Shown here piece by piece: positions 1 to 51,374 of a DNA stretch of 51,374 bases. The notes below the pieces were generated by a model. That model made no database searches. It was not told the origin of the DNA and saw only the letters and a list, made by a program, of their open reading frames with translations. Made by a program: the position numbers and the translations under genes. Source of the stretch: Chitinophaga pinensis (lineage in GTDB: Bacteria; Bacteroidota; Bacteroidia; Chitinophagales; Chitinophagaceae); contig CAMAXV010000018.1 in the NCBI GenBank assembly GCA_945862385.1, positions 1 through 51,374 on the forward strand, read 5' to 3'. How positions within the stretch are numbered: the stretch's first letter is position 1; every line of letters begins with the position of its first letter.

Positions 1-1409
1 GGCTTCACACCGATATCGCCTTCATTCTGCACGTATCCTTCCGGCGTCACATATCGTTGCGCGTTGTGTGCATCAAGGGCATAAGACCCCATGCCAATTG
101 GACGGACAATATTTGTTTTGCCCAATGCATCTGCTTCCTTCATGATGAAATCACCTATCATTCTTCTTGCCTCACGGATGTACAACTGGTGTGGCCAATT
201 GTCATTGTCTGTAAACTCATCTTTGGCCAGTCCGAAATTAGCCATCTCTTTTCGCACCGCTACAGGTACTGCCGTATCGTTGGCCAAAAAATACAGGTAC
301 CCTTTCTGATACAGCTCATGGGCCTTAATAATCTCTTTCCTGCGTTCATAAGTGGCTTCCGGATAATCATAGTTCCCGCCGATGTAATCGCTGCTCATGG
401 GACCATGGTTGTTGGTATCTGTTTTCCTGTTGGGGATAGTATCGAACTTGGAGAATACTTCCCTCACATCGCCCCATCCGGCTGCAAAAGCCCTGGCCAG
501 CAATTCATATCGTGAACGGTCGTACCCCTCAGGTTTGGGGAAAGGAACCCGGTTTTCCGGATGATTACTCATACACAACCGAAAACAATAAGCCTGTAAT
601 TTTTTATCTCCTGCACCTTTTTGACCAGGAGGAGCTGCACTGATTTCCGGAAGTAGTCCGCTCGCCAGATTTCCTGGAATTTTATAGGGATCAACTGGCT
701 GCATGAAATAATGTCTGTGTTGAAAAACCCCTGTTTGTACCCCATTCCACTGTTCCCCATAGACCTCATTGGCTTCTCTCCCCACGGTGTAAGAAACACC
801 AGCGGCTGCCATGAGATCACCTTCATAGGTGGCATCAATGAACATCTTACCCTTGTAAATGCTTCCATTCAGGGTACGTATGGCGATTATTTGTCCATTT
901 TTAACTGTCACGCCCCCTTTGTTTCTGTCGAGCCAACGCTCCTTGTGAACATCCAGGTTATTTTCTTTCACATATTGCTCAAATACTGCTTCTGCTGCAT
1001 GCGGTTCAAAAATCCACATGGTTTTGTAAGTACTATCGAGTGCCACCGTCGCTTGACCCACATTGCCGTATTCACTTTTTTTCTCCCATTGCCATGCCTT
1101 CTCGTCATTGTAATGCAGGAAGAGGCGGTGGTAAAAATCCCTTGCTAGTCCGCCAATCACTGTTTTATTCCCCGTGTCTGTAAATCCCAGTCCGCCTGAA
1201 GACATGCCGCCCAGGTGTTTATCTGGTGATACGATGATGACCGACTTCCCCATGGCTTTAACCTGAACGGCTGCGGTAACTGCGGCAGCAGTTCCACCAT
1301 AGATGATGACATCCGCCTCATGGGTACGCCGGGGAGCGTAATCTGCAATGCCTGAAAAAAAACATGCCCAGCAAAGCAAGGGCAACATGCGTGAAAAAAA
1401 GGACTTCAT
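1..1409 (-). CDS. Exported FAD-dependent oxidoreductase (partial, C-terminus outside window)
   Basis: The reading frame is open from the ATG at 1409 down to the window edge, so about 469 residues of the N-terminal part are present and the C-terminus is missing. After a hydrophobic signal segment (about residues 8-20, with Cys residues that could make it a lipoprotein) comes a dinucleotide-binding start, VIIYGGTAAAVTAAVQ, then HLGGMSSGGLGFTDTG and later IDATYEGDLMAAAGV. This pattern is typical of the PF12831-type FAD oxidoreductases often found near glycan-degradation genes in Bacteroidota. The natural substrate of the family is mostly unknown; a sugar or sugar-acid oxidation in the periplasm is an inference. 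A second member of the same broad family lies at 26646-28358. The family is clear, the reaction is not. Confidence 0.85.
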   Translation of the reverse strand, partial: MKSFFSRMLPLLCWACFFSGIADYAPRRTHEADVIIYGGTAAAVTAAVQVKAMGKSVIIVSPDKHLGGMSSGGLGFTDTGNKTVIGGLARDFYHRLFLHYNDEKAWQWEKKSEYGNVGQATVALDSTYKTMWIFEPHAAEAVFEQYVKENNLDVHKERWLDRNKGGVTVKNGQIIAIRTLNGSIYKGKMFIDATYEGDLMAAAGVSYTVGREANEVYGEQWNGVQTGVFQHRHYFMQPVDPYKIPGNLASGLLPEISAAPPGQKGAGDKKLQAYCFRLCMSNHPENRVPFPKPEGYDRSRYELLARAFAAGWGDVREVFSKFDTIPNRKTDTNNHGPMSSDYIGGNYDYPEATYERRKEIIKAHELYQKGYLYFLANDTAVPVAVRKEMANFGLAKDEFTDNDNWPHQLYIREARRMIGDFIMKEADALGKTNIVRPIGMGSYALDAHNAQRYVTPEGYVQNEGDIGVK

Positions 1410-1810
1410 AAAGCAAGCTGGAATTAAGGAAACAATTTACAACATTACCGAATGCCATCCTTATTCTGTAGCATTTAGCGGTTTCAATTTATTAATTCAA
1501 GCAGAATTCTGAGGTTTAATTTAGCCACTCAAAAAAGTCTAATTTTTAACACCCTTCCTGGCCAGGAGGGGTGGCACGAATGAGACGGCACCGAAGGTGC
1601 AGGCGAATGAGCTTGCCTGCCGTAGGCAGGTGACGGGGTGGTGGGTGTAAGATATTCAGTCCACCACCCCGTCTTCCGTTTCGCTTCGCTCACGGAATCC
1701 ACCCCTCCTGGCCAGGAGGGGATTCAGTCTCCATTATAGTGGCATAACATATAGATTTACCACTTCAATAACGCATTTAAATTGCACATTGTGTTAAGTG
1801 ATAATAAGGT
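1410..1810. other. Intergenic region of about 400 bp, no gene
   Basis: This is the only gap above 300 bp in the window. It lies between the start of the FAD oxidoreductase and the stop of the D-2-hydroxyacid dehydrogenase-like gene, both on the minus strand. I see no credible coding frame. It must contain the promoter of the oxidoreductase (next to 1409) and it holds the multi-hairpin repeat described separately at 1552-1721. The remaining sequence is AT-rich and without obvious structure. Confidence 0.7.
1552..1721. repeat. Multi-hairpin palindromic intergenic element
   Basis: Nested inverted repeats fill this stretch. A 20-bp perfect palindrome at 1702-1721 (CCCCTCCTGG followed by its complement) recurs with one mismatch at 1552-1571, so the two ends bracket the element. 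Inside are GCACC-GAA-GGTGC (1588-1600), CCTGCC-GTA-GGCAGG (1616-1630), and a 13-bp perfect stem GACGGGGTGGTGG / CCACCACCCCGTC (1632-1644 with 1661-1673). The element is much more GC-rich than its surroundings. This looks like a dispersed palindromic (REP/MITE-like) element of the type found between genes in Bacteroidota. Only one copy is in this window, so the dispersed nature is inferred. Confidence 0.75.
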
Positions 1811-4744
1811 CTAGGGCTGCTTTAAGGAATTGTAAAGCACCTCAACCGGATGATAGCTTTTCTTACCCGTTCCATCCTTAATCTGGTGTCTGCAACTGGT
1901 GCCTGCAGCAACTAACAGCTGTTCTTCCTTCAGCGCTCTGGCAGCCTTGAACAAAACCAGTTCTCCCACCTGCATGGAGAGATCGTAATGCTCTTTTTCA
2001 TAGCCAAAAGACCCCGCCATACCACAACATCCCGAAGGAATAAGTCGGGCTTCGTAATTTTGGGGGAAGGAAAGGGCGCGTTTAACAGGCGTCATGGAGC
2101 TTAGGGCTTTCTGGTGACAATGCCCGTGTATTTTGAGTTGTTGGGAGGCTGTGGTAAATTGATCCTGTAAGATATTTCCTTTGTCGGCTTCGCGCATAAA
2201 CCATTCTTCAAAAAGAAAAACCTGTTTGGCAACACGTTTGGCATCCTCCTGTAATTCTTCATCCACCAAAGCAGGAAACTCATCCCTGAAACCCAGAATA
2301 GCTGAGGGTTCTATGCCTACAAGCGGAATATCATCTGAGAGGAGTGCGGAAAAAACGCTAACCTGCTTGCTGGCCAGTTCCTTTGCTTCTCTTACCAATC
2401 CTTTCGACAACTGTGCCCGGCCGCTTTCAGGATGATTAGCCATCAGCACTTCGTAGCCCAATGCCTCCATCAGCAGCACTGCCTTTTTCCCTATTTCCGC
2501 ATCATTGTAATTGGTGAACTCATCGCAGAAAATGTATACCCTGCCTTTACTTTTACTTGTCCCTTGTCTCTCTGTATTTCTCTTCCTTTTCTCAAACCAA
2601 CTGCGCCAGGTTTGCGTGGCCACTTGTGGCAATGTTCTGTTGGGATGAAAGCCAACCAGTTTATTCAGCAGCATCCTGGCCGGACTGAACCCAACCAAGG
2701 TATTATAGAGCCATGAAAAACGGGCTGCCAGCCTCATCTGACTGCCGAAACCGGCGATGAGTTTGGTGCGGGTTGGTACTCCCTTTTTATCGTAATAGGA
2801 CTGCATAAATTCAGCCTTCATTTTTGCCACATCAACACCTGAAGGGCATTCCGTTTTGCAGGCTTTACATGATAGACAGAGGTCCAGGATTTCTTTCACT
2901 TCTTCTTCCTTCACCGGTACTAAATCCTCTCCGGTGAGGAACTGCCTAAGGATATTGGCACGGGCCCGGGTAGTATCTTTTTCACTTCGTGTAGCCATGT
3001 AACTCGGACACATTGTTCCGCCGGTTATTTCAGTTTTCCGGCAATCGCCTGACCCACTGCATTTTTCTGCGAGTTTGAGGAAGCCACCTTCAGCCCTGAA
3101 ACTGAAAACGGTATTGGGCTGAGGAGAGGGATTATCTGCTATATACCGCAACATAGCATCCATTGGAGGCGTATCCACTATCTTCCCGCTGTTGAATATC
3201 CGGTTGGGATCGAAAATCGATTTCAGGTCGCGGAACAAGGCATATACATTTTCACCCATGATGAGCGGGATGAACTCTCCCCGGAGTCTGCCATCGCCAT
3301 GTTCACCTGATAACGAGCCATTGAATGACTTTACCAGTTCAACTGTATCCTGGAGAATGGACCTGAATTGTTTTTGTCCTGAAGTTGTTTTCAGGTTGAT
3401 GATGGGTTCTACATGCAGCTCCCCCGCTCCGGCATGGGCATAAATGGAATATTGTACACCATGCTGCTGCAGGAGTTTTTCCAGCTGTTCGATATAAGCC
3501 GGAAGGTCTTTGGGGAGCACAGCACAGTCTTCTATCAGGTTTACTGGCCGCGCATCTCCGGGTAGGTTGCGCAATAGGCCCAGTCCTGCTTTGCGCACAT
3601 CCCAGGCCAATTTGCATTGCTCACCCTGCAAAACGGGATAGGCATAGCCCAGTTCGTTTTGTTGCAGCGCATATATGAAGGATGAATACTTGTCGTGCAA
3701 TATTTGCTCATCATCCGCAAAGAATTCCACCATGAGAATGGCCTTGGGTTCACCTGCTATGAAAAAGCGGTTGGTTGATAAATCAGGATGTCCTTTGGTG
3801 AATTGCAGGATGAAATCATCCACCAGTTCGGAGGCTGCACATCCCTTCTCCAGGGCTACCAGGTTGGCTTTCAGCGCTTCCTGCATGGATGCGGCATGAA
3901 CGGCCACCATGGCCACATGAGGTGGTGGAATTTCCATCAGTTGGAGCTTCGCTTCGGTGATGAAGCAGAGTGTGCCTTCGGAACCAGCTATCAGGGTGCA
4001 AAGGTTAGCGCTTTCCAATTTAGGAAAATGTTGAGCCAGGAGGTCAAGCGCATAGCCCGTATTGCGTCTTTTGATTCCCGGATCCGGGAATCCTGCTGCA
4101 ATAATCCTTCTGTTTTCAGTATCGCCCAGCAGCTCACTGATCCCGGAGTAAATCTGACCTTCGGTATTGTCGAGTTGTGCTTTAGCCTCCCACTCCCTGC
4201 GCGATAACGGTCCAAATGTTGTTTCAGTTCCATCGTGCAGGATGGCTTTGACTTCAAGCAGGTGATCACGCGTATTACCCCAGGAGATGGAATGAAGTCC
4301 ACACGAATTGTTACCAATCATCCCACCAATCATGGCCCTGCTGGCGGTGGAAGTTTCCGGACCGAACTGCAACCCGTAAGGCTTCAGAAAAGCGTTGAGG
4401 TCGTCGCGGATAACACCAGGCTGCACACGCACCCACTTCTCCTCTTTATTCAGTTCTACAATGCCAGTGAAGTACTTTGAAATGTCTACCACGATGCCAT
4501 TGCCCACTACTTGTCCGGCCAGGGAAGTGCCTGCTGCCCGCGGTATCAGGGTTGTTTTGATGGACCGCGCATAGGAAATCAGTTTGCATAAATCGGCTGA
4601 ATTGCGCGGGATAGCTACTCCCAGCGGCAGTTCCTGGTATTCAGAGGCATCAGTGGCATAGATGCGGCGCACTGCCAGCTCAGCACCTTCTGATTTGAAA
4701 TACAGCTCACCTTCAAAACCTGACTGCAATTCCTTAAAGTCCAT
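1811..4744 (-). CDS. FAD/Fe-S D-2-hydroxyacid (D-lactate/D-2-hydroxyglutarate-type) dehydrogenase
   Basis: A 977-residue fusion of the kind known from YdiJ-like enzymes. An FAD-binding type 4 domain spans about residues 40-190 (PRAAGTSLAGQVVGNGIVVD, then GGMIGNNSCGLHS). An FAD-oxidase C-terminal domain spans about 270-525 (HAGAGELHVEP, LSGEHGDGRLRGEF). A ferredoxin-like region has Cys562, 568, 579 and CLSCKACKTECP at 623-633, and a cysteine-rich CCG-type domain has HGHCHQK (about 873) and PSGCCGMAGSFGY (about 903). Family members oxidise D-2-hydroxy acids on the cytoplasmic face and pass electrons to a quinone or carrier. No signal peptide is seen. It starts 18 bp after the GH88 gene stops, so the two are probably co-transcribed. 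The exact hydroxy acid cannot be read from sequence. Confidence 0.88.
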   Translation of the reverse strand: MDFKELQSGFEGELYFKSEGAELAVRRIYATDASEYQELPLGVAIPRNSADLCKLISYARSIKTTLIPRAAGTSLAGQVVGNGIVVDISKYFTGIVELNKEEKWVRVQPGVIRDDLNAFLKPYGLQFGPETSTASRAMIGGMIGNNSCGLHSISWGNTRDHLLEVKAILHDGTETTFGPLSRREWEAKAQLDNTEGQIYSGISELLGDTENRRIIAAGFPDPGIKRRNTGYALDLLAQHFPKLESANLCTLIAGSEGTLCFITEAKLQLMEIPPPHVAMVAVHAASMQEALKANLVALEKGCAASELVDDFILQFTKGHPDLSTNRFFIAGEPKAILMVEFFADDEQILHDKYSSFIYALQQNELGYAYPVLQGEQCKLAWDVRKAGLGLLRNLPGDARPVNLIEDCAVLPKDLPAYIEQLEKLLQQHGVQYSIYAHAGAGELHVEPIINLKTTSGQKQFRSILQDTVELVKSFNGSLSGEHGDGRLRGEFIPLIMGENVYALFRDLKSIFDPNRIFNSGKIVDTPPMDAMLRYIADNPSPQPNTVFSFRAEGGFLKLAEKCSGSGDCRKTEITGGTMCPSYMATRSEKDTTRARANILRQFLTGEDLVPVKEEEVKEILDLCLSCKACKTECPSGVDVAKMKAEFMQSYYDKKGVPTRTKLIAGFGSQMRLAARFSWLYNTLVGFSPARMLLNKLVGFHPNRTLPQVATQTWRSWFEKRKRNTERQGTSKSKGRVYIFCDEFTNYNDAEIGKKAVLLMEALGYEVLMANHPESGRAQLSKGLVREAKELASKQVSVFSALLSDDIPLVGIEPSAILGFRDEFPALVDEELQEDAKRVAKQVFLFEEWFMREADKGNILQDQFTTASQQLKIHGHCHQKALSSMTPVKRALSFPQNYEARLIPSGCCGMAGSFGYEKEHYDLSMQVGELVLFKAARALKEEQLLVAAGTSCRHQIKDGTGKKSYHPVEVLYNSLKQP

Positions 4745-4762
4745 GTGTAAAATTAACCAATA

Positions 4763-6022
4763 TCAAGACACCCGCTTTTTCAACCTCAGCAATGCTTCCA
4801 GGAAATAATAATCGGCATAAATGAGGGGAGCATCGATTTCACCACCATGGGGGATGCTGCCTACTGAATGTGCCAGCAGGAAATTGGCATTGGCACCCAT
4901 GGGTGTTCTGTATGCCGGAGACGACAAAGCTTTCAGTGATGCTTCAGCAAAAGCAATCATCTCAGCACCTTCCTTCTTAGGAACGTAATCACACAGTTCC
5001 AGCAATGCTGATGCAATGATGGCTGCTGCTGATGCATCGCGTGGCTGCACACCTGATTTATATTTTGCTGCATTGGTTCCACAGGGGGTATAGGCAGGAT
5101 TTCCTGCATGGTAATCCCAGTAAGGCACCTTATCTGCTGGCAGGTTTGGATGCTTCATCAGGTAACTGGCCAGTCCGCGTGCCTGTTTCAGGTATTTTTT
5201 ATCCCCTGTTTCGCGGTATGTCATGGTATAGCCATATAGCGCCCATGCTTGTCCGCGAGACCATGCCGATTCATGTGCATACCCCTGGGCAGATTCTTTG
5301 GCTACTACTTTACCTGTTTGTTCGTCGTAGCAAACCACATGGTAGGCACTGAAATCATCCCGGAAATGATTTTCCAGGGTGGTATTGGCATGGGTGATGG
5401 CTACCTTTTTGAAGTAGGGATCTCCGGTGACTTTGCTCGCAAAAAAGAGTAGTTCCAGGTTCATCATATTGTCGATAATGACCGGGAATTTGTATACCGT
5501 TCCGGTAGTCCAGCTTTTGAAGTTGTTCCATGATTTGATGGTACCCGTTTTTTGATCAAACCGCGTGCAAAGTGATCTTGCTCCCTGCACCAGGATATCC
5601 CTGTAACGTGCATCATTGGTGAGCCGGTAACCCGCACCGTAGCTGCAATACATCATGAAACCCAGGTCATGGTGGTCTTTGAAATCCTTGAGCGGTTCCA
5701 GCGCAGCTGTCCATTTTCTGGCTTCCTGCTGCCATTGCGCATCACCCGTATACTCGTGCAGGAGCCACATATTTCCCGCAAAAAATCCGCTTCGCCAGTC
5801 GTATAAATTCGCCAGGTGAGCTTGACCTGCTGTTTTCATGGTTACGGGAATCCGGCTGCTATCGCCTGAGGCCTGAGCCATGGCTTTGGTTTTGGCTGCA
5901 GCAAGCTGAAAGTTTTCATTGATCCATGGCAGGAGACTTTCCGGCTTGGAAGAAAGGAATGAGAGGCTTGTCAGGATGACTGCAAACAGGTAAATGAGCG
6001 GACGGGAATAATATTTTTTCAT
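4763..6022 (-). CDS. Glycoside hydrolase family 88 (unsaturated glucuronyl hydrolase)
   Basis: A 419-residue protein with an N-terminal hydrophobic segment (about 9-24) that fits export. The (alpha/alpha)6 family signature is visible: DWRSGFFAGNMW (75-86), HHDLGFMMYCSYG (117-129), VIIDNMMNLELL (181-192), ESAWSRGQAWALYGY (251-265) and YWDYH (301-305). Asp119 and Asp185 align with the two catalytic aspartates known in unsaturated glucuronyl hydrolase. These enzymes remove the 4,5-unsaturated uronic acid left at chain ends by polysaccharide lyases. No lyase of a recognised family is in this window. The neighbouring dehydrogenase could act on a downstream sugar acid, which is inference. The family call is strong. 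Confidence 0.9.
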   Translation of the reverse strand: MKKYYSRPLIYLFAVILTSLSFLSSKPESLLPWINENFQLAAAKTKAMAQASGDSSRIPVTMKTAGQAHLANLYDWRSGFFAGNMWLLHEYTGDAQWQQEARKWTAALEPLKDFKDHHDLGFMMYCSYGAGYRLTNDARYRDILVQGARSLCTRFDQKTGTIKSWNNFKSWTTGTVYKFPVIIDNMMNLELLFFASKVTGDPYFKKVAITHANTTLENHFRDDFSAYHVVCYDEQTGKVVAKESAQGYAHESAWSRGQAWALYGYTMTYRETGDKKYLKQARGLASYLMKHPNLPADKVPYWDYHAGNPAYTPCGTNAAKYKSGVQPRDASAAAIIASALLELCDYVPKKEGAEMIAFAEASLKALSSPAYRTPMGANANFLLAHSVGSIPHGGEIDAPLIYADYYFLEALLRLKKRVS

Positions 6023-6084
6023 GAGCAGATAAATTCATTCATTCATTGATTGTGTGAATTTAATCAATTTCGCATGAACATCAT

Positions 6085-6462
6085 TCAAACATGCTTCAGT
6101 AGAAAATCAGCATCAATTTTTAATTTTTCATATATCCCTTTTAAAAAGAGGACGTCAGGTTTTCTTTTTCCAGATAATATCTCAGATACTTTTGACTTTG
6201 ATAACCCAAGATATGCTGCGAGTGTTGATTGTGTGATTTTCTGTTCAAACATTTTAAGCTCAACCATTTCCTGTATTGTTTTTGGCGGTTGCAATGGTCT
6301 TAACTGAAGTACTTCATCTTCATATCGCTCTGCTTCTTCAGCCAACACTGAAAGTCTGTTCATTTCACATTCAGAAAGATTGTGTTCACCTTTATTCATG
6401 AGATCATAAACCTCTACCATTGTTTGGTGATACTCTTTTTTCGACTTGATCTCATGTTTCAT
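6085..6462 (-). CDS. higA: HigA-type antitoxin, helix-turn-helix
   Basis: A 125-residue protein with a charged helical N-terminal half (about 1-60) and a C-terminal XRE-like helix-turn-helix (about 67-123). The core reads ITQSTLAAYLGLSKSKVSEI, followed by LSGKRKPDVLFLKGIYEKLKI. This arrangement matches antitoxins paired with HigB-type toxins. Its ATG overlaps the stop of the upstream toxin frame as ATGA, giving the toxin-first order typical of higBA. It is likely to bind the AT-rich inverted repeats at 6800-6837 and repress the pair. Since the toxin frame is damaged, the antitoxin may persist as a stand-alone regulator. Confidence 0.8.
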   Translation of the reverse strand: MKHEIKSKKEYHQTMVEVYDLMNKGEHNLSECEMNRLSVLAEEAERYEDEVLQLRPLQPPKTIQEMVELKMFEQKITQSTLAAYLGLSKSKVSEILSGKRKPDVLFLKGIYEKLKIDADFLLKHV

Positions 6463-6772
6463 TTTCCGAAATTTATATGTCCAACTGTATCAGCAGAAAT
6501 TTTATCATACTCTTTATGCGAACCTATAAATAAAATAAAAACTGTCCTCACCCTAAATATGATTAATACCACTAATCGATATTGATTTCCTTTTAAGTTA
6601 AAACATACCTATCGTTTCCAACAGCATCTACAGAGTTGAATGTTTTCTTCATTACTGAAAAATTCTTCCAATTTGCCTCACGAACTAGATCATACCAGTT
6701 CAAGATTGCATTTGTGACATCAGGATTCTTTTCTGCATAATCCCTTAAAATTGCTTTCGACACAATCACCAT
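6459..6772 (-). pseudogene. higB: HigB-type toxin, frame broken by one missing base
   Basis: Reading the minus strand from ATG at 6772 gives a HigB-like start, MVIVSKAILRDYAEKNPDVT, then NWKNFSVMKKTFNSVDAVGNDRYV, and then LT and a stop. Moving back one base at about 6598-6601 restores the family ending: NLKGNQYRLVVLIIF, then FILFIGSHKEYDKISAD. HigB proteins normally continue RYVFNxKGNxYRL at this point, so a single T appears lost from a TTTT run (GTTTTAAC instead of GTTTTTAAC). With the base restored the protein is 104 residues, the usual HigB size, and it ends in an ATGA overlap with the antitoxin. Either a real inactivating mutation or a homopolymer sequencing error would explain it. Confidence 0.8.
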
Positions 6773-6799
6773 CCCCTCATTTTTACAAAATTAGATTAT

Positions 6800-6837
6800 T
6801 TTTCTATTTTATAGAACTTTTTTCAAAAAATAGAAAA
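6800..6837. promoter_or_regulatory. Candidate HigA operator (AT-rich inverted repeats)
   Basis: About 30 bp upstream of the toxin ATG lie two overlapping inverted repeats: TTTTCTATTTT (6800-6810) pairs with AAAATAGAAAA (6827-6837), and TTCTAT-TTT-ATAGAA (6802-6816) is a compact palindrome. Antitoxins of this family autoregulate by binding such sites. The position between the upstream gene end (6896) and higB (6772) fits an operator. It lacks a good U-run on either strand, so a terminator role is less likely. Confidence 0.45.
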
Positions 6838-6895
6838 GGTGCTGATTGCTCTTTTTCTGATAGAATCTCAAATAAACTATTTCAATTGGCAACAA

Positions 6896-7789
6896 TTATT
6901 GTACAACCCTCTTTTCCTGCTGTGCCAGGTATTGCTCTATTCCCTTGATAATACCTTTAGCTATTTCTTCTTTTTTGGATTTGAATAATCCTAAATCCTG
7001 TGCATTTGAAAGATACCCTGATTCAATCAGGATAGCCGGCACCATAGATTTGTCGAGCACCCAAATGCTATGTTTTTTACGGGTTTTGACAGCTGAACTG
7101 GTGAAAATTCCGGTAAGCGATTGTTCTACAATACTGGCCAACGGCAGACTTTGGATGTAGCCATGAGAACCTTCTTTCGGACAATAAATTTCCAGCCCGC
7201 GCCTTTCTTTGTCAGGAGAACCATTGAGATGCACAGACACAAACAAATTCGCTTTACGGTCAACTGAAAACTGCGTTCTATCTTGCAGTTTCACATACTC
7301 ATCCTTGTCTCGGCTTAGTTCAAACCGTATAAGTGGATTTTTATTCATTGCTTTGATCTGCCTTACCAACTCTAGTGCCAGTTCTGCTTCAGCTTCCCCT
7401 CCAGATGATTGTACACCATGATCATGCCCACCATGACCAGCATCAAGAATAACCACATACTCATTTTCAATGGCCGCGGCAGTAGCTAACTGTTCTGTAT
7501 TGCGAAAAGCAAACAGGAGCAAGAGCAAGGCAACAATAGGAAGTACAATGATTCTCCGGAAATAACTAAACCGTATAGTATTGATTTTTTTCAACATGTT
7601 GATGCGTCTTTTAATGGGTGAAAAGAAAAATGGATGAACGATTCTGTTTAAGTGGCGCGGATAGGCTGCTGTTAACAATAATTCAGCAAGTAGCGAACTG
7701 TCCTGATTTTCAATAGTCTTGCTGTCGGCTATATACTCATGAATCAGGTACAACTCTTTTTCAGGAGCCAAAAAATGGGATTGAACCAT
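6896..7789 (-). CDS. C-terminal frame of M56-amidase fusion: membrane-anchored N-acetylmuramoyl-L-alanine amidase
   Basis: This 297-residue frame begins in the end of an M56 metallopeptidase domain (KELYLIHEYIADSK, with the third zinc-ligand Glu), then shows one membrane span (about 78-96, IIVLPIVALLLLLFAF). An amidase_3 domain follows (about 110-290): VVILDAGHGGHDHGV (His119), Glu134 or 136, FVSVHLNGS (His187) and ILIESGYLSN (Glu256). These are the zinc ligands and catalytic Glu of N-acetylmuramoyl-L-alanine amidases, so the domain looks active and would face the periplasm. It continues the frame at 7744-8373 after a -1 shift near 7755; together they give one protein of 492 residues. The ATG at 7789 lies inside the upstream frame and may not be a true start. 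Confidence 0.82.
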   Translation of the reverse strand: MVQSHFLAPEKELYLIHEYIADSKTIENQDSSLLAELLLTAAYPRHLNRIVHPFFFSPIKRRINMLKKINTIRFSYFRRIIVLPIVALLLLLFAFRNTEQLATAAAIENEYVVILDAGHGGHDHGVQSSGGEAEAELALELVRQIKAMNKNPLIRFELSRDKDEYVKLQDRTQFSVDRKANLFVSVHLNGSPDKERRGLEIYCPKEGSHGYIQSLPLASIVEQSLTGIFTSSAVKTRKKHSIWVLDKSMVPAILIESGYLSNAQDLGLFKSKKEEIAKGIIKGIEQYLAQQEKRVVQ

Positions 7790-8373
7790 CCTGCTATCAT
7801 CATCAGTTCTATGAAAAGCTTATCTGCACTGTGTTTCTGATTGGCATGCACACTTTCATGTGCCAGCATTTGTTTGCCTATGCTGCTTTGCGGAGCGATG
7901 GATCTGTTCCAGAAGATGTATGAAAAAAATGAGAATGGTGTACCTTTTGCATCAGTATAAACAAGTATGTAACTGTTGATTTGTTCAGCAGGACTTGTTT
8001 TAATGAGCATGAAGATCTTATAGATGGAACGCAGGACGCCTGTTGCAATGATAAAAGAAACAATTGCCATGAGGAAATTAAACAGCAGGTGCCAGTCTAG
8101 TCCAGCCTCTACTTCAAAAGACATATTTTCAAAACTGCTGTTACCGTCTGCAATGGTCTCGGCAAGCTGATAGGAGAAAGTTGAAGTGGTTCCAATCTGA
8201 GGTTGCAATTCTATTTCAACTAAGGGGATTACCCATGATACAACTACTGCCGCAAGTAAATAGAATCGGTTAAAATGATGAAACTTTTTATCCTTGAGAA
8301 CCAGCAGGTAATATCCAAATAATACCGCACTGCAGATGAACACCTTGAACAGGTGAAAAATGGTTATCTCCAT
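7744..8373 (-). CDS. N-terminal frame of M56 (BlaR1-type) metallopeptidase, ends at frameshift
   Basis: A 209-residue frame with membrane segments at about 8-25, 36-52, 95-118 and 186-204 and the zinc motif HESVH (172-176) between the last two. This is the M56/BlaR1 membrane protease layout. It ends in NPIFWLLKKSCT, whereas related proteins continue LIRKEL..HEFIAD; that continuation exists one frame back at 7755 and downward. The codons are CTG AAA AAG AGT, and a -1 slip on AAAAAG yields LLKKELYLIHEYIAD exactly. It starts 4 bp after the BlaI gene stops, the usual BlaI-M56 order. M56 proteins cleave the BlaI-type repressor after a signal. The break could be a mutation, a sequencing error in an A-run or programmed frameshifting. 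Confidence 0.82.
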   Translation of the reverse strand: MEITIFHLFKVFICSAVLFGYYLLVLKDKKFHHFNRFYLLAAVVVSWVIPLVEIELQPQIGTTSTFSYQLAETIADGNSSFENMSFEVEAGLDWHLLFNFLMAIVSFIIATGVLRSIYKIFMLIKTSPAEQINSYILVYTDAKGTPFSFFSYIFWNRSIAPQSSIGKQMLAHESVHANQKHSADKLFIELMMIAGWFNPIFWLLKKSCT

Positions 8374-8377
8374 AAAA

Positions 8378-8740
8378 CTATTTTTTATTTTTCATTTCAC
8401 GGAGCAATAATTCCAGGTCTTTCACTTTCAAGTCTTTCTGTTGAACCATGAAGGACACCACATCTGCAAAAGATCCTTCAAAATAACCATCGACAATATT
8501 TCGAATTGTAGATCCAGAGTAATGTTCTTTTGAAACCAGCGGGAAATAACAATGGACCCTGCCATGCACTTCATGATCTACGAATCCTTTTTCAATAAGC
8601 ACCTTGATGACCGTTGCCACCGTATTGCTATGGGGCTTAGGCTCCGGCATAGCATCTGTGATAGCCTTCAGGTAAGCTTTTTCAAGCTTCCATAGCACCT
8701 GCATAACCTGCTCCTCGGCCTTGGTTAATGTCTTAATCAT
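8378..8740 (-). CDS. BlaI/MecI-family transcriptional repressor
   Basis: About 120 residues with the BlaI winged helix at the N-terminus: LTKAEEQVMQVLWKLEKAYL, then MPEPKPHSNTVATVIKVL and a C-terminal dimerisation part rich in Lys, Leu and Glu. Starting at the ATG at 8740 (MIKTLTKAEEQ) is preferred over an upstream TTG at 8746, because family members begin close to the LTKAEEQ motif and the operator abuts this ATG. It precedes the M56-amidase gene by 4 bp. BlaI proteins bind palindromes over their own promoter as dimers and are inactivated by cleavage by the M56 partner. A matching operator cluster is present at 8745-8808. Confidence 0.9.
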   Translation of the reverse strand: MIKTLTKAEEQVMQVLWKLEKAYLKAITDAMPEPKPHSNTVATVIKVLIEKGFVDHEVHGRVHCYFPLVSKEHYSGSTIRNIVDGYFEGSFADVVSFMVQQKDLKVKDLELLLREMKNKK

Positions 8741-8744
8741 GTAC

Positions 8745-8808
8745 AACTATTTTTATAGTTATACAAACATATAACTATTTATTTAGTCATACAACTATTT
8801 TTATAGTT
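8745..8808 (-). promoter_or_regulatory. blaI promoter with three BlaI operators
   Basis: On the minus strand a Bacteroidota-type promoter is visible: TTG (8792-8794), 20 bp, then TATGTTTG (8764-8771), matching TAnnTTTG. Three 16-bp sites of the form AACTAW-N4-WTAGTY overlay it. Site 1 (8745-8760) lies between the -7 box and the ATG. Site 2 (8773-8788, last base deviating) lies in the spacer. Site 3 (8793-8808) overlaps the -33 box. Sites 1 and 3 are identical (AACTAT-TTTT-ATAGTT). The leader between the promoter and the ATG at 8740 is very short, so operator occupancy would block transcription directly. Confidence 0.65.
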
Positions 8809-8853
8809 ATGGAAAATAAAGATGTTACCTCTTGCGCTAGGCACAAGCAGAAA

Positions 8854-9639
8854 CTATAAGTAGATCGTCCCGGTCATGTAATGCCTGGCTTTACCGCTGA
8901 TCAGAACGCGGTTGCCCTGATAAACACAATGCAGCCTGCCACAGCGGGGAGAAACCTGCAGGGCAGTCATTTCATCTTTCCCCAGCTTATCACGCCAATA
9001 AGGAATAAGGGTTGTATGGGCAGAACCGGTGACAGGATCTTCATTGATGCCGCTTTGCGGACCAAACCACCTAGAAACAAAATCAACTTCACCACCTTTT
9101 GCGGTAACGATGAGTCCGCGCGACTCCAAAGTAGCAATCTGTAACCAGTTGGGTTGCATGTCCCTGATCTGCTGCTCATTGGAGAAAACAACCATATAAT
9201 CATTTCTACCTCGATAGGCTTCCTGCGGTGTTTCCTGAAAACAAAGGATAAGCTGCTCATCTAACTCGACTGGCTTCAGGGTATCTGTTGGAAAATTCAG
9301 CGTGAGCAGTTCTCCAGATTTATATACGGAAAGCGGACCGCTTCGGTGAGAAAAGAAATTGATTTGATCACCGGCATAACCAAGGATATTGTATAACACA
9401 TAAGCAGAAGCGATGGTGGCATGTCCGCAAATATCCACTTCCACAGTAGGTGTAAACCAGCGGATATGATAAACATCACCCTCCTTCACAAAAAATACAG
9501 TTTCAGGCTGGTTATGTTCCATCGCAATCTGTTGCATCAATTCATCATTCAGCCATTTTTCCAGCGGCACCACAGCTGCCGGGTTTCCTCCAAATGCTTG
9601 CTCTGCAAATGCATCTACCTGATATACTTTCAATTCCAT
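8854..9639 (-). CDS. PhzF-family protein (phenazine biosynthesis-like isomerase fold)
   Basis: A 261-residue protein with the PhzF duplicated fold motifs: YQVDAFAEQAFGGNPAAVV near the start, NQPETVFFV with the family Glu (about 47), PTVEVDICGHATIASAYVL in the middle and INEDPVTGSAHTTLIPYW in the second half. Length and motifs fit the family. PhzF itself is an isomerase of phenazine synthesis, but no phenazine genes are here and most homologues have unknown substrates, so only the fold is claimed. It sits between two BlaI-M56 modules; the terminator at 9690-9715 separates it from the upstream M56 gene, so it probably has its own promoter. Confidence 0.9.
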   Translation of the reverse strand: MELKVYQVDAFAEQAFGGNPAAVVPLEKWLNDELMQQIAMEHNQPETVFFVKEGDVYHIRWFTPTVEVDICGHATIASAYVLYNILGYAGDQINFFSHRSGPLSVYKSGELLTLNFPTDTLKPVELDEQLILCFQETPQEAYRGRNDYMVVFSNEQQIRDMQPNWLQIATLESRGLIVTAKGGEVDFVSRWFGPQSGINEDPVTGSAHTTLIPYWRDKLGKDEMTALQVSPRCGRLHCVYQGNRVLISGKARHYMTGTIYL

Positions 9640-9689
9640 GGTGAAAATTATTAAGTATGAAATTAAGTGATTTGTAGACGATAAGCTAT

Positions 9690-9715
9690 AAAAAAAGCGA
9701 CCCTTTGGGCCGCTT
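9690..9715 (-). terminator. Rho-independent terminator of the second BlaI-M56 operon
   Basis: On the minus strand, after the M56 gene stop at 9773, the sequence forms AAGCGGCCC-AAA-GGGTCGCTT with one G-U pair (9695-9715), followed by a run of seven T. It fits a rho-independent terminator and separates the M56 operon from phzF. Confidence 0.8.
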
Positions 9716-9772
9716 ACTTAAACCATACATAGTCCATGTGCACTCCGGTTAAAAAAGAGAAGCTTACATGAA

Positions 9773-11734
9773 TTATTTCTTTGTGGTAATTTCTATTACC
9801 CCATTTTTACCTTTCTCCCCATATTTTTTAATTGCATTTTCACCTTTCAGAACATTAATCATTTTAATGGAAGTCGGATCAACGTCTTTCATACTTCCAG
9901 ACTCCATTTCCTTGCCATCAATAACATACAGTACATCTTTGGGCAATTCAGTTTTTTCTGTTGATTTCTGCACATAAGTGACGGTTTTTTTACCATCCTT
10001 ATCCGTTGTTGTGACAGTTAATGTTTTAGGATCTTTTTTAACTTCTTCTACAACCTTATCATCAGTGGTTCGAAACGTGATTGTACTCACATTCGAATTT
10101 TTTTTATAGCCAGTAACAGTTATTGGTTCATTAGGGTCTGTTTTAGCTTTTTCTACAATTTTATCATCACTCGCCCGGACTATGGTGGCACTCACATTGG
10201 AATTTTTTTTAAATCCTGTGACAGTTACTACTTCTGAAGTATCAACTGATATATGAATGTTGCTGACGTTTCCTTGCAGAGGAACAGCAACCTTTGCCTT
10301 TCCATCAAACATCACCGAATCCACTTTCACCGTTACAATCTTTTTCCCATCAGCAGAATTTGCGTCAGTCCAGGTCATACTATTCAATTTTGTCCCTGAA
10401 ACCAAAGTACTATTTACTGCATCGAGAACAATCTCTTTGATGGTGGACGGATCAATTTTATCCAGGTCAGCAGGTGAGATTTCTTTTCCATTGATGATAA
10501 CCCGTGGAGCTTTGGAGCCATCTGTACCACCACGTAAACGAATGGCGTCCGGTGTAGTTATATATGTAGTTCCTGCAGACATGCTGTCTGCGGATATGAA
10601 CATGATTTTTTTCTCAGTGTACAAAGGAGATCCTTCTGCTGAGACCTTCTTATTTGAAAGACCAGCCAACTCAGTCAAGGGTACTTTAAACAATTCTTTT
10701 TTTGACTTGATATCTTTAAAAGAAGCCACATCCCCATCAATATCGATTTGAAAACTTCCTTTGATTTGTCCAGTTTTAGGATCGCGGTACTTTGCAGGAA
10801 CCGTATCCAACTTGCTTGCCTCAATGGCTGCTTCGTCCACTTGAATGTTCGGATTTTCCGACAATGAATCTTTAATGGTAAAGGATAAAAGAACCAGAAT
10901 ACCTATAGCTACTGGCAGAATGAGTAAGCGTCTGGCATAGCTATAGCTCACTTTTTTGGAAGATGTCAACATAATAATGCGTCTTTTGATTGATGAATAA
11001 AAAAATGATTGTCCAACTGATAAACTATTTGAATGATAATGTGCCTTTAATAACATTTCCGCCAGCACAGCCGCATCCTCACCAGCAACAGCCTCTTCAT
11101 CTGCAATGAATTCATGCACCACTTCGAGTTCTTTTCTGATGAGCCAGTAAAATGGATTCATCCAAAAAAGATAAGTGGAAAAAGCAACAAAGAGCTTGTC
11201 GTAAGAATGGTACTGTTCTATATGCGTCAACTCATGTTTCAACATGCGTTGCCCGGTCTCATCATGAACAGGAAGATCTTTTCTCCAGAATAGATTTCTG
11301 AAAAAGGAAAAAGGAGCTTCGTCTAATGCGGTTTCAATAAAATCAAACCGCTCCATCACGGTAACTTTTCCTTTTGATTTAAGTAGGTAAACCTTTATGA
11401 CACCCACTCCAAACAGGATAAGAAGACCCGCAGAAACCAATGAAAGTGCCCATACAAGTACCTGGTCCCATGCGAGACCCTGTTTCTCGGGTATTACACT
11501 TTCAGACTGGTACATGTATTGTACAACCTGTTGAACAGGTTCTGAATCAGGTGTAGATATAGTAAACCAATGCAAATCAAGCAATGGCAAGCTCAAACTC
11601 AGCAATACAGTGCCCACGAGGTAAAAGCGGTTGTAATAATGAAACCTTGTATTGCGCAAACCAATCCAGTAATATCCCAGTAAAATTCCTGATACCAGGA
11701 TTGCCTTCAGGATGTAAATGAATAGAGGTAACAT
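9773..11734 (-). CDS. M56 (BlaR1-type) metallopeptidase with TonB-plug-like C-terminal tail
   Basis: A 653-residue protein. Membrane segments lie at about 5-25, 37-53, 92-115 and 182-198, with HELTH at 167-171 and the Glu ligand in VVHEFIADEE (208), so the M56 site is complete. A fourth/fifth span at about 269-285 leads to a long periplasmic tail. The tail holds two near-identical repeats, VTGFKKNSNVSATIVR (504 on) and VTGYKKNSNVSTITFR (540 on), and two segments like TonB-receptor plug motifs: PRVIINGKEISPADLDKIDP (410-429) and VIDGKEMESGSMKDVDP with YGEKGKNGVIEITTKK at the very end. Similar tails are known in M56 proteins of Bacteroidota, but their role is unclear. It follows the BlaI gene by 4 bp. 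Confidence 0.88.
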   Translation of the reverse strand: MLPLFIYILKAILVSGILLGYYWIGLRNTRFHYYNRFYLVGTVLLSLSLPLLDLHWFTISTPDSEPVQQVVQYMYQSESVIPEKQGLAWDQVLVWALSLVSAGLLILFGVGVIKVYLLKSKGKVTVMERFDFIETALDEAPFSFFRNLFWRKDLPVHDETGQRMLKHELTHIEQYHSYDKLFVAFSTYLFWMNPFYWLIRKELEVVHEFIADEEAVAGEDAAVLAEMLLKAHYHSNSLSVGQSFFYSSIKRRIIMLTSSKKVSYSYARRLLILPVAIGILVLLSFTIKDSLSENPNIQVDEAAIEASKLDTVPAKYRDPKTGQIKGSFQIDIDGDVASFKDIKSKKELFKVPLTELAGLSNKKVSAEGSPLYTEKKIMFISADSMSAGTTYITTPDAIRLRGGTDGSKAPRVIINGKEISPADLDKIDPSTIKEIVLDAVNSTLVSGTKLNSMTWTDANSADGKKIVTVKVDSVMFDGKAKVAVPLQGNVSNIHISVDTSEVVTVTGFKKNSNVSATIVRASDDKIVEKAKTDPNEPITVTGYKKNSNVSTITFRTTDDKVVEEVKKDPKTLTVTTTDKDGKKTVTYVQKSTEKTELPKDVLYVIDGKEMESGSMKDVDPTSIKMINVLKGENAIKKYGEKGKNGVIEITTKK

Positions 11735-11738
11735 AAAA

Positions 11739-12104
11739 TTATTTTTTCTTTTTAATCTGCTTTAATAATAGTTCAAGGTCTTCAACAGACAATTTCTTTT
11801 TGTCGACCAAAAAAGAAACAACTTCCTTATATGAACCTTCAAAATACCCTTTGGTAATTCCAGCTATAGACCCTGAAGTGTACTCGTCTCTTGTCAACAC
11901 CGGATAGTACAAATTGTACCTGTTTGGCGTTTTGATGCCCACGACTTCCTTCTCTACCAAAATCTTTAAAAGTGTGGCAACTGTGTTGTGGTGTGGCTTG
12001 GGATCTGGCATGGCTTCTACTATATCCTTTAAATAACCACCCTCGTCCAAACGCCACAGGGCTTGCATGATCTGCTCTTCTGCCCTGGTCAACGTCTTGT
12101 TCAT
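11739..12104 (-). CDS. BlaI/MecI-family transcriptional repressor (second copy)
   Basis: A 121-residue paralogue of the repressor at 8378-8740: LTRAEEQIMQALWRLDEGGY, then MPDPKPHHNTVATLLKILVE and a C-terminal helix SVEDLELLLKQIKKKK. The start at 12104 directly abuts an operator-like palindrome. The gene is followed after 4 bp by the M56 gene at 9773-11734. By family knowledge it represses its own operon and is inactivated by its M56 partner. Because the operators of the two modules are alike, cross-talk between the two repressors is possible. Confidence 0.9.
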   Translation of the reverse strand: MNKTLTRAEEQIMQALWRLDEGGYLKDIVEAMPDPKPHHNTVATLLKILVEKEVVGIKTPNRYNLYYPVLTRDEYTSGSIAGITKGYFEGSYKEVVSFLVDKKKLSVEDLELLLKQIKKKK

Positions 12105-12151
12105 AACTAATAATTTAGTCGAAATTAAAACTAAAGTTTTAGTTTATAAAA
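12105..12151 (-). promoter_or_regulatory. Second blaI promoter with two BlaI operators
   Basis: The layout mirrors the first blaI promoter. AACTAA-TAAT-TTAGTC (12105-12120) lies between the ATG and a -7-like box TAATTTCG (minus strand, 12120-12127, one mismatch to TAnnTTTG). AACTAA-AGTT-TTAGTT (12129-12144, inside an 18-bp palindrome at 12128-12145) lies in the spacer. A T-rich -33 region is at 12148-12151. The -33 assignment is weak; the two palindromes are clear. The divergent sigma-factor gene starts at 12212, so occupancy here could also influence that promoter. Confidence 0.55.
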
Positions 12152-12211
12152 TATTTTTTGCATCACCTGCAACGCTGGAATCCTTTAACTTGTCAGTTGG
12201 ATGTATAAACG

Positions 12212-12751
12212 ATGCAAAACGAGGAACTGATTAAAGCTTGCAGGAATGGTGAACGTGCAGCCCAGAAAAGGTTGTACGATGCTTACGCCCCGCAAATGAT
12301 GGGTGTTTGCTACCGCTATGCCCAGAGCCTGCAGGAAGCGGAAGATATGCTGCAGGATGCATTCATCAGGGTGTTCAGTAACCTGGATCAGTTTCGTTCT
12401 GAAGGTGAACCTGGAGCCTGGATCAGAAGGATTGTAGTAAACTGTGCCATAAATGCCATACGGAAGCGGAAAATGCAGATTTCAGCGTGGGACAATCAAC
12501 CTGAAGAACTGCATCCTATTACAGATACGGATCCTGAAATCAAGTTGGGTGCCAAAGAACTGGCAGACATGATTCAAAAACTGCCGGATGGTTACCGAAT
12601 CGTTTTCAACCTGCATGCTGTGGAAGGATACACACACGAAGAGATCGGAAAGGTGCTGGGCATCAAACCTGCTTCTTCCCGTTCCCAATACCTCAGAGCA
12701 AGAGCTTTACTGGCTAAACAGGTTAATCTACTTCAACAAAAATCAAAATAA
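12212..12751 (+). CDS. ECF RNA polymerase sigma factor (sigma-70 family)
   Basis: A 179-residue protein with both ECF domains. Region 2 spans about 10-80: YDAYAPQMMGVCYRYAQSLQ, then EDMLQDAFIRVF and NLDQFRSEGEPGAWIRRIVV. Region 4 spans about 115-170: LADMIQKLPDGYRIVFNLHA, then EGYTHEEIGKVLGIKPASSR and SQYLRARALL. It opens a plus-strand unit with the two membrane-envelope genes that follow (7 and 3 bp gaps). The next gene has an anti-sigma-like N-terminus, so the pair may form a signal-responsive regulon. The target promoters are unknown. Confidence 0.92.
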   Translation: MQNEELIKACRNGERAAQKRLYDAYAPQMMGVCYRYAQSLQEAEDMLQDAFIRVFSNLDQFRSEGEPGAWIRRIVVNCAINAIRKRKMQISAWDNQPEELHPITDTDPEIKLGAKELADMIQKLPDGYRIVFNLHAVEGYTHEEIGKVLGIKPASSRSQYLRARALLAKQVNLLQQKSK

Positions 12752-12758
12752 TCCAGCC

Positions 12759-13928
12759 ATGGATAATGATAAATTTAAAAAACAGTCGCAGGAAATCCTG
12801 TCCTCCTTCACTCAGGATCCTCCTGATCAGGTTTGGCATGCCATCAACTCCAGGCTGGATGCGAGAAAGAAAAAAAGGAGAATTCTTTTATGGCTATTGC
12901 CGCTCTCCATTTTAGCCGGAGTGATAAGTATTATCCCAGAGCAAGAAACACCAAAAAACACCCCAAATAATCTACAAAGCCTTCAGCAGCAATCAGCTCC
13001 AAAAGCAGATCAACTTCCCGCAGCTGAGATTGCTGAGCACGCATCAGGTCAACAAGAAACAACACAGTTGAATGATGTAACAGTTCAAAATCACAGCAAT
13101 AAAGCTTCTGAATCGTATCCTGTAAAAACAACAGCAGGTAAAAAACATAAACTCAAGGAGGCATATGCTGATGAATTAATGCAATCGGAACCAGAAAACA
13201 CCGCTAACCCTATAGAAGCATTTCAAAGCGAGGAATTACCTTTTAAAGCGCTTTCGCTTGTTGAACCCGTGTGGCAGTCTGATATCACTTCCCCCAAACC
13301 CATCAACCGTTATCCATCAGTAAATAAGGATACCGTTATCATCCTCACCTGTGTTCCACAAAAATCAAAACCAGGAAAACTAATCTCATGGCACTACAGC
13401 GGAGCTTACTCCTTTCATGGAACAGGCGACCTGGAGGGAATGCAGCTGGAGTGGGGTTTCTCAAAACCCATCAATAGGTATTTCGCTTTCTATAACAATG
13501 TAGGTGTAAGTCTGCACGGAGGCAGTGTTGTACAACCCCTTAACCTGAATATTTTGGTTGGTCCATCTGCAGCTCTGCCTGTTGGACAAGGTTCCGTTTA
13601 CGAAATAACCTCAGCTATCCAGACAGCACCAACGCTGCTGGGCTCAGTACCCGCTACACCGCTTCGCTTTGGAGTGGGCGGACTGGTGCGATACCAGTTT
13701 TATTCAGGAGGAAATGGATATGGTGTACAGCGAAATCAAAATATGCAAACATTTACCCTGAGAGGTGGTAATTACAATGGCCTCTCATTGGGCTATCGGG
13801 TTGTAGTTGGACTTGAACTCCTCAACACCAAAAAAAATAAGCTGCAATTCCAGGCTGGGTTCCAGAATGATACAAGGGGTGATGTCATAACCGGACTGGG
13901 ATTAAGCTGGCAATACACAAAACAATAA
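12759..13928 (+). CDS. One-span membrane protein with C-terminal beta-barrel-like domain (anti-sigma-like position)
   Basis: The ATG at 12759, 7 bp after the sigma-factor stop, gives 389 residues; longer in-frame starts lie inside the sigma gene and are unlikely. A charged cytoplasmic head (about 1-40, DKFKKQSQEILSSF, then DARKKKRR) precedes one span (about 42-58, ILLWLLPLSILAGVISII). A long Gln/Ser/Thr/Glu-rich linker follows (60-200). The last about 200 residues alternate like an outer-membrane beta-barrel (WHYSGAYSFHG, GVSLHGGSVV, GLSLGYRVVVGLEL, GLGLSWQYTKQ end). No clear anti-sigma motif is visible; the call rests on position and topology. A protein with one inner-membrane span and a barrel-like tail is odd. 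Confidence 0.75.
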   Translation: MDNDKFKKQSQEILSSFTQDPPDQVWHAINSRLDARKKKRRILLWLLPLSILAGVISIIPEQETPKNTPNNLQSLQQQSAPKADQLPAAEIAEHASGQQETTQLNDVTVQNHSNKASESYPVKTTAGKKHKLKEAYADELMQSEPENTANPIEAFQSEELPFKALSLVEPVWQSDITSPKPINRYPSVNKDTVIILTCVPQKSKPGKLISWHYSGAYSFHGTGDLEGMQLEWGFSKPINRYFAFYNNVGVSLHGGSVVQPLNLNILVGPSAALPVGQGSVYEITSAIQTAPTLLGSVPATPLRFGVGGLVRYQFYSGGNGYGVQRNQNMQTFTLRGGNYNGLSLGYRVVVGLELLNTKKNKLQFQAGFQNDTRGDVITGLGLSWQYTKQ

Positions 13929-13931
13929 CGT

Positions 13932-14582
13932 ATGTTGAAGTACCTGATTTTTATTTGCACAATGTTTTTAACAGTAACCACTTTTGCCCAACAACCTGCC
14001 AATGAGAAAGAACCAATTATTCAAATTTCCGGTGGATACAGCAGACAAATCAATCATGATCTTGATGGATTTTCGCTCGATATAACGGGAATGAAAGCTA
14101 TTGGCAAAAAATGGTTCCTGCAGTATGGCGGTAGCTTTCAGCAGTATTGGGGCGTTGATAAAAAATTTGATCAGTTCCTCAATTCATTCGATGCATCAAC
14201 ATTACAACTGATTGAACTTGCACCATTAAGACTACAAACTGCGGGTATTCAGTTGCAGGCAGGAATTGGACGAAACATCACCAGGTACCTGAGTTTTGGG
14301 ATGAATATCTTGGGGCGGTATCAGGGTACATCTGTTCCGGAATCTTATGTAGTCGTGGATGTTAGTTCAAATATGGGTTCCGGTATTCAGATTATTGATC
14401 CTGGATATAGAATTGACAACTCCCCAGAACAACAACTTACTGCAGGAGCCAATTGCTACCTGCTTTATTCTCCATGGAGTAAAAAATGGTGGTTACCTGG
14501 CATTAAAATAATCTGGCAATCCGATTTAAAAAACAATACATTACTTAGTACCCATTTTAACTGGGCGGTTAAGTTTCAATAA
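13932..14582 (+). CDS. Small outer-membrane beta-barrel-like protein
   Basis: A 216-residue secreted protein with a signal peptide (about 1-20, LIFICTMFLTVTTFAQQ) and alternating aromatic/glycine strands (FLQYGGSFQQYWG, GIQLQAGIGRNITRYLSFGM), ending in LLSTHFNWAVKFQ, which has the terminal aromatic residue common in barrels. It follows the previous gene by 3 bp, and the two share the barrel-like style, so they probably work together. No specific family was recognised. Confidence 0.75.
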   Translation: MLKYLIFICTMFLTVTTFAQQPANEKEPIIQISGGYSRQINHDLDGFSLDITGMKAIGKKWFLQYGGSFQQYWGVDKKFDQFLNSFDASTLQLIELAPLRLQTAGIQLQAGIGRNITRYLSFGMNILGRYQGTSVPESYVVVDVSSNMGSGIQIIDPGYRIDNSPEQQLTAGANCYLLYSPWSKKWWLPGIKIIWQSDLKNNTLLSTHFNWAVKFQ

Positions 14583-14595
14583 AACGAGTAGTTGA

Positions 14596-16131
14596 TTAAA
14601 ACTGAACTTTGGCAAAGCTCAGAAAACTGTTATTCAAGCAAGGTATAATCAATTCGTTGACTGCAATCTGTTTGGCGAACTTAGACATATACCTATAGTC
14701 TGTCCGAAGGTCTTTGAGTGTTGGCAATCTCCTGATCCGCTCACCGGCTTTCCATGAAACTGCATTTAGTAATAATCCTGCTTTCTCCTTCTGATTGAAT
14801 AACAACTTTAAATCAGAACCATTTTTCATCAGATAATAAGAAATTAAGGTAGACGTATTTTCTTCTGACTGTGTTTTTCTGAGTAACTGCACTTCCTGTT
14901 GTACGCTGGAACTATCCATGGAAAAAATGAGGACATTGCCAGCAATATTTTTCAAAATTGATTTGGGGTCAATAGGCAATCGGAATGGATTATAAGGGGT
15001 ATTGGTCATGGTAAAAACCGGACCATTACCAGAGAAGTCGTTGTATTGCATTCTGCCCGGCAAACTGTTATCCAGGTAAGGATTGAACAGCCTTTCCGTC
15101 CCTCTTCCACCCTCTGAATATCTCTTTTCCATCACCAACGCATATCCACCATTGGTATAGGGTATAATCTCATCAATCACAAATTCGTTGAAAACAGAGC
15201 GCTCAATATTATTACGGATTTTAACCTCACTCCTCAGGCTATCTGAGAAGAATGTATTTTGTCCGCCTGCAATACTGTTGTTATCCATTCTGATACCTGC
15301 AGAAAAAAAACCATCCACATCTGATTTCTTACCCCGCGCAAATAATCCAGCAACGATGATACGTTCGTGCAGGTTATCTACCTGAAGCCTGAGGTTTTGA
15401 ATGGCAAGGTCTCCAAATCGTACAGTGGCCATGCGGATGGTATCCAGGTATGCAGGCTTGATTAGAATATCTACCCTTCTGAGATTCTCCGTTTCGCTTC
15501 TTGGGATGGCCCTGGAAAATACAAGGTCTCCGTTATTGGCCAGCGTAAAATCCCTGATCATCTCAGCACCACCAGGAGAACCGATCAATATCCTGGTTTT
15601 TTGAAGCAGGTTGATTTTCTCATCATAGAGGTGTGTGATAATTTCAAATATCTGTTCTGTATTGACAAGGGGCTGAATAACCATGAGTCTTGCATTGTGC
15701 TGACTTTGCAAAATATTATACAACCCAATATCTCGGCTATCGGCAATGGCAACAGAATCCAGGTTTTCTGGTTCCCGGGCAACACGCACATCCGTATTAA
15801 ACCTGACAAGACTGCAAAAGAGCATGCGGTTCTTCTCATGCTGATAAAACAACAACAACTGTTTGTCTACTTTAAGGAATTCTACTTTAAGCACCCTCCT
15901 TGGTAAAAAATCCAGCTCCATCTTTCTGGCAAGAGACATGTCATTGTTGAAAACAGAGATATAATGCCTTCCCCGGATATTTCTGTAAATAAGGATTTGT
16001 TTACCAAACCTGCCAATGATATCAAATGAACTGCTTTTATCATTGCTGCTCTCCAATGCGGAATAGCTAATCTCCTGCGATTGCAGGGAATTGATCCAAA
16101 AGCAGAGAATCAGGATGATGCTACCTTTCAT
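14596..16131 (-). CDS. Secreted protein of unknown function
   Basis: A 511-residue protein with a signal peptide (about 1-18, IILILCFWINSLQS). The rest is beta-rich with repeated patterns of the type FGKQILIYRNIRGRHYISVF, with no catalytic motif that I recognise. Length and pattern could suit a propeller-like or other beta-sheet protein, but this is only a guess from composition. It converges with the sigma-factor operon (13-bp gap), and its upstream side faces the terminator of the cytochrome/YceI operon, so it has its own promoter. I do not assign a function. Confidence 0.7.
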   Translation of the reverse strand: MKGSIILILCFWINSLQSQEISYSALESSNDKSSSFDIIGRFGKQILIYRNIRGRHYISVFNNDMSLARKMELDFLPRRVLKVEFLKVDKQLLLFYQHEKNRMLFCSLVRFNTDVRVAREPENLDSVAIADSRDIGLYNILQSQHNARLMVIQPLVNTEQIFEIITHLYDEKINLLQKTRILIGSPGGAEMIRDFTLANNGDLVFSRAIPRSETENLRRVDILIKPAYLDTIRMATVRFGDLAIQNLRLQVDNLHERIIVAGLFARGKKSDVDGFFSAGIRMDNNSIAGGQNTFFSDSLRSEVKIRNNIERSVFNEFVIDEIIPYTNGGYALVMEKRYSEGGRGTERLFNPYLDNSLPGRMQYNDFSGNGPVFTMTNTPYNPFRLPIDPKSILKNIAGNVLIFSMDSSSVQQEVQLLRKTQSEENTSTLISYYLMKNGSDLKLLFNQKEKAGLLLNAVSWKAGERIRRLPTLKDLRTDYRYMSKFAKQIAVNELIIPCLNNSFLSFAKVQF

Positions 16132-16190
16132 AGTGACTATAAAACAAATTTAAACCCAAAGGGTTGTATTCCATCTGATAACAGGTATAA

Positions 16191-16221
16191 TAAAAAATGC
16201 GGCAGGATTTCATCCTGCCGC
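16191..16221 (-). terminator. Rho-independent terminator of the cytochrome/YceI operon
   Basis: A perfect 10-bp stem GCGGCAGGAT / ATCCTGCCGC (16199-16208 with 16212-16221) has a 3-nt loop and is followed on the minus strand by a T-run (16198-16191). It lies just after the OB-fold gene stop (16247). Confidence 0.9.
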
Positions 16222-16246
16222 AAAAGCAAATAATAAGCTGTATGGT

Positions 16247-16663
16247 TTATTTAACCGGAATGGCATTGGTTATGACCACATCACTCAGAAATCCCTTACA
16301 AAACCCCTTGATGGTGATGGTTTCTCCTTCGGCAACATTCACAGCAGCTGTAGAGTCAATGGTTGCCATAACACCTGAGAAAGGGTCTTCAGAACCAAGT
16401 GTGATGGTTTTTTCGCCGGTTTGCGTTGTACCTGTTGCAGATACAGTTCCGGTGATCTGCAATACCTTATCAAGGTAAGCCGCATTGGAACCCGCTTCAT
16501 CAGTTTGAAAAGCCTTTACAAGCTCTACCGAAGTAATGGATGTTGCCTCTGCATTTACCATGTCAAACTTCTTGTTCTTCATGTAAACAAAGGCATAGTA
16601 ATAGCTTCCGCCTGCAACTGCAACAATGGCGATGACGGCTCCGATGATTATCTTTTTAATCAT
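16247..16663 (-). CDS. Membrane-anchored OB-fold protein (tRNA_anti-like family)
   Basis: Starting at the ATG at 16663 (MIKKIIIGAVIAIVAVAGGS) gives 138 residues; this start lies 1 bp after the preceding stop, whereas a longer version would begin at a TTG inside that gene. One N-terminal membrane span (about 3-22) is followed by an OB-fold-like domain: YLDKVLQITGTVSATG, then KTITLGSEDPFSGVMATI and GETITIKGFCKGFLSDVVIT. This matches the tRNA_anti-like (PF12869) pattern. These proteins are envelope-bound and not thought to bind tRNA in this context. It is the last gene of the operon. Confidence 0.82.
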   Translation of the reverse strand: MIKKIIIGAVIAIVAVAGGSYYYAFVYMKNKKFDMVNAEATSITSVELVKAFQTDEAGSNAAYLDKVLQITGTVSATGTTQTGEKTITLGSEDPFSGVMATIDSTAAVNVAEGETITIKGFCKGFLSDVVITNAIPVK

Positions 16664-16664
16664 A

Positions 16665-17555
16665 TTATCTGAATTCTTTGGGTTTGACAACTGTAAAAAC
16701 GCGGGAGATATTGAAACCGAAGCGGATATTTCCTTTACCCCATTCTCCGGTAGTTTCGTTGATGAATGTTCGCTCAGTCATTCCGGTTGAATTGGTCACA
16801 TGCAACTGAAAAACGTGTCCGCCTGTTTCGATATCAAAACCAACTGACAGTGAGTTCTGGTAACCGTCCAATTTAGTGAAGCGGTAAAAATATTCACCAG
16901 TAAGGTTTACACGTTTACTCAACCTGATGCGTGAGGAGACACCCAGTGCAAGAAAATCATTGGGTATACTGGATTTCTCTACCAAGTTGTAATGAAAGAC
17001 TGTAGGAGTAAGCTGCAGGGAGAAGTAGTCTCCGAACTTTCTGGCAATAAGCAATTGATGGGCATAAGAAAATCGGTCGCTTTCATATGGCACATACGCT
17101 GTTGTGGTATTTTTAAGCGACTTATAAATCACTGTACCCGCATAGCTCACAGATATGGGGAAATTCTTACTTCCTGTAGTCTGCGAGAGCAGTCGCAGTT
17201 TTGCAAAGCCATCATACTGTTTTTCAAAAGTACTCCTGCCAATACCCACCATCAGATTTTTTGTGATGCCATAATCCAAACCGAGTCTCATGGAAGCCTG
17301 GTCCAATCCAAACAGGTTGTAAGCTCCGTCACTAAGCTGTCCGAACCTGTGCAGGATCCTGAAATCCAATACACCCTGTCCAACGTTTTCGATGGATTGT
17401 CCGTTTACAACCCGAGTAGACTTGAAGGTAGCCGTAACCTTATCGGTGAATGCAGTCTCTTCTTCTGCAAAAAGGTCAACCTGTGCAGCACCTGCAAAAG
17501 GTAGTGCTGTAAAGGCAACAATAACAGATAATTTGACTAATGGAGAAAAATTCAT
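16665..17555 (-). CDS. DUF5777-family outer-membrane beta-barrel protein
   Basis: A 296-residue protein with a signal peptide (about 1-24) and barrel-like strands. Family-like pieces are TFKSTRVVNGQSIENVGQGV, DFRILHRFGQLSDGAYNLFG, ASMRLGLDYGITKNLMVGIG and GHVFQLHVTNSTGMTERTFI. The order YceI-barrel-OB-fold is a recurrent Bacteroidota neighbourhood. Its function is unknown; it may be a channel or anchor in the outer membrane for the haem lipoproteins upstream. It starts 2 bp after the YceI gene stop. Confidence 0.85.
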   Translation of the reverse strand: MNFSPLVKLSVIVAFTALPFAGAAQVDLFAEEETAFTDKVTATFKSTRVVNGQSIENVGQGVLDFRILHRFGQLSDGAYNLFGLDQASMRLGLDYGITKNLMVGIGRSTFEKQYDGFAKLRLLSQTTGSKNFPISVSYAGTVIYKSLKNTTTAYVPYESDRFSYAHQLLIARKFGDYFSLQLTPTVFHYNLVEKSSIPNDFLALGVSSRIRLSKRVNLTGEYFYRFTKLDGYQNSLSVGFDIETGGHVFQLHVTNSTGMTERTFINETTGEWGKGNIRFGFNISRVFTVVKPKEFR

Positions 17556-17557
17556 GA

Positions 17558-18106
17558 TCAGTATTTACACTTGATATTAATGGTAGCTTCCTGTGCAATT
17601 TTTTCACCGATATACAAACCTGTTACGTTGTAATCCTTGAGTTTAACCTTGAAGCTTCCTTCGATTTCAGGAACACCACCTGCAATTTTCATGGTACCTG
17701 TGGTTGCCACTTTCTGTGTTATACCATGAATGGTGAGGTTACCATCCACTTTAACCGGATAAGTACCATCCTTTGCAAAATTTACTTCTTTGATGTTGGT
17801 GATATACCCCTTGAAATCAGCTTTGGGAAACTTGGTAGACTCCATGTAATTCTCATTGAAGTGGTCTTCCATGAGCTGATTCTCGAATTTGAAGCCTTTA
17901 ACCAGTACGGCAAAAACCATCTGTCCGGTATTATCCACAAACTTTGAATCTGTCTGGTTATTCACTGCTGCGATTTTCTCAATACCACCTGTGGCGTTGA
18001 AGAAAATCTGTCCGGTTTTTGTTGCATAAACCTTTTGTGCCTGTGCGGCAGTACCGAGTGCAAAAAAGAAAACAAAAGATGCAAGAATTGATTTTGTCAT
18101 GTTCAT
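17558..18106 (-). CDS. YceI-family periplasmic lipid-binding-like protein
   Basis: Starting at the ATG at 18106 (MNMTKSILASFVFFFALGTA) gives 182 residues; a longer open frame would overlap the upstream cytochrome gene and lacks a signal peptide at its start. After the signal peptide the YceI lipocalin-like fold is seen: KVYATKTGQIFFNATGG, MEDHFNENYMESTKFPKADF, GNLTIHGITQKVATTGTM and SFKVKLKDYNVTGL. YceI proteins bind isoprenoid or amphiphilic molecules in the periplasm. Linkage with haem lipoproteins and a barrel hints at electron-carrier or quinone-like ligand handling, which is inference. Confidence 0.9.
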   Translation of the reverse strand: MNMTKSILASFVFFFALGTAAQAQKVYATKTGQIFFNATGGIEKIAAVNNQTDSKFVDNTGQMVFAVLVKGFKFENQLMEDHFNENYMESTKFPKADFKGYITNIKEVNFAKDGTYPVKVDGNLTIHGITQKVATTGTMKIAGGVPEIEGSFKVKLKDYNVTGLYIGEKIAQEATINIKCKY

Positions 18107-18110
18107 ATTG

Positions 18111-18476
18111 TCAGTTATTAAGTGAGCCTTGATTGATCCAGCTTGAGAATTTGCTGAGCGTGCAATTATCCAGTTTGCCACCACCTTTAGGCATAGCAGA
18201 AGCTTTCCCATTTTGCAATATGGAGTTAAGGAGTTTCCCATTGGTTACATAGGTCTTTACTGAATTGTAATTATCCAGCACAATCCCTGCACCTGCTGCA
18301 GCTGTTCCTCCATGGCAGCCATTACAGCTGGCTGTAAGTACAGGAGCGATGGTAGTGGAATACTTAACAGCAGTTGTATCACAACTTGCGGCAACAGGAT
18401 AAACCAGATCTGCCTTGTCATAATAACAGGATGCTGCAAAAAAAGTGATTGCAAGTAGTATGATATTTCTTTTCAT
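18111..18476 (-). CDS. Monohaem c-type cytochrome-like lipoprotein
   Basis: A 121-residue protein with a lipoprotein-type signal peptide (ITFFAASCYYDKAD; lipobox Cys about 17) and one haem motif CNGCH (about 51-55) in APVLTASCNGCHGGTAAAG. A later Met (AMPKGGGKL) is a possible axial ligand. The C-terminus (LSKFSSWINQGSLNN) resembles the end of the next protein upstream, so the two are probably paralogues. It lies 4 bp from YceI and 6 bp from the upstream cytochrome gene. Confidence 0.85.
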   Translation of the reverse strand: MKRNIILLAITFFAASCYYDKADLVYPVAASCDTTAVKYSTTIAPVLTASCNGCHGGTAAAGAGIVLDNYNSVKTYVTNGKLLNSILQNGKASAMPKGGGKLDNCTLSKFSSWINQGSLNN

Positions 18477-18482
18477 AGTTCG

Positions 18483-19178
18483 TTATTGTGGAAAGCCTTT
18501 TTCTACCCAGCGTGTGAATTGTCCTATCTGACAATCCTGCAATTTATTGCCGGGAGGCATTCTTTTGGAAACCACGGTTGACGTGTGATTGATGGCATTC
18601 AGGAAAGCAGTTTGATTAGCCGAAATGTATGCTTTTGCACTTGCAAAATCTCCCAGGTAAACATTACCTGAACCGGGCTTGGTACCATGACAACCATTAC
18701 AGTTATTGGTGAGCAAGGTGACAACAGGATCTGAATAAGCAAACTTCGTAGTATCACAGCTGTTAACACAATTGGTGTTCAAAGCACCCTGATTAATCCA
18801 CTTCAGAATGACATTGGTTTGTGCAGTCGACAACTGAGGTGATCCTGCTGGAGGCATTTCCTTTTCTATGATTACTTTATAGTATTCACTCTTGTTTGGA
18901 TTCTTCGCAGTGATTCCCCGCATAATAGATGCATACGTATTGGTAACAACCCCCTCTTGTCTGCTTGCAGGATCATGACAACCAGCCGATGCACAATAGG
19001 TAATAAAAAGGGGTAACACTTCTGTATTGAAACATACCGTATCGGACTTAACACTGGGATTGGGATTATTAACAACTACAGTATCCTGAGGATTAACCGG
19101 AACGGCATTTATCATCTCATGTTTACACGCAGTATACAGGAGGAAGGATGATAGGATTAAAATAAAACTTGTTTTCAT
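18483..19178 (-). CDS. Dihaem c-type cytochrome-like lipoprotein
   Basis: A 231-residue protein, first gene of the operon, with a lipoprotein signal (SSFLLYTACKHEM; Cys about 18). Two haem-binding motifs are visible: CASAGCH in FITYCASAGCHDPASRQEG, a CX4CH spacing instead of the standard CX2CH, and CNGCH in LTNNCNGCHGTKPGSGN. Met residues in EMPPAGSP and RMPPGNKL are candidate sixth ligands. It is probably anchored in a membrane facing the periplasm or the outside and carries electrons. Its partner is not identifiable here. Confidence 0.85.
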   Translation of the reverse strand: MKTSFILILSSFLLYTACKHEMINAVPVNPQDTVVVNNPNPSVKSDTVCFNTEVLPLFITYCASAGCHDPASRQEGVVTNTYASIMRGITAKNPNKSEYYKVIIEKEMPPAGSPQLSTAQTNVILKWINQGALNTNCVNSCDTTKFAYSDPVVTLLTNNCNGCHGTKPGSGNVYLGDFASAKAYISANQTAFLNAINHTSTVVSKRMPPGNKLQDCQIGQFTRWVEKGFPQ

Positions 19179-19324
19179 GATTTCAAAATTTGGATAAAAA
19201 ATCCGTCTCCGGAATAAAATACCCTATAAATTAGTGTTAAAGGTTTTCACCCTATTCACAAACTGATGAAAATCAGCCCGTAACAACATTATGAACGTTT
19301 ACCGCCTATCATTATTGTATTTTT

Positions 19325-19355
19325 TTTGTCCCAAAATGTTATTAAATTATTTATA
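19325..19355 (+). promoter_or_regulatory. Candidate promoter of the PhoPQ-related gene
   Basis: In the 208-bp divergent region a TTTG (19325-19328) is followed after 19 bp by TATTTATA (19348-19355), a partial match to the Bacteroidota -7 box TAnnTTTG, about 30 bp before the ATG at 19387. The match is imperfect, and the AT-rich context makes chance matches easy. Confidence 0.3.
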
Positions 19356-19386
19356 CAAACATCAGTTTCATCTATAATTAAACAGT

Positions 19387-20712
19387 ATGATCAAGCACTT
19401 ACTCTTTCTGCTTTCCCCATTTGCAGTATTTGCTCAACCCAGCATCAAACCTGCTAAAGCCCTTGATGCTTACCTGAATAATGGCGACAAAACATATCAA
19501 TGGTCTTTGAAAGACTCAGGTAATATCGGTAAATCAAAAAGCTATCAATTACTGCTGACATCACAGCAATGGCGGAAAATCACCTGGCGTCATCAGCTGA
19601 CTATCGTGGTCCCAGAACACATAAATTATAGCGGAGCTCTGCTCATTATTGCCGGTGGGTCTAACAACAACGAACAACCGAATTGGTCAACCAAAGACGG
19701 ACTCTGGCCGGTGGCTGCTCAAATAGCCGAAAAAAACAAATCAATTGTGGCCATCCTCAAACAAACACCCAATCAGCCACTTTATGAAGGCCGCAAAGAG
19801 GATGCACTGATCTCCTTCACCTTGCAGCAATATAAAAATGACGGGGAGGCCGATTGGCCACTGCTTTTCCCAATGGTAAAATCAGCACTCCGCGCTATGG
19901 ATGCCGTGCAGGAGTTTAGTACTACAAGGCTGAACAGGGATACAAAAGATTTTTTTGTGGCTGGTGCATCAAAGAGGGGGTGGACAACCTGGCTGAGTGC
20001 TGCTTCGGGTGATCCCCGCATCAAAGCAATCGGACCGATGGTTATCGACATGCTCAACATGCCTGTGTCTTTAAACAACCAGCTGAAAGCCTATGGAAAT
20101 TACAGTGAACAGATTGATGATTATGTGAAACTGGAAATCCCGCAGTCAACATCTTCCAAAAAGGGCAAAGCTGTCACAACCATGATTGACCCATACAGTT
20201 ACCGAAAGAAACTGGGTGTACCGAAAATGATTTTTATTGGCACGAATGATGAATACTGGACGGTCGATGCCGTCAAATTTTACATCGATAAAATTCCCGG
20301 AGAAACCATGCTGCATTATGTACCCAATGCCGGGCATGACCTGGGTGGGGGTATTTCTGCACTGCAAACGCTGGGTGCAATGTATGGGAAAATGCTGCAA
20401 TCAAAACCTTATCCAGTTTTACAAACCGCTGCAAAAGTATCTGATGGCAAGGTTGAACTGAGTATCCTCTCGCCAGTGGAAGAGCTGGAAGAAATGGTCA
20501 TCTGGAGCGCCAATTCAGGAACAATGGATTTCAGAAAACAGAAATGGAGCAGTGTGGCTGCCGGCAAAGGTCAAGCCATCAACAAACTTTCTGTTACCTT
20601 GCCTTCATCTGGCTATAAAGCCTTCTATATAGACGCCAGGTACAAAGGGGATCAGGGAAACTATTCTTCTTCCACAAGAATGTATCTATTGTCTGACAAA
20701 GGAATAGAATAA
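19387..20712 (+). CDS. PhoPQ-activated pathogenicity-related family alpha/beta hydrolase
   Basis: A 441-residue secreted protein (signal peptide about 1-16, LLFLLSPFAVFAQ) that matches the PhoPQ_related family (PF10142). Motifs are WRHQLTIVVPEHINYSGALL (early), DFFVAGASKRGWTTWLSAAS with the nucleophile elbow GASKRGW, DPRIKAIGPMVIDMLNMPVS and a late PNAGHDLGGG with the likely catalytic His. The family is an alpha/beta hydrolase of uncertain substrate; the name comes from Salmonella regulation and says little here. Its place next to sulfatase and esterase genes suggests a role in glycan de-esterification, which is inference. Confidence 0.85.
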   Translation: MIKHLLFLLSPFAVFAQPSIKPAKALDAYLNNGDKTYQWSLKDSGNIGKSKSYQLLLTSQQWRKITWRHQLTIVVPEHINYSGALLIIAGGSNNNEQPNWSTKDGLWPVAAQIAEKNKSIVAILKQTPNQPLYEGRKEDALISFTLQQYKNDGEADWPLLFPMVKSALRAMDAVQEFSTTRLNRDTKDFFVAGASKRGWTTWLSAASGDPRIKAIGPMVIDMLNMPVSLNNQLKAYGNYSEQIDDYVKLEIPQSTSSKKGKAVTTMIDPYSYRKKLGVPKMIFIGTNDEYWTVDAVKFYIDKIPGETMLHYVPNAGHDLGGGISALQTLGAMYGKMLQSKPYPVLQTAAKVSDGKVELSILSPVEELEEMVIWSANSGTMDFRKQKWSSVAAGKGQAINKLSVTLPSSGYKAFYIDARYKGDQGNYSSSTRMYLLSDKGIE

Positions 20713-20725
20713 GAGATATCACCCG

Positions 20726-22960
20726 TTAGCGCGCATCGGCAACAACTGCGGAACTGCTGGCATATCCTATTCTTTGTGCTACTGCCTCAACCTGCTCACC
20801 TTTCTGCATCCGGAATGGACGGACATACACTTCCCATCTTGCAGGGACTTTGCCCTCAGGTGAAATAATCCTGTAGGCTATACTTGCTCCTGCTGTGGGT
20901 GATACAATTCCTGTCCACCCGCCAGACTGCATCACCAGCAGAGGAAATGTAACAGGCGGCGCTGATCCGTTGTTCCACATTTTCAGTATGAGCTCTTTCT
21001 CTGGAACAGCACCGAGATCAGGAACATCTGTCTGCCATTTTTGGTAGGCACTCCTGAAATGATCCAGTATTTCTGCATATTTAGGATCATGTGCCAGGTC
21101 ATGCAGCTGATGCGGATCAGCAACTACATCATACAATTCTTCTTTGGTTCCCTTGGGTTCAAACCAGCGCATGGCTGTATTACTAAGCTGACCGGCATCC
21201 TTCATCCGCAAAATCTCCCGCATGGAAGGCTGTTGCTTGCGGTATGCAACATCCACATACCTGGGTAATTCAGGGTTATAATTAACAATGTACTGAACCT
21301 GTCCATCATGCGCTGACCTCACCCTATCGTACTCACTATCCAGCCTGTCTCTTGCAGCAAACACATACTCATGGGGTTTATTATCTGTATAAGCGCCAAG
21401 GAATGCCTTTCCTTGCATGTTTGAAGGTGGTCTGATACCAGCCAGTGAAAGGACTGTTGGCGCAAAATCAATTGAAGAAATCAGACGGTCTTCCACCATC
21501 CCAGCTCGGTTTTCCTTTTGCGGAAACCTGACCACGAGGGGAATCCTGATCCCCCTGTCAGTTACTTCGCGTTTAACATAGGGCAGTCCATCTCCGTGAT
21601 CAGACCAAAACATCACTATGGTATTTTCAAGCAGTCCGTCTGCCTCAAGTTCTTTTATCCTTTCCCCTACCCAATCATCCATTTCTGAAATGTTGGTATA
21701 AAAGCGGGCAATGTCGAGTCGTACAGAATCCGCATCCGGATAATAAGGCGGCACCTTCACTTTTTTGGGATCAACTCTTAATGGTCTGTTGCTCCTGGCC
21801 CAAACCTGGCTTTCATGGGTAGTATTGCTGTTGAATACAGCAAAGAAAGGTTGGTCCTTCGCCCTGTTCCGGAAATGGGCCTTTGAACTATTCTCATCCC
21901 AGAAAGTAAGGAGTTCGTCAAATTGGTAATCGGTTTTATTGTTGTTGGTACAATAATATCCTTCTGCCCGGAGGTACTCACCCAGGTGTCTGACACCCAG
22001 GGGCATCACTACTGAATAGCTCTGAGGCAGTCCTGTCTGTGCTGGATACGTATTACCAAGCGTCCGCATATTATGCCCGCCGTTACTGGTTTGCATACGT
22101 CCAGTAATGATGGCATTGCGACTGGGCGCACAAACCCCTGCGGCAGTGAACACCCGCGTATACCTTGTTCCTTCGCGGGCAAGCCTGTCTATATTGGGCG
22201 TAGGGATGGTTGAATCTCCGTAACAACCCAGGCGCGGACTCATATCTTCCACACTGAGCCAAATAATATTGGGCCGGGTACCTGACTTTTTCACCTGATT
22301 AAGTTGCTTCGTAGACATCAGATAAGGGGCCATTGCCTTTTGCCAGATGAGGTATCCTTTTTCATTCATATGCAAACGGTCTGCCACAAAAAGTTCTTCC
22401 CTGAATTCACCTTTTTCCGTTAGCATTGGGGTAAAAACATCAATAAATTCTGTATTCCGGCTATTGTTGCAAAATTCCCTGATCTTGCTGTTACTTTCCA
22501 ACACGGTTGGCAGGAAGGCCGCCCGGACCGGACTGGGCTTGAGGGAGACGAAAGAAATTCTGGCCTGAGGATGTGTTTTTCTGATCATGGCATGCAACAG
22601 CTTCCAGCGGAGCAACACCGTATCAGCAGTAACGGCAGTAGAAGCAGCAACATCATTCTCACCGCAATAAACAATAACCTGAACGGGATCATACGGCTTA
22701 ACAATCCTGTCGAAATACCGGATCAGATCAGGTAGCGAAGAGCCGCCAAATCCCCTGTTGATGATGCGTTTATCCGGAAACCAGTCTGCCACATCCTTCC
22801 ATTTGGTGAAACTGGAACTCCCGATAAATAAAATACCACCGGGTGCAGGTTTATCCAGCAAATCAGCCTGCTCAAATGCCCTGACCTCATTGATGAACGG
22901 CTGCGCCCTTATGAGTAAAAAAGTGAAAAGCAAGGGAACAAACAGCAAGTACTTTCTCAT
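20726..22960 (-). CDS. SGNH/GDSL hydrolase - sulfatase fusion
   Basis: A 744-residue bifunctional protein with a signal peptide (about 1-19). An SGNH hydrolase domain spans about 40-215: FIGSSSF (Ser48/49), INRGFGGSSLPD (Gly73), VYCGENDV (Asn102) and ADRLHMNEKGY (Asp194, His197). A sulfatase domain begins at about 229 (RPNIIWLSVEDMSPRLGCYG) with the CxPxR site CAPSR at 277-281, so Cys277 would become formylglycine; FWSDHGDGLPYVKRE is further down. The pairing fits removal of an acyl group and a sulfate from the same saccharide. It is last in a four-gene unit (19-bp gap to the esterase). No maturation enzyme is present in this window. Confidence 0.9.
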   Translation of the reverse strand: MRKYLLFVPLLFTFLLIRAQPFINEVRAFEQADLLDKPAPGGILFIGSSSFTKWKDVADWFPDKRIINRGFGGSSLPDLIRYFDRIVKPYDPVQVIVYCGENDVAASTAVTADTVLLRWKLLHAMIRKTHPQARISFVSLKPSPVRAAFLPTVLESNSKIREFCNNSRNTEFIDVFTPMLTEKGEFREELFVADRLHMNEKGYLIWQKAMAPYLMSTKQLNQVKKSGTRPNIIWLSVEDMSPRLGCYGDSTIPTPNIDRLAREGTRYTRVFTAAGVCAPSRNAIITGRMQTSNGGHNMRTLGNTYPAQTGLPQSYSVVMPLGVRHLGEYLRAEGYYCTNNNKTDYQFDELLTFWDENSSKAHFRNRAKDQPFFAVFNSNTTHESQVWARSNRPLRVDPKKVKVPPYYPDADSVRLDIARFYTNISEMDDWVGERIKELEADGLLENTIVMFWSDHGDGLPYVKREVTDRGIRIPLVVRFPQKENRAGMVEDRLISSIDFAPTVLSLAGIRPPSNMQGKAFLGAYTDNKPHEYVFAARDRLDSEYDRVRSAHDGQVQYIVNYNPELPRYVDVAYRKQQPSMREILRMKDAGQLSNTAMRWFEPKGTKEELYDVVADPHQLHDLAHDPKYAEILDHFRSAYQKWQTDVPDLGAVPEKELILKMWNNGSAPPVTFPLLVMQSGGWTGIVSPTAGASIAYRIISPEGKVPARWEVYVRPFRMQKGEQVEAVAQRIGYASSSAVVADAR

Positions 22961-22979
22961 ATAAACAGATTTTTAAAGG

Positions 22980-24686
22980 TCAATACCTCCAGGATTTTAA
23001 ATCGGCTCCCAGCGGGGCCCTGCTCTTAACTTCTTCACTCCACTTGGGAATGAACATGCGGTGATACCGCAGCCTGCTGATGTAATTAGGCTGGGTATGG
23101 TCGCCGTTCCAACAATGTTCTGCGCGGTCTCCATAATCCACTTCACACTGACAATCGGGATTTTTCAATCCCTTCAGCATGTCCTCTGCCGAATAAACAG
23201 CGTTGTTTAAATAAAAATTATCCATATCCCCCACGTACAAATGAATCTTCCCTTTCAGTTTATCACCAAGCTTGTGCCAGTCGCGCTGGATGATATGGTT
23301 TAAATCGAAATGCTCTTTCCAGTAAGCCGCCACCTCCCTGTTAATCTCTCCGGTAACTTTGTTGAAAACAGGCTTAGGATAACCATCCATTCCCACAGGA
23401 GAATAGACTGCATCCCAGATATCCCACTGATCACCGCTCCTGCTTTTAGTACCCAATGCCAGTTCCCGGTGATTCATGTCTTTGACCATGGCGTTAACAT
23501 GACCGAGGTAATCACGGTGTCCCGGACGGAATGTTTTTCGGAATGGACCTTCCTCATAATAGGCATTCTTATCCTTGTAGATGTTGACTGTCATGTAGTG
23601 ACTGAAGTCTATGGGGTCTGGACAGGCTGCATAGGAACCATTGTACTGATCGGGGTAGAATACCTGAGCGGCAAGGGCTTCCCATCCACCTGTACTTCCA
23701 CCATACATGAACCTCGCCCAGCCCTGACCGATGCCCCTGAAACGCTTTTCAATTTCAGGGATAAGCTCGTAGGTGATGGCATCTCCATACGGACCGATAT
23801 TGGCTGAATTGACGGCATAGGAATCGTCGTAATACGGGTTGGCATGTTGAATTTCAACAGCAATAACCCTTGGAAAAGCAGGCCCAGTCCACATCTTGTA
23901 AAAATCATAGGCTTCCTGCTGCACAATTTTATTGTACCCAATCAGGTTAAATCTTTTCACGGTATCCGGCACCAGGTTCTCATCGGGCGGTGTTGTTCTC
24001 CATCCTCCGAAATCATCCGGAAAATGTCCATGGTAAATCGCCAGCGGATATTTAACATCAGTATGGGTATCCCAGCCTTCCGGCAACAGTACATGAGCAC
24101 CAAGGAACATGGGGCGACCCCAGAACTCCGTTAACAAGGCTGACTGGATACGGATGTGTTTCACATATTTGCTGTCTTCGGGTTGTTTGATTGGCGGAAT
24201 AACCTTACTCAACTGAATAGGCTGGAAAACAGTTTGGCCAACTGAAAACCGCACAGCAGCGGGTACAGAATAAAGGTTTCCCGGGGCTGTATTCCAGTGC
24301 TGCCCTTCACCGCGGTCCATCGGCAGTTTAACAACATGTCCGTCTTTTCTTTTGAAGGTTTCATAAATATGCAGAAGCGCCTGAACCTGGTAAGATCCAT
24401 CCTTAATCTGCTTCAGGCTTTCAACAGGATAACCCAAAGCCTTGGCATCAATGGTTTTGGTGGTTCCGGGCACCCATCCCTCTACATCAACACCAAACAC
24501 CTGCTGCGTATGGGTATCATCTTCCACCTGAAAACGGGGTTCTGTGCCGGGTTTGGTTGACAACAACAACAACAATCGTCCGTCCAGTGGTTTATCTGAT
24601 AATGATTGGGGGAGCTGAATGGTGAATTGCTGCGCTGAGGCAGATTGTATGACGCAGAGCAATATGAGTATAAAAATCTTTTTCAT
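22980..24686 (-). CDS. Secreted alpha/beta-hydrolase-fold esterase
   Basis: A 568-residue protein with a signal peptide (about 1-18, IFILILLCVIQSASAQ). The first about 190 residues are beta-rich, and an esterase D-like domain follows: YPLAIYHGHFPDDFGGW, the nucleophile elbow YGGSTGGWEALA, then YAACPDPIDF and a late DYGDRAEHCWNGDH with the likely catalytic His. It is related in style to carbohydrate esterases. It sits between the DUF1569 gene (18 bp) and the SGNH-sulfatase (19 bp), which supports a joint role in removing ester groups from a glycan. Confidence 0.82.
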   Translation of the reverse strand: MKKIFILILLCVIQSASAQQFTIQLPQSLSDKPLDGRLLLLLSTKPGTEPRFQVEDDTHTQQVFGVDVEGWVPGTTKTIDAKALGYPVESLKQIKDGSYQVQALLHIYETFKRKDGHVVKLPMDRGEGQHWNTAPGNLYSVPAAVRFSVGQTVFQPIQLSKVIPPIKQPEDSKYVKHIRIQSALLTEFWGRPMFLGAHVLLPEGWDTHTDVKYPLAIYHGHFPDDFGGWRTTPPDENLVPDTVKRFNLIGYNKIVQQEAYDFYKMWTGPAFPRVIAVEIQHANPYYDDSYAVNSANIGPYGDAITYELIPEIEKRFRGIGQGWARFMYGGSTGGWEALAAQVFYPDQYNGSYAACPDPIDFSHYMTVNIYKDKNAYYEEGPFRKTFRPGHRDYLGHVNAMVKDMNHRELALGTKSRSGDQWDIWDAVYSPVGMDGYPKPVFNKVTGEINREVAAYWKEHFDLNHIIQRDWHKLGDKLKGKIHLYVGDMDNFYLNNAVYSAEDMLKGLKNPDCQCEVDYGDRAEHCWNGDHTQPNYISRLRYHRMFIPKWSEEVKSRAPLGADLKSWRY

Positions 24687-24704
24687 GATTTGCGATTTAA
24701 ATGA

Positions 24705-25166
24705 TCAGACGCCGAATTGCCTGAGGTGGTGGTCAAGGTGCTTGTACAACATGTTACTCCATTCCCGGGATGTCAGTTGGCCTATCCAGGGATGTATTCT
24801 TCCTTCATAGAAAGCTTCTCCCTTGGCATGTGATACCCTGATAGCCGTTTTAAGCAATTCGCGGGTGGATAAAAAGTCGGGCTGATCGAGAATGATAAAG
24901 TGCTTTGCCGTAGGCAGGTTATGGGGATAATCTACTTCATTGACCTTTGTCTTTTTGAAAAACAATCCAGCTATTATTCGGATATACCAGGGCCCTTTTT
25001 TTACTTCTCCCTGATTCATGATGGGTTTATATGGAATTGTACAATGCTTGAGCATCTGGGAAATGGTCATTTTCCCCCATAACCCTTTTGATTGTGAGGT
25101 TAAGCCATCAATACGCCTGCAAAGTTCCAGTGTTGTGGCATCATCATAAATGCTGGGATAAGCCAT
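24705..25166 (-). CDS. DUF1569 (DinB-like) protein
   Basis: A 153-residue protein without a signal peptide, with the family pattern LWGKMTISQMLKHCTIPYKP (about 34-53) and RIHPWIGQLTSREWSNMLYK followed by HLDHHLRQFGV at the end. The His residues would form a metal site in the DinB-like four-helix bundle. The biological role is unknown. It lies between the sugar porter and the esterase with 11 and 18-bp gaps, and is probably co-transcribed. Confidence 0.85.
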   Translation of the reverse strand: MAYPSIYDDATTLELCRRIDGLTSQSKGLWGKMTISQMLKHCTIPYKPIMNQGEVKKGPWYIRIIAGLFFKKTKVNEVDYPHNLPTAKHFIILDQPDFLSTRELLKTAIRVSHAKGEAFYEGRIHPWIGQLTSREWSNMLYKHLDHHLRQFGV

Positions 25167-25177
25167 GTGATAGGAAT

Positions 25178-26539
25178 TTATTGAGTAACCAGTTTTTTCT
25201 CGATTTCTTCCAGCGAAACCCCTTTGGTTTCAGGCACTTTCAGCAATACCCAAATCAGTTGAAGGGCCATCATCACGGCAAAAAAAGCAAAGATGGGCCA
25301 GGGATTATCTTTGAAGATGCCTTCCACCTCATCAATGAAAACAGGAGCCACAAGGGTGATGATAGCTGCAAAAACCCAGTGTATACTGGCCCCAAATGCC
25401 TGCCCCAGACCACGAATATGGTTGGGGAATATCTCTGAAATAAATACCCAGATCACTGCGCCCTGTCCTATGGCATGGGCCGCAATAAACATCAGCAGGA
25501 AGGTCAGCAAAAATGAAGGTGATGCACCAGCCTGGAAAGCATAGGCCACCATGGAAAGGCTTATAACATAACCAACAGATCCAATGAGCAACAAAGTCTT
25601 TCTACCCAGTTTATCAATCAGGTATAAACCAACAAAAGTGAATACCAGGTTGGTACCTCCAATTGCGATGGAATTAAGCAAGGATTCTTCCGTTGCTAGT
25701 CCGGCTGCAGCCAGTATCCTTGGTGCATAATAGAGGATAAAGTTGATTCCGGAAACCTGGTTGAAAAAGGCAATAAGAAAAGCCAGCCACATAATTCTAT
25801 TGTAACGGGGCTGCAGGAGCACGGATGCCTTACCACCTGTTGTGGAACCATGACCAGCGGCGGGCGCCTCCTGTACCACATCATTTTCCTGCATACCAAG
25901 AACAGCCATTACTTCAGCTGCGGCAGCCTGATCTTTTTTGGTTGAAAGCAACCAGCGTGGACTCTCCGGAATGCCAAATACCATAAACGAATAAATAAGC
26001 GATGGAACTGTCATCACGCCCAGCATCCAACGCCAATCATTATCCCCTCCAAAACCTGACAAAAGGTAATTGGAGAGATAAGCAACCAGAATACCAAAGA
26101 CAATATTGAACTGGTACATGGCCACGAGCTTTCCGCGTGAAGCTGGCGTAGAGATTTCTGAAATATAAGTGGGTGCTGCAACAGACGAGATACCTATACC
26201 AATTCCGCCAAGCAGCCTGAAAAATGAGAACATATAGGGCCCCTGAGCCAGTGCAGAACCTATTGAAGAAACTGTAAATAGAAGTCCTACTACCAACAAC
26301 ACTTTTTTTCTCCCGTATTTATCTGTTGGTCCGCCCCCAAACACCGAACCGATCACAGTACCCCAGAGTGCCATAGACATGATAAAAAAACCATGAAACC
26401 AGGCTGATGTATTCCATAAAGCCTGTATGTCTTTATCAGCACCGGAGATTACAACCATGTCGAAACCGAAAATAAATCCTGCCAATGCCGCAGTGAGTGA
26501 TATGCCGAAAAGACCGCGACCCTTATGTTCTGGATGCAT
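25178..26539 (-). CDS. MFS sugar porter (sugar/H+ symporter family)
   Basis: A 453-residue membrane protein with twelve hydrophobic segments. Sugar-porter signatures are GFDMVVISGADKDIQALW (span 1), GGGPTDKYGRKKVLLVVG (loop 2-3), GIPESPRWLLS (after span 6), FNQVSGINFILYYAPRI (span 7), IDKLGRKTLLLIGS (loop 8-9) and PETKGVSLEEIEKKL at the C-terminus. It imports a monosaccharide, probably a product of the surrounding hydrolases; the sugar cannot be predicted. It is the first gene of a four-gene minus-strand unit and is divergent from the FAD oxidoreductase (about 106 bp between starts). Confidence 0.93.
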   Translation of the reverse strand: MHPEHKGRGLFGISLTAALAGFIFGFDMVVISGADKDIQALWNTSAWFHGFFIMSMALWGTVIGSVFGGGPTDKYGRKKVLLVVGLLFTVSSIGSALAQGPYMFSFFRLLGGIGIGISSVAAPTYISEISTPASRGKLVAMYQFNIVFGILVAYLSNYLLSGFGGDNDWRWMLGVMTVPSLIYSFMVFGIPESPRWLLSTKKDQAAAAEVMAVLGMQENDVVQEAPAAGHGSTTGGKASVLLQPRYNRIMWLAFLIAFFNQVSGINFILYYAPRILAAAGLATEESLLNSIAIGGTNLVFTFVGLYLIDKLGRKTLLLIGSVGYVISLSMVAYAFQAGASPSFLLTFLLMFIAAHAIGQGAVIWVFISEIFPNHIRGLGQAFGASIHWVFAAIITLVAPVFIDEVEGIFKDNPWPIFAFFAVMMALQLIWVLLKVPETKGVSLEEIEKKLVTQ

Positions 26540-26645
26540 AACAATTATTTAGATGTTTAAGGTACTGATTTTATTAAAATACCAAGGGAATCCTTTCTTG
26601 ATGATTTCCTGTAAAATCAATAGTTTGCCAAAAGAATACAAGTTC

Positions 26646-28358
26646 ATGGAAAGAAGAAACTTTATTGGAGCGTTTGCAACTGTTGCGGGCACGCTGGCAA
26701 CGGGACAGCTGGCAGCAAGTGAGCACAAGCATAATCCGTCTTTCGATAGCAAAACCGGCTCACTTGAAGCAGACCTGGTTGTTGCCGGAGGTGGTCTTGG
26801 CGGGATTGCCACAACACTCGCTGCGCTTCGAAATGGACTTACCGTTATTCTGACTGAAGAAACTGACTGGATTGGCGGACAAATCACATCACAGGGCGTG
26901 CCTCCGGATGAACATCCCTGGATTGAAACCCATGGTGCACCACCCAGCTACAGGGCATTCCGTGAGGGTGTGAGGCAATATTACAAAACCTATTACCCGC
27001 TTACCGATGCGGCAAAAGCCAGAACAAACCTGAATCCAGGCGATGGTGCTGTTTCGAGAATCTGTCACGAACCCAGGGTGGCACTTGCAGTTCTCCAGGG
27101 CATGTTGGCGCCTTTTGAAAGTACAGGTAAACTGACCATCCTAACAGGATTCAGTCCAGCGAAAGCTTCAAAAAACAACAATACCGTAAACACTCTCACC
27201 TTCAGGCACCTATCGTCAGATAAAAGCATTACCCTCTCAGCACCCCTTTTTGTGGATGCCACTGAACTGGGTGATTTATTGCCGATTACCGGAACAGCCT
27301 ACCAAACAGGGACGGAATCCAAAGCTGAAACAGGAGAATGGCATGCTCCTGAAAAAGGCAATACCCTAAACAATCAGGCCTTCACGATGTGCTTTGCGAT
27401 TGATTATCTGCCGGGGGAGAACCATGTGATTGAACAACCTGCGGAATACCCATTCTGGCGCAACCACATTCCCCCGCTGACACCGGCATGGTCTGGCAAA
27501 TTACTCGACCTGAACTATTCCAGTCCGTCTACCCTGCAACCCAAAGCCCTGGGTTTCCATCCCGAAGGAGTGGCAACAGGTGATAAACTGAACCTTTGGA
27601 ATTACAGGCGCATCATTCATAAAAATAATTTTACAAAAGGATTTTATCCAGGAGATATCAGTCTGGTTAACTGGCCCCAGAATGATTACATGCTTGGGAA
27701 TATTGTGGATGTTAGTCCGAAAGAATTCACCAAACATGTCAACCGCGCCAAACAACTCAGCCTGTCTCTGCTCTATTGGCTGCAAACAGAAGCGCCAAGA
27801 CCGGATGGTGGAAAAGGTTGGTCCGGATTACGGCTCAGAAAAGACATCATGGGTACTGATGACGGACTCGCCAAGTACCCCTACGTCCGCGAATCGAGGA
27901 GAATAAAAGCTTTATTCACCGTTACAGAAGCGCACGTAGGGAAGGAACAATCTGCTGCCAATCCGGCACCTAAATGTAATGGCGGCGCAGTAGCATTCGA
28001 AGACAGCGTGGGGATTGGGTATTACCACATCGACCTCCATCCGAGTTCGGCGGGAGACAACTACATCGACTTCCCATCAGTGCCCTTCCAGATACCATTG
28101 GGTGCCCTGATACCGGTAGCTACTGAAAACCTGCTGCCAGCATGCAAGAACATCGGCACAACCCATATCACCAATGGCTGTTACAGGCTGCATCCCGTGG
28201 AATGGAGCATCGGAGAAGCAGTGGGATGTTTGGCTGCATTTGCCAGACAAAAGAAAATTACCCCCAGGGAAATCAGGGAAAACAAAGTTTACCTGAGGGA
28301 ATTCCAGGATTTTATCCGTGCCCAGGGCATCGAAACCGACTGGCCTGCAAAGCCCTGA
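26646..28358 (+). CDS. Tat-exported FAD-dependent oxidoreductase
   Basis: The start at 26646 (570 residues) is chosen because it begins MERRNFIGAFATVAGTLATG, a Tat-type signal with twin Arg; the longer open frame to 26553 has no signal. The FAD-binding motif follows: DLVVAGGGLGGIATTLAALR, then TEETDWIGGQITSQGVPPDE. Later segments LFVDATELGDLLPITG and NIGTTHITNGCYRLHPVEWS are typical of PF12831-type proteins. It is probably folded with FAD in the cytoplasm and exported. Its stop directly abuts the stop of the convergent esterase gene. The substrate is unknown; a sugar oxidation feeding electrons to periplasmic carriers is inference. Confidence 0.88.
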   Translation: MERRNFIGAFATVAGTLATGQLAASEHKHNPSFDSKTGSLEADLVVAGGGLGGIATTLAALRNGLTVILTEETDWIGGQITSQGVPPDEHPWIETHGAPPSYRAFREGVRQYYKTYYPLTDAAKARTNLNPGDGAVSRICHEPRVALAVLQGMLAPFESTGKLTILTGFSPAKASKNNNTVNTLTFRHLSSDKSITLSAPLFVDATELGDLLPITGTAYQTGTESKAETGEWHAPEKGNTLNNQAFTMCFAIDYLPGENHVIEQPAEYPFWRNHIPPLTPAWSGKLLDLNYSSPSTLQPKALGFHPEGVATGDKLNLWNYRRIIHKNNFTKGFYPGDISLVNWPQNDYMLGNIVDVSPKEFTKHVNRAKQLSLSLLYWLQTEAPRPDGGKGWSGLRLRKDIMGTDDGLAKYPYVRESRRIKALFTVTEAHVGKEQSAANPAPKCNGGAVAFEDSVGIGYYHIDLHPSSAGDNYIDFPSVPFQIPLGALIPVATENLLPACKNIGTTHITNGCYRLHPVEWSIGEAVGCLAAFARQKKITPREIRENKVYLREFQDFIRAQGIETDWPAKP

Positions 28359-28365
28359 TCAGGGC
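28352..28365. other. 14-bp perfect palindrome over two abutting stop codons
   Basis: GCCCTGA-TCAGGGC is centred exactly between the TGA of the FAD oxidoreductase (28356-28358) and the TGA of the convergent esterase (28359-28361 on the minus strand). A short T-run (28370-28374) follows on the plus strand. It could act as a weak bidirectional terminator, since no other terminator space exists, but part of the symmetry follows from two facing TGA codons. Confidence 0.5.
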
Positions 28366-29651
28366 CTGATTTTTGACAACAGCCACTGGCTCATTGCCTG
28401 TCTCTGCTCGGGATAAGTCCAGTGCCCTGTATCATGGAATATATTTGCCTGCTTGGGCGCGTTAACCACATTGTAGGCAGCATAAAAAGAAGTGGGCGGA
28501 CAAGTCTCGTCATTGAAACCCCAGCTGTAATATCCTTCGATATTAACCTGCCTGGAAAAGTTGACCACATCGTAATAAGCCAGTGCAGTCTTTGCTTTGT
28601 CACTTTGCGGGTTCCAGGGATGACCTTCGCTGAACATATGAGGCCAACCACCAGCCCTTCCTTTCAAGTATCCTGTAAGGTCTGCCAGGGCAGGATAAAG
28701 GGCTGCCATGTATTTTACCCGTTTGTCTAGCGCTGCAGTTACAACAGTAAGGGCACCACCCTGACTGCCACCCATCACAGCAAGAGTCTTTCCGTCGTAT
28801 TCAGGCAGGGAAACGAGCAGGTCGTTGGCCCTGACTACATTGGTATAAACCCTTTTGTAATAGTTTTTATCGCGGTCATCGAGGTTGAAATAGAAATAAC
28901 TTTTGAGTCCACCGTTTACAAGGTCATTATACACCTGAAGATCCATATTGACAGGTATACCATGTATACCAATTGTAAATACAATTACGCCCTTATCAGC
29001 CAGCTCCAGATCGGGGGCATATGGACGAATACCGGCACCAGGTACCTGCAATACTGCAGGGTATTTACCGGGAGCCTTGGGAACGGCCAGCATGCCATAA
29101 ATCCTTGAACCGCCATATCCCTGGCAACTCACATGGTAGGCGTTGGTCTTGGAAGATGACCGTTCTGGCAGGAGCGTAAACTTGGCATCAAGTGGCAACT
29201 TAGCTAACTCTGCGATATTAGCAGACCAGAACTGTTCGAAATCTGCGGGCTTTTCAACAGCCGGCTGAATCTTCGTGATATCATAGCCTGCAGTGGTGAG
29301 ATTGCGGTATACTTTTCCGTCAACCCTGGTCGTTACAACGCACCTTAAAAAACCCGGCTCTTTCATGGTAAATCCTGCAGTCTGAAACTGGGCATCTTTC
29401 AGTGTAACTGAATCTGACTTCATTGGTTTCATCCGTTCTGGACCAACCTGATAAAATATTTTTACCCCTTTCTGAGGAACACCAAACTTCAACACCTGAA
29501 TAGAAAATGTGGCAGGCTCACCCGCTTTGTATTCCCAATTGTCGTGATTAGGAGTGATCACAATCTGAACAGGCTGAACAGTGGGTTGTGCCCATGAAGT
29601 AACAAAGGAGCAGAGCAACAGAAAAATGGCAAGCGACCGGCGGAATGACAT
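28359..29651 (-). CDS. Acetylxylan esterase-like alpha/beta hydrolase (AXE1/CE7-type)
   Basis: A 430-residue protein with a signal peptide (about 1-21), a beta-sandwich N-terminal part (about 25-130) and an AXE1-like hydrolase domain: YPAVLQVPGAGIRPYAPD (oxyanion region), the elbow AVMGGSQGGALTVV, DETCPPTSFYAAYN (Asp) and FHDTGHWTYPEQ (His). CE7 enzymes remove acetyl groups from small acetylated saccharides. It is the last gene of the 11-gene minus-strand run, 10 bp after the sulfatase, and converges with the FAD oxidoreductase. Confidence 0.87.
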   Translation of the reverse strand: MSFRRSLAIFLLLCSFVTSWAQPTVQPVQIVITPNHDNWEYKAGEPATFSIQVLKFGVPQKGVKIFYQVGPERMKPMKSDSVTLKDAQFQTAGFTMKEPGFLRCVVTTRVDGKVYRNLTTAGYDITKIQPAVEKPADFEQFWSANIAELAKLPLDAKFTLLPERSSSKTNAYHVSCQGYGGSRIYGMLAVPKAPGKYPAVLQVPGAGIRPYAPDLELADKGVIVFTIGIHGIPVNMDLQVYNDLVNGGLKSYFYFNLDDRDKNYYKRVYTNVVRANDLLVSLPEYDGKTLAVMGGSQGGALTVVTAALDKRVKYMAALYPALADLTGYLKGRAGGWPHMFSEGHPWNPQSDKAKTALAYYDVVNFSRQVNIEGYYSWGFNDETCPPTSFYAAYNVVNAPKQANIFHDTGHWTYPEQRQAMSQWLLSKIRP

Positions 29652-29661
29652 ATTAGTTATT

Positions 29662-31176
29662 TTAATGAGATGAATTTAATGCTTTTATGGTTTCCAGCAA
29701 TCGGGTCAGTTCAGACACTTTTCCAGGATTCGCTGCTGCCATGTTCTGGGTTTCACCGGGATCATCTTTGAGGTTATACAATTGTACCTCAGGCTCACCT
29801 GGTTTTGCCTTAATTTGTTTAGGCACTGTAAATCCGCCAGAACCCAGCCCCAATATAAGTTTCCAGTCGCCCTGCCGGACGGCAAAAAATCCAACAGATG
29901 AGCTGTGTACAACCGCAGGCTGATTCTCCACAGCTTTCATTTTTCCAGTAAGCACAGGTAAAATGCTATAGCTGTCTTCCACCCGGTATTGAGCACTTTT
30001 ATCTCCAACTATATCAACTGCCGTAGCCATCAGGTTAGCCAATGTGGTAGTGGCATCACTCACAGTTCCTGCCTTCACTTTACCGGGCCACCTTACAATG
30101 AAAGGTATGCGATGGCCTCCTTCAAAGGCATCACCCTTCATCCCCCGCCAGGGACCGGCTGACACATGATTGTATTTACTGATGTAGTCACTTCTCCAGT
30201 ACGGACCGTTGTCGCTGGTAAAAATGACAATGGTGTTTTTGGATAGTCCGGCTTTCTCGAGTGTTTTCAAAATCATGCCAACTGAGGCATCCAATTGTTC
30301 TGTAAAATCGCCATATTCCCCAACTTTGGATTTCCCCCGGAATTCATCTGCAGGCACCCAGGGTGTATGGGGAGCAGGCAATGGCAGGTAAAGAAAAAAG
30401 GGCTTGTCTTTTGTTTGTGCGGAGATAAAGGCCTGTGCTTTTCTGGTGAAATTGGGAATGACATCATTAAAATCAAATGCAGGCGACATCAGTCCTGCCC
30501 GCCAGAACGCTCCTGCATATCCCGTATCCGGTTTTTGTCCTTGGGTCATGGCAGTCAGCGGTTCTTCCAGCCTGCCATTCTCCACATAACAATAGGGCTG
30601 CATATCCAGTGAGGCGGGCAATACGTAGCTATAATCAAAGCCATTATTGGCCGGACTAACAGACATCCCCTGCGAAAGATCAACATGGTCTGGATTCATT
30701 TCGCTGTCAATTCCATAACCCTTGTTTTGCAGTAAATGGGCATATTCACGCTTTGGCGTCCATCCCAGTCCGAGGTGCCATTTGCCGATGACTCCGGTAT
30801 TGTACCCATGCTGCTTCAATAATGCAGCCACAGTTGCCCTGTCGTTTTCCATCAATGGTCTGCTGAAGCCATTCAATACGCCTACAGGTTTGGCACTGCG
30901 CCAGGGATAACGACCGGTCATGATGGCATACCGGGTTGGCGTGCACACACTCGATGGGGAATGGGCATCTGTAAAGCGCATGCCTTGCCGGGCGAGTTGA
31001 TCAATGTTGGGTGTATTGATTTTGCCTGCTGCATTGTAGGCTTTGACATCACCATACCCGAGGTCGTCTGCGAGGATATAAATGATATTAGGCAACTTGT
31101 TTTGGGCGATGGATTGATGGTGGGAAATGAATAGCACCATCAAAGACAGGCCAAGCGATTTAAACATGTATTTCAT
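29662..31176 (-). CDS. Sulfatase (formylglycine-type, arylsulfatase family)
   Basis: A 504-residue protein with a signal peptide (about 1-24, MVLFISHHQSIAQ). Sulfatase signatures are PNIIYILADDLGYGD (metal-binding Asp pair), SVCTPTRYAIMTGRYPW with the CTPTR site at 78-82 (Cys78 to formylglycine), NTGVIGKWHLGLGW and IVIFTSDNGPYWRSD. It hydrolyses a sulfate ester on a saccharide in the periplasm. Gaps to its neighbours are 9 and 10 bp. It is the second of three sulfatase domains in the window, all with a Cys at the active site. Confidence 0.93.
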   Translation of the reverse strand: MKYMFKSLGLSLMVLFISHHQSIAQNKLPNIIYILADDLGYGDVKAYNAAGKINTPNIDQLARQGMRFTDAHSPSSVCTPTRYAIMTGRYPWRSAKPVGVLNGFSRPLMENDRATVAALLKQHGYNTGVIGKWHLGLGWTPKREYAHLLQNKGYGIDSEMNPDHVDLSQGMSVSPANNGFDYSYVLPASLDMQPYCYVENGRLEEPLTAMTQGQKPDTGYAGAFWRAGLMSPAFDFNDVIPNFTRKAQAFISAQTKDKPFFLYLPLPAPHTPWVPADEFRGKSKVGEYGDFTEQLDASVGMILKTLEKAGLSKNTIVIFTSDNGPYWRSDYISKYNHVSAGPWRGMKGDAFEGGHRIPFIVRWPGKVKAGTVSDATTTLANLMATAVDIVGDKSAQYRVEDSYSILPVLTGKMKAVENQPAVVHSSSVGFFAVRQGDWKLILGLGSGGFTVPKQIKAKPGEPEVQLYNLKDDPGETQNMAAANPGKVSELTRLLETIKALNSSH

Positions 31177-31185
31177 CTTAATGCG

Positions 31186-32235
31186 TTAAGGTTTCAATGA
31201 CTTTATCCAGTCGCTGATGAGCTTTACACCCTCAGCATGAATGAGCTTTCTGCTGACCTCTGGCATCATCACGCCAGGATCTGTGGACTGCATGCGGTAT
31301 AAAAGTATGCTTTCGGTTGGTTTTCCCGGATGAATATCATACTGAAGATTTCCAGATCCCCTGCCTGCAGCAATAGGGGTCTTGAAAATACCATAGGCTG
31401 ATTGATCAGTAGTCTTCCAATCCAGGAAAAGTCCGGAAGTCTGTGCAGGACCTGTCTTGTTGTGGCAGTGTGCACAATTGATGTCAAGGTAAGCTTTTGC
31501 CCTTTCATCAATCGATTTGGTTTGATCGCTGTAGTTTACAAATTGAGGAACAGCATTCATGTCTGCAGGTAGGCCGGTCATCATGGCATCCTGCGACCAT
31601 TTTTTAAGCTGGTTTTCTATACCGGCAGCATAATCATGATCGCCATTAAGTTGTCTTGCAGATGGACCGATAGGCGTCATGGCACCATTACTTTCATGAC
31701 AGCTCTTACATTGGTTCATATTGGGAACCGTATATTCAAAGGCAATTTTTTCGCCTTTTTCGTTTAGGTAAGCAACATGGGCAGTTCCACCTGCCACATC
31801 CAGTAAAGCATCAGTCTGTTCTTCATTCCAAATATAGGGAAGTGATTTCCAACCCTTGGCTTCATGGATGAGGATACGTGTCTCTATCAGGCGCCTTCCT
31901 TTCGATGGGTCTTTCTGATCGTTGTAATAGTAAAAAGTTTTCGCAATGGTCGTGCCTACTGGAAATTGAAAGACTGAATCCGGATTGTATTTCACATGTT
32001 CGCCACTGGGCAATTGCACGAAACGCAGTTTGTATGCATAGTCTGAAAACAAGGGTGAATTGAGGGAATAGGGCATCACATTTTTCACCGGTTGCTGATC
32101 ACTGATTTTTCCTTCAAAAAGCCCGTATTCCGATAAACGTTGTTTGTAGGCAAACTGCTCTGCCCCCTTGAAAGACATGGAAAAAATGGTGACCATCAAC
32201 ACCAGCAGCACAATGGCAACATATCCCTTCTTCAT
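31186..32235 (-). CDS. SO2930-family dihaem c-type cytochrome
   Basis: A 349-residue protein with an N-terminal hydrophobic export signal (about 4-22). Two canonical haem motifs are present: CKSCH in TVPNMNQCKSCHESNGAMTP and CAHCH in AYLDINCAHCHNKTGPAQT. The pieces YGLFEGKISDQQP and NVMPYSLNSPLFSDYAYKLR near the N-terminus match the pattern of the TIGR03806/SO2930 family. That family is known to sit next to the parallel beta-helix family TIGR03805, and here that neighbour is the gene immediately upstream (9 bp). It probably carries electrons in the periplasm. Confidence 0.88.
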   Translation of the reverse strand: MKKGYVAIVLLVLMVTIFSMSFKGAEQFAYKQRLSEYGLFEGKISDQQPVKNVMPYSLNSPLFSDYAYKLRFVQLPSGEHVKYNPDSVFQFPVGTTIAKTFYYYNDQKDPSKGRRLIETRILIHEAKGWKSLPYIWNEEQTDALLDVAGGTAHVAYLNEKGEKIAFEYTVPNMNQCKSCHESNGAMTPIGPSARQLNGDHDYAAGIENQLKKWSQDAMMTGLPADMNAVPQFVNYSDQTKSIDERAKAYLDINCAHCHNKTGPAQTSGLFLDWKTTDQSAYGIFKTPIAAGRGSGNLQYDIHPGKPTESILLYRMQSTDPGVMMPEVSRKLIHAEGVKLISDWIKSLKP

Positions 32236-32244
32236 CTTGATGAC

Positions 32245-33453
32245 TTATTGTTTATTGTTCAATACAATGGGTGCAAGGCTACAGTTGAATGGTGTAACAT
32301 CGCGTGAAATATTCTTGAAATCATTTTCTGCATCAATGTTGGCAAAGCTCTGGTTCTTGTTGTTCTGGATGCAGATCATGTATTCTGCCTTCACATTTCC
32401 TGAAGCATCGCGGTATTTTGGATTGATGATTCCGTCATAAACGATATGGGGAACATTGCGTCCGAATTTCAATTTGAAATGATAGATTTGTGCAAAACGC
32501 CCTTCCAAGGGCACTTTTCGCTTCTTTCTTTCAAAAGTATTATCATGCACTGAAATGGCACTGGGGTATGGATTGTACTGTTTGTCTTTGAACTTGTTTT
32601 CAGTGATATAATAACTGATGATACCCACACCCATGGTGCTGTTGTTGATGATTTCATTGTTGAACACCTCAACATGGTTGGCGGCAAGCAGCATGACCCC
32701 TGTTCCTTTTGGCACCTTGGCCACAATGTTTCCTTTCGGGGCAAAATTGGAAAGATTATTCTCTTTGATGATGTTGTTGTGTACGGAAACATATCCACCC
32801 TGCTTTTGGATTAGACCAGGCAAATCAAATACCAGAATTCCTCCTGTATTGCCTGTTGCAAGGTTATTGTACACCTCGGCATAAAGGGAATTTTCAATCT
32901 CAATTCCAGCAACATTGTTGTAGGCTGTGCAGTTTTTCACCACAATGTATTTAGACTGTCCCACATAGATTCCGGCATCTGAAGCACCAATGGCAATACA
33001 GCTGTCGATCAGCACATTTTCGCATTGCACAGGATAGAGTGCATATCCCCCATTTTTTTCATCGGGCTTGCCCGTCCATTCTGCCTTGACACGCCTGAAA
33101 GTGATTCCCTTCACGTGCATGGTCTTGATCAGGTCTCCTTTGGAATCCTGAACGGTCATGTCTTCCAGTACAATGTTTTCACAGTTGCTGACCCTTATCC
33201 CCTCTGCTCCTGAAGTCTGATCTTTAAAAGTAAGGATGGTTTTGTCGATGCCTTTTCCTCTGACTACAATATTTTTTTTGCCGTCCAAAGAGAGGCTTTT
33301 TGTAATACTGAAAACACCTCCATCCAGGTTAACTACATCTCCATCTTCTGCCAGAATCAGATCGGTCTGAATTTTTTTCTCAATATCAGCCTGGGCATTC
33401 AAATCAATTGCAATGCACAGTGCCGTTGAAATCAACCAAAATATTTTCTTCAT
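32245..33453 (-). CDS. Parallel beta-helix repeat protein (TIGR03805-like)
   Basis: A 402-residue protein with a signal peptide (about 1-20). From about residue 60 it shows right-handed beta-helix rungs, for example GIRVSNCENIVLEDMTVQDS, ENVLIDSCIAIGASDAGIYV, YIVVKNCTAYNNVAGIEIEN and AEVYNNLATGNTGGILVFDL. The fold occurs in lyases and glycosidases. No GH28 catalytic Asp set is apparent, so a catalytic role is not claimed. It is paired with the dihaem cytochrome downstream, a conserved pairing in other bacteria. Confidence 0.85.
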   Translation of the reverse strand: MKKIFWLISTALCIAIDLNAQADIEKKIQTDLILAEDGDVVNLDGGVFSITKSLSLDGKKNIVVRGKGIDKTILTFKDQTSGAEGIRVSNCENIVLEDMTVQDSKGDLIKTMHVKGITFRRVKAEWTGKPDEKNGGYALYPVQCENVLIDSCIAIGASDAGIYVGQSKYIVVKNCTAYNNVAGIEIENSLYAEVYNNLATGNTGGILVFDLPGLIQKQGGYVSVHNNIIKENNLSNFAPKGNIVAKVPKGTGVMLLAANHVEVFNNEIINNSTMGVGIISYYITENKFKDKQYNPYPSAISVHDNTFERKKRKVPLEGRFAQIYHFKLKFGRNVPHIVYDGIINPKYRDASGNVKAEYMICIQNNKNQSFANIDAENDFKNISRDVTPFNCSLAPIVLNNKQ

Positions 33454-33459
33454 GATTTG

Positions 33460-35742
33460 CTAATTGAGTGATGGTTTTGAAATGGAATATGGAAATGAAG
33501 AAATTGCTGTTCCACGTTTTTTGTTTGGAACAGAAATCATGTTAAACTTAAGCACTCCGCCTTTTCTAATGTCAAAATGATTAATATAATTTTTGTTGTA
33601 AGGGGTTCCATTCAACAAAGCGCTTCCAATATAAACGTTGTCGGGTGCATTGTTGGGAGATTCAATGATAAACTTCTTGCCTTTCCCGAGATCAATGGTA
33701 ACCTTTTTAAACAAAGATGAACCGAAAATATATTCATTTGAACCCGGACAAACCGGATAAAAACCCATAGCGCTGAAAACATACCAAGCGCTAGTCTGTC
33801 CGTTGTCTTCGTCACCACAATAACCATCAGGTGTAGGTTTATAAAACCTATCCATCACTTTGCGCGTATAATACTGCGATTTCCAGGGTGCGCCGCAATA
33901 ATTATAAATGTATAACATGTGCTGGATGGGCTGGTTTCCGTGCGCATATTGCCCCATATTCATCACTTGCATTTCAACCATTTCATGGATAGTCTTTTTA
34001 TAATATGCGGTATCAAAAACAGGTGGCAATACAAATACACTGTCAAGCATCCTTTCAAGTTCCTTGCGCCCACCCATCATTCCCGCCAATCCTTCAAAAT
34101 CCTGAAAAACACTCCAGCTGTAATGCCAGCTGTTGCCTTCCACAAATTCAAAGCCCCAGCGAAAAGGATTAAACGCTGCCTCAAAAGACCCATCAGCCCT
34201 TCTTCCACGCATCAGGTTATGCCGGGGATCAAACAGGTTTTTATAATTTCCTGCCCTTTTTAAAAATGTATCCACTTCATGAGCAGGCCGCTTCAATGAA
34301 GCAGCAAGCTGCGCTATACAAAAATCGGCATAGGCATACTCAAGTGTCTTCGCAGCGCTCCCTCCATATACATCCACTGGAACATACCCCAGCTTATTAT
34401 AAGCTTCAGCACCATTGCGGCCAAGAGTATTGATGGGTCCTTCACCGCGTGTTCCTTTCAGGATTGCTTCGTACAAAGTTTGAATATCAAAACCCCTTAT
34501 GCCTTTCAGGTATGCGTCTGCAATGACGGAGGATGAATTGTTGCCAATCATACTTTTCTTGTGACCCGGACTGGCCCATTCCGGCAACCAGCCACTTTCC
34601 TTGTAGGTATTTACCAGCCCCTGCATCATCTGGCTGTTGATCTCTGGATATACCAGTGTGAGAAAGGGGAATAGCGACCTGAATGTATCCCAAAATCCTG
34701 TATCAGTAAACATGAAGCCCGATTCAACTTTTCCGTTGAATGGACTGTAATGCACCATCTGCTGACGGGCATCAAATTCATAGAATTTGCGCGGAAACAT
34801 CAGCATCCGGTATAGACAGGAATAAAATGTACGGAGTTGCTCTTCAGAACCTCCCTCCGCTTTTACCTTTATCAATTCCTTTTGCCAGATTTTTTTGGCA
34901 TCTGCACACACCCTGTCGAACCCTTTTCCCTCCATTTCACGATCAAGATTAAGCTGTGCCTGTTCAGGAGAAATAAAAGATGATGCCACACGCAGGTGAA
35001 CCTGCTCTTTGTTTCGGGTGGAAAATCCAACAACCGCCTGGGCATGTCCGCCAGTAAAAGTATTTGCTGAATTTCTTTGTAACTGATCATCAATAGTAAA
35101 GTGAACAGTGAATGATTTATCACATTCAATGACAAAATAGTTCCTGAAATTACCCGGGACTCCGCCCCTGTTCCGGGTTGTATAACCTATTATTTTATTT
35201 GCTGATGGTATGATTTCGATGGATGATCCCCTGTCAAATGCATCAATAAGGATGAAGCTGCTGTCTGCTTCCGGAAAGGTAAGCCGGAATGCTGCAGCCC
35301 GCTCTGTTGGTGCAATTTCTGTCTGCACCTGATCATCTGCCAGGTAAACACTGTAATAATAAGGCCTCGCCTCTTCTGCCTTATGTGAAAAAAAACTGCC
35401 TCGCTGCTCTTCCTGTAAACGCAGTTTCCCTGTCATGGGCATAATTGAAAACTGACCATAGTCTCCTATCCAGGGTGAGGGTTGGTGGGTTTGTTTGAAT
35501 CCGCGAATCCGGTCTGAAGCATACTGATACTGCCATCCGTTTCCGTTAGGTCCGGTTTGTGGTGTCCAGCAGTTCATACCCCAGGGTAATGCAATGGCAG
35601 GGTAGGTATTGCCATTGGAAAAGCCCACGCGTGAATCTGTTCCCATCAGTGGATTCACGAGCTCTTCAGGGTGAAAGGTTTCCTGCGCTGGTAATTGATT
35701 AGCAGTTAACAAAAAAAGTATATACCACAGTCTTTTCATCAT
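33460..35742 (-). CDS. Glycoside hydrolase family 92 (alpha-mannosidase family)
   Basis: The start at 35742 (MMKRLWYILFLLTANQLPAQ, a signal peptide) is chosen because a longer frame would run into the upstream gene. The 760-residue protein shows the GH92 layout: VNPLMGTDSRVGFSNGNTYP at the N-terminal beta-sandwich, DTGFWDTFRSLFPFLTLVYP, GWLPEWASPGHKKSMIGN and YCGDEDNGQTSAWYVFSAMG, then FYPVCPGSNEYIFGSSLFKK. GH92 enzymes are Ca-dependent exo-acting alpha-mannosidases. It is the seventh gene of the run, 10 bp after the Gfo/Idh/MocA gene. A second GH92 is at 48285-50666. Confidence 0.92.
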   Translation of the reverse strand: MMKRLWYILFLLTANQLPAQETFHPEELVNPLMGTDSRVGFSNGNTYPAIALPWGMNCWTPQTGPNGNGWQYQYASDRIRGFKQTHQPSPWIGDYGQFSIMPMTGKLRLQEEQRGSFFSHKAEEARPYYYSVYLADDQVQTEIAPTERAAAFRLTFPEADSSFILIDAFDRGSSIEIIPSANKIIGYTTRNRGGVPGNFRNYFVIECDKSFTVHFTIDDQLQRNSANTFTGGHAQAVVGFSTRNKEQVHLRVASSFISPEQAQLNLDREMEGKGFDRVCADAKKIWQKELIKVKAEGGSEEQLRTFYSCLYRMLMFPRKFYEFDARQQMVHYSPFNGKVESGFMFTDTGFWDTFRSLFPFLTLVYPEINSQMMQGLVNTYKESGWLPEWASPGHKKSMIGNNSSSVIADAYLKGIRGFDIQTLYEAILKGTRGEGPINTLGRNGAEAYNKLGYVPVDVYGGSAAKTLEYAYADFCIAQLAASLKRPAHEVDTFLKRAGNYKNLFDPRHNLMRGRRADGSFEAAFNPFRWGFEFVEGNSWHYSWSVFQDFEGLAGMMGGRKELERMLDSVFVLPPVFDTAYYKKTIHEMVEMQVMNMGQYAHGNQPIQHMLYIYNYCGAPWKSQYYTRKVMDRFYKPTPDGYCGDEDNGQTSAWYVFSAMGFYPVCPGSNEYIFGSSLFKKVTIDLGKGKKFIIESPNNAPDNVYIGSALLNGTPYNKNYINHFDIRKGGVLKFNMISVPNKKRGTAISSFPYSISKPSLN

Positions 35743-35752
35743 ATGGGATTCA

Positions 35753-37072
35753 TTAGGAAGGGAAAACAAAACCATTGTGATAAACCGGCTTGATTAACGC
35801 ATTGGCTGTTTTGTTATCAAAAGTGCCTTTGGCTGCATCCCAGTTAATCTTATCTCCCACCCGATAGGAAATGTTACCCATATGTGCATGCATGGCAACC
35901 AGCGCACCGGCTTGAATGGGACAAGCAAGTTCACTCAGATTGCCGTTTTTAATGACATCAACAAAATTTCTGGCATGGAGATCCAGGCCAACATCCACTT
36001 TTTCACGCAATGCAACTGGCTCAATTTTAATGGCATTCTTACTGCCATCAGGGATAACCTCCCAGTTGTTCCTGCTGACTACCAATGTACCATTTGTACC
36101 GATAAAAGCAATACCATGTCCACGTCCGTATTGGGATCCTGAAACCCCCATATAATGTTCCCAGGTATTGGTGAAATGTCCGTAATCATAAACCACGTGA
36201 AGGTAAGTGGGCGTTTCTCTGGCATCATCGGCAAATATCCTTTTACCACCTGATGCGGAAACCGACTTGGGTTCGCCTGCTTCCATTCCCCACAGCATGA
36301 TATCCATCAAATGCACACCCCAATCGCACATGAGTCCACCTGCATAATCCCAGAACCAACGAAACTCATAATGAAAGCGATTGGCATTAAAAGGTCTGCG
36401 TGCAGCGGGTCCTAGCCACATATTATAATCCACACCTGCTGGAACCTGTCCATCAGGAACTACCGGTAAAGGATCCGTTCCCCTGTACATCCAGGTCTTG
36501 GTGGTAACAATCCTTCCAAGTTTTCCTGATTTCACGTAGTCGATTGCTTCCTTAAAATGCTGCTGACTGCGCTGCCACTGGTTGACCTGAACCACCTTGC
36601 CTGACTTTTCAACTGCACGAACCATGGCTTTGGCTTCAGCTATGGAGTTGGCAACGGGTTTTTCAACATGCACATGTTTGCCGGCCGACAATGCGTCTGT
36701 TAGTTGCAGGCAATGCCAATGATCTGGTGTTGCCACTATAACCGCATCCAGATCTTTTAGCTCGAGCATTTTCCGATAGTCTTTATACAGGTGTGGAACA
36801 TCCACCCCAGCCTTCTTCAAATCCTCTTTTCTTCTTGTCAGCTGCGTCTCATCTACATCACAAAGTGCGATCAGGTTAACATCGCTGCATTTTAGGAATG
36901 CCCGTACATTGTTGAATCCCTGGTTACGCAAACCGATTAAGCCTACATTAACCCTGTCGCTCGGTGCCACTTTTTTTCTGGATGCCGCAGTCAATTCCAA
37001 TGGTAAAGCAGACATGCCAAAACCACCTGTCAGCAGGGCGGTATCTCTGATAAACGTTCTCCTGTTATGCAT
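35753..37072 (-). CDS. Tat-exported Gfo/Idh/MocA-family oxidoreductase
   Basis: A 439-residue protein beginning MHNRRTFIRDTALLTGGFGM, a Tat-type signal. The NAD(P)-binding Rossmann domain follows: VNVGLIGLRNQGFNNVRAFL, IALCDVDETQL, DAVIVATPDHWHCLQLTDAL and HVHVEKPVANSIAEAKAMV with the EKP motif. The C-terminal domain holds YNMWLGPAARRPFNANRFHY and WFWDYAGGLMCDWGVHLMDI, common in exported members. The family oxidises or reduces sugars, and the exported forms are thought to hold their cofactor tightly. It lies between GH105 and GH92 genes (20 and 10-bp gaps), suggesting a redox step on a released sugar. Confidence 0.9.
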   Translation of the reverse strand: MHNRRTFIRDTALLTGGFGMSALPLELTAASRKKVAPSDRVNVGLIGLRNQGFNNVRAFLKCSDVNLIALCDVDETQLTRRKEDLKKAGVDVPHLYKDYRKMLELKDLDAVIVATPDHWHCLQLTDALSAGKHVHVEKPVANSIAEAKAMVRAVEKSGKVVQVNQWQRSQQHFKEAIDYVKSGKLGRIVTTKTWMYRGTDPLPVVPDGQVPAGVDYNMWLGPAARRPFNANRFHYEFRWFWDYAGGLMCDWGVHLMDIMLWGMEAGEPKSVSASGGKRIFADDARETPTYLHVVYDYGHFTNTWEHYMGVSGSQYGRGHGIAFIGTNGTLVVSRNNWEVIPDGSKNAIKIEPVALREKVDVGLDLHARNFVDVIKNGNLSELACPIQAGALVAMHAHMGNISYRVGDKINWDAAKGTFDNKTANALIKPVYHNGFVFPS

Positions 37073-37092
37073 AACCGGTTTTATTTTGATTA

Positions 37093-38256
37093 TTATTTAT
37101 TAAACATATAGCTTTCAAAGGCCAGCCCGAACATGATCATTGAACCATACCCAAATCCGGTGCCTTCAGTTATTTTTCTTCCAAGATAATAGGCCTGATC
37201 ACCCACACAGGTTCCTCCGGAAACGCGTGTTGGTACCAGGTATGCTGTACCTTCCGGATTACGCATACTCAGCCTGCGCAGACCAGTATAAGCTTTTTCA
37301 GCCATGGGCAGATATGTTTTGGGCTGCACTACATGCAACTGAATTCCTTTGATAATGGCATAGGCAAACATGGCCGTACTGGAACTCTCCAGAAAATTTC
37401 CCCTGAGCGTAGGCAAGGTGACCAGCTGGTACCAGTGACCGGATTCCTGATTCTGAAAGGGTTCGATAGCTTTGATAAAATGCAGCAATGCTTTTCCCAG
37501 CGGTTTACTGAAACGAGAGCGTGGACCAACAGCTTCCAGTGCATCGGCGAGTGCCATGCCTACCCAGCCATTCCCCCTTGCCCAAATCTGGTCATTGCGG
37601 TGCGTTTGCTTATCTGGCCAGTTTTTCACACTGCATCCATCATCATAAAAAACACTGTCGGCATCCCAGCCATGAACCCATAGTCCTGACGATTTATCCA
37701 ATAATTTTTCATGGTGACTGTTGAACTGCTCGAGAAAATATGCTATGTATTTTTCATCTCCTGTCAGTTTATACATCTCAACCAAAAACATACTCAGCAT
37801 ATAAACTGTATCATCCCAGAGTTCCAGTGTTTCTGCACGGTGCGATACACCGCCATTAAATGTTCTTGGAATCTGCAGGTAATCAGCCAGTATACTTTCT
37901 GCCCATCGCTTAAATGAACTGTCTCCCGTTGTTCTGGCAAGGAAAACAATACCATGCGCCGAGGCCACAGCATTGGGGTGTCTGCCATTGGCAACCTGAC
38001 GGGAAACCTCCATCGCTTTTTGGATATAGCTGGCATACAGTGCCGGATTATTACCCCGCTTTTCTGCATGCAATTGCTTCAGCGCATGCAAAAAAGTTGC
38101 CTGGCCCCAGTCCCACTTATACTTCTCAGCCGGCATAAAAACCTCGCGGCCATGCTTTTCCAGTGAATCAACCCATGTTTTGGGTTGCGCATGAATTCCA
38201 GTGGCATGAAGCAGTAAAGAACCTACAATAATTAAATAATATTTTTTTATACTCAC
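37093..38256 (-). CDS. GH105-type unsaturated rhamnogalacturonyl hydrolase
   Basis: A 387-residue protein with a signal peptide (about 5-23) and a GTG start that overlaps the stop of the 1,933-residue gene as GTGA. The (alpha/alpha)6 barrel motifs are KWDWGQATFLHALKQLH (48 on), TLELWDDTVYMLSMFLVEMY with Asp148/149, DQIWARGNGWVGMALADAL (about 223-241) and SGTCVGDQAYYLG-like pieces near the end. The pattern fits GH105/GH88 unsaturated uronyl hydrolases acting on lyase products such as unsaturated rhamnogalacturonan or ulvan oligosaccharides. Substrate choice between them is not settled by sequence alone. It shares a clan-level fold with the GH88 at 4763-6022. Confidence 0.87.
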   Translation of the reverse strand: MSIKKYYLIIVGSLLLHATGIHAQPKTWVDSLEKHGREVFMPAEKYKWDWGQATFLHALKQLHAEKRGNNPALYASYIQKAMEVSRQVANGRHPNAVASAHGIVFLARTTGDSSFKRWAESILADYLQIPRTFNGGVSHRAETLELWDDTVYMLSMFLVEMYKLTGDEKYIAYFLEQFNSHHEKLLDKSSGLWVHGWDADSVFYDDGCSVKNWPDKQTHRNDQIWARGNGWVGMALADALEAVGPRSRFSKPLGKALLHFIKAIEPFQNQESGHWYQLVTLPTLRGNFLESSSTAMFAYAIIKGIQLHVVQPKTYLPMAEKAYTGLRRLSMRNPEGTAYLVPTRVSGGTCVGDQAYYLGRKITEGTGFGYGSMIMFGLAFESYMFNK

Positions 38257-41200
38257 CTGTATATGTATTTAAATTTTTTATCTATTTCTTTGCCGTCTAC
38301 CTGAAAAAGAAAATCTTCGGGCATCCGGAAAGGATTGTAATAAGCCAATCGCAGCTTTTTGTTCAGGTCAGCTTTGACTCCGAGCTTTCCTGCCTGCGTC
38401 TGAACAGCCACATCGATTATGCCATTGGTTAAAGTCAGATCAACCGCACTTCCCAATACCTGCCGGCGGAATGCTGCAAAATCCTGATCACCCTTTATAC
38501 CTTCCTGCACTTTCCACCACATAGCAATACCCAATTTTTTCCCTTCCGGATGTTGCAATGTTAGTCGCAAAGCTGCATTGTGTTTTAATTCAAAGTCTTC
38601 GCGGTTCGACGCAAACCTGAAACCGTCATTGTGCAGGGCAAACCGGTTCCCCGCGGCATTGTCCCACAACACACGAATAGCAATGGCTACATCTTCAAAA
38701 AGGGCAAAGAAGGTATTGGTGCTGTTCATCGCAACATGCTGACCAACAGCAGGCTTATTAATCCTGCTGTCACCCATCCACAGTTCGTCAAAATAATCTG
38801 GTAAAATAATGGTAGAATTCAGATAATCCCTGATAGCATTATGATCCTTATCGCCAGACACCAGCATAACAAATTCATTCCTGTTTTGTACAACCTGCTG
38901 GAAAGGCATCAGATGCCTGGTCTTATTCCAACCGCCATTGGCAGGATAACCGCGGGGCATAAGGTGTTTCATCTTTTCTCCCATGCCTGTTGAACCCCAG
39001 GTTCCATAATGGTCATCCCGACCCTCAGGAACATACACGATATTGGGCATGGCGGGGATGCGTGGACTATGAAGGTACACGATGAAAGACTTATCGTCCG
39101 GACTGTAATATTGATTAGATGAGCCGATGGAAAAATTTTTGCCATGGTAGTCGAATGCATAGGTGTGGGCAAGACTATCCCAGCGCTGCAAAATGAATTT
39201 ATCGTTCCTCCTCATGAGTTTCATTTGCTCCTTATCCAGTCCTCTTTCTTTCAAAATAGAAAAACAAACCTGGTGAAACAGCTGATCATTCCTGTTGTCG
39301 CCGCCTAAGAGGGGGTTCATGTAACGTGCTTCGAGTAAATCTTTTCCAAATACCCTGTTGTAATCCCTGCTGTGTGCTCCAGCCAGGTACCCACCCTGTT
39401 CATTGTAATGTGCCGCAATATCTGTGAGAAAAAACTGCAGTGCATCCTTTGCTTTTTGTCTGATAGCCACATCAGATGTAAACCTGCTTAGCAATAGCAA
39501 TGATTCGAGGTCAACACCTGAATAAGTTGGACTATCATACTCTCTGTTACCATAGTTGGCTACATGTTTCAACCATATATCAAAGGCCTTCCGGCCTTCT
39601 TCAACCACAGCTGGAAGCTGATAGGTTTCACCCAATGCAACCAGGTTCCATACACGCATCAGGTAAATGTTGGTATAGGAAATCCTGACGGGTTGTCGCC
39701 TCACCCCAACAAGTGCTTTCATAAACAGGTCATCAAGTGCTGCACGTGAAGCGTTTGTGAGTCTGTCATTGAAAAGGATTTTGATCAGTATGCCGTACTG
39801 CACACAAAACTCTACATTGTTACCATCACCTACATCGCCGCCTGTCTCCGTCCATCCCCAGTACATATTACCAAATGATGGCTTTGTGCTGTCTGTTATG
39901 ACCCTGGTTTTGACCTGTTCAATGGTTCGGATCAATTGCTCATCAGTAAACGATCTTGTATCCAATGCATCGAGCAAAAAAAGGAAACAATCCCTGACAC
40001 TCGTCGTAGGAATATTTTTTTGAAGTCCCTGCCACTGACTGTTTAGAATTTCTTTTCTTCGGGCAGGACTAGCCACCTGAGGTATACTGAAATTTTCTTT
40101 GGGTGATCTGGTCGGATAAATCCGTAAAAGCTTCACTCCATGATGAGGGATTGAAGCTGAAATCATTCCAGTATGATGTTCCACATCCTGCTGGATCCAA
40201 GCGTCCCTGATCCGCCAGGTTCCGTTCAATCCAATCCGGGAAAGATCCAGCGAAAAATGTCTTGAAACTTCATTGCCCCACCTGAAATAGGATGCCGGTG
40301 TCTTTCCATATTCGGCGGTATTGAATAGTCCTAACCCATACGAACCATCCTCCAGCTGCTTCAGCCAAACCTGGATACCATGTTCTTCGAGTACCATGCG
40401 GCCACCCTTACCCAGCGGATCCTGGTTAATGGCAATAACTTCAGCATTGGTCAGTAGATTCAGTGTAAAGGAGTCCAGTGACTCAATCGGACAACCGATG
40501 AGCATGGGAGCAGCCAACAGTGCGTAGAGGCTCACATGACTGTATTGCTCATCTGCAGTTAGCCGGGTAGGGTGCAACCCTGCACCAGTGCTCACATTGC
40601 CAACTATCATCATATCCGGATCAGGCCAGTGACCCGGACCGGTATAGGGATACCACTTGTCGAGTGAAAAGGTTGTTGTACAGAGACTGTTCCAGCTGTC
40701 GCGGATATCCGGACCAGTCCTGAACATCTGCGTGGTACGAACCCAGTCAGCTGCTTTTTCAAATGGTGCAGAATTGGAAATACTCAACGGGATATCCCTT
40801 CCCGAATACCGGAGGGCTTTGGCCATTCTTTCTGTGGAATTCACATCAATACGCCAGTCGTATTTCAGGAAATCTATACCCCAGGTAGCCATCTGTTTGG
40901 CATCAGCTTCTTCAAACCTGTTGGCGGCAATCCGCATAAAGGGTTGTCTGTTTTTGCTGATTAACGCGTGTGTTTCACCGCCTGAAGGGTAATCAGAAGA
41001 GCCACCGGGATAACCTGCATAAGTTGAGATATAAGGTGTGGAATACAAACCGACTTTTAATCCCATAGCATGTATTGTATCAACCATCGCTTTAAAATCC
41101 CTGAATTTTTCATTGGGTTGCAAAGCAAAATCCTTTCCTGAACGCACACCCTGCCAGGTATCGTCAATATTGATATAGCTCCAGCCAAAATTTGATAATC

Positions 41201-44054
41201 CGGAGCTGACCATGGCACGCGCAGATGCCAGTACTTTTTCCCTGTCGATCTGATGCGCCCAGCTGTTCCAGCCATTCCATCCAATTGGAGGTGTAAGTGC
41301 AATGGTATCTCCTATCCTGATATGCAGCTCCTGTTTAACGCTTCCATGCGTATTTGATGCCGTCAGTTTTACCCTGTAATGTCCACTTTTCGCAACATTA
41401 CCGGTAATAATCCCGGTCTGCCTGTCAAGCTTCAACCCTGCTGGCAATCCTGATGCCTCAAACTGCATGGGTCTCTTTCCGGATGCAGCAATGGCAAACA
41501 GAAAAGGATGACCGGGTCTTGCACCATAAACGGTTGCACTGTTGATCCGTGGAGTATTTGCGGCGACTGGCGTCTGCATATATTTTTCAATTTCATTAGG
41601 CACCTGAAGAGGCATTGCGCCTTCCTCCATGACGAGCATGGCATCAGCCCAATTACCATATGTCCGTTTGTTACTGATTCCTTTCACCTCATCAGTCACC
41701 AACAAACCCAGCCTTTGTATGCCTTGCAGATCGATGTCAATAATTTCTGCAGGATCGCCTACAGACATGGGCTTGCTTTGATACATTACTTTCCCGTCTC
41801 CCAGCACATAAAAACGGATAGGAATTGCTTTGTTGCCCATATCGTCTGCACCCACCTTTGCATGCATTCTTAATCCCTTGCCGTTTAGCTGGAACGGCAG
41901 CACACTAACCGACTGTAATCCAATGCCGCGATTGAAATAGGTTCCGGCAATCCGCATGGAATCTTTCTGATAATTTGTTCCGGTTGCAACCGGACGAATG
42001 CCTTCAGAAAAAGACTGGATGGGAAGTTTATCGAGGAAAACAGTATCAGCAGGGATGGAGCGTGTCAGCTTCAATAGTTTGACCCCGTGATGAGGAATCA
42101 GCAAATCCGTGGTTCCCGAAGGCACATTCAAATCTTTTTGTTGCCAGATATCACGCAAATTCCAGCGGCCTTGCAATCCCAATCTGAGTGGATCTAATCT
42201 GAAATTGGCAGCGGGCTCATCACCCCACCGGAAATAGGTCTGTGGATCTTTTCCATACGCTGCTGTATTGAAGAGTCCAACTGCATAATTGCCATCAGCC
42301 AAGGGTTTCAGCCATACCTGAACACCATTTTCCTCAGCCACCAGGCGGGCAGATTCTCCACCAGGATCCTGATCAATGGCGATAACCTCGTCATTCGTAA
42401 GTAAGTTGAGTGTAAATAGGTCGAGCTGATCAATAGGACAGCCAACAAGCATGGGGGCACTCAGTAAGGCAAAGAGACTGACATGACTGTATTGTTCATC
42501 CGGTGTGAGTCTGGATGGATGCATTTCAGAACCGGTAGTAACATTGCCGAGGATCATCATATCCGGATCATTCCAATGACCCGGCTTGCTGAAAGGCGCC
42601 CATTTATCCAGTGTAAACGTTGTTTTATACAATCCATGCCAGCTGTCACGGATATCCGGACCAGTACGCCATAAGTTAGCCAGCTTTTGCCATTCATCTG
42701 CCAATGTAAAAGGGGCTGAGTTGGAAATACTGTATATAATATCACGATCAACAGTTTCCAGGGCTTCTGACATGCGTCTGGCAGACTCCTTTTCAATCTT
42801 CCAATCGTACTTAAGGTAATCAACTCCCCAGGCTGCAAACTGCCTGGCATCAGCTTTTTCAAAGCTGTAAGGCCCACGGTATCGGTAGGCCCGTTTGTTG
42901 GCCACAATTGAATCTGGAAATGCTCCATCAGGGAAAATAGAAGAGCCCCCAGGATATCCGGCATAGCTGGTGATCATAGGAGTAGAATAAACCCCTAATT
43001 TCAATCCGAGTCGGTGTATGGAATCAATCATGGATTTAAACTCCGGAAATTTAGCATTTGCCTGAAGTGCATGATCAGGACCTGACCGAACACCCTGCCA
43101 GGCATCGTCAATATTGACGTATGTCCACCCATAATTCTTTAAGCCTTTTTCCACCATGGCATTTGCTGAAGCCAATACTTTTTCTCTGTCTATGTTCCTT
43201 GACCATGAATTCCAGCCATTCCAGCCCATAGGCGGGGTCAGGGCTATGGTTTCACCAATACGTATTGTCAATTCCCTGTGACTGCTGCCATGTACATTGG
43301 TGGCAGTAATCCAAACCTTGAAATCCTTTTTCTCTTTTACTACACCTGTAATCTGACCGCTTAGAGAATCCAGCACCAATCCTGCCGGTAAACCTTCTGC
43401 ATAAAATTTCACAGGTTTTTGTCCCGATGCTACAACCGTATACAAAAACGGATTACCTGGTCTGGCACCGAAAACAGCAGGACCATTTATTTTGGGTATC
43501 AATGAAGGTTTGGGAGTGAGCAGATAGCGGTCTCCATTATTGGGGATATGTCCTGGCTGGCTGTTGCCTTTCATCACAAACCTTGCATCGGCCCAATTCG
43601 TAAAGACCCTGTTCTGGTTTTCGTCATTTACGAGTACCAGTAATCCTAAACGCCTGACACCACGTAAATCCACTTTCACTTCCTTTGCCTTATCGCCCCG
43701 GCGCATATCACCACTTTCAAATAAAATTTTCCGGTCGCCCAGCACATAAAACCGATGCAGGATTGTCTGACTGCCTTCATCGTCAACACCCACATGCGCC
43801 CGAAAAGAAATTGCATTGCCATCCAGTTGAAAGGCCAGGATACTGGTTGACGCTACACCGATTCCGCGTGAATATTTTTTACCCGCAATAGCTAAGGGAC
43901 CTCCACCCTGGTTGGTTTTGGAAACAACGGCAGGAATGCCCTGAGAAAAAGACTTGATGGGCATTTCATCAAGCCATAGCGCTGTTTTTTTTTGAGCATT
44001 TACGTTTAGCGAAAAGCAAACAACAAAAAAAAAGGAAAGGGAATGCTTGAGCAT
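38253..44054 (-). CDS. Giant modular enzyme: two NPCBM-Ig-GH27 units plus unknown C-terminal module
   Basis: A 1,933-residue secreted protein (signal peptide 1-20). Unit A has an NPCBM-like domain (about 25-165), an Ig-like domain (185-268) and a GH27 domain (270-665) starting TPPMGWNGWNSW. Its nucleophile is Asp417 in YLKYDW and its acid/base is Asp467 in GPDIRDSW. Unit B repeats the set: NPCBM (672-812), Ig-like (835-915) and GH27 (919-1312) with Asp1066 and Asp1116. So both GH27 sites look intact. GH27 enzymes are mostly alpha-galactosidases or alpha-N-acetylgalactosaminidases. The last 600 residues (1330-1933) look like a helical toroid (1380-1640) followed by beta-sheets, without a family I recognise. 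It lies 4 bp after the sulfatase-GH28 gene. Confidence 0.9.
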   Translation of the reverse strand: MLKHSLSFFFVVCFSLNVNAQKKTALWLDEMPIKSFSQGIPAVVSKTNQGGGPLAIAGKKYSRGIGVASTSILAFQLDGNAISFRAHVGVDDEGSQTILHRFYVLGDRKILFESGDMRRGDKAKEVKVDLRGVRRLGLLVLVNDENQNRVFTNWADARFVMKGNSQPGHIPNNGDRYLLTPKPSLIPKINGPAVFGARPGNPFLYTVVASGQKPVKFYAEGLPAGLVLDSLSGQITGVVKEKKDFKVWITATNVHGSSHRELTIRIGETIALTPPMGWNGWNSWSRNIDREKVLASANAMVEKGLKNYGWTYVNIDDAWQGVRSGPDHALQANAKFPEFKSMIDSIHRLGLKLGVYSTPMITSYAGYPGGSSIFPDGAFPDSIVANKRAYRYRGPYSFEKADARQFAAWGVDYLKYDWKIEKESARRMSEALETVDRDIIYSISNSAPFTLADEWQKLANLWRTGPDIRDSWHGLYKTTFTLDKWAPFSKPGHWNDPDMMILGNVTTGSEMHPSRLTPDEQYSHVSLFALLSAPMLVGCPIDQLDLFTLNLLTNDEVIAIDQDPGGESARLVAEENGVQVWLKPLADGNYAVGLFNTAAYGKDPQTYFRWGDEPAANFRLDPLRLGLQGRWNLRDIWQQKDLNVPSGTTDLLIPHHGVKLLKLTRSIPADTVFLDKLPIQSFSEGIRPVATGTNYQKDSMRIAGTYFNRGIGLQSVSVLPFQLNGKGLRMHAKVGADDMGNKAIPIRFYVLGDGKVMYQSKPMSVGDPAEIIDIDLQGIQRLGLLVTDEVKGISNKRTYGNWADAMLVMEEGAMPLQVPNEIEKYMQTPVAANTPRINSATVYGARPGHPFLFAIAASGKRPMQFEASGLPAGLKLDRQTGIITGNVAKSGHYRVKLTASNTHGSVKQELHIRIGDTIALTPPIGWNGWNSWAHQIDREKVLASARAMVSSGLSNFGWSYINIDDTWQGVRSGKDFALQPNEKFRDFKAMVDTIHAMGLKVGLYSTPYISTYAGYPGGSSDYPSGGETHALISKNRQPFMRIAANRFEEADAKQMATWGIDFLKYDWRIDVNSTERMAKALRYSGRDIPLSISNSAPFEKAADWVRTTQMFRTGPDIRDSWNSLCTTTFSLDKWYPYTGPGHWPDPDMMIVGNVSTGAGLHPTRLTADEQYSHVSLYALLAAPMLIGCPIESLDSFTLNLLTNAEVIAINQDPLGKGGRMVLEEHGIQVWLKQLEDGSYGLGLFNTAEYGKTPASYFRWGNEVSRHFSLDLSRIGLNGTWRIRDAWIQQDVEHHTGMISASIPHHGVKLLRIYPTRSPKENFSIPQVASPARRKEILNSQWQGLQKNIPTTSVRDCFLFLLDALDTRSFTDEQLIRTIEQVKTRVITDSTKPSFGNMYWGWTETGGDVGDGNNVEFCVQYGILIKILFNDRLTNASRAALDDLFMKALVGVRRQPVRISYTNIYLMRVWNLVALGETYQLPAVVEEGRKAFDIWLKHVANYGNREYDSPTYSGVDLESLLLLSRFTSDVAIRQKAKDALQFFLTDIAAHYNEQGGYLAGAHSRDYNRVFGKDLLEARYMNPLLGGDNRNDQLFHQVCFSILKERGLDKEQMKLMRRNDKFILQRWDSLAHTYAFDYHGKNFSIGSSNQYYSPDDKSFIVYLHSPRIPAMPNIVYVPEGRDDHYGTWGSTGMGEKMKHLMPRGYPANGGWNKTRHLMPFQQVVQNRNEFVMLVSGDKDHNAIRDYLNSTIILPDYFDELWMGDSRINKPAVGQHVAMNSTNTFFALFEDVAIAIRVLWDNAAGNRFALHNDGFRFASNREDFELKHNAALRLTLQHPEGKKLGIAMWWKVQEGIKGDQDFAAFRRQVLGSAVDLTLTNGIIDVAVQTQAGKLGVKADLNKKLRLAYYNPFRMPEDFLFQVDGKEIDKKFKYIYR
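40119..43997 (-). repeat. Internal tandem duplication of a GH27 unit
   Basis: Two consecutive units of about 645 codons, 42060-43997 and 40119-42059, encode the same domain order. Long stretches are near-identical at protein level, for example IDREKVLASA, GVYSTP/GLYSTP, YAGYPGGSS, NSAPF, FRTGPDIRDSW/WRTGPDIRDSW and DEQYSHVSL. The DNA has diverged, so the duplication is not recent. Confidence 0.85.
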
Positions 44055-44058
44055 GTTA

Positions 44059-47000
44059 TTATTTGTCTACTGTTTTGATTGCTTCTGTCAGGTGAAAAGG
44101 TGAACGGATCCGGTCAACCACGATGTCTTTTGTTTGACGCATCCACAATACTGGTGCCTGCAAGGAAGTGGGGATGTCCAAATTGCTGATACTGATCTTT
44201 TGAACATCATCCATCACAACAGGAACCCTGAAGTCATCCTTTTTATATTTCAGTGTCACATTTTTCATGCTGATACCTTCCACATGACGCAGGTACATCC
44301 CCCAAGTGGGTAGTTCACCAAACATGCTGAATTCAGGGTAATTCGCTTCAGCTTCGGTAATGATATGCATTGAATCAACGGGAATATGGGTTCTCTTTTT
44401 TTGTGCACCTCCCTCGTAAATAATTTCTATGTCTTCCAACTGTACATTTTTAATCCTGTGCCCGGGTAAACCCGTAATTGAAGAAGGAAAAACATTGTGC
44501 GGGTAAAGCACCACATTGGTTTCTTTCGTTGAATGATTATGCGGCGAGATGCTGAAAATTCCACTTTCAGGAATATGAAAAGATGCAGGGTATTTCAGCA
44601 GGGGGCCTTCCAGTTCATATCCTTTATCCGGTTTGCCGGCAGGTACTTCCACTTTCACATCACGGATCAGGATGTTGCTCACACTTGAGTACACTTCATC
44701 CTTATTCCGTTTGCCCAATTTGATGAAAATAGCATTACCGGTATTTTTGGCACGTACGCCTGAAATATTTACATTTTCGATAATACCTCCGTCCACTGCT
44801 TCCAGGGCAATAGCAGAACGATAGGTATCATAAACGGTGATGTTGCGGACGGTAATATTTTTGAATCCGCCATGGGATGCCGTTCCCATTTTAAATGCGC
44901 TTGCACTGGAACGCATGATACAATTTTCAACCAGGATATTGTCGCAGAAACCATTACGGGATTCAGACTTCAGACAAACCGCATCATCTGCGGTATTGAA
45001 ACTGGAATTCATCACTTTAACATAGCTGCAGTTGTCGAGGTCTATCCCGTCATTGTTCCAGTAAGCCGTACTTTCCACTTTGATGCTGTCAAATTCCATG
45101 TTCCGGCTATTTTGCAACTTCAACACCCAGGATGTGGCGTCTTTGAAAGTCACACTTCTTACATGCACGTTGGTGCAGTTATTCATCCACAAGAGATGCC
45201 CTCTGTTTTTTTCAGTTGGCCTTTTTGTTTTCCATTCAGGATCTGAAATCAATCCTGCCTCCAGGTTTTTGAAAATATCTTTCATCAACTCCCGTCCATT
45301 GCCATCTATGGTTCCGGAACCGGTAATCCAGACATTATTCAGATCCTTTCCTTTGAGAAGGCTGATTGGAGACGCATCGCCATAATCTTTCCGAAAAGGA
45401 GACCCCAGCAATACCGCTCCTTTTTGCAGGTGAATATCTACATTAGACCGCAGGGTTAAGGGAGCTATGAGGTATCTGCCTTCCGGTATCACGACTCTTC
45501 CGCCTCCGTTGGCAGAAACCTGTTCAATGGCATCCTGAATTATCCGTGTATTGTTTGTTACCCCATCACCTTTAGCCCCCAAAGTGGTGACAACAACGTC
45601 CTTGACTTTTGATACTTTCCGAACGCCAACCCGAGCAGCCCAAACTTCATAGTCGTTTTGTAGTTGTGTTACCAATGCAGGTTTTTTTGCAGACAAGTCA
45701 TTTACTTCTGTAGGATCATCTTTCAGGTTATACAGGGCCCAGCTTTCATCTTCCAGTTCCTGAACCAATTTCCAGTCTCCCCACCTCACAGCCCTGTTTC
45801 CTTCATGCTCCCAGAAGATTTTACGTTCTGGATTTTTTTTGCCTGTCCATAAGTGAGACAAACTTTTACCTGGCACATCAAGTGGATCAGCACCGGCCAG
45901 TTCAAGGCTTGTGGGGAGGAGATCCATCACATGTCCGTAGCCATCGTGAAAACCTTTTCCGGGTTTTATGCCTGCTGGCCACTGAATAATGAAAGAGGTG
46001 TTCATACCTCCCTCATGCATGTAATGTTTGTATTTTTTGAAAGGTGTACTCGAAACATTGGCCCAAGGCTCGCCATAGATGGCATAAGAACCTTTTTCTC
46101 CAATTTTAGTGGAGGGGTCATTGAGTAATTTTGTGTTAACAGTTTCTGCACAAGCCCCATTGTCTGATAAGAAAATAATTACTGTATTGTCATACTGACC
46201 AGTCTGCTTAAGCTGTTCAACAAGTCTGCCGATATTCTGGTCCATTCTGTCAATCATGGCAGCATACACTGCCATCTTTCTGATCCAGTCAGCCTTGTCT
46301 TCAACAGAGTCCCAGCTTGGTATATGCCCGGGCTTATCGGTAAGTTTATACCTGTTGTCAATCAGTCCGATTGCTTTCATGCGCTGATACCTTTCAGACC
46401 TGATTTTGTCCCAACCTTTGGCATAAATTTTTTCATACTTCACGATATCCTCCTCCAATGCGTGAAGTGGAAAATGCGGTGCTGTATAGGCCAGGTAAAG
46501 AAAAAACGGATCATCTTTTCTGTTTTTCTGATGCTCATCAAGAAAAGCCATGGCCTGATCTGTAAAAGCATCCGTCATGTAATGACCATTTGAAGGAATG
46601 GTATATTCTTCATCATTCAACACAAAAAACCGCTTGGCCCTTTCCTGTGGTGTAATCTCATAAAAACTCGACGCCCCGGATATTAAGCCATAGTATCTGT
46701 CAAACCCTCTTTTTCTTGGCCAGTGCTCCTTCCTTTCGCCTACATGCCATTTACCAGACATATACGTTCCATATCCTGCCTTTTTCAGCTCTTCTGCAAT
46801 GGTGGGATATTTGTCATCCAGAAAGCCCTGGTATGAACCAGGCTTATACTTGGCATTTGCAAGGGTTACCATCTGACCAATGCCAACCTGATGCGGATAC
46901 TGCCCTGTTAGTAATGATGCTCTTGTAGGACAGCATCTTGAATTATTATAGAAACTTCTAAGCTTTAAGCCATTAGCTGCCAGCTTGTCAAGATTCGGTG

Positions 47001-47205
47001 TCTTTATTTCACTCCCATAGCATCCGAGGTCTGAATATCCCATATCATCAGCCATGATGTAAACAAAATTGGGCCTTGCAGCTTTAGGGGACTTGTTGAC
47101 GGGATTGTTGAAAGAAGTAAACAACATCCAGCCTGCAAGCAGTTTTATGATTTTTGCAGAAAAAGTCAAGATGCCGTTATGGAAATTGGAACCGGCTTTA
47201 TACAT
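44059..47205 (-). CDS. Sulfatase - GH28 (polygalacturonase-type) fusion
   Basis: A 1,048-residue protein with an N-terminal hydrophobic segment (about 16-32). A sulfatase domain spans about 44-525: PNFVYIMADDMGYSDLGCYG, site CCPTR at 91-95 (Cys91), MSGKWHVGERKEHW and IIFLSDNGACAET. A beta-helix GH28-like domain spans about 536-1040: TLGAKGDGVTNNTRIIQDAI, GTIDGNGREL, WNNDGIDLDNC (Asp718), NTADDAVCLKS (Asp739, Asp740), GTASHGGFKNI (His777) and YRSAIALEA (Arg795). The GH28 catalytic Asp trio and His are thus present. The fusion would remove a sulfate and cleave a galacturonic-type linkage. It follows LacI by 17 bp. Confidence 0.9.
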   Translation of the reverse strand: MYKAGSNFHNGILTFSAKIIKLLAGWMLFTSFNNPVNKSPKAARPNFVYIMADDMGYSDLGCYGSEIKTPNLDKLAANGLKLRSFYNNSRCCPTRASLLTGQYPHQVGIGQMVTLANAKYKPGSYQGFLDDKYPTIAEELKKAGYGTYMSGKWHVGERKEHWPRKRGFDRYYGLISGASSFYEITPQERAKRFFVLNDEEYTIPSNGHYMTDAFTDQAMAFLDEHQKNRKDDPFFLYLAYTAPHFPLHALEEDIVKYEKIYAKGWDKIRSERYQRMKAIGLIDNRYKLTDKPGHIPSWDSVEDKADWIRKMAVYAAMIDRMDQNIGRLVEQLKQTGQYDNTVIIFLSDNGACAETVNTKLLNDPSTKIGEKGSYAIYGEPWANVSSTPFKKYKHYMHEGGMNTSFIIQWPAGIKPGKGFHDGYGHVMDLLPTSLELAGADPLDVPGKSLSHLWTGKKNPERKIFWEHEGNRAVRWGDWKLVQELEDESWALYNLKDDPTEVNDLSAKKPALVTQLQNDYEVWAARVGVRKVSKVKDVVVTTLGAKGDGVTNNTRIIQDAIEQVSANGGGRVVIPEGRYLIAPLTLRSNVDIHLQKGAVLLGSPFRKDYGDASPISLLKGKDLNNVWITGSGTIDGNGRELMKDIFKNLEAGLISDPEWKTKRPTEKNRGHLLWMNNCTNVHVRSVTFKDATSWVLKLQNSRNMEFDSIKVESTAYWNNDGIDLDNCSYVKVMNSSFNTADDAVCLKSESRNGFCDNILVENCIMRSSASAFKMGTASHGGFKNITVRNITVYDTYRSAIALEAVDGGIIENVNISGVRAKNTGNAIFIKLGKRNKDEVYSSVSNILIRDVKVEVPAGKPDKGYELEGPLLKYPASFHIPESGIFSISPHNHSTKETNVVLYPHNVFPSSITGLPGHRIKNVQLEDIEIIYEGGAQKKRTHIPVDSMHIITEAEANYPEFSMFGELPTWGMYLRHVEGISMKNVTLKYKKDDFRVPVVMDDVQKISISNLDIPTSLQAPVLWMRQTKDIVVDRIRSPFHLTEAIKTVDK

Positions 47206-47222
47206 AAAATCAAGTTTAATTT

Positions 47223-48254
47223 TTACAATTTGGGAGGTGAGGACTCCCTTTGAATCAGTTCCGGTGAAACAACTTTCCCAGTAGAATGACTTTCTTTAAC
47301 ACCAGACTTGATAACAGATAATAACAAATCAATCGCTTCTACAGCAATTTCACGAATAGGTTGCGCTGCAACGGTTATTGAAGGTGTAAAAAGCCTGAAA
47401 AGATCGTTATCATCAAAGCTCACCACTGCCATATCATAGGGAATTTTGATTTTCACTTTCTTCAACGCCTCTATACCATACACACCAAGATAGTTTGTTG
47501 CAAAAAACAAAGCATCCAATCCCTTTCTGCGTTTGACAAACTTTCCAATTGCTGCAACTACTTCATCGTAAGGATCATCAAAACGAACTTTCAGTACCTG
47601 CGATTTATCAATTAACAACCCGGCATCCTGCATGGCATCCCTGTATCCTCGTTCCCTTTCATCCATCTGAGACATTTCACTGATGATGGTAACAAAACCA
47701 ATGTCTTCATATCCGTTTTTGATCAGGTGCTTTGTTAAATCATAGGCCCCCTTATGATTGTCCAGCACAACATAATTGGCATCAACTTCATGGATCTGCC
47801 TGTCGAATAATACGTAAGGCACATGATCAGCAGTCAGTTTATCCAACTCATCTTTTAACCCTCGTGTGGGAGTAATAATCAGTCCGTCTACAGAGCTGTT
47901 GCGCATTTTACGAATCAGTTCTTTTGCGGTTTTGGCGTTATTATCTGTACTGCTTAGAAAAACATTATAACCTCTCTTAGACGCTTCCAATTCAATTACT
48001 TTGGCCACATTGCCAAAAAAGTAATTACCGAGATCTTCCACAATCAGTCCGATTGTATTTGACTTTCCTGTTCTTAGCAGACGTGCTGCGTTATTGGGCG
48101 TATAATCTCTTTTTACAATCAGGTCCATGACCTTATTGATGGTACTTTCACTAATACCCATCTCTTCCGCCTTTCCGTTAATTACAAATGAAACTGTTGT
48201 AATGGAAAGCTCAAGCTCCTTCGCAATATCCTTGATGGAAATCTTTTTTGTCAT
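47223..48254 (-). CDS. LacI-family transcriptional regulator
   Basis: A 343-residue protein with an N-terminal helix-turn-helix (ISIKDIAKELELSITTVSFV, then NNAARLLRTGKSNTIGLIVE as hinge and start of the ligand domain) and a periplasmic-binding-like sensor domain with VDGLIITPTRGL, LIKNGYEDIGFVTI, DALFFATNYLGVYG and AVVSFDDNDLFRLFTPSITV. It most likely senses a released sugar and controls the surrounding genes. It sits second in the run, between GH92 and the sulfatase-GH28 gene (30 and 17-bp gaps), so it may regulate its own operon. Confidence 0.93.
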   Translation of the reverse strand: MTKKISIKDIAKELELSITTVSFVINGKAEEMGISESTINKVMDLIVKRDYTPNNAARLLRTGKSNTIGLIVEDLGNYFFGNVAKVIELEASKRGYNVFLSSTDNNAKTAKELIRKMRNSSVDGLIITPTRGLKDELDKLTADHVPYVLFDRQIHEVDANYVVLDNHKGAYDLTKHLIKNGYEDIGFVTIISEMSQMDERERGYRDAMQDAGLLIDKSQVLKVRFDDPYDEVVAAIGKFVKRRKGLDALFFATNYLGVYGIEALKKVKIKIPYDMAVVSFDDNDLFRLFTPSITVAAQPIREIAVEAIDLLLSVIKSGVKESHSTGKVVSPELIQRESSPPKL

Positions 48255-48278
48255 GTTAGTTTGGATATTGATAACTTG

Positions 48279-48291
48279 CCGCTGTCAGCGG
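48279..48291. promoter_or_regulatory. Candidate LacI operator or short hairpin (13-bp palindrome)
   Basis: CCGCTG-T-CAGCGG lies over the GH92 stop codon (48285-48287) and about 25 bp before the LacI start at 48254. LacI operators are usually palindromes with a central CG pair; this one is centred on a single T, so the assignment is weak. It could also be a small intercistronic hairpin. Confidence 0.25.
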
Positions 48292-50666
48292 TTTATCCCC
48301 CAGTTTTGATTAGGTTTTGCAGACATCTCCAGTTCCAGTTTACCACCTTTGACCAGTATTTCGTGATCAAAAAATGGTTTATTCAACAGATTGCCATTCA
48401 GCTTTGCAGACCGGATGTATGCATTAGCAGGACTGTTATTAGTTGTTTCAATAACAAATTTTTTGCCAGCGTAATATTTTTCATTGAGGTGAATGGTAAC
48501 CTTATTAAAAATTGGACTGGTTATTTCATAAAAAGGTTTTTCACTTGTACCTCCATCTGTAGAAAAGAGTCCGATTTTAAGCAAAACAGCCAGAGAGCCC
48601 ATCAACCCCTGATCCTCATCACCACTATATCCCTTTTGAGGGGAAATGCCACTGTAAACTGAATCAATCAGTTGTCTTGTCCAGTATTGCGTAAGCCAGG
48701 GTTTTCCGGCATAGTTGAATAGAAACGGTGTTTGCATGCAAGGCTGGTTGCCATAGTTGATGTACACCCTGCGTTGTGCTTCACGATCAGGAGGGTTTTC
48801 TGATTTCCCGGATACAAATCCGTGTTTCCGGGCTTCTGTAAAAGCAAAATTCAACTTATCTGTAAACTTCTTGGCTCCACCATGTAATGAGATCAGTCCG
48901 GGTACATCATGTGGAACAAACCAGGTATATTGAGCCGCATTGCCTTCATTGAATCCATTTTCATATCGAAGGATGTCAACTGGCTCAGCCCATTTTCCAC
49001 CACGCTCCCGAACCCACATCCAGCCAATATCTTTGTTAAAAACATTTTTATACTGCTGGGAACGCTGCATGAAAAGTGCATGATCAGCATCCTGCCCAAG
49101 ATGCTTTGCAAGCTGGGCCATGGCAAAATCCTGGTAGGCATATTCCAGTGTTTGTGCAGCACCATCCTGGTGAAAACCATATTTGACAGGATGAAGGGGA
49201 TGTGGAATATATCCAAGTTCAATATATTCTTCAATTCCGCCTCCTTTAAAAGTTTTGTGTTCATAACCCGCCTTGCTCATCATGCCACCCGGGAAATGGT
49301 CTTTACGTATCCCCTCGTATGCTTTTTTTATGTCGAATCCCCGTATTCCTTTCAACCATGCACTGGCAATGAATGGCGTGGTTGTAGCGCCCGTCATTAC
49401 GTAGGTATAATTCCCACCTGATGGTCCGCGCGGAACCAATCCACCGTCATCATACATTTTGAGCATAGACTGTATAAACTCTTCTGTTACCTCTGGGTAA
49501 ACTAAGTGCCAGAGTGTGTTGAGCGACCACTGAGCACCCCACCAGGAATCTGAATTAAACATCCGATAAGCAGGTTTACCAGACTCGGACATTGGCACAT
49601 TGCGCTTTACCGGCTTTAAACCTGTATTGTCAATATATGCCCCACTGATATCACTCACAATTCTTCTGCCCTGCAGTGCATGGAAAAGGTCTGTATAGAA
49701 CCTGCGTTGCTCAGTTTCTGTTCCGCCTTCCACATCGATTCTGTTCAGCCATTGATCCCATTCAGCAGCAGAAGCAGCAACTACTTTATCAAAATCCCAG
49801 CCAGGTAATTCGGTGAGAAGATTGTTCATCGCCTCATCCACACCTGTATATGAAATGGCGACCTTCATCATTTTTACCTGATTCTGTGTTGACCTGAACC
49901 CCACATAGATACCTGTTTTTTCACCTTCCACTTGATATTCCTTTTCAGAGGGGCTGTTAGTTCCTGTTTCAATAACAGGTAATCTCACTCCTTGTTTCCA
50001 GCCACCAACATGTTCAAATGGCTGATCAAAAGAAGCTACAAAATAAACAGTGATGGGTTTAGGACGCCTCACTGTAGCTGCCATTGTCACTTCTCCACTG
50101 ATCAGTTCATCATTTACAACTTTAACGCGTGCACTTTGCGTTTCAGATGAACCAAGAACAGTGCTGAAGTCAAATAGTATTTGTGCTGAGTCTGTTGCAG
50201 GATACGTGTACTTGTGGAAACCCACACGTGTGGTAGAAGTTAACTCGGCGGTAACACCATAAGTTTTGAGTTTGATTTTGTGGTATCCCGGTCTTGCGGT
50301 TTCTTCCTGATGGAAATATGCGGAGCCGTAGGTATCCGGACCAAAATGACCTTTGAAATTACCTGTAGTTGGGAGAACAGGGATTCCAGACAACTCCCAG
50401 CAATGGATATGACTGAAACAACGGATGGTATCTTCGTTGTATTTATAGCCGGTATTCCAGACACCACGGAGGTTCATATCCGGACTCAGGTTAACCATGC
50501 CGAATGGACGCGTAGCGGAGCTGAAGTAAAAAAAACGGGAATTGGCAGCGTCTACCATGACCTCAACCAAATCTGATTTGCCTTGCTTACCAGCCTCTTT
50601 TTGCTGTGCATATACCTGCCCGGAAAAGCCTGCCAACGTAGATAATACAATCAAAAAAAACCTCAT
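48285..50666 (-). CDS. Glycoside hydrolase family 92 (first gene of the run)
   Basis: A 793-residue protein with a signal peptide (about 1-20, IVLSTLAGFSGQVYAQ). GH92 features are VDAANSRFFYFSSATRPFGM, RCFSHIHCWELSGIPVLPTT, NSDSWWGAQWSLNTLWHLVY and KGYSGDEDQGLMGSLAVLLK. Compared with the other GH92 in this window it differs through most of its length, including the Q-G-L segment in place of N-G-Q after GDED, so the two probably have different linkage or substrate preferences. It is the promoter-proximal gene after the SusD terminator. Confidence 0.9.
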   Translation of the reverse strand: MRFFLIVLSTLAGFSGQVYAQQKEAGKQGKSDLVEVMVDAANSRFFYFSSATRPFGMVNLSPDMNLRGVWNTGYKYNEDTIRCFSHIHCWELSGIPVLPTTGNFKGHFGPDTYGSAYFHQEETARPGYHKIKLKTYGVTAELTSTTRVGFHKYTYPATDSAQILFDFSTVLGSSETQSARVKVVNDELISGEVTMAATVRRPKPITVYFVASFDQPFEHVGGWKQGVRLPVIETGTNSPSEKEYQVEGEKTGIYVGFRSTQNQVKMMKVAISYTGVDEAMNNLLTELPGWDFDKVVAASAAEWDQWLNRIDVEGGTETEQRRFYTDLFHALQGRRIVSDISGAYIDNTGLKPVKRNVPMSESGKPAYRMFNSDSWWGAQWSLNTLWHLVYPEVTEEFIQSMLKMYDDGGLVPRGPSGGNYTYVMTGATTTPFIASAWLKGIRGFDIKKAYEGIRKDHFPGGMMSKAGYEHKTFKGGGIEEYIELGYIPHPLHPVKYGFHQDGAAQTLEYAYQDFAMAQLAKHLGQDADHALFMQRSQQYKNVFNKDIGWMWVRERGGKWAEPVDILRYENGFNEGNAAQYTWFVPHDVPGLISLHGGAKKFTDKLNFAFTEARKHGFVSGKSENPPDREAQRRVYINYGNQPCMQTPFLFNYAGKPWLTQYWTRQLIDSVYSGISPQKGYSGDEDQGLMGSLAVLLKIGLFSTDGGTSEKPFYEITSPIFNKVTIHLNEKYYAGKKFVIETTNNSPANAYIRSAKLNGNLLNKPFFDHEILVKGGKLELEMSAKPNQNWGINR

Positions 50667-50714
50667 GATGTCATTTTATGGAATCTCCCAACAATTTAGT
50701 TCAAAACGAGGAGT

Positions 50715-50757
50715 AAAAAAATGCCAGGTCTTCTTTCAAGCAGAATCCTGGCATTTT
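50715..50757 (-). terminator. Rho-independent terminator after the SusD gene
   Basis: On the minus strand AAAATGCCAGG (50747-50757) pairs with CCTGGCATTTT (50718-50728) across an 18-nt loop and is followed by more T (down to 50715). It lies 18 bp after the SusD stop and 49 bp before the GH92 start, so GH92 needs its own promoter or read-through. Confidence 0.88.
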
Positions 50758-50774
50758 AATTAGGTCAAAATAAA

Positions 50775-51374
50775 TTAATACCCAGGATTCTGATCAATTC
50801 GGGGATTGGAGTTATCCAGCATTCCCTGCGGGATTGGTCTCAGCAAATGCCTGTCAGCAATCTGCTTTGCTCCTGCTGTTCCCCATGATGTCCATCCATT
50901 GTATTTTGAAGCCCGCTCAATCAATTTACCAGTGCGCTTAAGCTGATACCAACGTTCATTGCCTTCTCCAAGAAGCTCACGGCCATATTCATCCAAAATC
51001 ATATCAATATTGATGGTTGATGAAGTGGCACGATAAGTCACAACATTGGATACAGGATCAAGCACATTGCCCGGATTGGCAGCACACATCGGAGATTTTC
51101 CTGAGTTACTGCCCAATGCCCTGTCAAGAACTTTATTGTAATAAACATCTGCAGTTCCAAGTCTCGCACCAGTTGCACCCTTCACAATGGCTTCAGCAGC
51201 CATCAGGTAAACCTCAGCAGCACGGAACAGGGGATCATTAAAGGTGGAGAATCCATCAGCGTAAGGAATACCAGGTTGCCAGAACTTCCAGAACATAGGG
51301 CCACCCCATGCCATAGGATCTATGATTTGCTGTGAAGGAGAAGTGATTTTACCGAGCCAGAATAAATCTACTAC
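50775..51374 (-). CDS. RagB/SusD-family outer-membrane glycan-binding lipoprotein (partial, C-terminus only)
   Basis: About 199 residues are open from the window edge to the stop at 50775. They match the C-terminal region of SusD proteins: FWKFWQPGIPYADGFSTFND, then PLFRAAEVYLMAAEAIVKGA, ILDEYGRELLGEGNERWYQL, KRTGKLIERASKY and the ending HLLRPIPQGMLDNSNPRIDQ NPGY. SusD proteins bind glycan on the cell surface together with a SusC TonB-dependent transporter, which is expected just beyond the right edge. It marks the locus as a polysaccharide utilisation locus. Confidence 0.92.
   Translation of the reverse strand, partial: VVDLFWLGKITSPSQQIIDPMAWGGPMFWKFWQPGIPYADGFSTFNDPLFRAAEVYLMAAEAIVKGATGARLGTADVYYNKVLDRALGSNSGKSPMCAANPGNVLDPVSNVVTYRATSSTINIDMILDEYGRELLGEGNERWYQLKRTGKLIERASKYNGWTSWGTAGAKQIADRHLLRPIPQGMLDNSNPRIDQNPGY

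What the first reader, a model, noticed from the sequence alone, without database searches (positions are those of the whole stretch)
38253..40065. Unrecognised 600-residue C-terminal module, possible new lyase-type family
Residues about 1330-1933 look like an alpha/alpha toroid (for example DSPTYSGVDLESLLLLSRF) followed by beta-sheets (QHPEGKKLGIAMWWK). This layout is shared by several polysaccharide lyase families. The operon and the GH88 have unsaturated-uronyl hydrolases but no recognisable lyase, so a lyase is missing and this module is the best candidate.
Basis: inference. Interest (0 to 1): 0.75.

Follow-up and report, generated by a model that had tools for sequence, protein, structure and literature searches.

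The report
Probable new polysaccharide lyase family
The last third of a giant bacterial protein is predicted to fold like enzymes that cut acidic sugar chains by elimination, yet it matched none of the sequence-family models searched, so it is a good candidate for a new, still untested family of sugar-cutting enzymes.

Summary
The minus-strand gene 38253-44054 (1933 aa) is two NPCBM/Ig/GH27 repeats followed by a ~610-residue module with no Pfam, NCBIfam, PHROG or meaningful PDB sequence match. Relatives (57-74% identity over A3) are mostly stand-alone ~640-aa Bacteroidota proteins, so this is a real family. A confident AlphaFold2 model (pLDDT 87, pTM 0.89) is helices, then mainly strands. Of 37 PDB fold matches at E<=0.001, 34 are uronic-glycan lyases, one is dermatan sulfate epimerase and two look unrelated. 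An Asn (N1462) and a Tyr (Y1511) are invariant and spaced roughly as in those lyases; an Arg (R1563) sits as in PL8. The gene overlaps a GH105-type gene by 4 bp, is fused to GH105 in two other genomes, and has one within 10 kb in all 10 relatives with full flanks. Best reading: a periplasmic uronate lyase feeding GH105, in a family Pfam does not model. Against: TM-scores below 0.5, no conserved His at the canonical places, low model confidence beside R1563, no known substrate, and a second lyase-like protein (C2) near it in most relatives, though not found in this genome. CAZy could not be searched.

The parts
38256..40091 (-). the module: (alpha/alpha) toroid + beta-sheet domain, residues 1322-1933 of the 1933-aa protein
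   Evidence: No Pfam/NCBIfam/PHROG match; AF2 model pLDDT 87.2, pTM 0.89; Foldseek to uronic-glycan lyases
39669..39671 (-). Asn1462 (N141 of the model), proposed carboxylate neutraliser
   Evidence: 34 of 34 rows of A3 with a letter there; an Asn 50-61 residues before the Tyr also in 22 distant proteins
39522..39524 (-). Tyr1511 (Y190 of the model, motif E-Y-D-S-P-T-Y), proposed catalytic base/acid
   Evidence: 34 of 34 rows with a letter there; motif present in all 22 distant proteins examined
39360..39374 (-). His1561, Arg1563, Tyr1565 (HSRDY motif); Arg proposed as counterpart of a PL8 active-site Arg
   Evidence: 34 of 34 rows with a letter there; an Arg 49-52 after the Tyr in all 22 distant proteins (pattern match, no superposition); model residues 243-245 have pLDDT below 50
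38913..38915 (-). His1714 (H393 of the model), invariant histidine of the beta domain, alternative acid/base
   Evidence: 32 of 32 rows with a letter there, but 203 residues after the Tyr rather than the 130-166 of the PL12/15/17/21/35/39 entries of Table 4 in PMC12088678
40092..42074 (-). second NPCBM-Ig-GH27 repeat (borders approximate)
   Evidence: Pfam NPCBM, He_PIG, Melibiase_2, Melibiase_C; 55.9% identical to the first
42075..44054 (-). signal-peptide-like N terminus (read by eye) and first NPCBM-Ig-GH27 repeat (borders approximate)
   Evidence: Pfam
37093..38256 (-). GH105-type (Pfam Glyco_hydro_88) gene overlapping the module gene by 4 bp
   Evidence: Pfam 1.8e-58; nearest solved relative YteR, 4.6e-26, with the Asp that is Asn in chain 2gh4 conserved
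44059..47205 (-). sulfatase + GH28 fusion
   Evidence: Pfam
47223..48254 (-). LacI-type regulator
   Evidence: Pfam
48285..50666 (-). GH92
   Evidence: Pfam
50775..51374 (-). SusD, cut by the contig end: a polysaccharide utilisation locus
   Evidence: Pfam SusD_RagB
35753..37072 (-). Gfo/Idh oxidoreductase; best NCBIfam model glycoside 3-dehydrogenase, below its cut-off
33460..35775 (-). GH92
   Evidence: Pfam
31186..33453 (-). parallel beta-helix protein (TIGR03805) and SO2930-family diheme cytochrome (TIGR03806), two genes
   Evidence: NCBIfam over cut-off
28359..31176 (-). acetyl xylan esterase-type esterase and sulfatase, two genes
   Evidence: Pfam

Best explanation
The module is a periplasmic polysaccharide (uronate) lyase of the toroid-plus-beta-sheet superfamily, in a sequence family of its own. 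SHOWN: a defined family; a confident predicted fold whose best matches are uronic-glycan lyases; invariant Asn, Tyr and Arg at roughly the expected spacing; tight linkage and fusion with GH105. INFERRED: Asn1462 neutralises the carboxylate of a uronic acid at subsite +1, Tyr1511 takes the C5 proton and protonates the leaving oxygen at C4 (as recalled for PL8-type enzymes), Arg1563 helps place both, and the chain is cut by beta-elimination. This leaves a 4,5-unsaturated uronate at the new non-reducing end, which the neighbouring GH105-type enzyme removes. In this genome the lyase is fused behind two GH27 repeats that, by family knowledge, could trim alpha-galactosyl or beta-arabinopyranosyl side chains from the same glycan. 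Endo or exo action and the substrate are not known; the neighbours point to a branched, sulfated or esterified plant or algal glycan that contains uronate.
For: Foldseek: 34 of 37 PDB matches at E<=0.001 are uronic-glycan lyases, best 1.4e-9 to a PL17 lyase, on a model of pLDDT 87.2. Asn, Tyr and Arg are invariant, and the pattern recurs in 22 of 22 distant proteins. The Asn-to-Tyr gap is 49, against 53-63 for the Asn/Asp entries of Table 4 of PMC12088678. The GH105-type gene overlaps by 4 bp here. A GH105-type gene is in 22 of 33 module loci, and in 10 of 10 with at least 9.8 kb on both sides. Module-GH105 frames in two other genomes. The GH105-type protein is YteR-like. No C2 match in the window's genome.
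Against: Query-normalised TM-scores of the 37 matches are 0.18-0.48 with rmsd of 9.2 A or more, so the match is to a superfamily. No invariant His lies 130-166 residues after the Tyr (as in PL12/15/17/21/35/39) or 7-9 before it (as in PL8/PL23). Model residues 243-245, next to the proposed Arg, and 330-332 have pLDDT below 50, and no superposition on a known lyase could be made. No activity or substrate is known. C2, lyase-like by eye, is in 21 of 33 module loci and could be what feeds GH105 there; 2 of the 16 loci with at least 5 kb on both sides (L045, L048) show no GH105 gene. The only NCBIfam hit of the GH105-type gene is a beta-galactosidase model, far below its cut-off.
Confidence: 0.68

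Rival explanations
1. The module is a glycoside hydrolase on a toroid scaffold, with Asp/Glu rather than Asn/Tyr catalysis, and C2 is the lyase of the locus.
For: Many conserved acids (for example D89, E184, D186, E254); toroid hydrolases are common (recalled); C2 accompanies GH105 in 19 of the 22 GH105-bearing module loci.
Against: No glycoside hydrolase is among the 37 matches at E<=0.001. The first is rank 40, E 4.7e-3: 5noa, whose Foldseek title says polysaccharide lyase but whose molecule is named family 88 glycosyl hydrolase; the next is a cellulase at rank 43. The Asn/Tyr pattern recurs in distant proteins. C2 has no match in the window's genome or in two others where the module is fused (one of them, G003, is only 60% complete).
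Confidence: 0.14
2. The module is a uronate C5-epimerase that uses the same fold and proton-abstraction chemistry without elimination.
For: Human dermatan sulfate epimerase 1 is match 18, E 1.4e-7.
Against: It sits in a degradative locus and is fused to GH105 in relatives, an enzyme type that acts on unsaturated uronates (passage of PMC8406133) rather than on epimerised ones.
Confidence: 0.06
3. The module is a lyase, but of another elimination: for example it acts on the 3-keto sugars made by the neighbouring glycoside 3-dehydrogenase-like enzyme.
For: A Gfo/Idh gene near glycoside 3-dehydrogenase is the second gene downstream in the window; Gfo/Idh genes are in 11 of 34 loci and 3-keto-disaccharide hydrolase-type proteins in 8 of 34.
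Against: Those genes are in a minority of loci, whereas GH105 is in 10 of 10 with full flanks; the fold class is one of uronate enzymes.
Confidence: 0.07
4. The module is a non-catalytic or decayed lyase that serves as a binding or scaffold part of the fusion.
For: The canonical histidine is not found.
Against: Stand-alone copies are the commonest form (30 of 34 loci), and dozens of polar residues are invariant across the alignment.
Confidence: 0.05

Closest known systems
PL8 (chondroitin AC / hyaluronate lyases)
   Same: Toroid then beta-sheets; highest TM-scores (0.48); Asn, Tyr and Arg in the same order and at similar spacing (Asn175, Tyr234 and Arg288 named as substrate contacts in passages of PMC8733870)
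   Different: No Pfam match at E<=1 and no PDB sequence match above noise; no His 7-9 before the Tyr; rmsd 9.2 A or more
PL17 / PL15 / PL39 / PL12 / PL21 / PL35 lyases
   Same: Best Foldseek E-values (1.4e-9 for a PL17 lyase); toroid plus beta-sheet; Asn-Tyr pair in most (Table 4 of PMC12088678)
   Different: Their beta-domain His 130-166 residues after the Tyr has no invariant counterpart; no Hepar_II_III or Alginate_lyase Pfam match
Dermatan sulfate epimerase 1
   Same: Same fold class (rank 18)
   Different: Animal epimerase; the present setting is degradative
GH145 lyase with GH105 in arabinogalactan utilisation (passages of PMC8406133; GH145 now PL42 is recalled)
   Same: A lyase makes an unsaturated glucuronate that a GH105 removes
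   Different: Another fold (beta-propeller, recalled)

Membership tests
[quoted passage not shown]
   AF2 model and Foldseek; a predicted model, TM-scores below 0.5
toroid + beta-sheet uronate lyase superfamily | Asn (or Asp) neutraliser and Tyr 53-63 residues later | tested here: inconclusive
   Asn and Tyr both invariant; spacing 49 is slightly short, 50-61 in distant proteins. Judged from sequence, not superposition
toroid + beta-sheet uronate lyase superfamily | catalytic His (beta domain 130-166 after the Tyr, or 7-9 before it) | tested here: not met
   No invariant His at either place; His1561 and His1714 are invariant elsewhere. Judged by spacing; no superposition could be made
toroid + beta-sheet uronate lyase superfamily | beta-elimination activity | not testable with these tools
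   Needs an assay
PL8 | sequence match to Lyase_8 models | tested here: not met
   No Pfam family at E<=1
PL12/PL15/PL17/PL21 | sequence match to Hepar_II_III or Alginate_lyase models | tested here: not met
   No Pfam family at E<=1; profile search of PDB sequences gave one chance match at E 1.2
any other CAZy PL family without a Pfam model or solved structure | CAZy assignment | not testable with these tools
   CAZy/dbCAN not on hand
GH105 (neighbour) | similarity to YteR with its mutated Asp conserved | tested here: met
   4.6e-26 to 1nc5; Asp aligned with the residue that is Asn in 2gh4

The most novel reading that the evidence does not exclude
The module founds a new polysaccharide lyase family, and belongs to a broad unmodelled superfamily (groups G1, C15, C24, C17) of toroid enzymes that share an Asn ... 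E-x-x-S-x-x-Y ... R signature. The module's own family has dropped the usual active-site histidine and works with Asn, Tyr and Arg, possibly on a polysaccharide for which no lyase is known. In this lineage it has been built into a single exported chain with the debranching GH27 enzymes.
Probability: 0.45. Interest if true: 0.7.

Novelty: new variant of a known kind. Interest (0 to 1): 0.55.

Why it matters
Lyases decide which acidic polysaccharides bacteria can open, and each new family makes a class of glycans reachable. Here a family without a Pfam model has a predicted fold, named candidate catalytic residues, a partner enzyme that would report its product, and a conserved locus in Bacteroidota, so a simple 235-nm assay could settle it. 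The distant relatives suggest several more unmodelled families of the same kind.

Tried and rejected
Single-sequence AlphaFold2 gave a poor model (pLDDT 39.5) and was not used. Profile-profile comparison found group G1 (probability 99.1) and L022 (95.5) but not C15, C24, C17, L027 or C2 (all 0.5 or less). C15, C24 and L027 rest on HMMER (C15 8e-9 to 1.4e-6, C24 7e-7 and 7e-4, L027 1.2e-7) and on the motif; C17 is 0.16 or worse in HMMER and rests on the motif alone. The lyase-like look of C2 is by eye only. I considered the parallel beta-helix protein (window 32245-33453) as the missing lyase; it matches TIGR03805 and its neighbour TIGR03806, and its only PDB matches are three weak ones to phage pre-neck appendages, so I rate it unlikely. 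Viral contigs gave no relative (276 pattern matches, none confirmed). The gene-tree node joining the window to the fused G003/G005 copies has support 0.074, so whether the fusions arose once or more often is open. Neighbours of the distant groups (78 proteins of at least 250 aa from 7 of the 8 regions fetched) did not list Glyco_hydro_88 among the 25 families shown of 69; inconclusive. Literature searches gave listings, some capped (20 of 22 and 20 of 90 papers shown); no title listed named this family. That is no proof that it is unpublished.

Full report
WHAT IS THERE. The minus-strand ORF 38253-44054 codes for 1933 residues. Pfam finds two NPCBM / He_PIG / Melibiase_2 / Melibiase_C units, i.e. 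two GH27 repeats, and nothing in the last ~610 residues; the module alone matches no Pfam, NCBIfam or PHROG family at E<=1. PDB sequence searches give only chance matches, none better than E 0.3: a single-sequence search, a 7-row profile and a 35-row profile. The finding's coordinates and peptides are right.

A REAL FAMILY. Ten of 60 genomes searched, the own genome included, hold a match. A pattern scan of the species-genome collection gave 92 candidate stretches, of which 34 encode a relative; these overlap with the genomes and are not an independent set. Titles that name an organism name Bacteroidota (Chitinophagaceae, Prolixibacteraceae, Saprospiraceae and others); nearly all are metagenome assemblies, many with lake or freshwater sample names (my reading of the titles), and one is an isolate, Ginsengibacter hankyongi. 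In 30 of the 34 loci the relative is a single stand-alone protein aligned over about 600 residues, with 31-71 residues before the aligned part; the seven N termini that I read look like signal peptides. The window's 1933-aa protein is therefore a fusion. In several relatives two GH27 genes lie upstream of the module gene, and the first and second window repeats best match the first and second GH27 gene of one such locus. In genome G005 one frame runs GH27-module and another module-GH105, each cut by a contig end. The two ends overlap by 313 bp at 97.1%, so one GH27-module-GH105 gene is possible but not shown. G003 also has a module-GH105 frame.

FOLD. AlphaFold2 on a 40-row alignment (window, 34 close rows, 5 distant paralogues) gave pLDDT 87.2 and pTM 0.89: helices over residues 9-294, then mainly strands over 298-598; residues 243-245, 330-332 and 380-392 are below 50. 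Foldseek against the PDB gave 907 matches at E<=10, of which the best 50 were shown, and 37 at E<=0.001. Of these 37, 34 are titled as lyases of alginate, heparin/heparan, chondroitin, hyaluronan or other glycosaminoglycans, one is human dermatan sulfate epimerase 1 (rank 18) and two are probably spurious (8rf9, rank 33; complement C3, rank 36). Many of the 34 are repeat entries of the same proteins. Families named in the titles or in Table 4 of PMC12088678 are PL8, 12, 15, 17, 21, 23, 33, 35 and 39. Best E is 1.4e-9 (PL17); best TM-score 0.48 (PL8); over the 37 matches query-normalised TM-scores run from 0.18 to 0.48 and rmsd is 9.2 A or more. The match is thus to the superfamily, not to one family. 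The first glycoside hydrolases come at ranks 40 (5noa, titled a lyase but named family 88 glycosyl hydrolase) and 43. BFVD gave two matches at E<=0.001, both unnamed.

ACTIVE SITE. I read passages of PMC12088678, including Table 4, which lists catalytic residues. There the gap from the neutralising Asn (or Asp) to the Tyr is 53-63; two entries have an Arg or Glu as neutraliser instead. In the module Asn141 and Tyr190 (whole-protein 1462, 1511) are 49 apart and present in 34 of 34 rows of A3 with a letter there. All 22 distant proteins examined hold an E-[FYW]-x-S-x-x-Y motif with an Asn 50-61 before it (for L022 several Asn are possible) and an Arg 49-52 after it (pattern matches, not superposition). 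In PL8 chondroitin AC lyase, Asn175, Tyr234 and Arg288 are named as substrate contacts (passages of PMC8733870), gaps of 59 and 54; their catalytic roles are recalled. The His does not fit: in the table it lies 130-166 after the Tyr, or 7-9 before it in PL8 and PL23, and the module has no invariant His there; its invariant His are at -14, +38, +50, +203 and +324 from the Tyr. Either another His does the job, or the family uses Tyr and Arg without one.

CONTEXT. The module gene and the GH105-type gene overlap by 4 bp. That neighbour is closest to YteR among solved structures and keeps the Asp that is Asn in chain 2gh4. Of 33 loci with an annotated module ORF, 22 also show GH105, and 10 of 10 with at least 9.8 kb on both sides do; 14 of 16 with at least 5 kb do, the exceptions being L045 and L048. 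L061, with only a module fragment, was left out of this count. GH27 is in 28 of 33 and C2 in 21 of 33. These loci are homologous and are not independent events. The own genome has 8 GH88-family matches over the cut-off in 3.07 Mb, so about 0.05 would be expected in 20 kb by chance. Other neighbours, each in part of the loci, include GH95 and GH95-like, GH92, GH28, GH106, GH78, GH127, GH43, glucuronyl-esterase-like proteins and sulfatases.

THE RIVAL LYASE. C2 (~574 aa, no Pfam, NCBIfam or PDB match) looks lyase-like by eye. In the same 60 genomes 10 have the module, 9 have C2 and 7 have both. The three with the module alone, G000, G003 (60% complete) and G005, are those in which the module is fused to GH27 or GH105. 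No C2 match was found in this genome (99.5% complete), so something else must feed GH105 here. Genes matching Hepar_II_III (4) and Alginate_lyase (2) exist on other contigs of the genome. Among the 32 window proteins scanned with Pfam none gave a lyase family, apart from a pectate-lyase-like fold model that overlaps the GH28 part of one protein and the beta-helix protein discussed under rejected ideas.

WIDER SUPERFAMILY. In 395 genomes of the phylum, 11 (own included) match the 7-row profile: two full-length close ones and nine distant ones. Profile comparison of the module family with the main distant group gave probability 99.1 over 489 columns. Of nine relatives scanned (one close, eight distant) none has a Pfam family above noise.

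VERDICT. Works like a toroid uronate lyase: likely. Member of a known PL family: not shown, and rejected for those with Pfam models. Lyase activity, substrate and mode are untested.

Noticed in passing
L053:15442-17163 and 20 other module loci: Family C2 (~574 aa, often directly downstream of the GH105 gene) has no Pfam, NCBIfam or PDB match but looks like a second toroid lyase by eye (NH ... DGQYTE-S-Y).
   Followed up: partly
L015-L027, L049:8167-9885, L035:6782-8704, L038:17403-19076: Several further groups without Pfam models share the Asn ... E-x-x-S-x-x-Y ... R pattern with the module; one of them (C15) sits directly upstream of it in three loci (L038, L049, L054).
   Followed up: partly
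window 31186-33453: Parallel beta-helix protein next to an SO2930-family diheme cytochrome (TIGR03805/TIGR03806) inside a polysaccharide locus; relatives of the two are in 10 and 8 of 34 module loci.
   Followed up: partly
window 44059-47205 and 20726-22960: Two more fusions: sulfatase + GH28 (separate genes in relatives such as L030 and L036), and GDSL lipase + sulfatase.
   Followed up: no
L034:2185-4323: Gfo/Idh oxidoreductase fused to GH105 directly upstream of the module gene (Prolixibacteraceae).
   Followed up: no
L028:2638-4974 and 15 other loci: Divergent GH95-like family C3 of ~780 aa, directly after the module gene in 10 of 31 cases counted.
   Followed up: no
L053:2095-4260 and 7 other loci: Family C10 (~720 aa) without Pfam or NCBIfam match in the same loci.
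   Followed up: no
window 14596-16131 and 12588-13928: Two proteins (511 and 446 aa) without Pfam or NCBIfam match.
   Followed up: no
window 9773-11734: M56-type peptidase with a TonB plug-like stretch at its C terminus.
   Followed up: no
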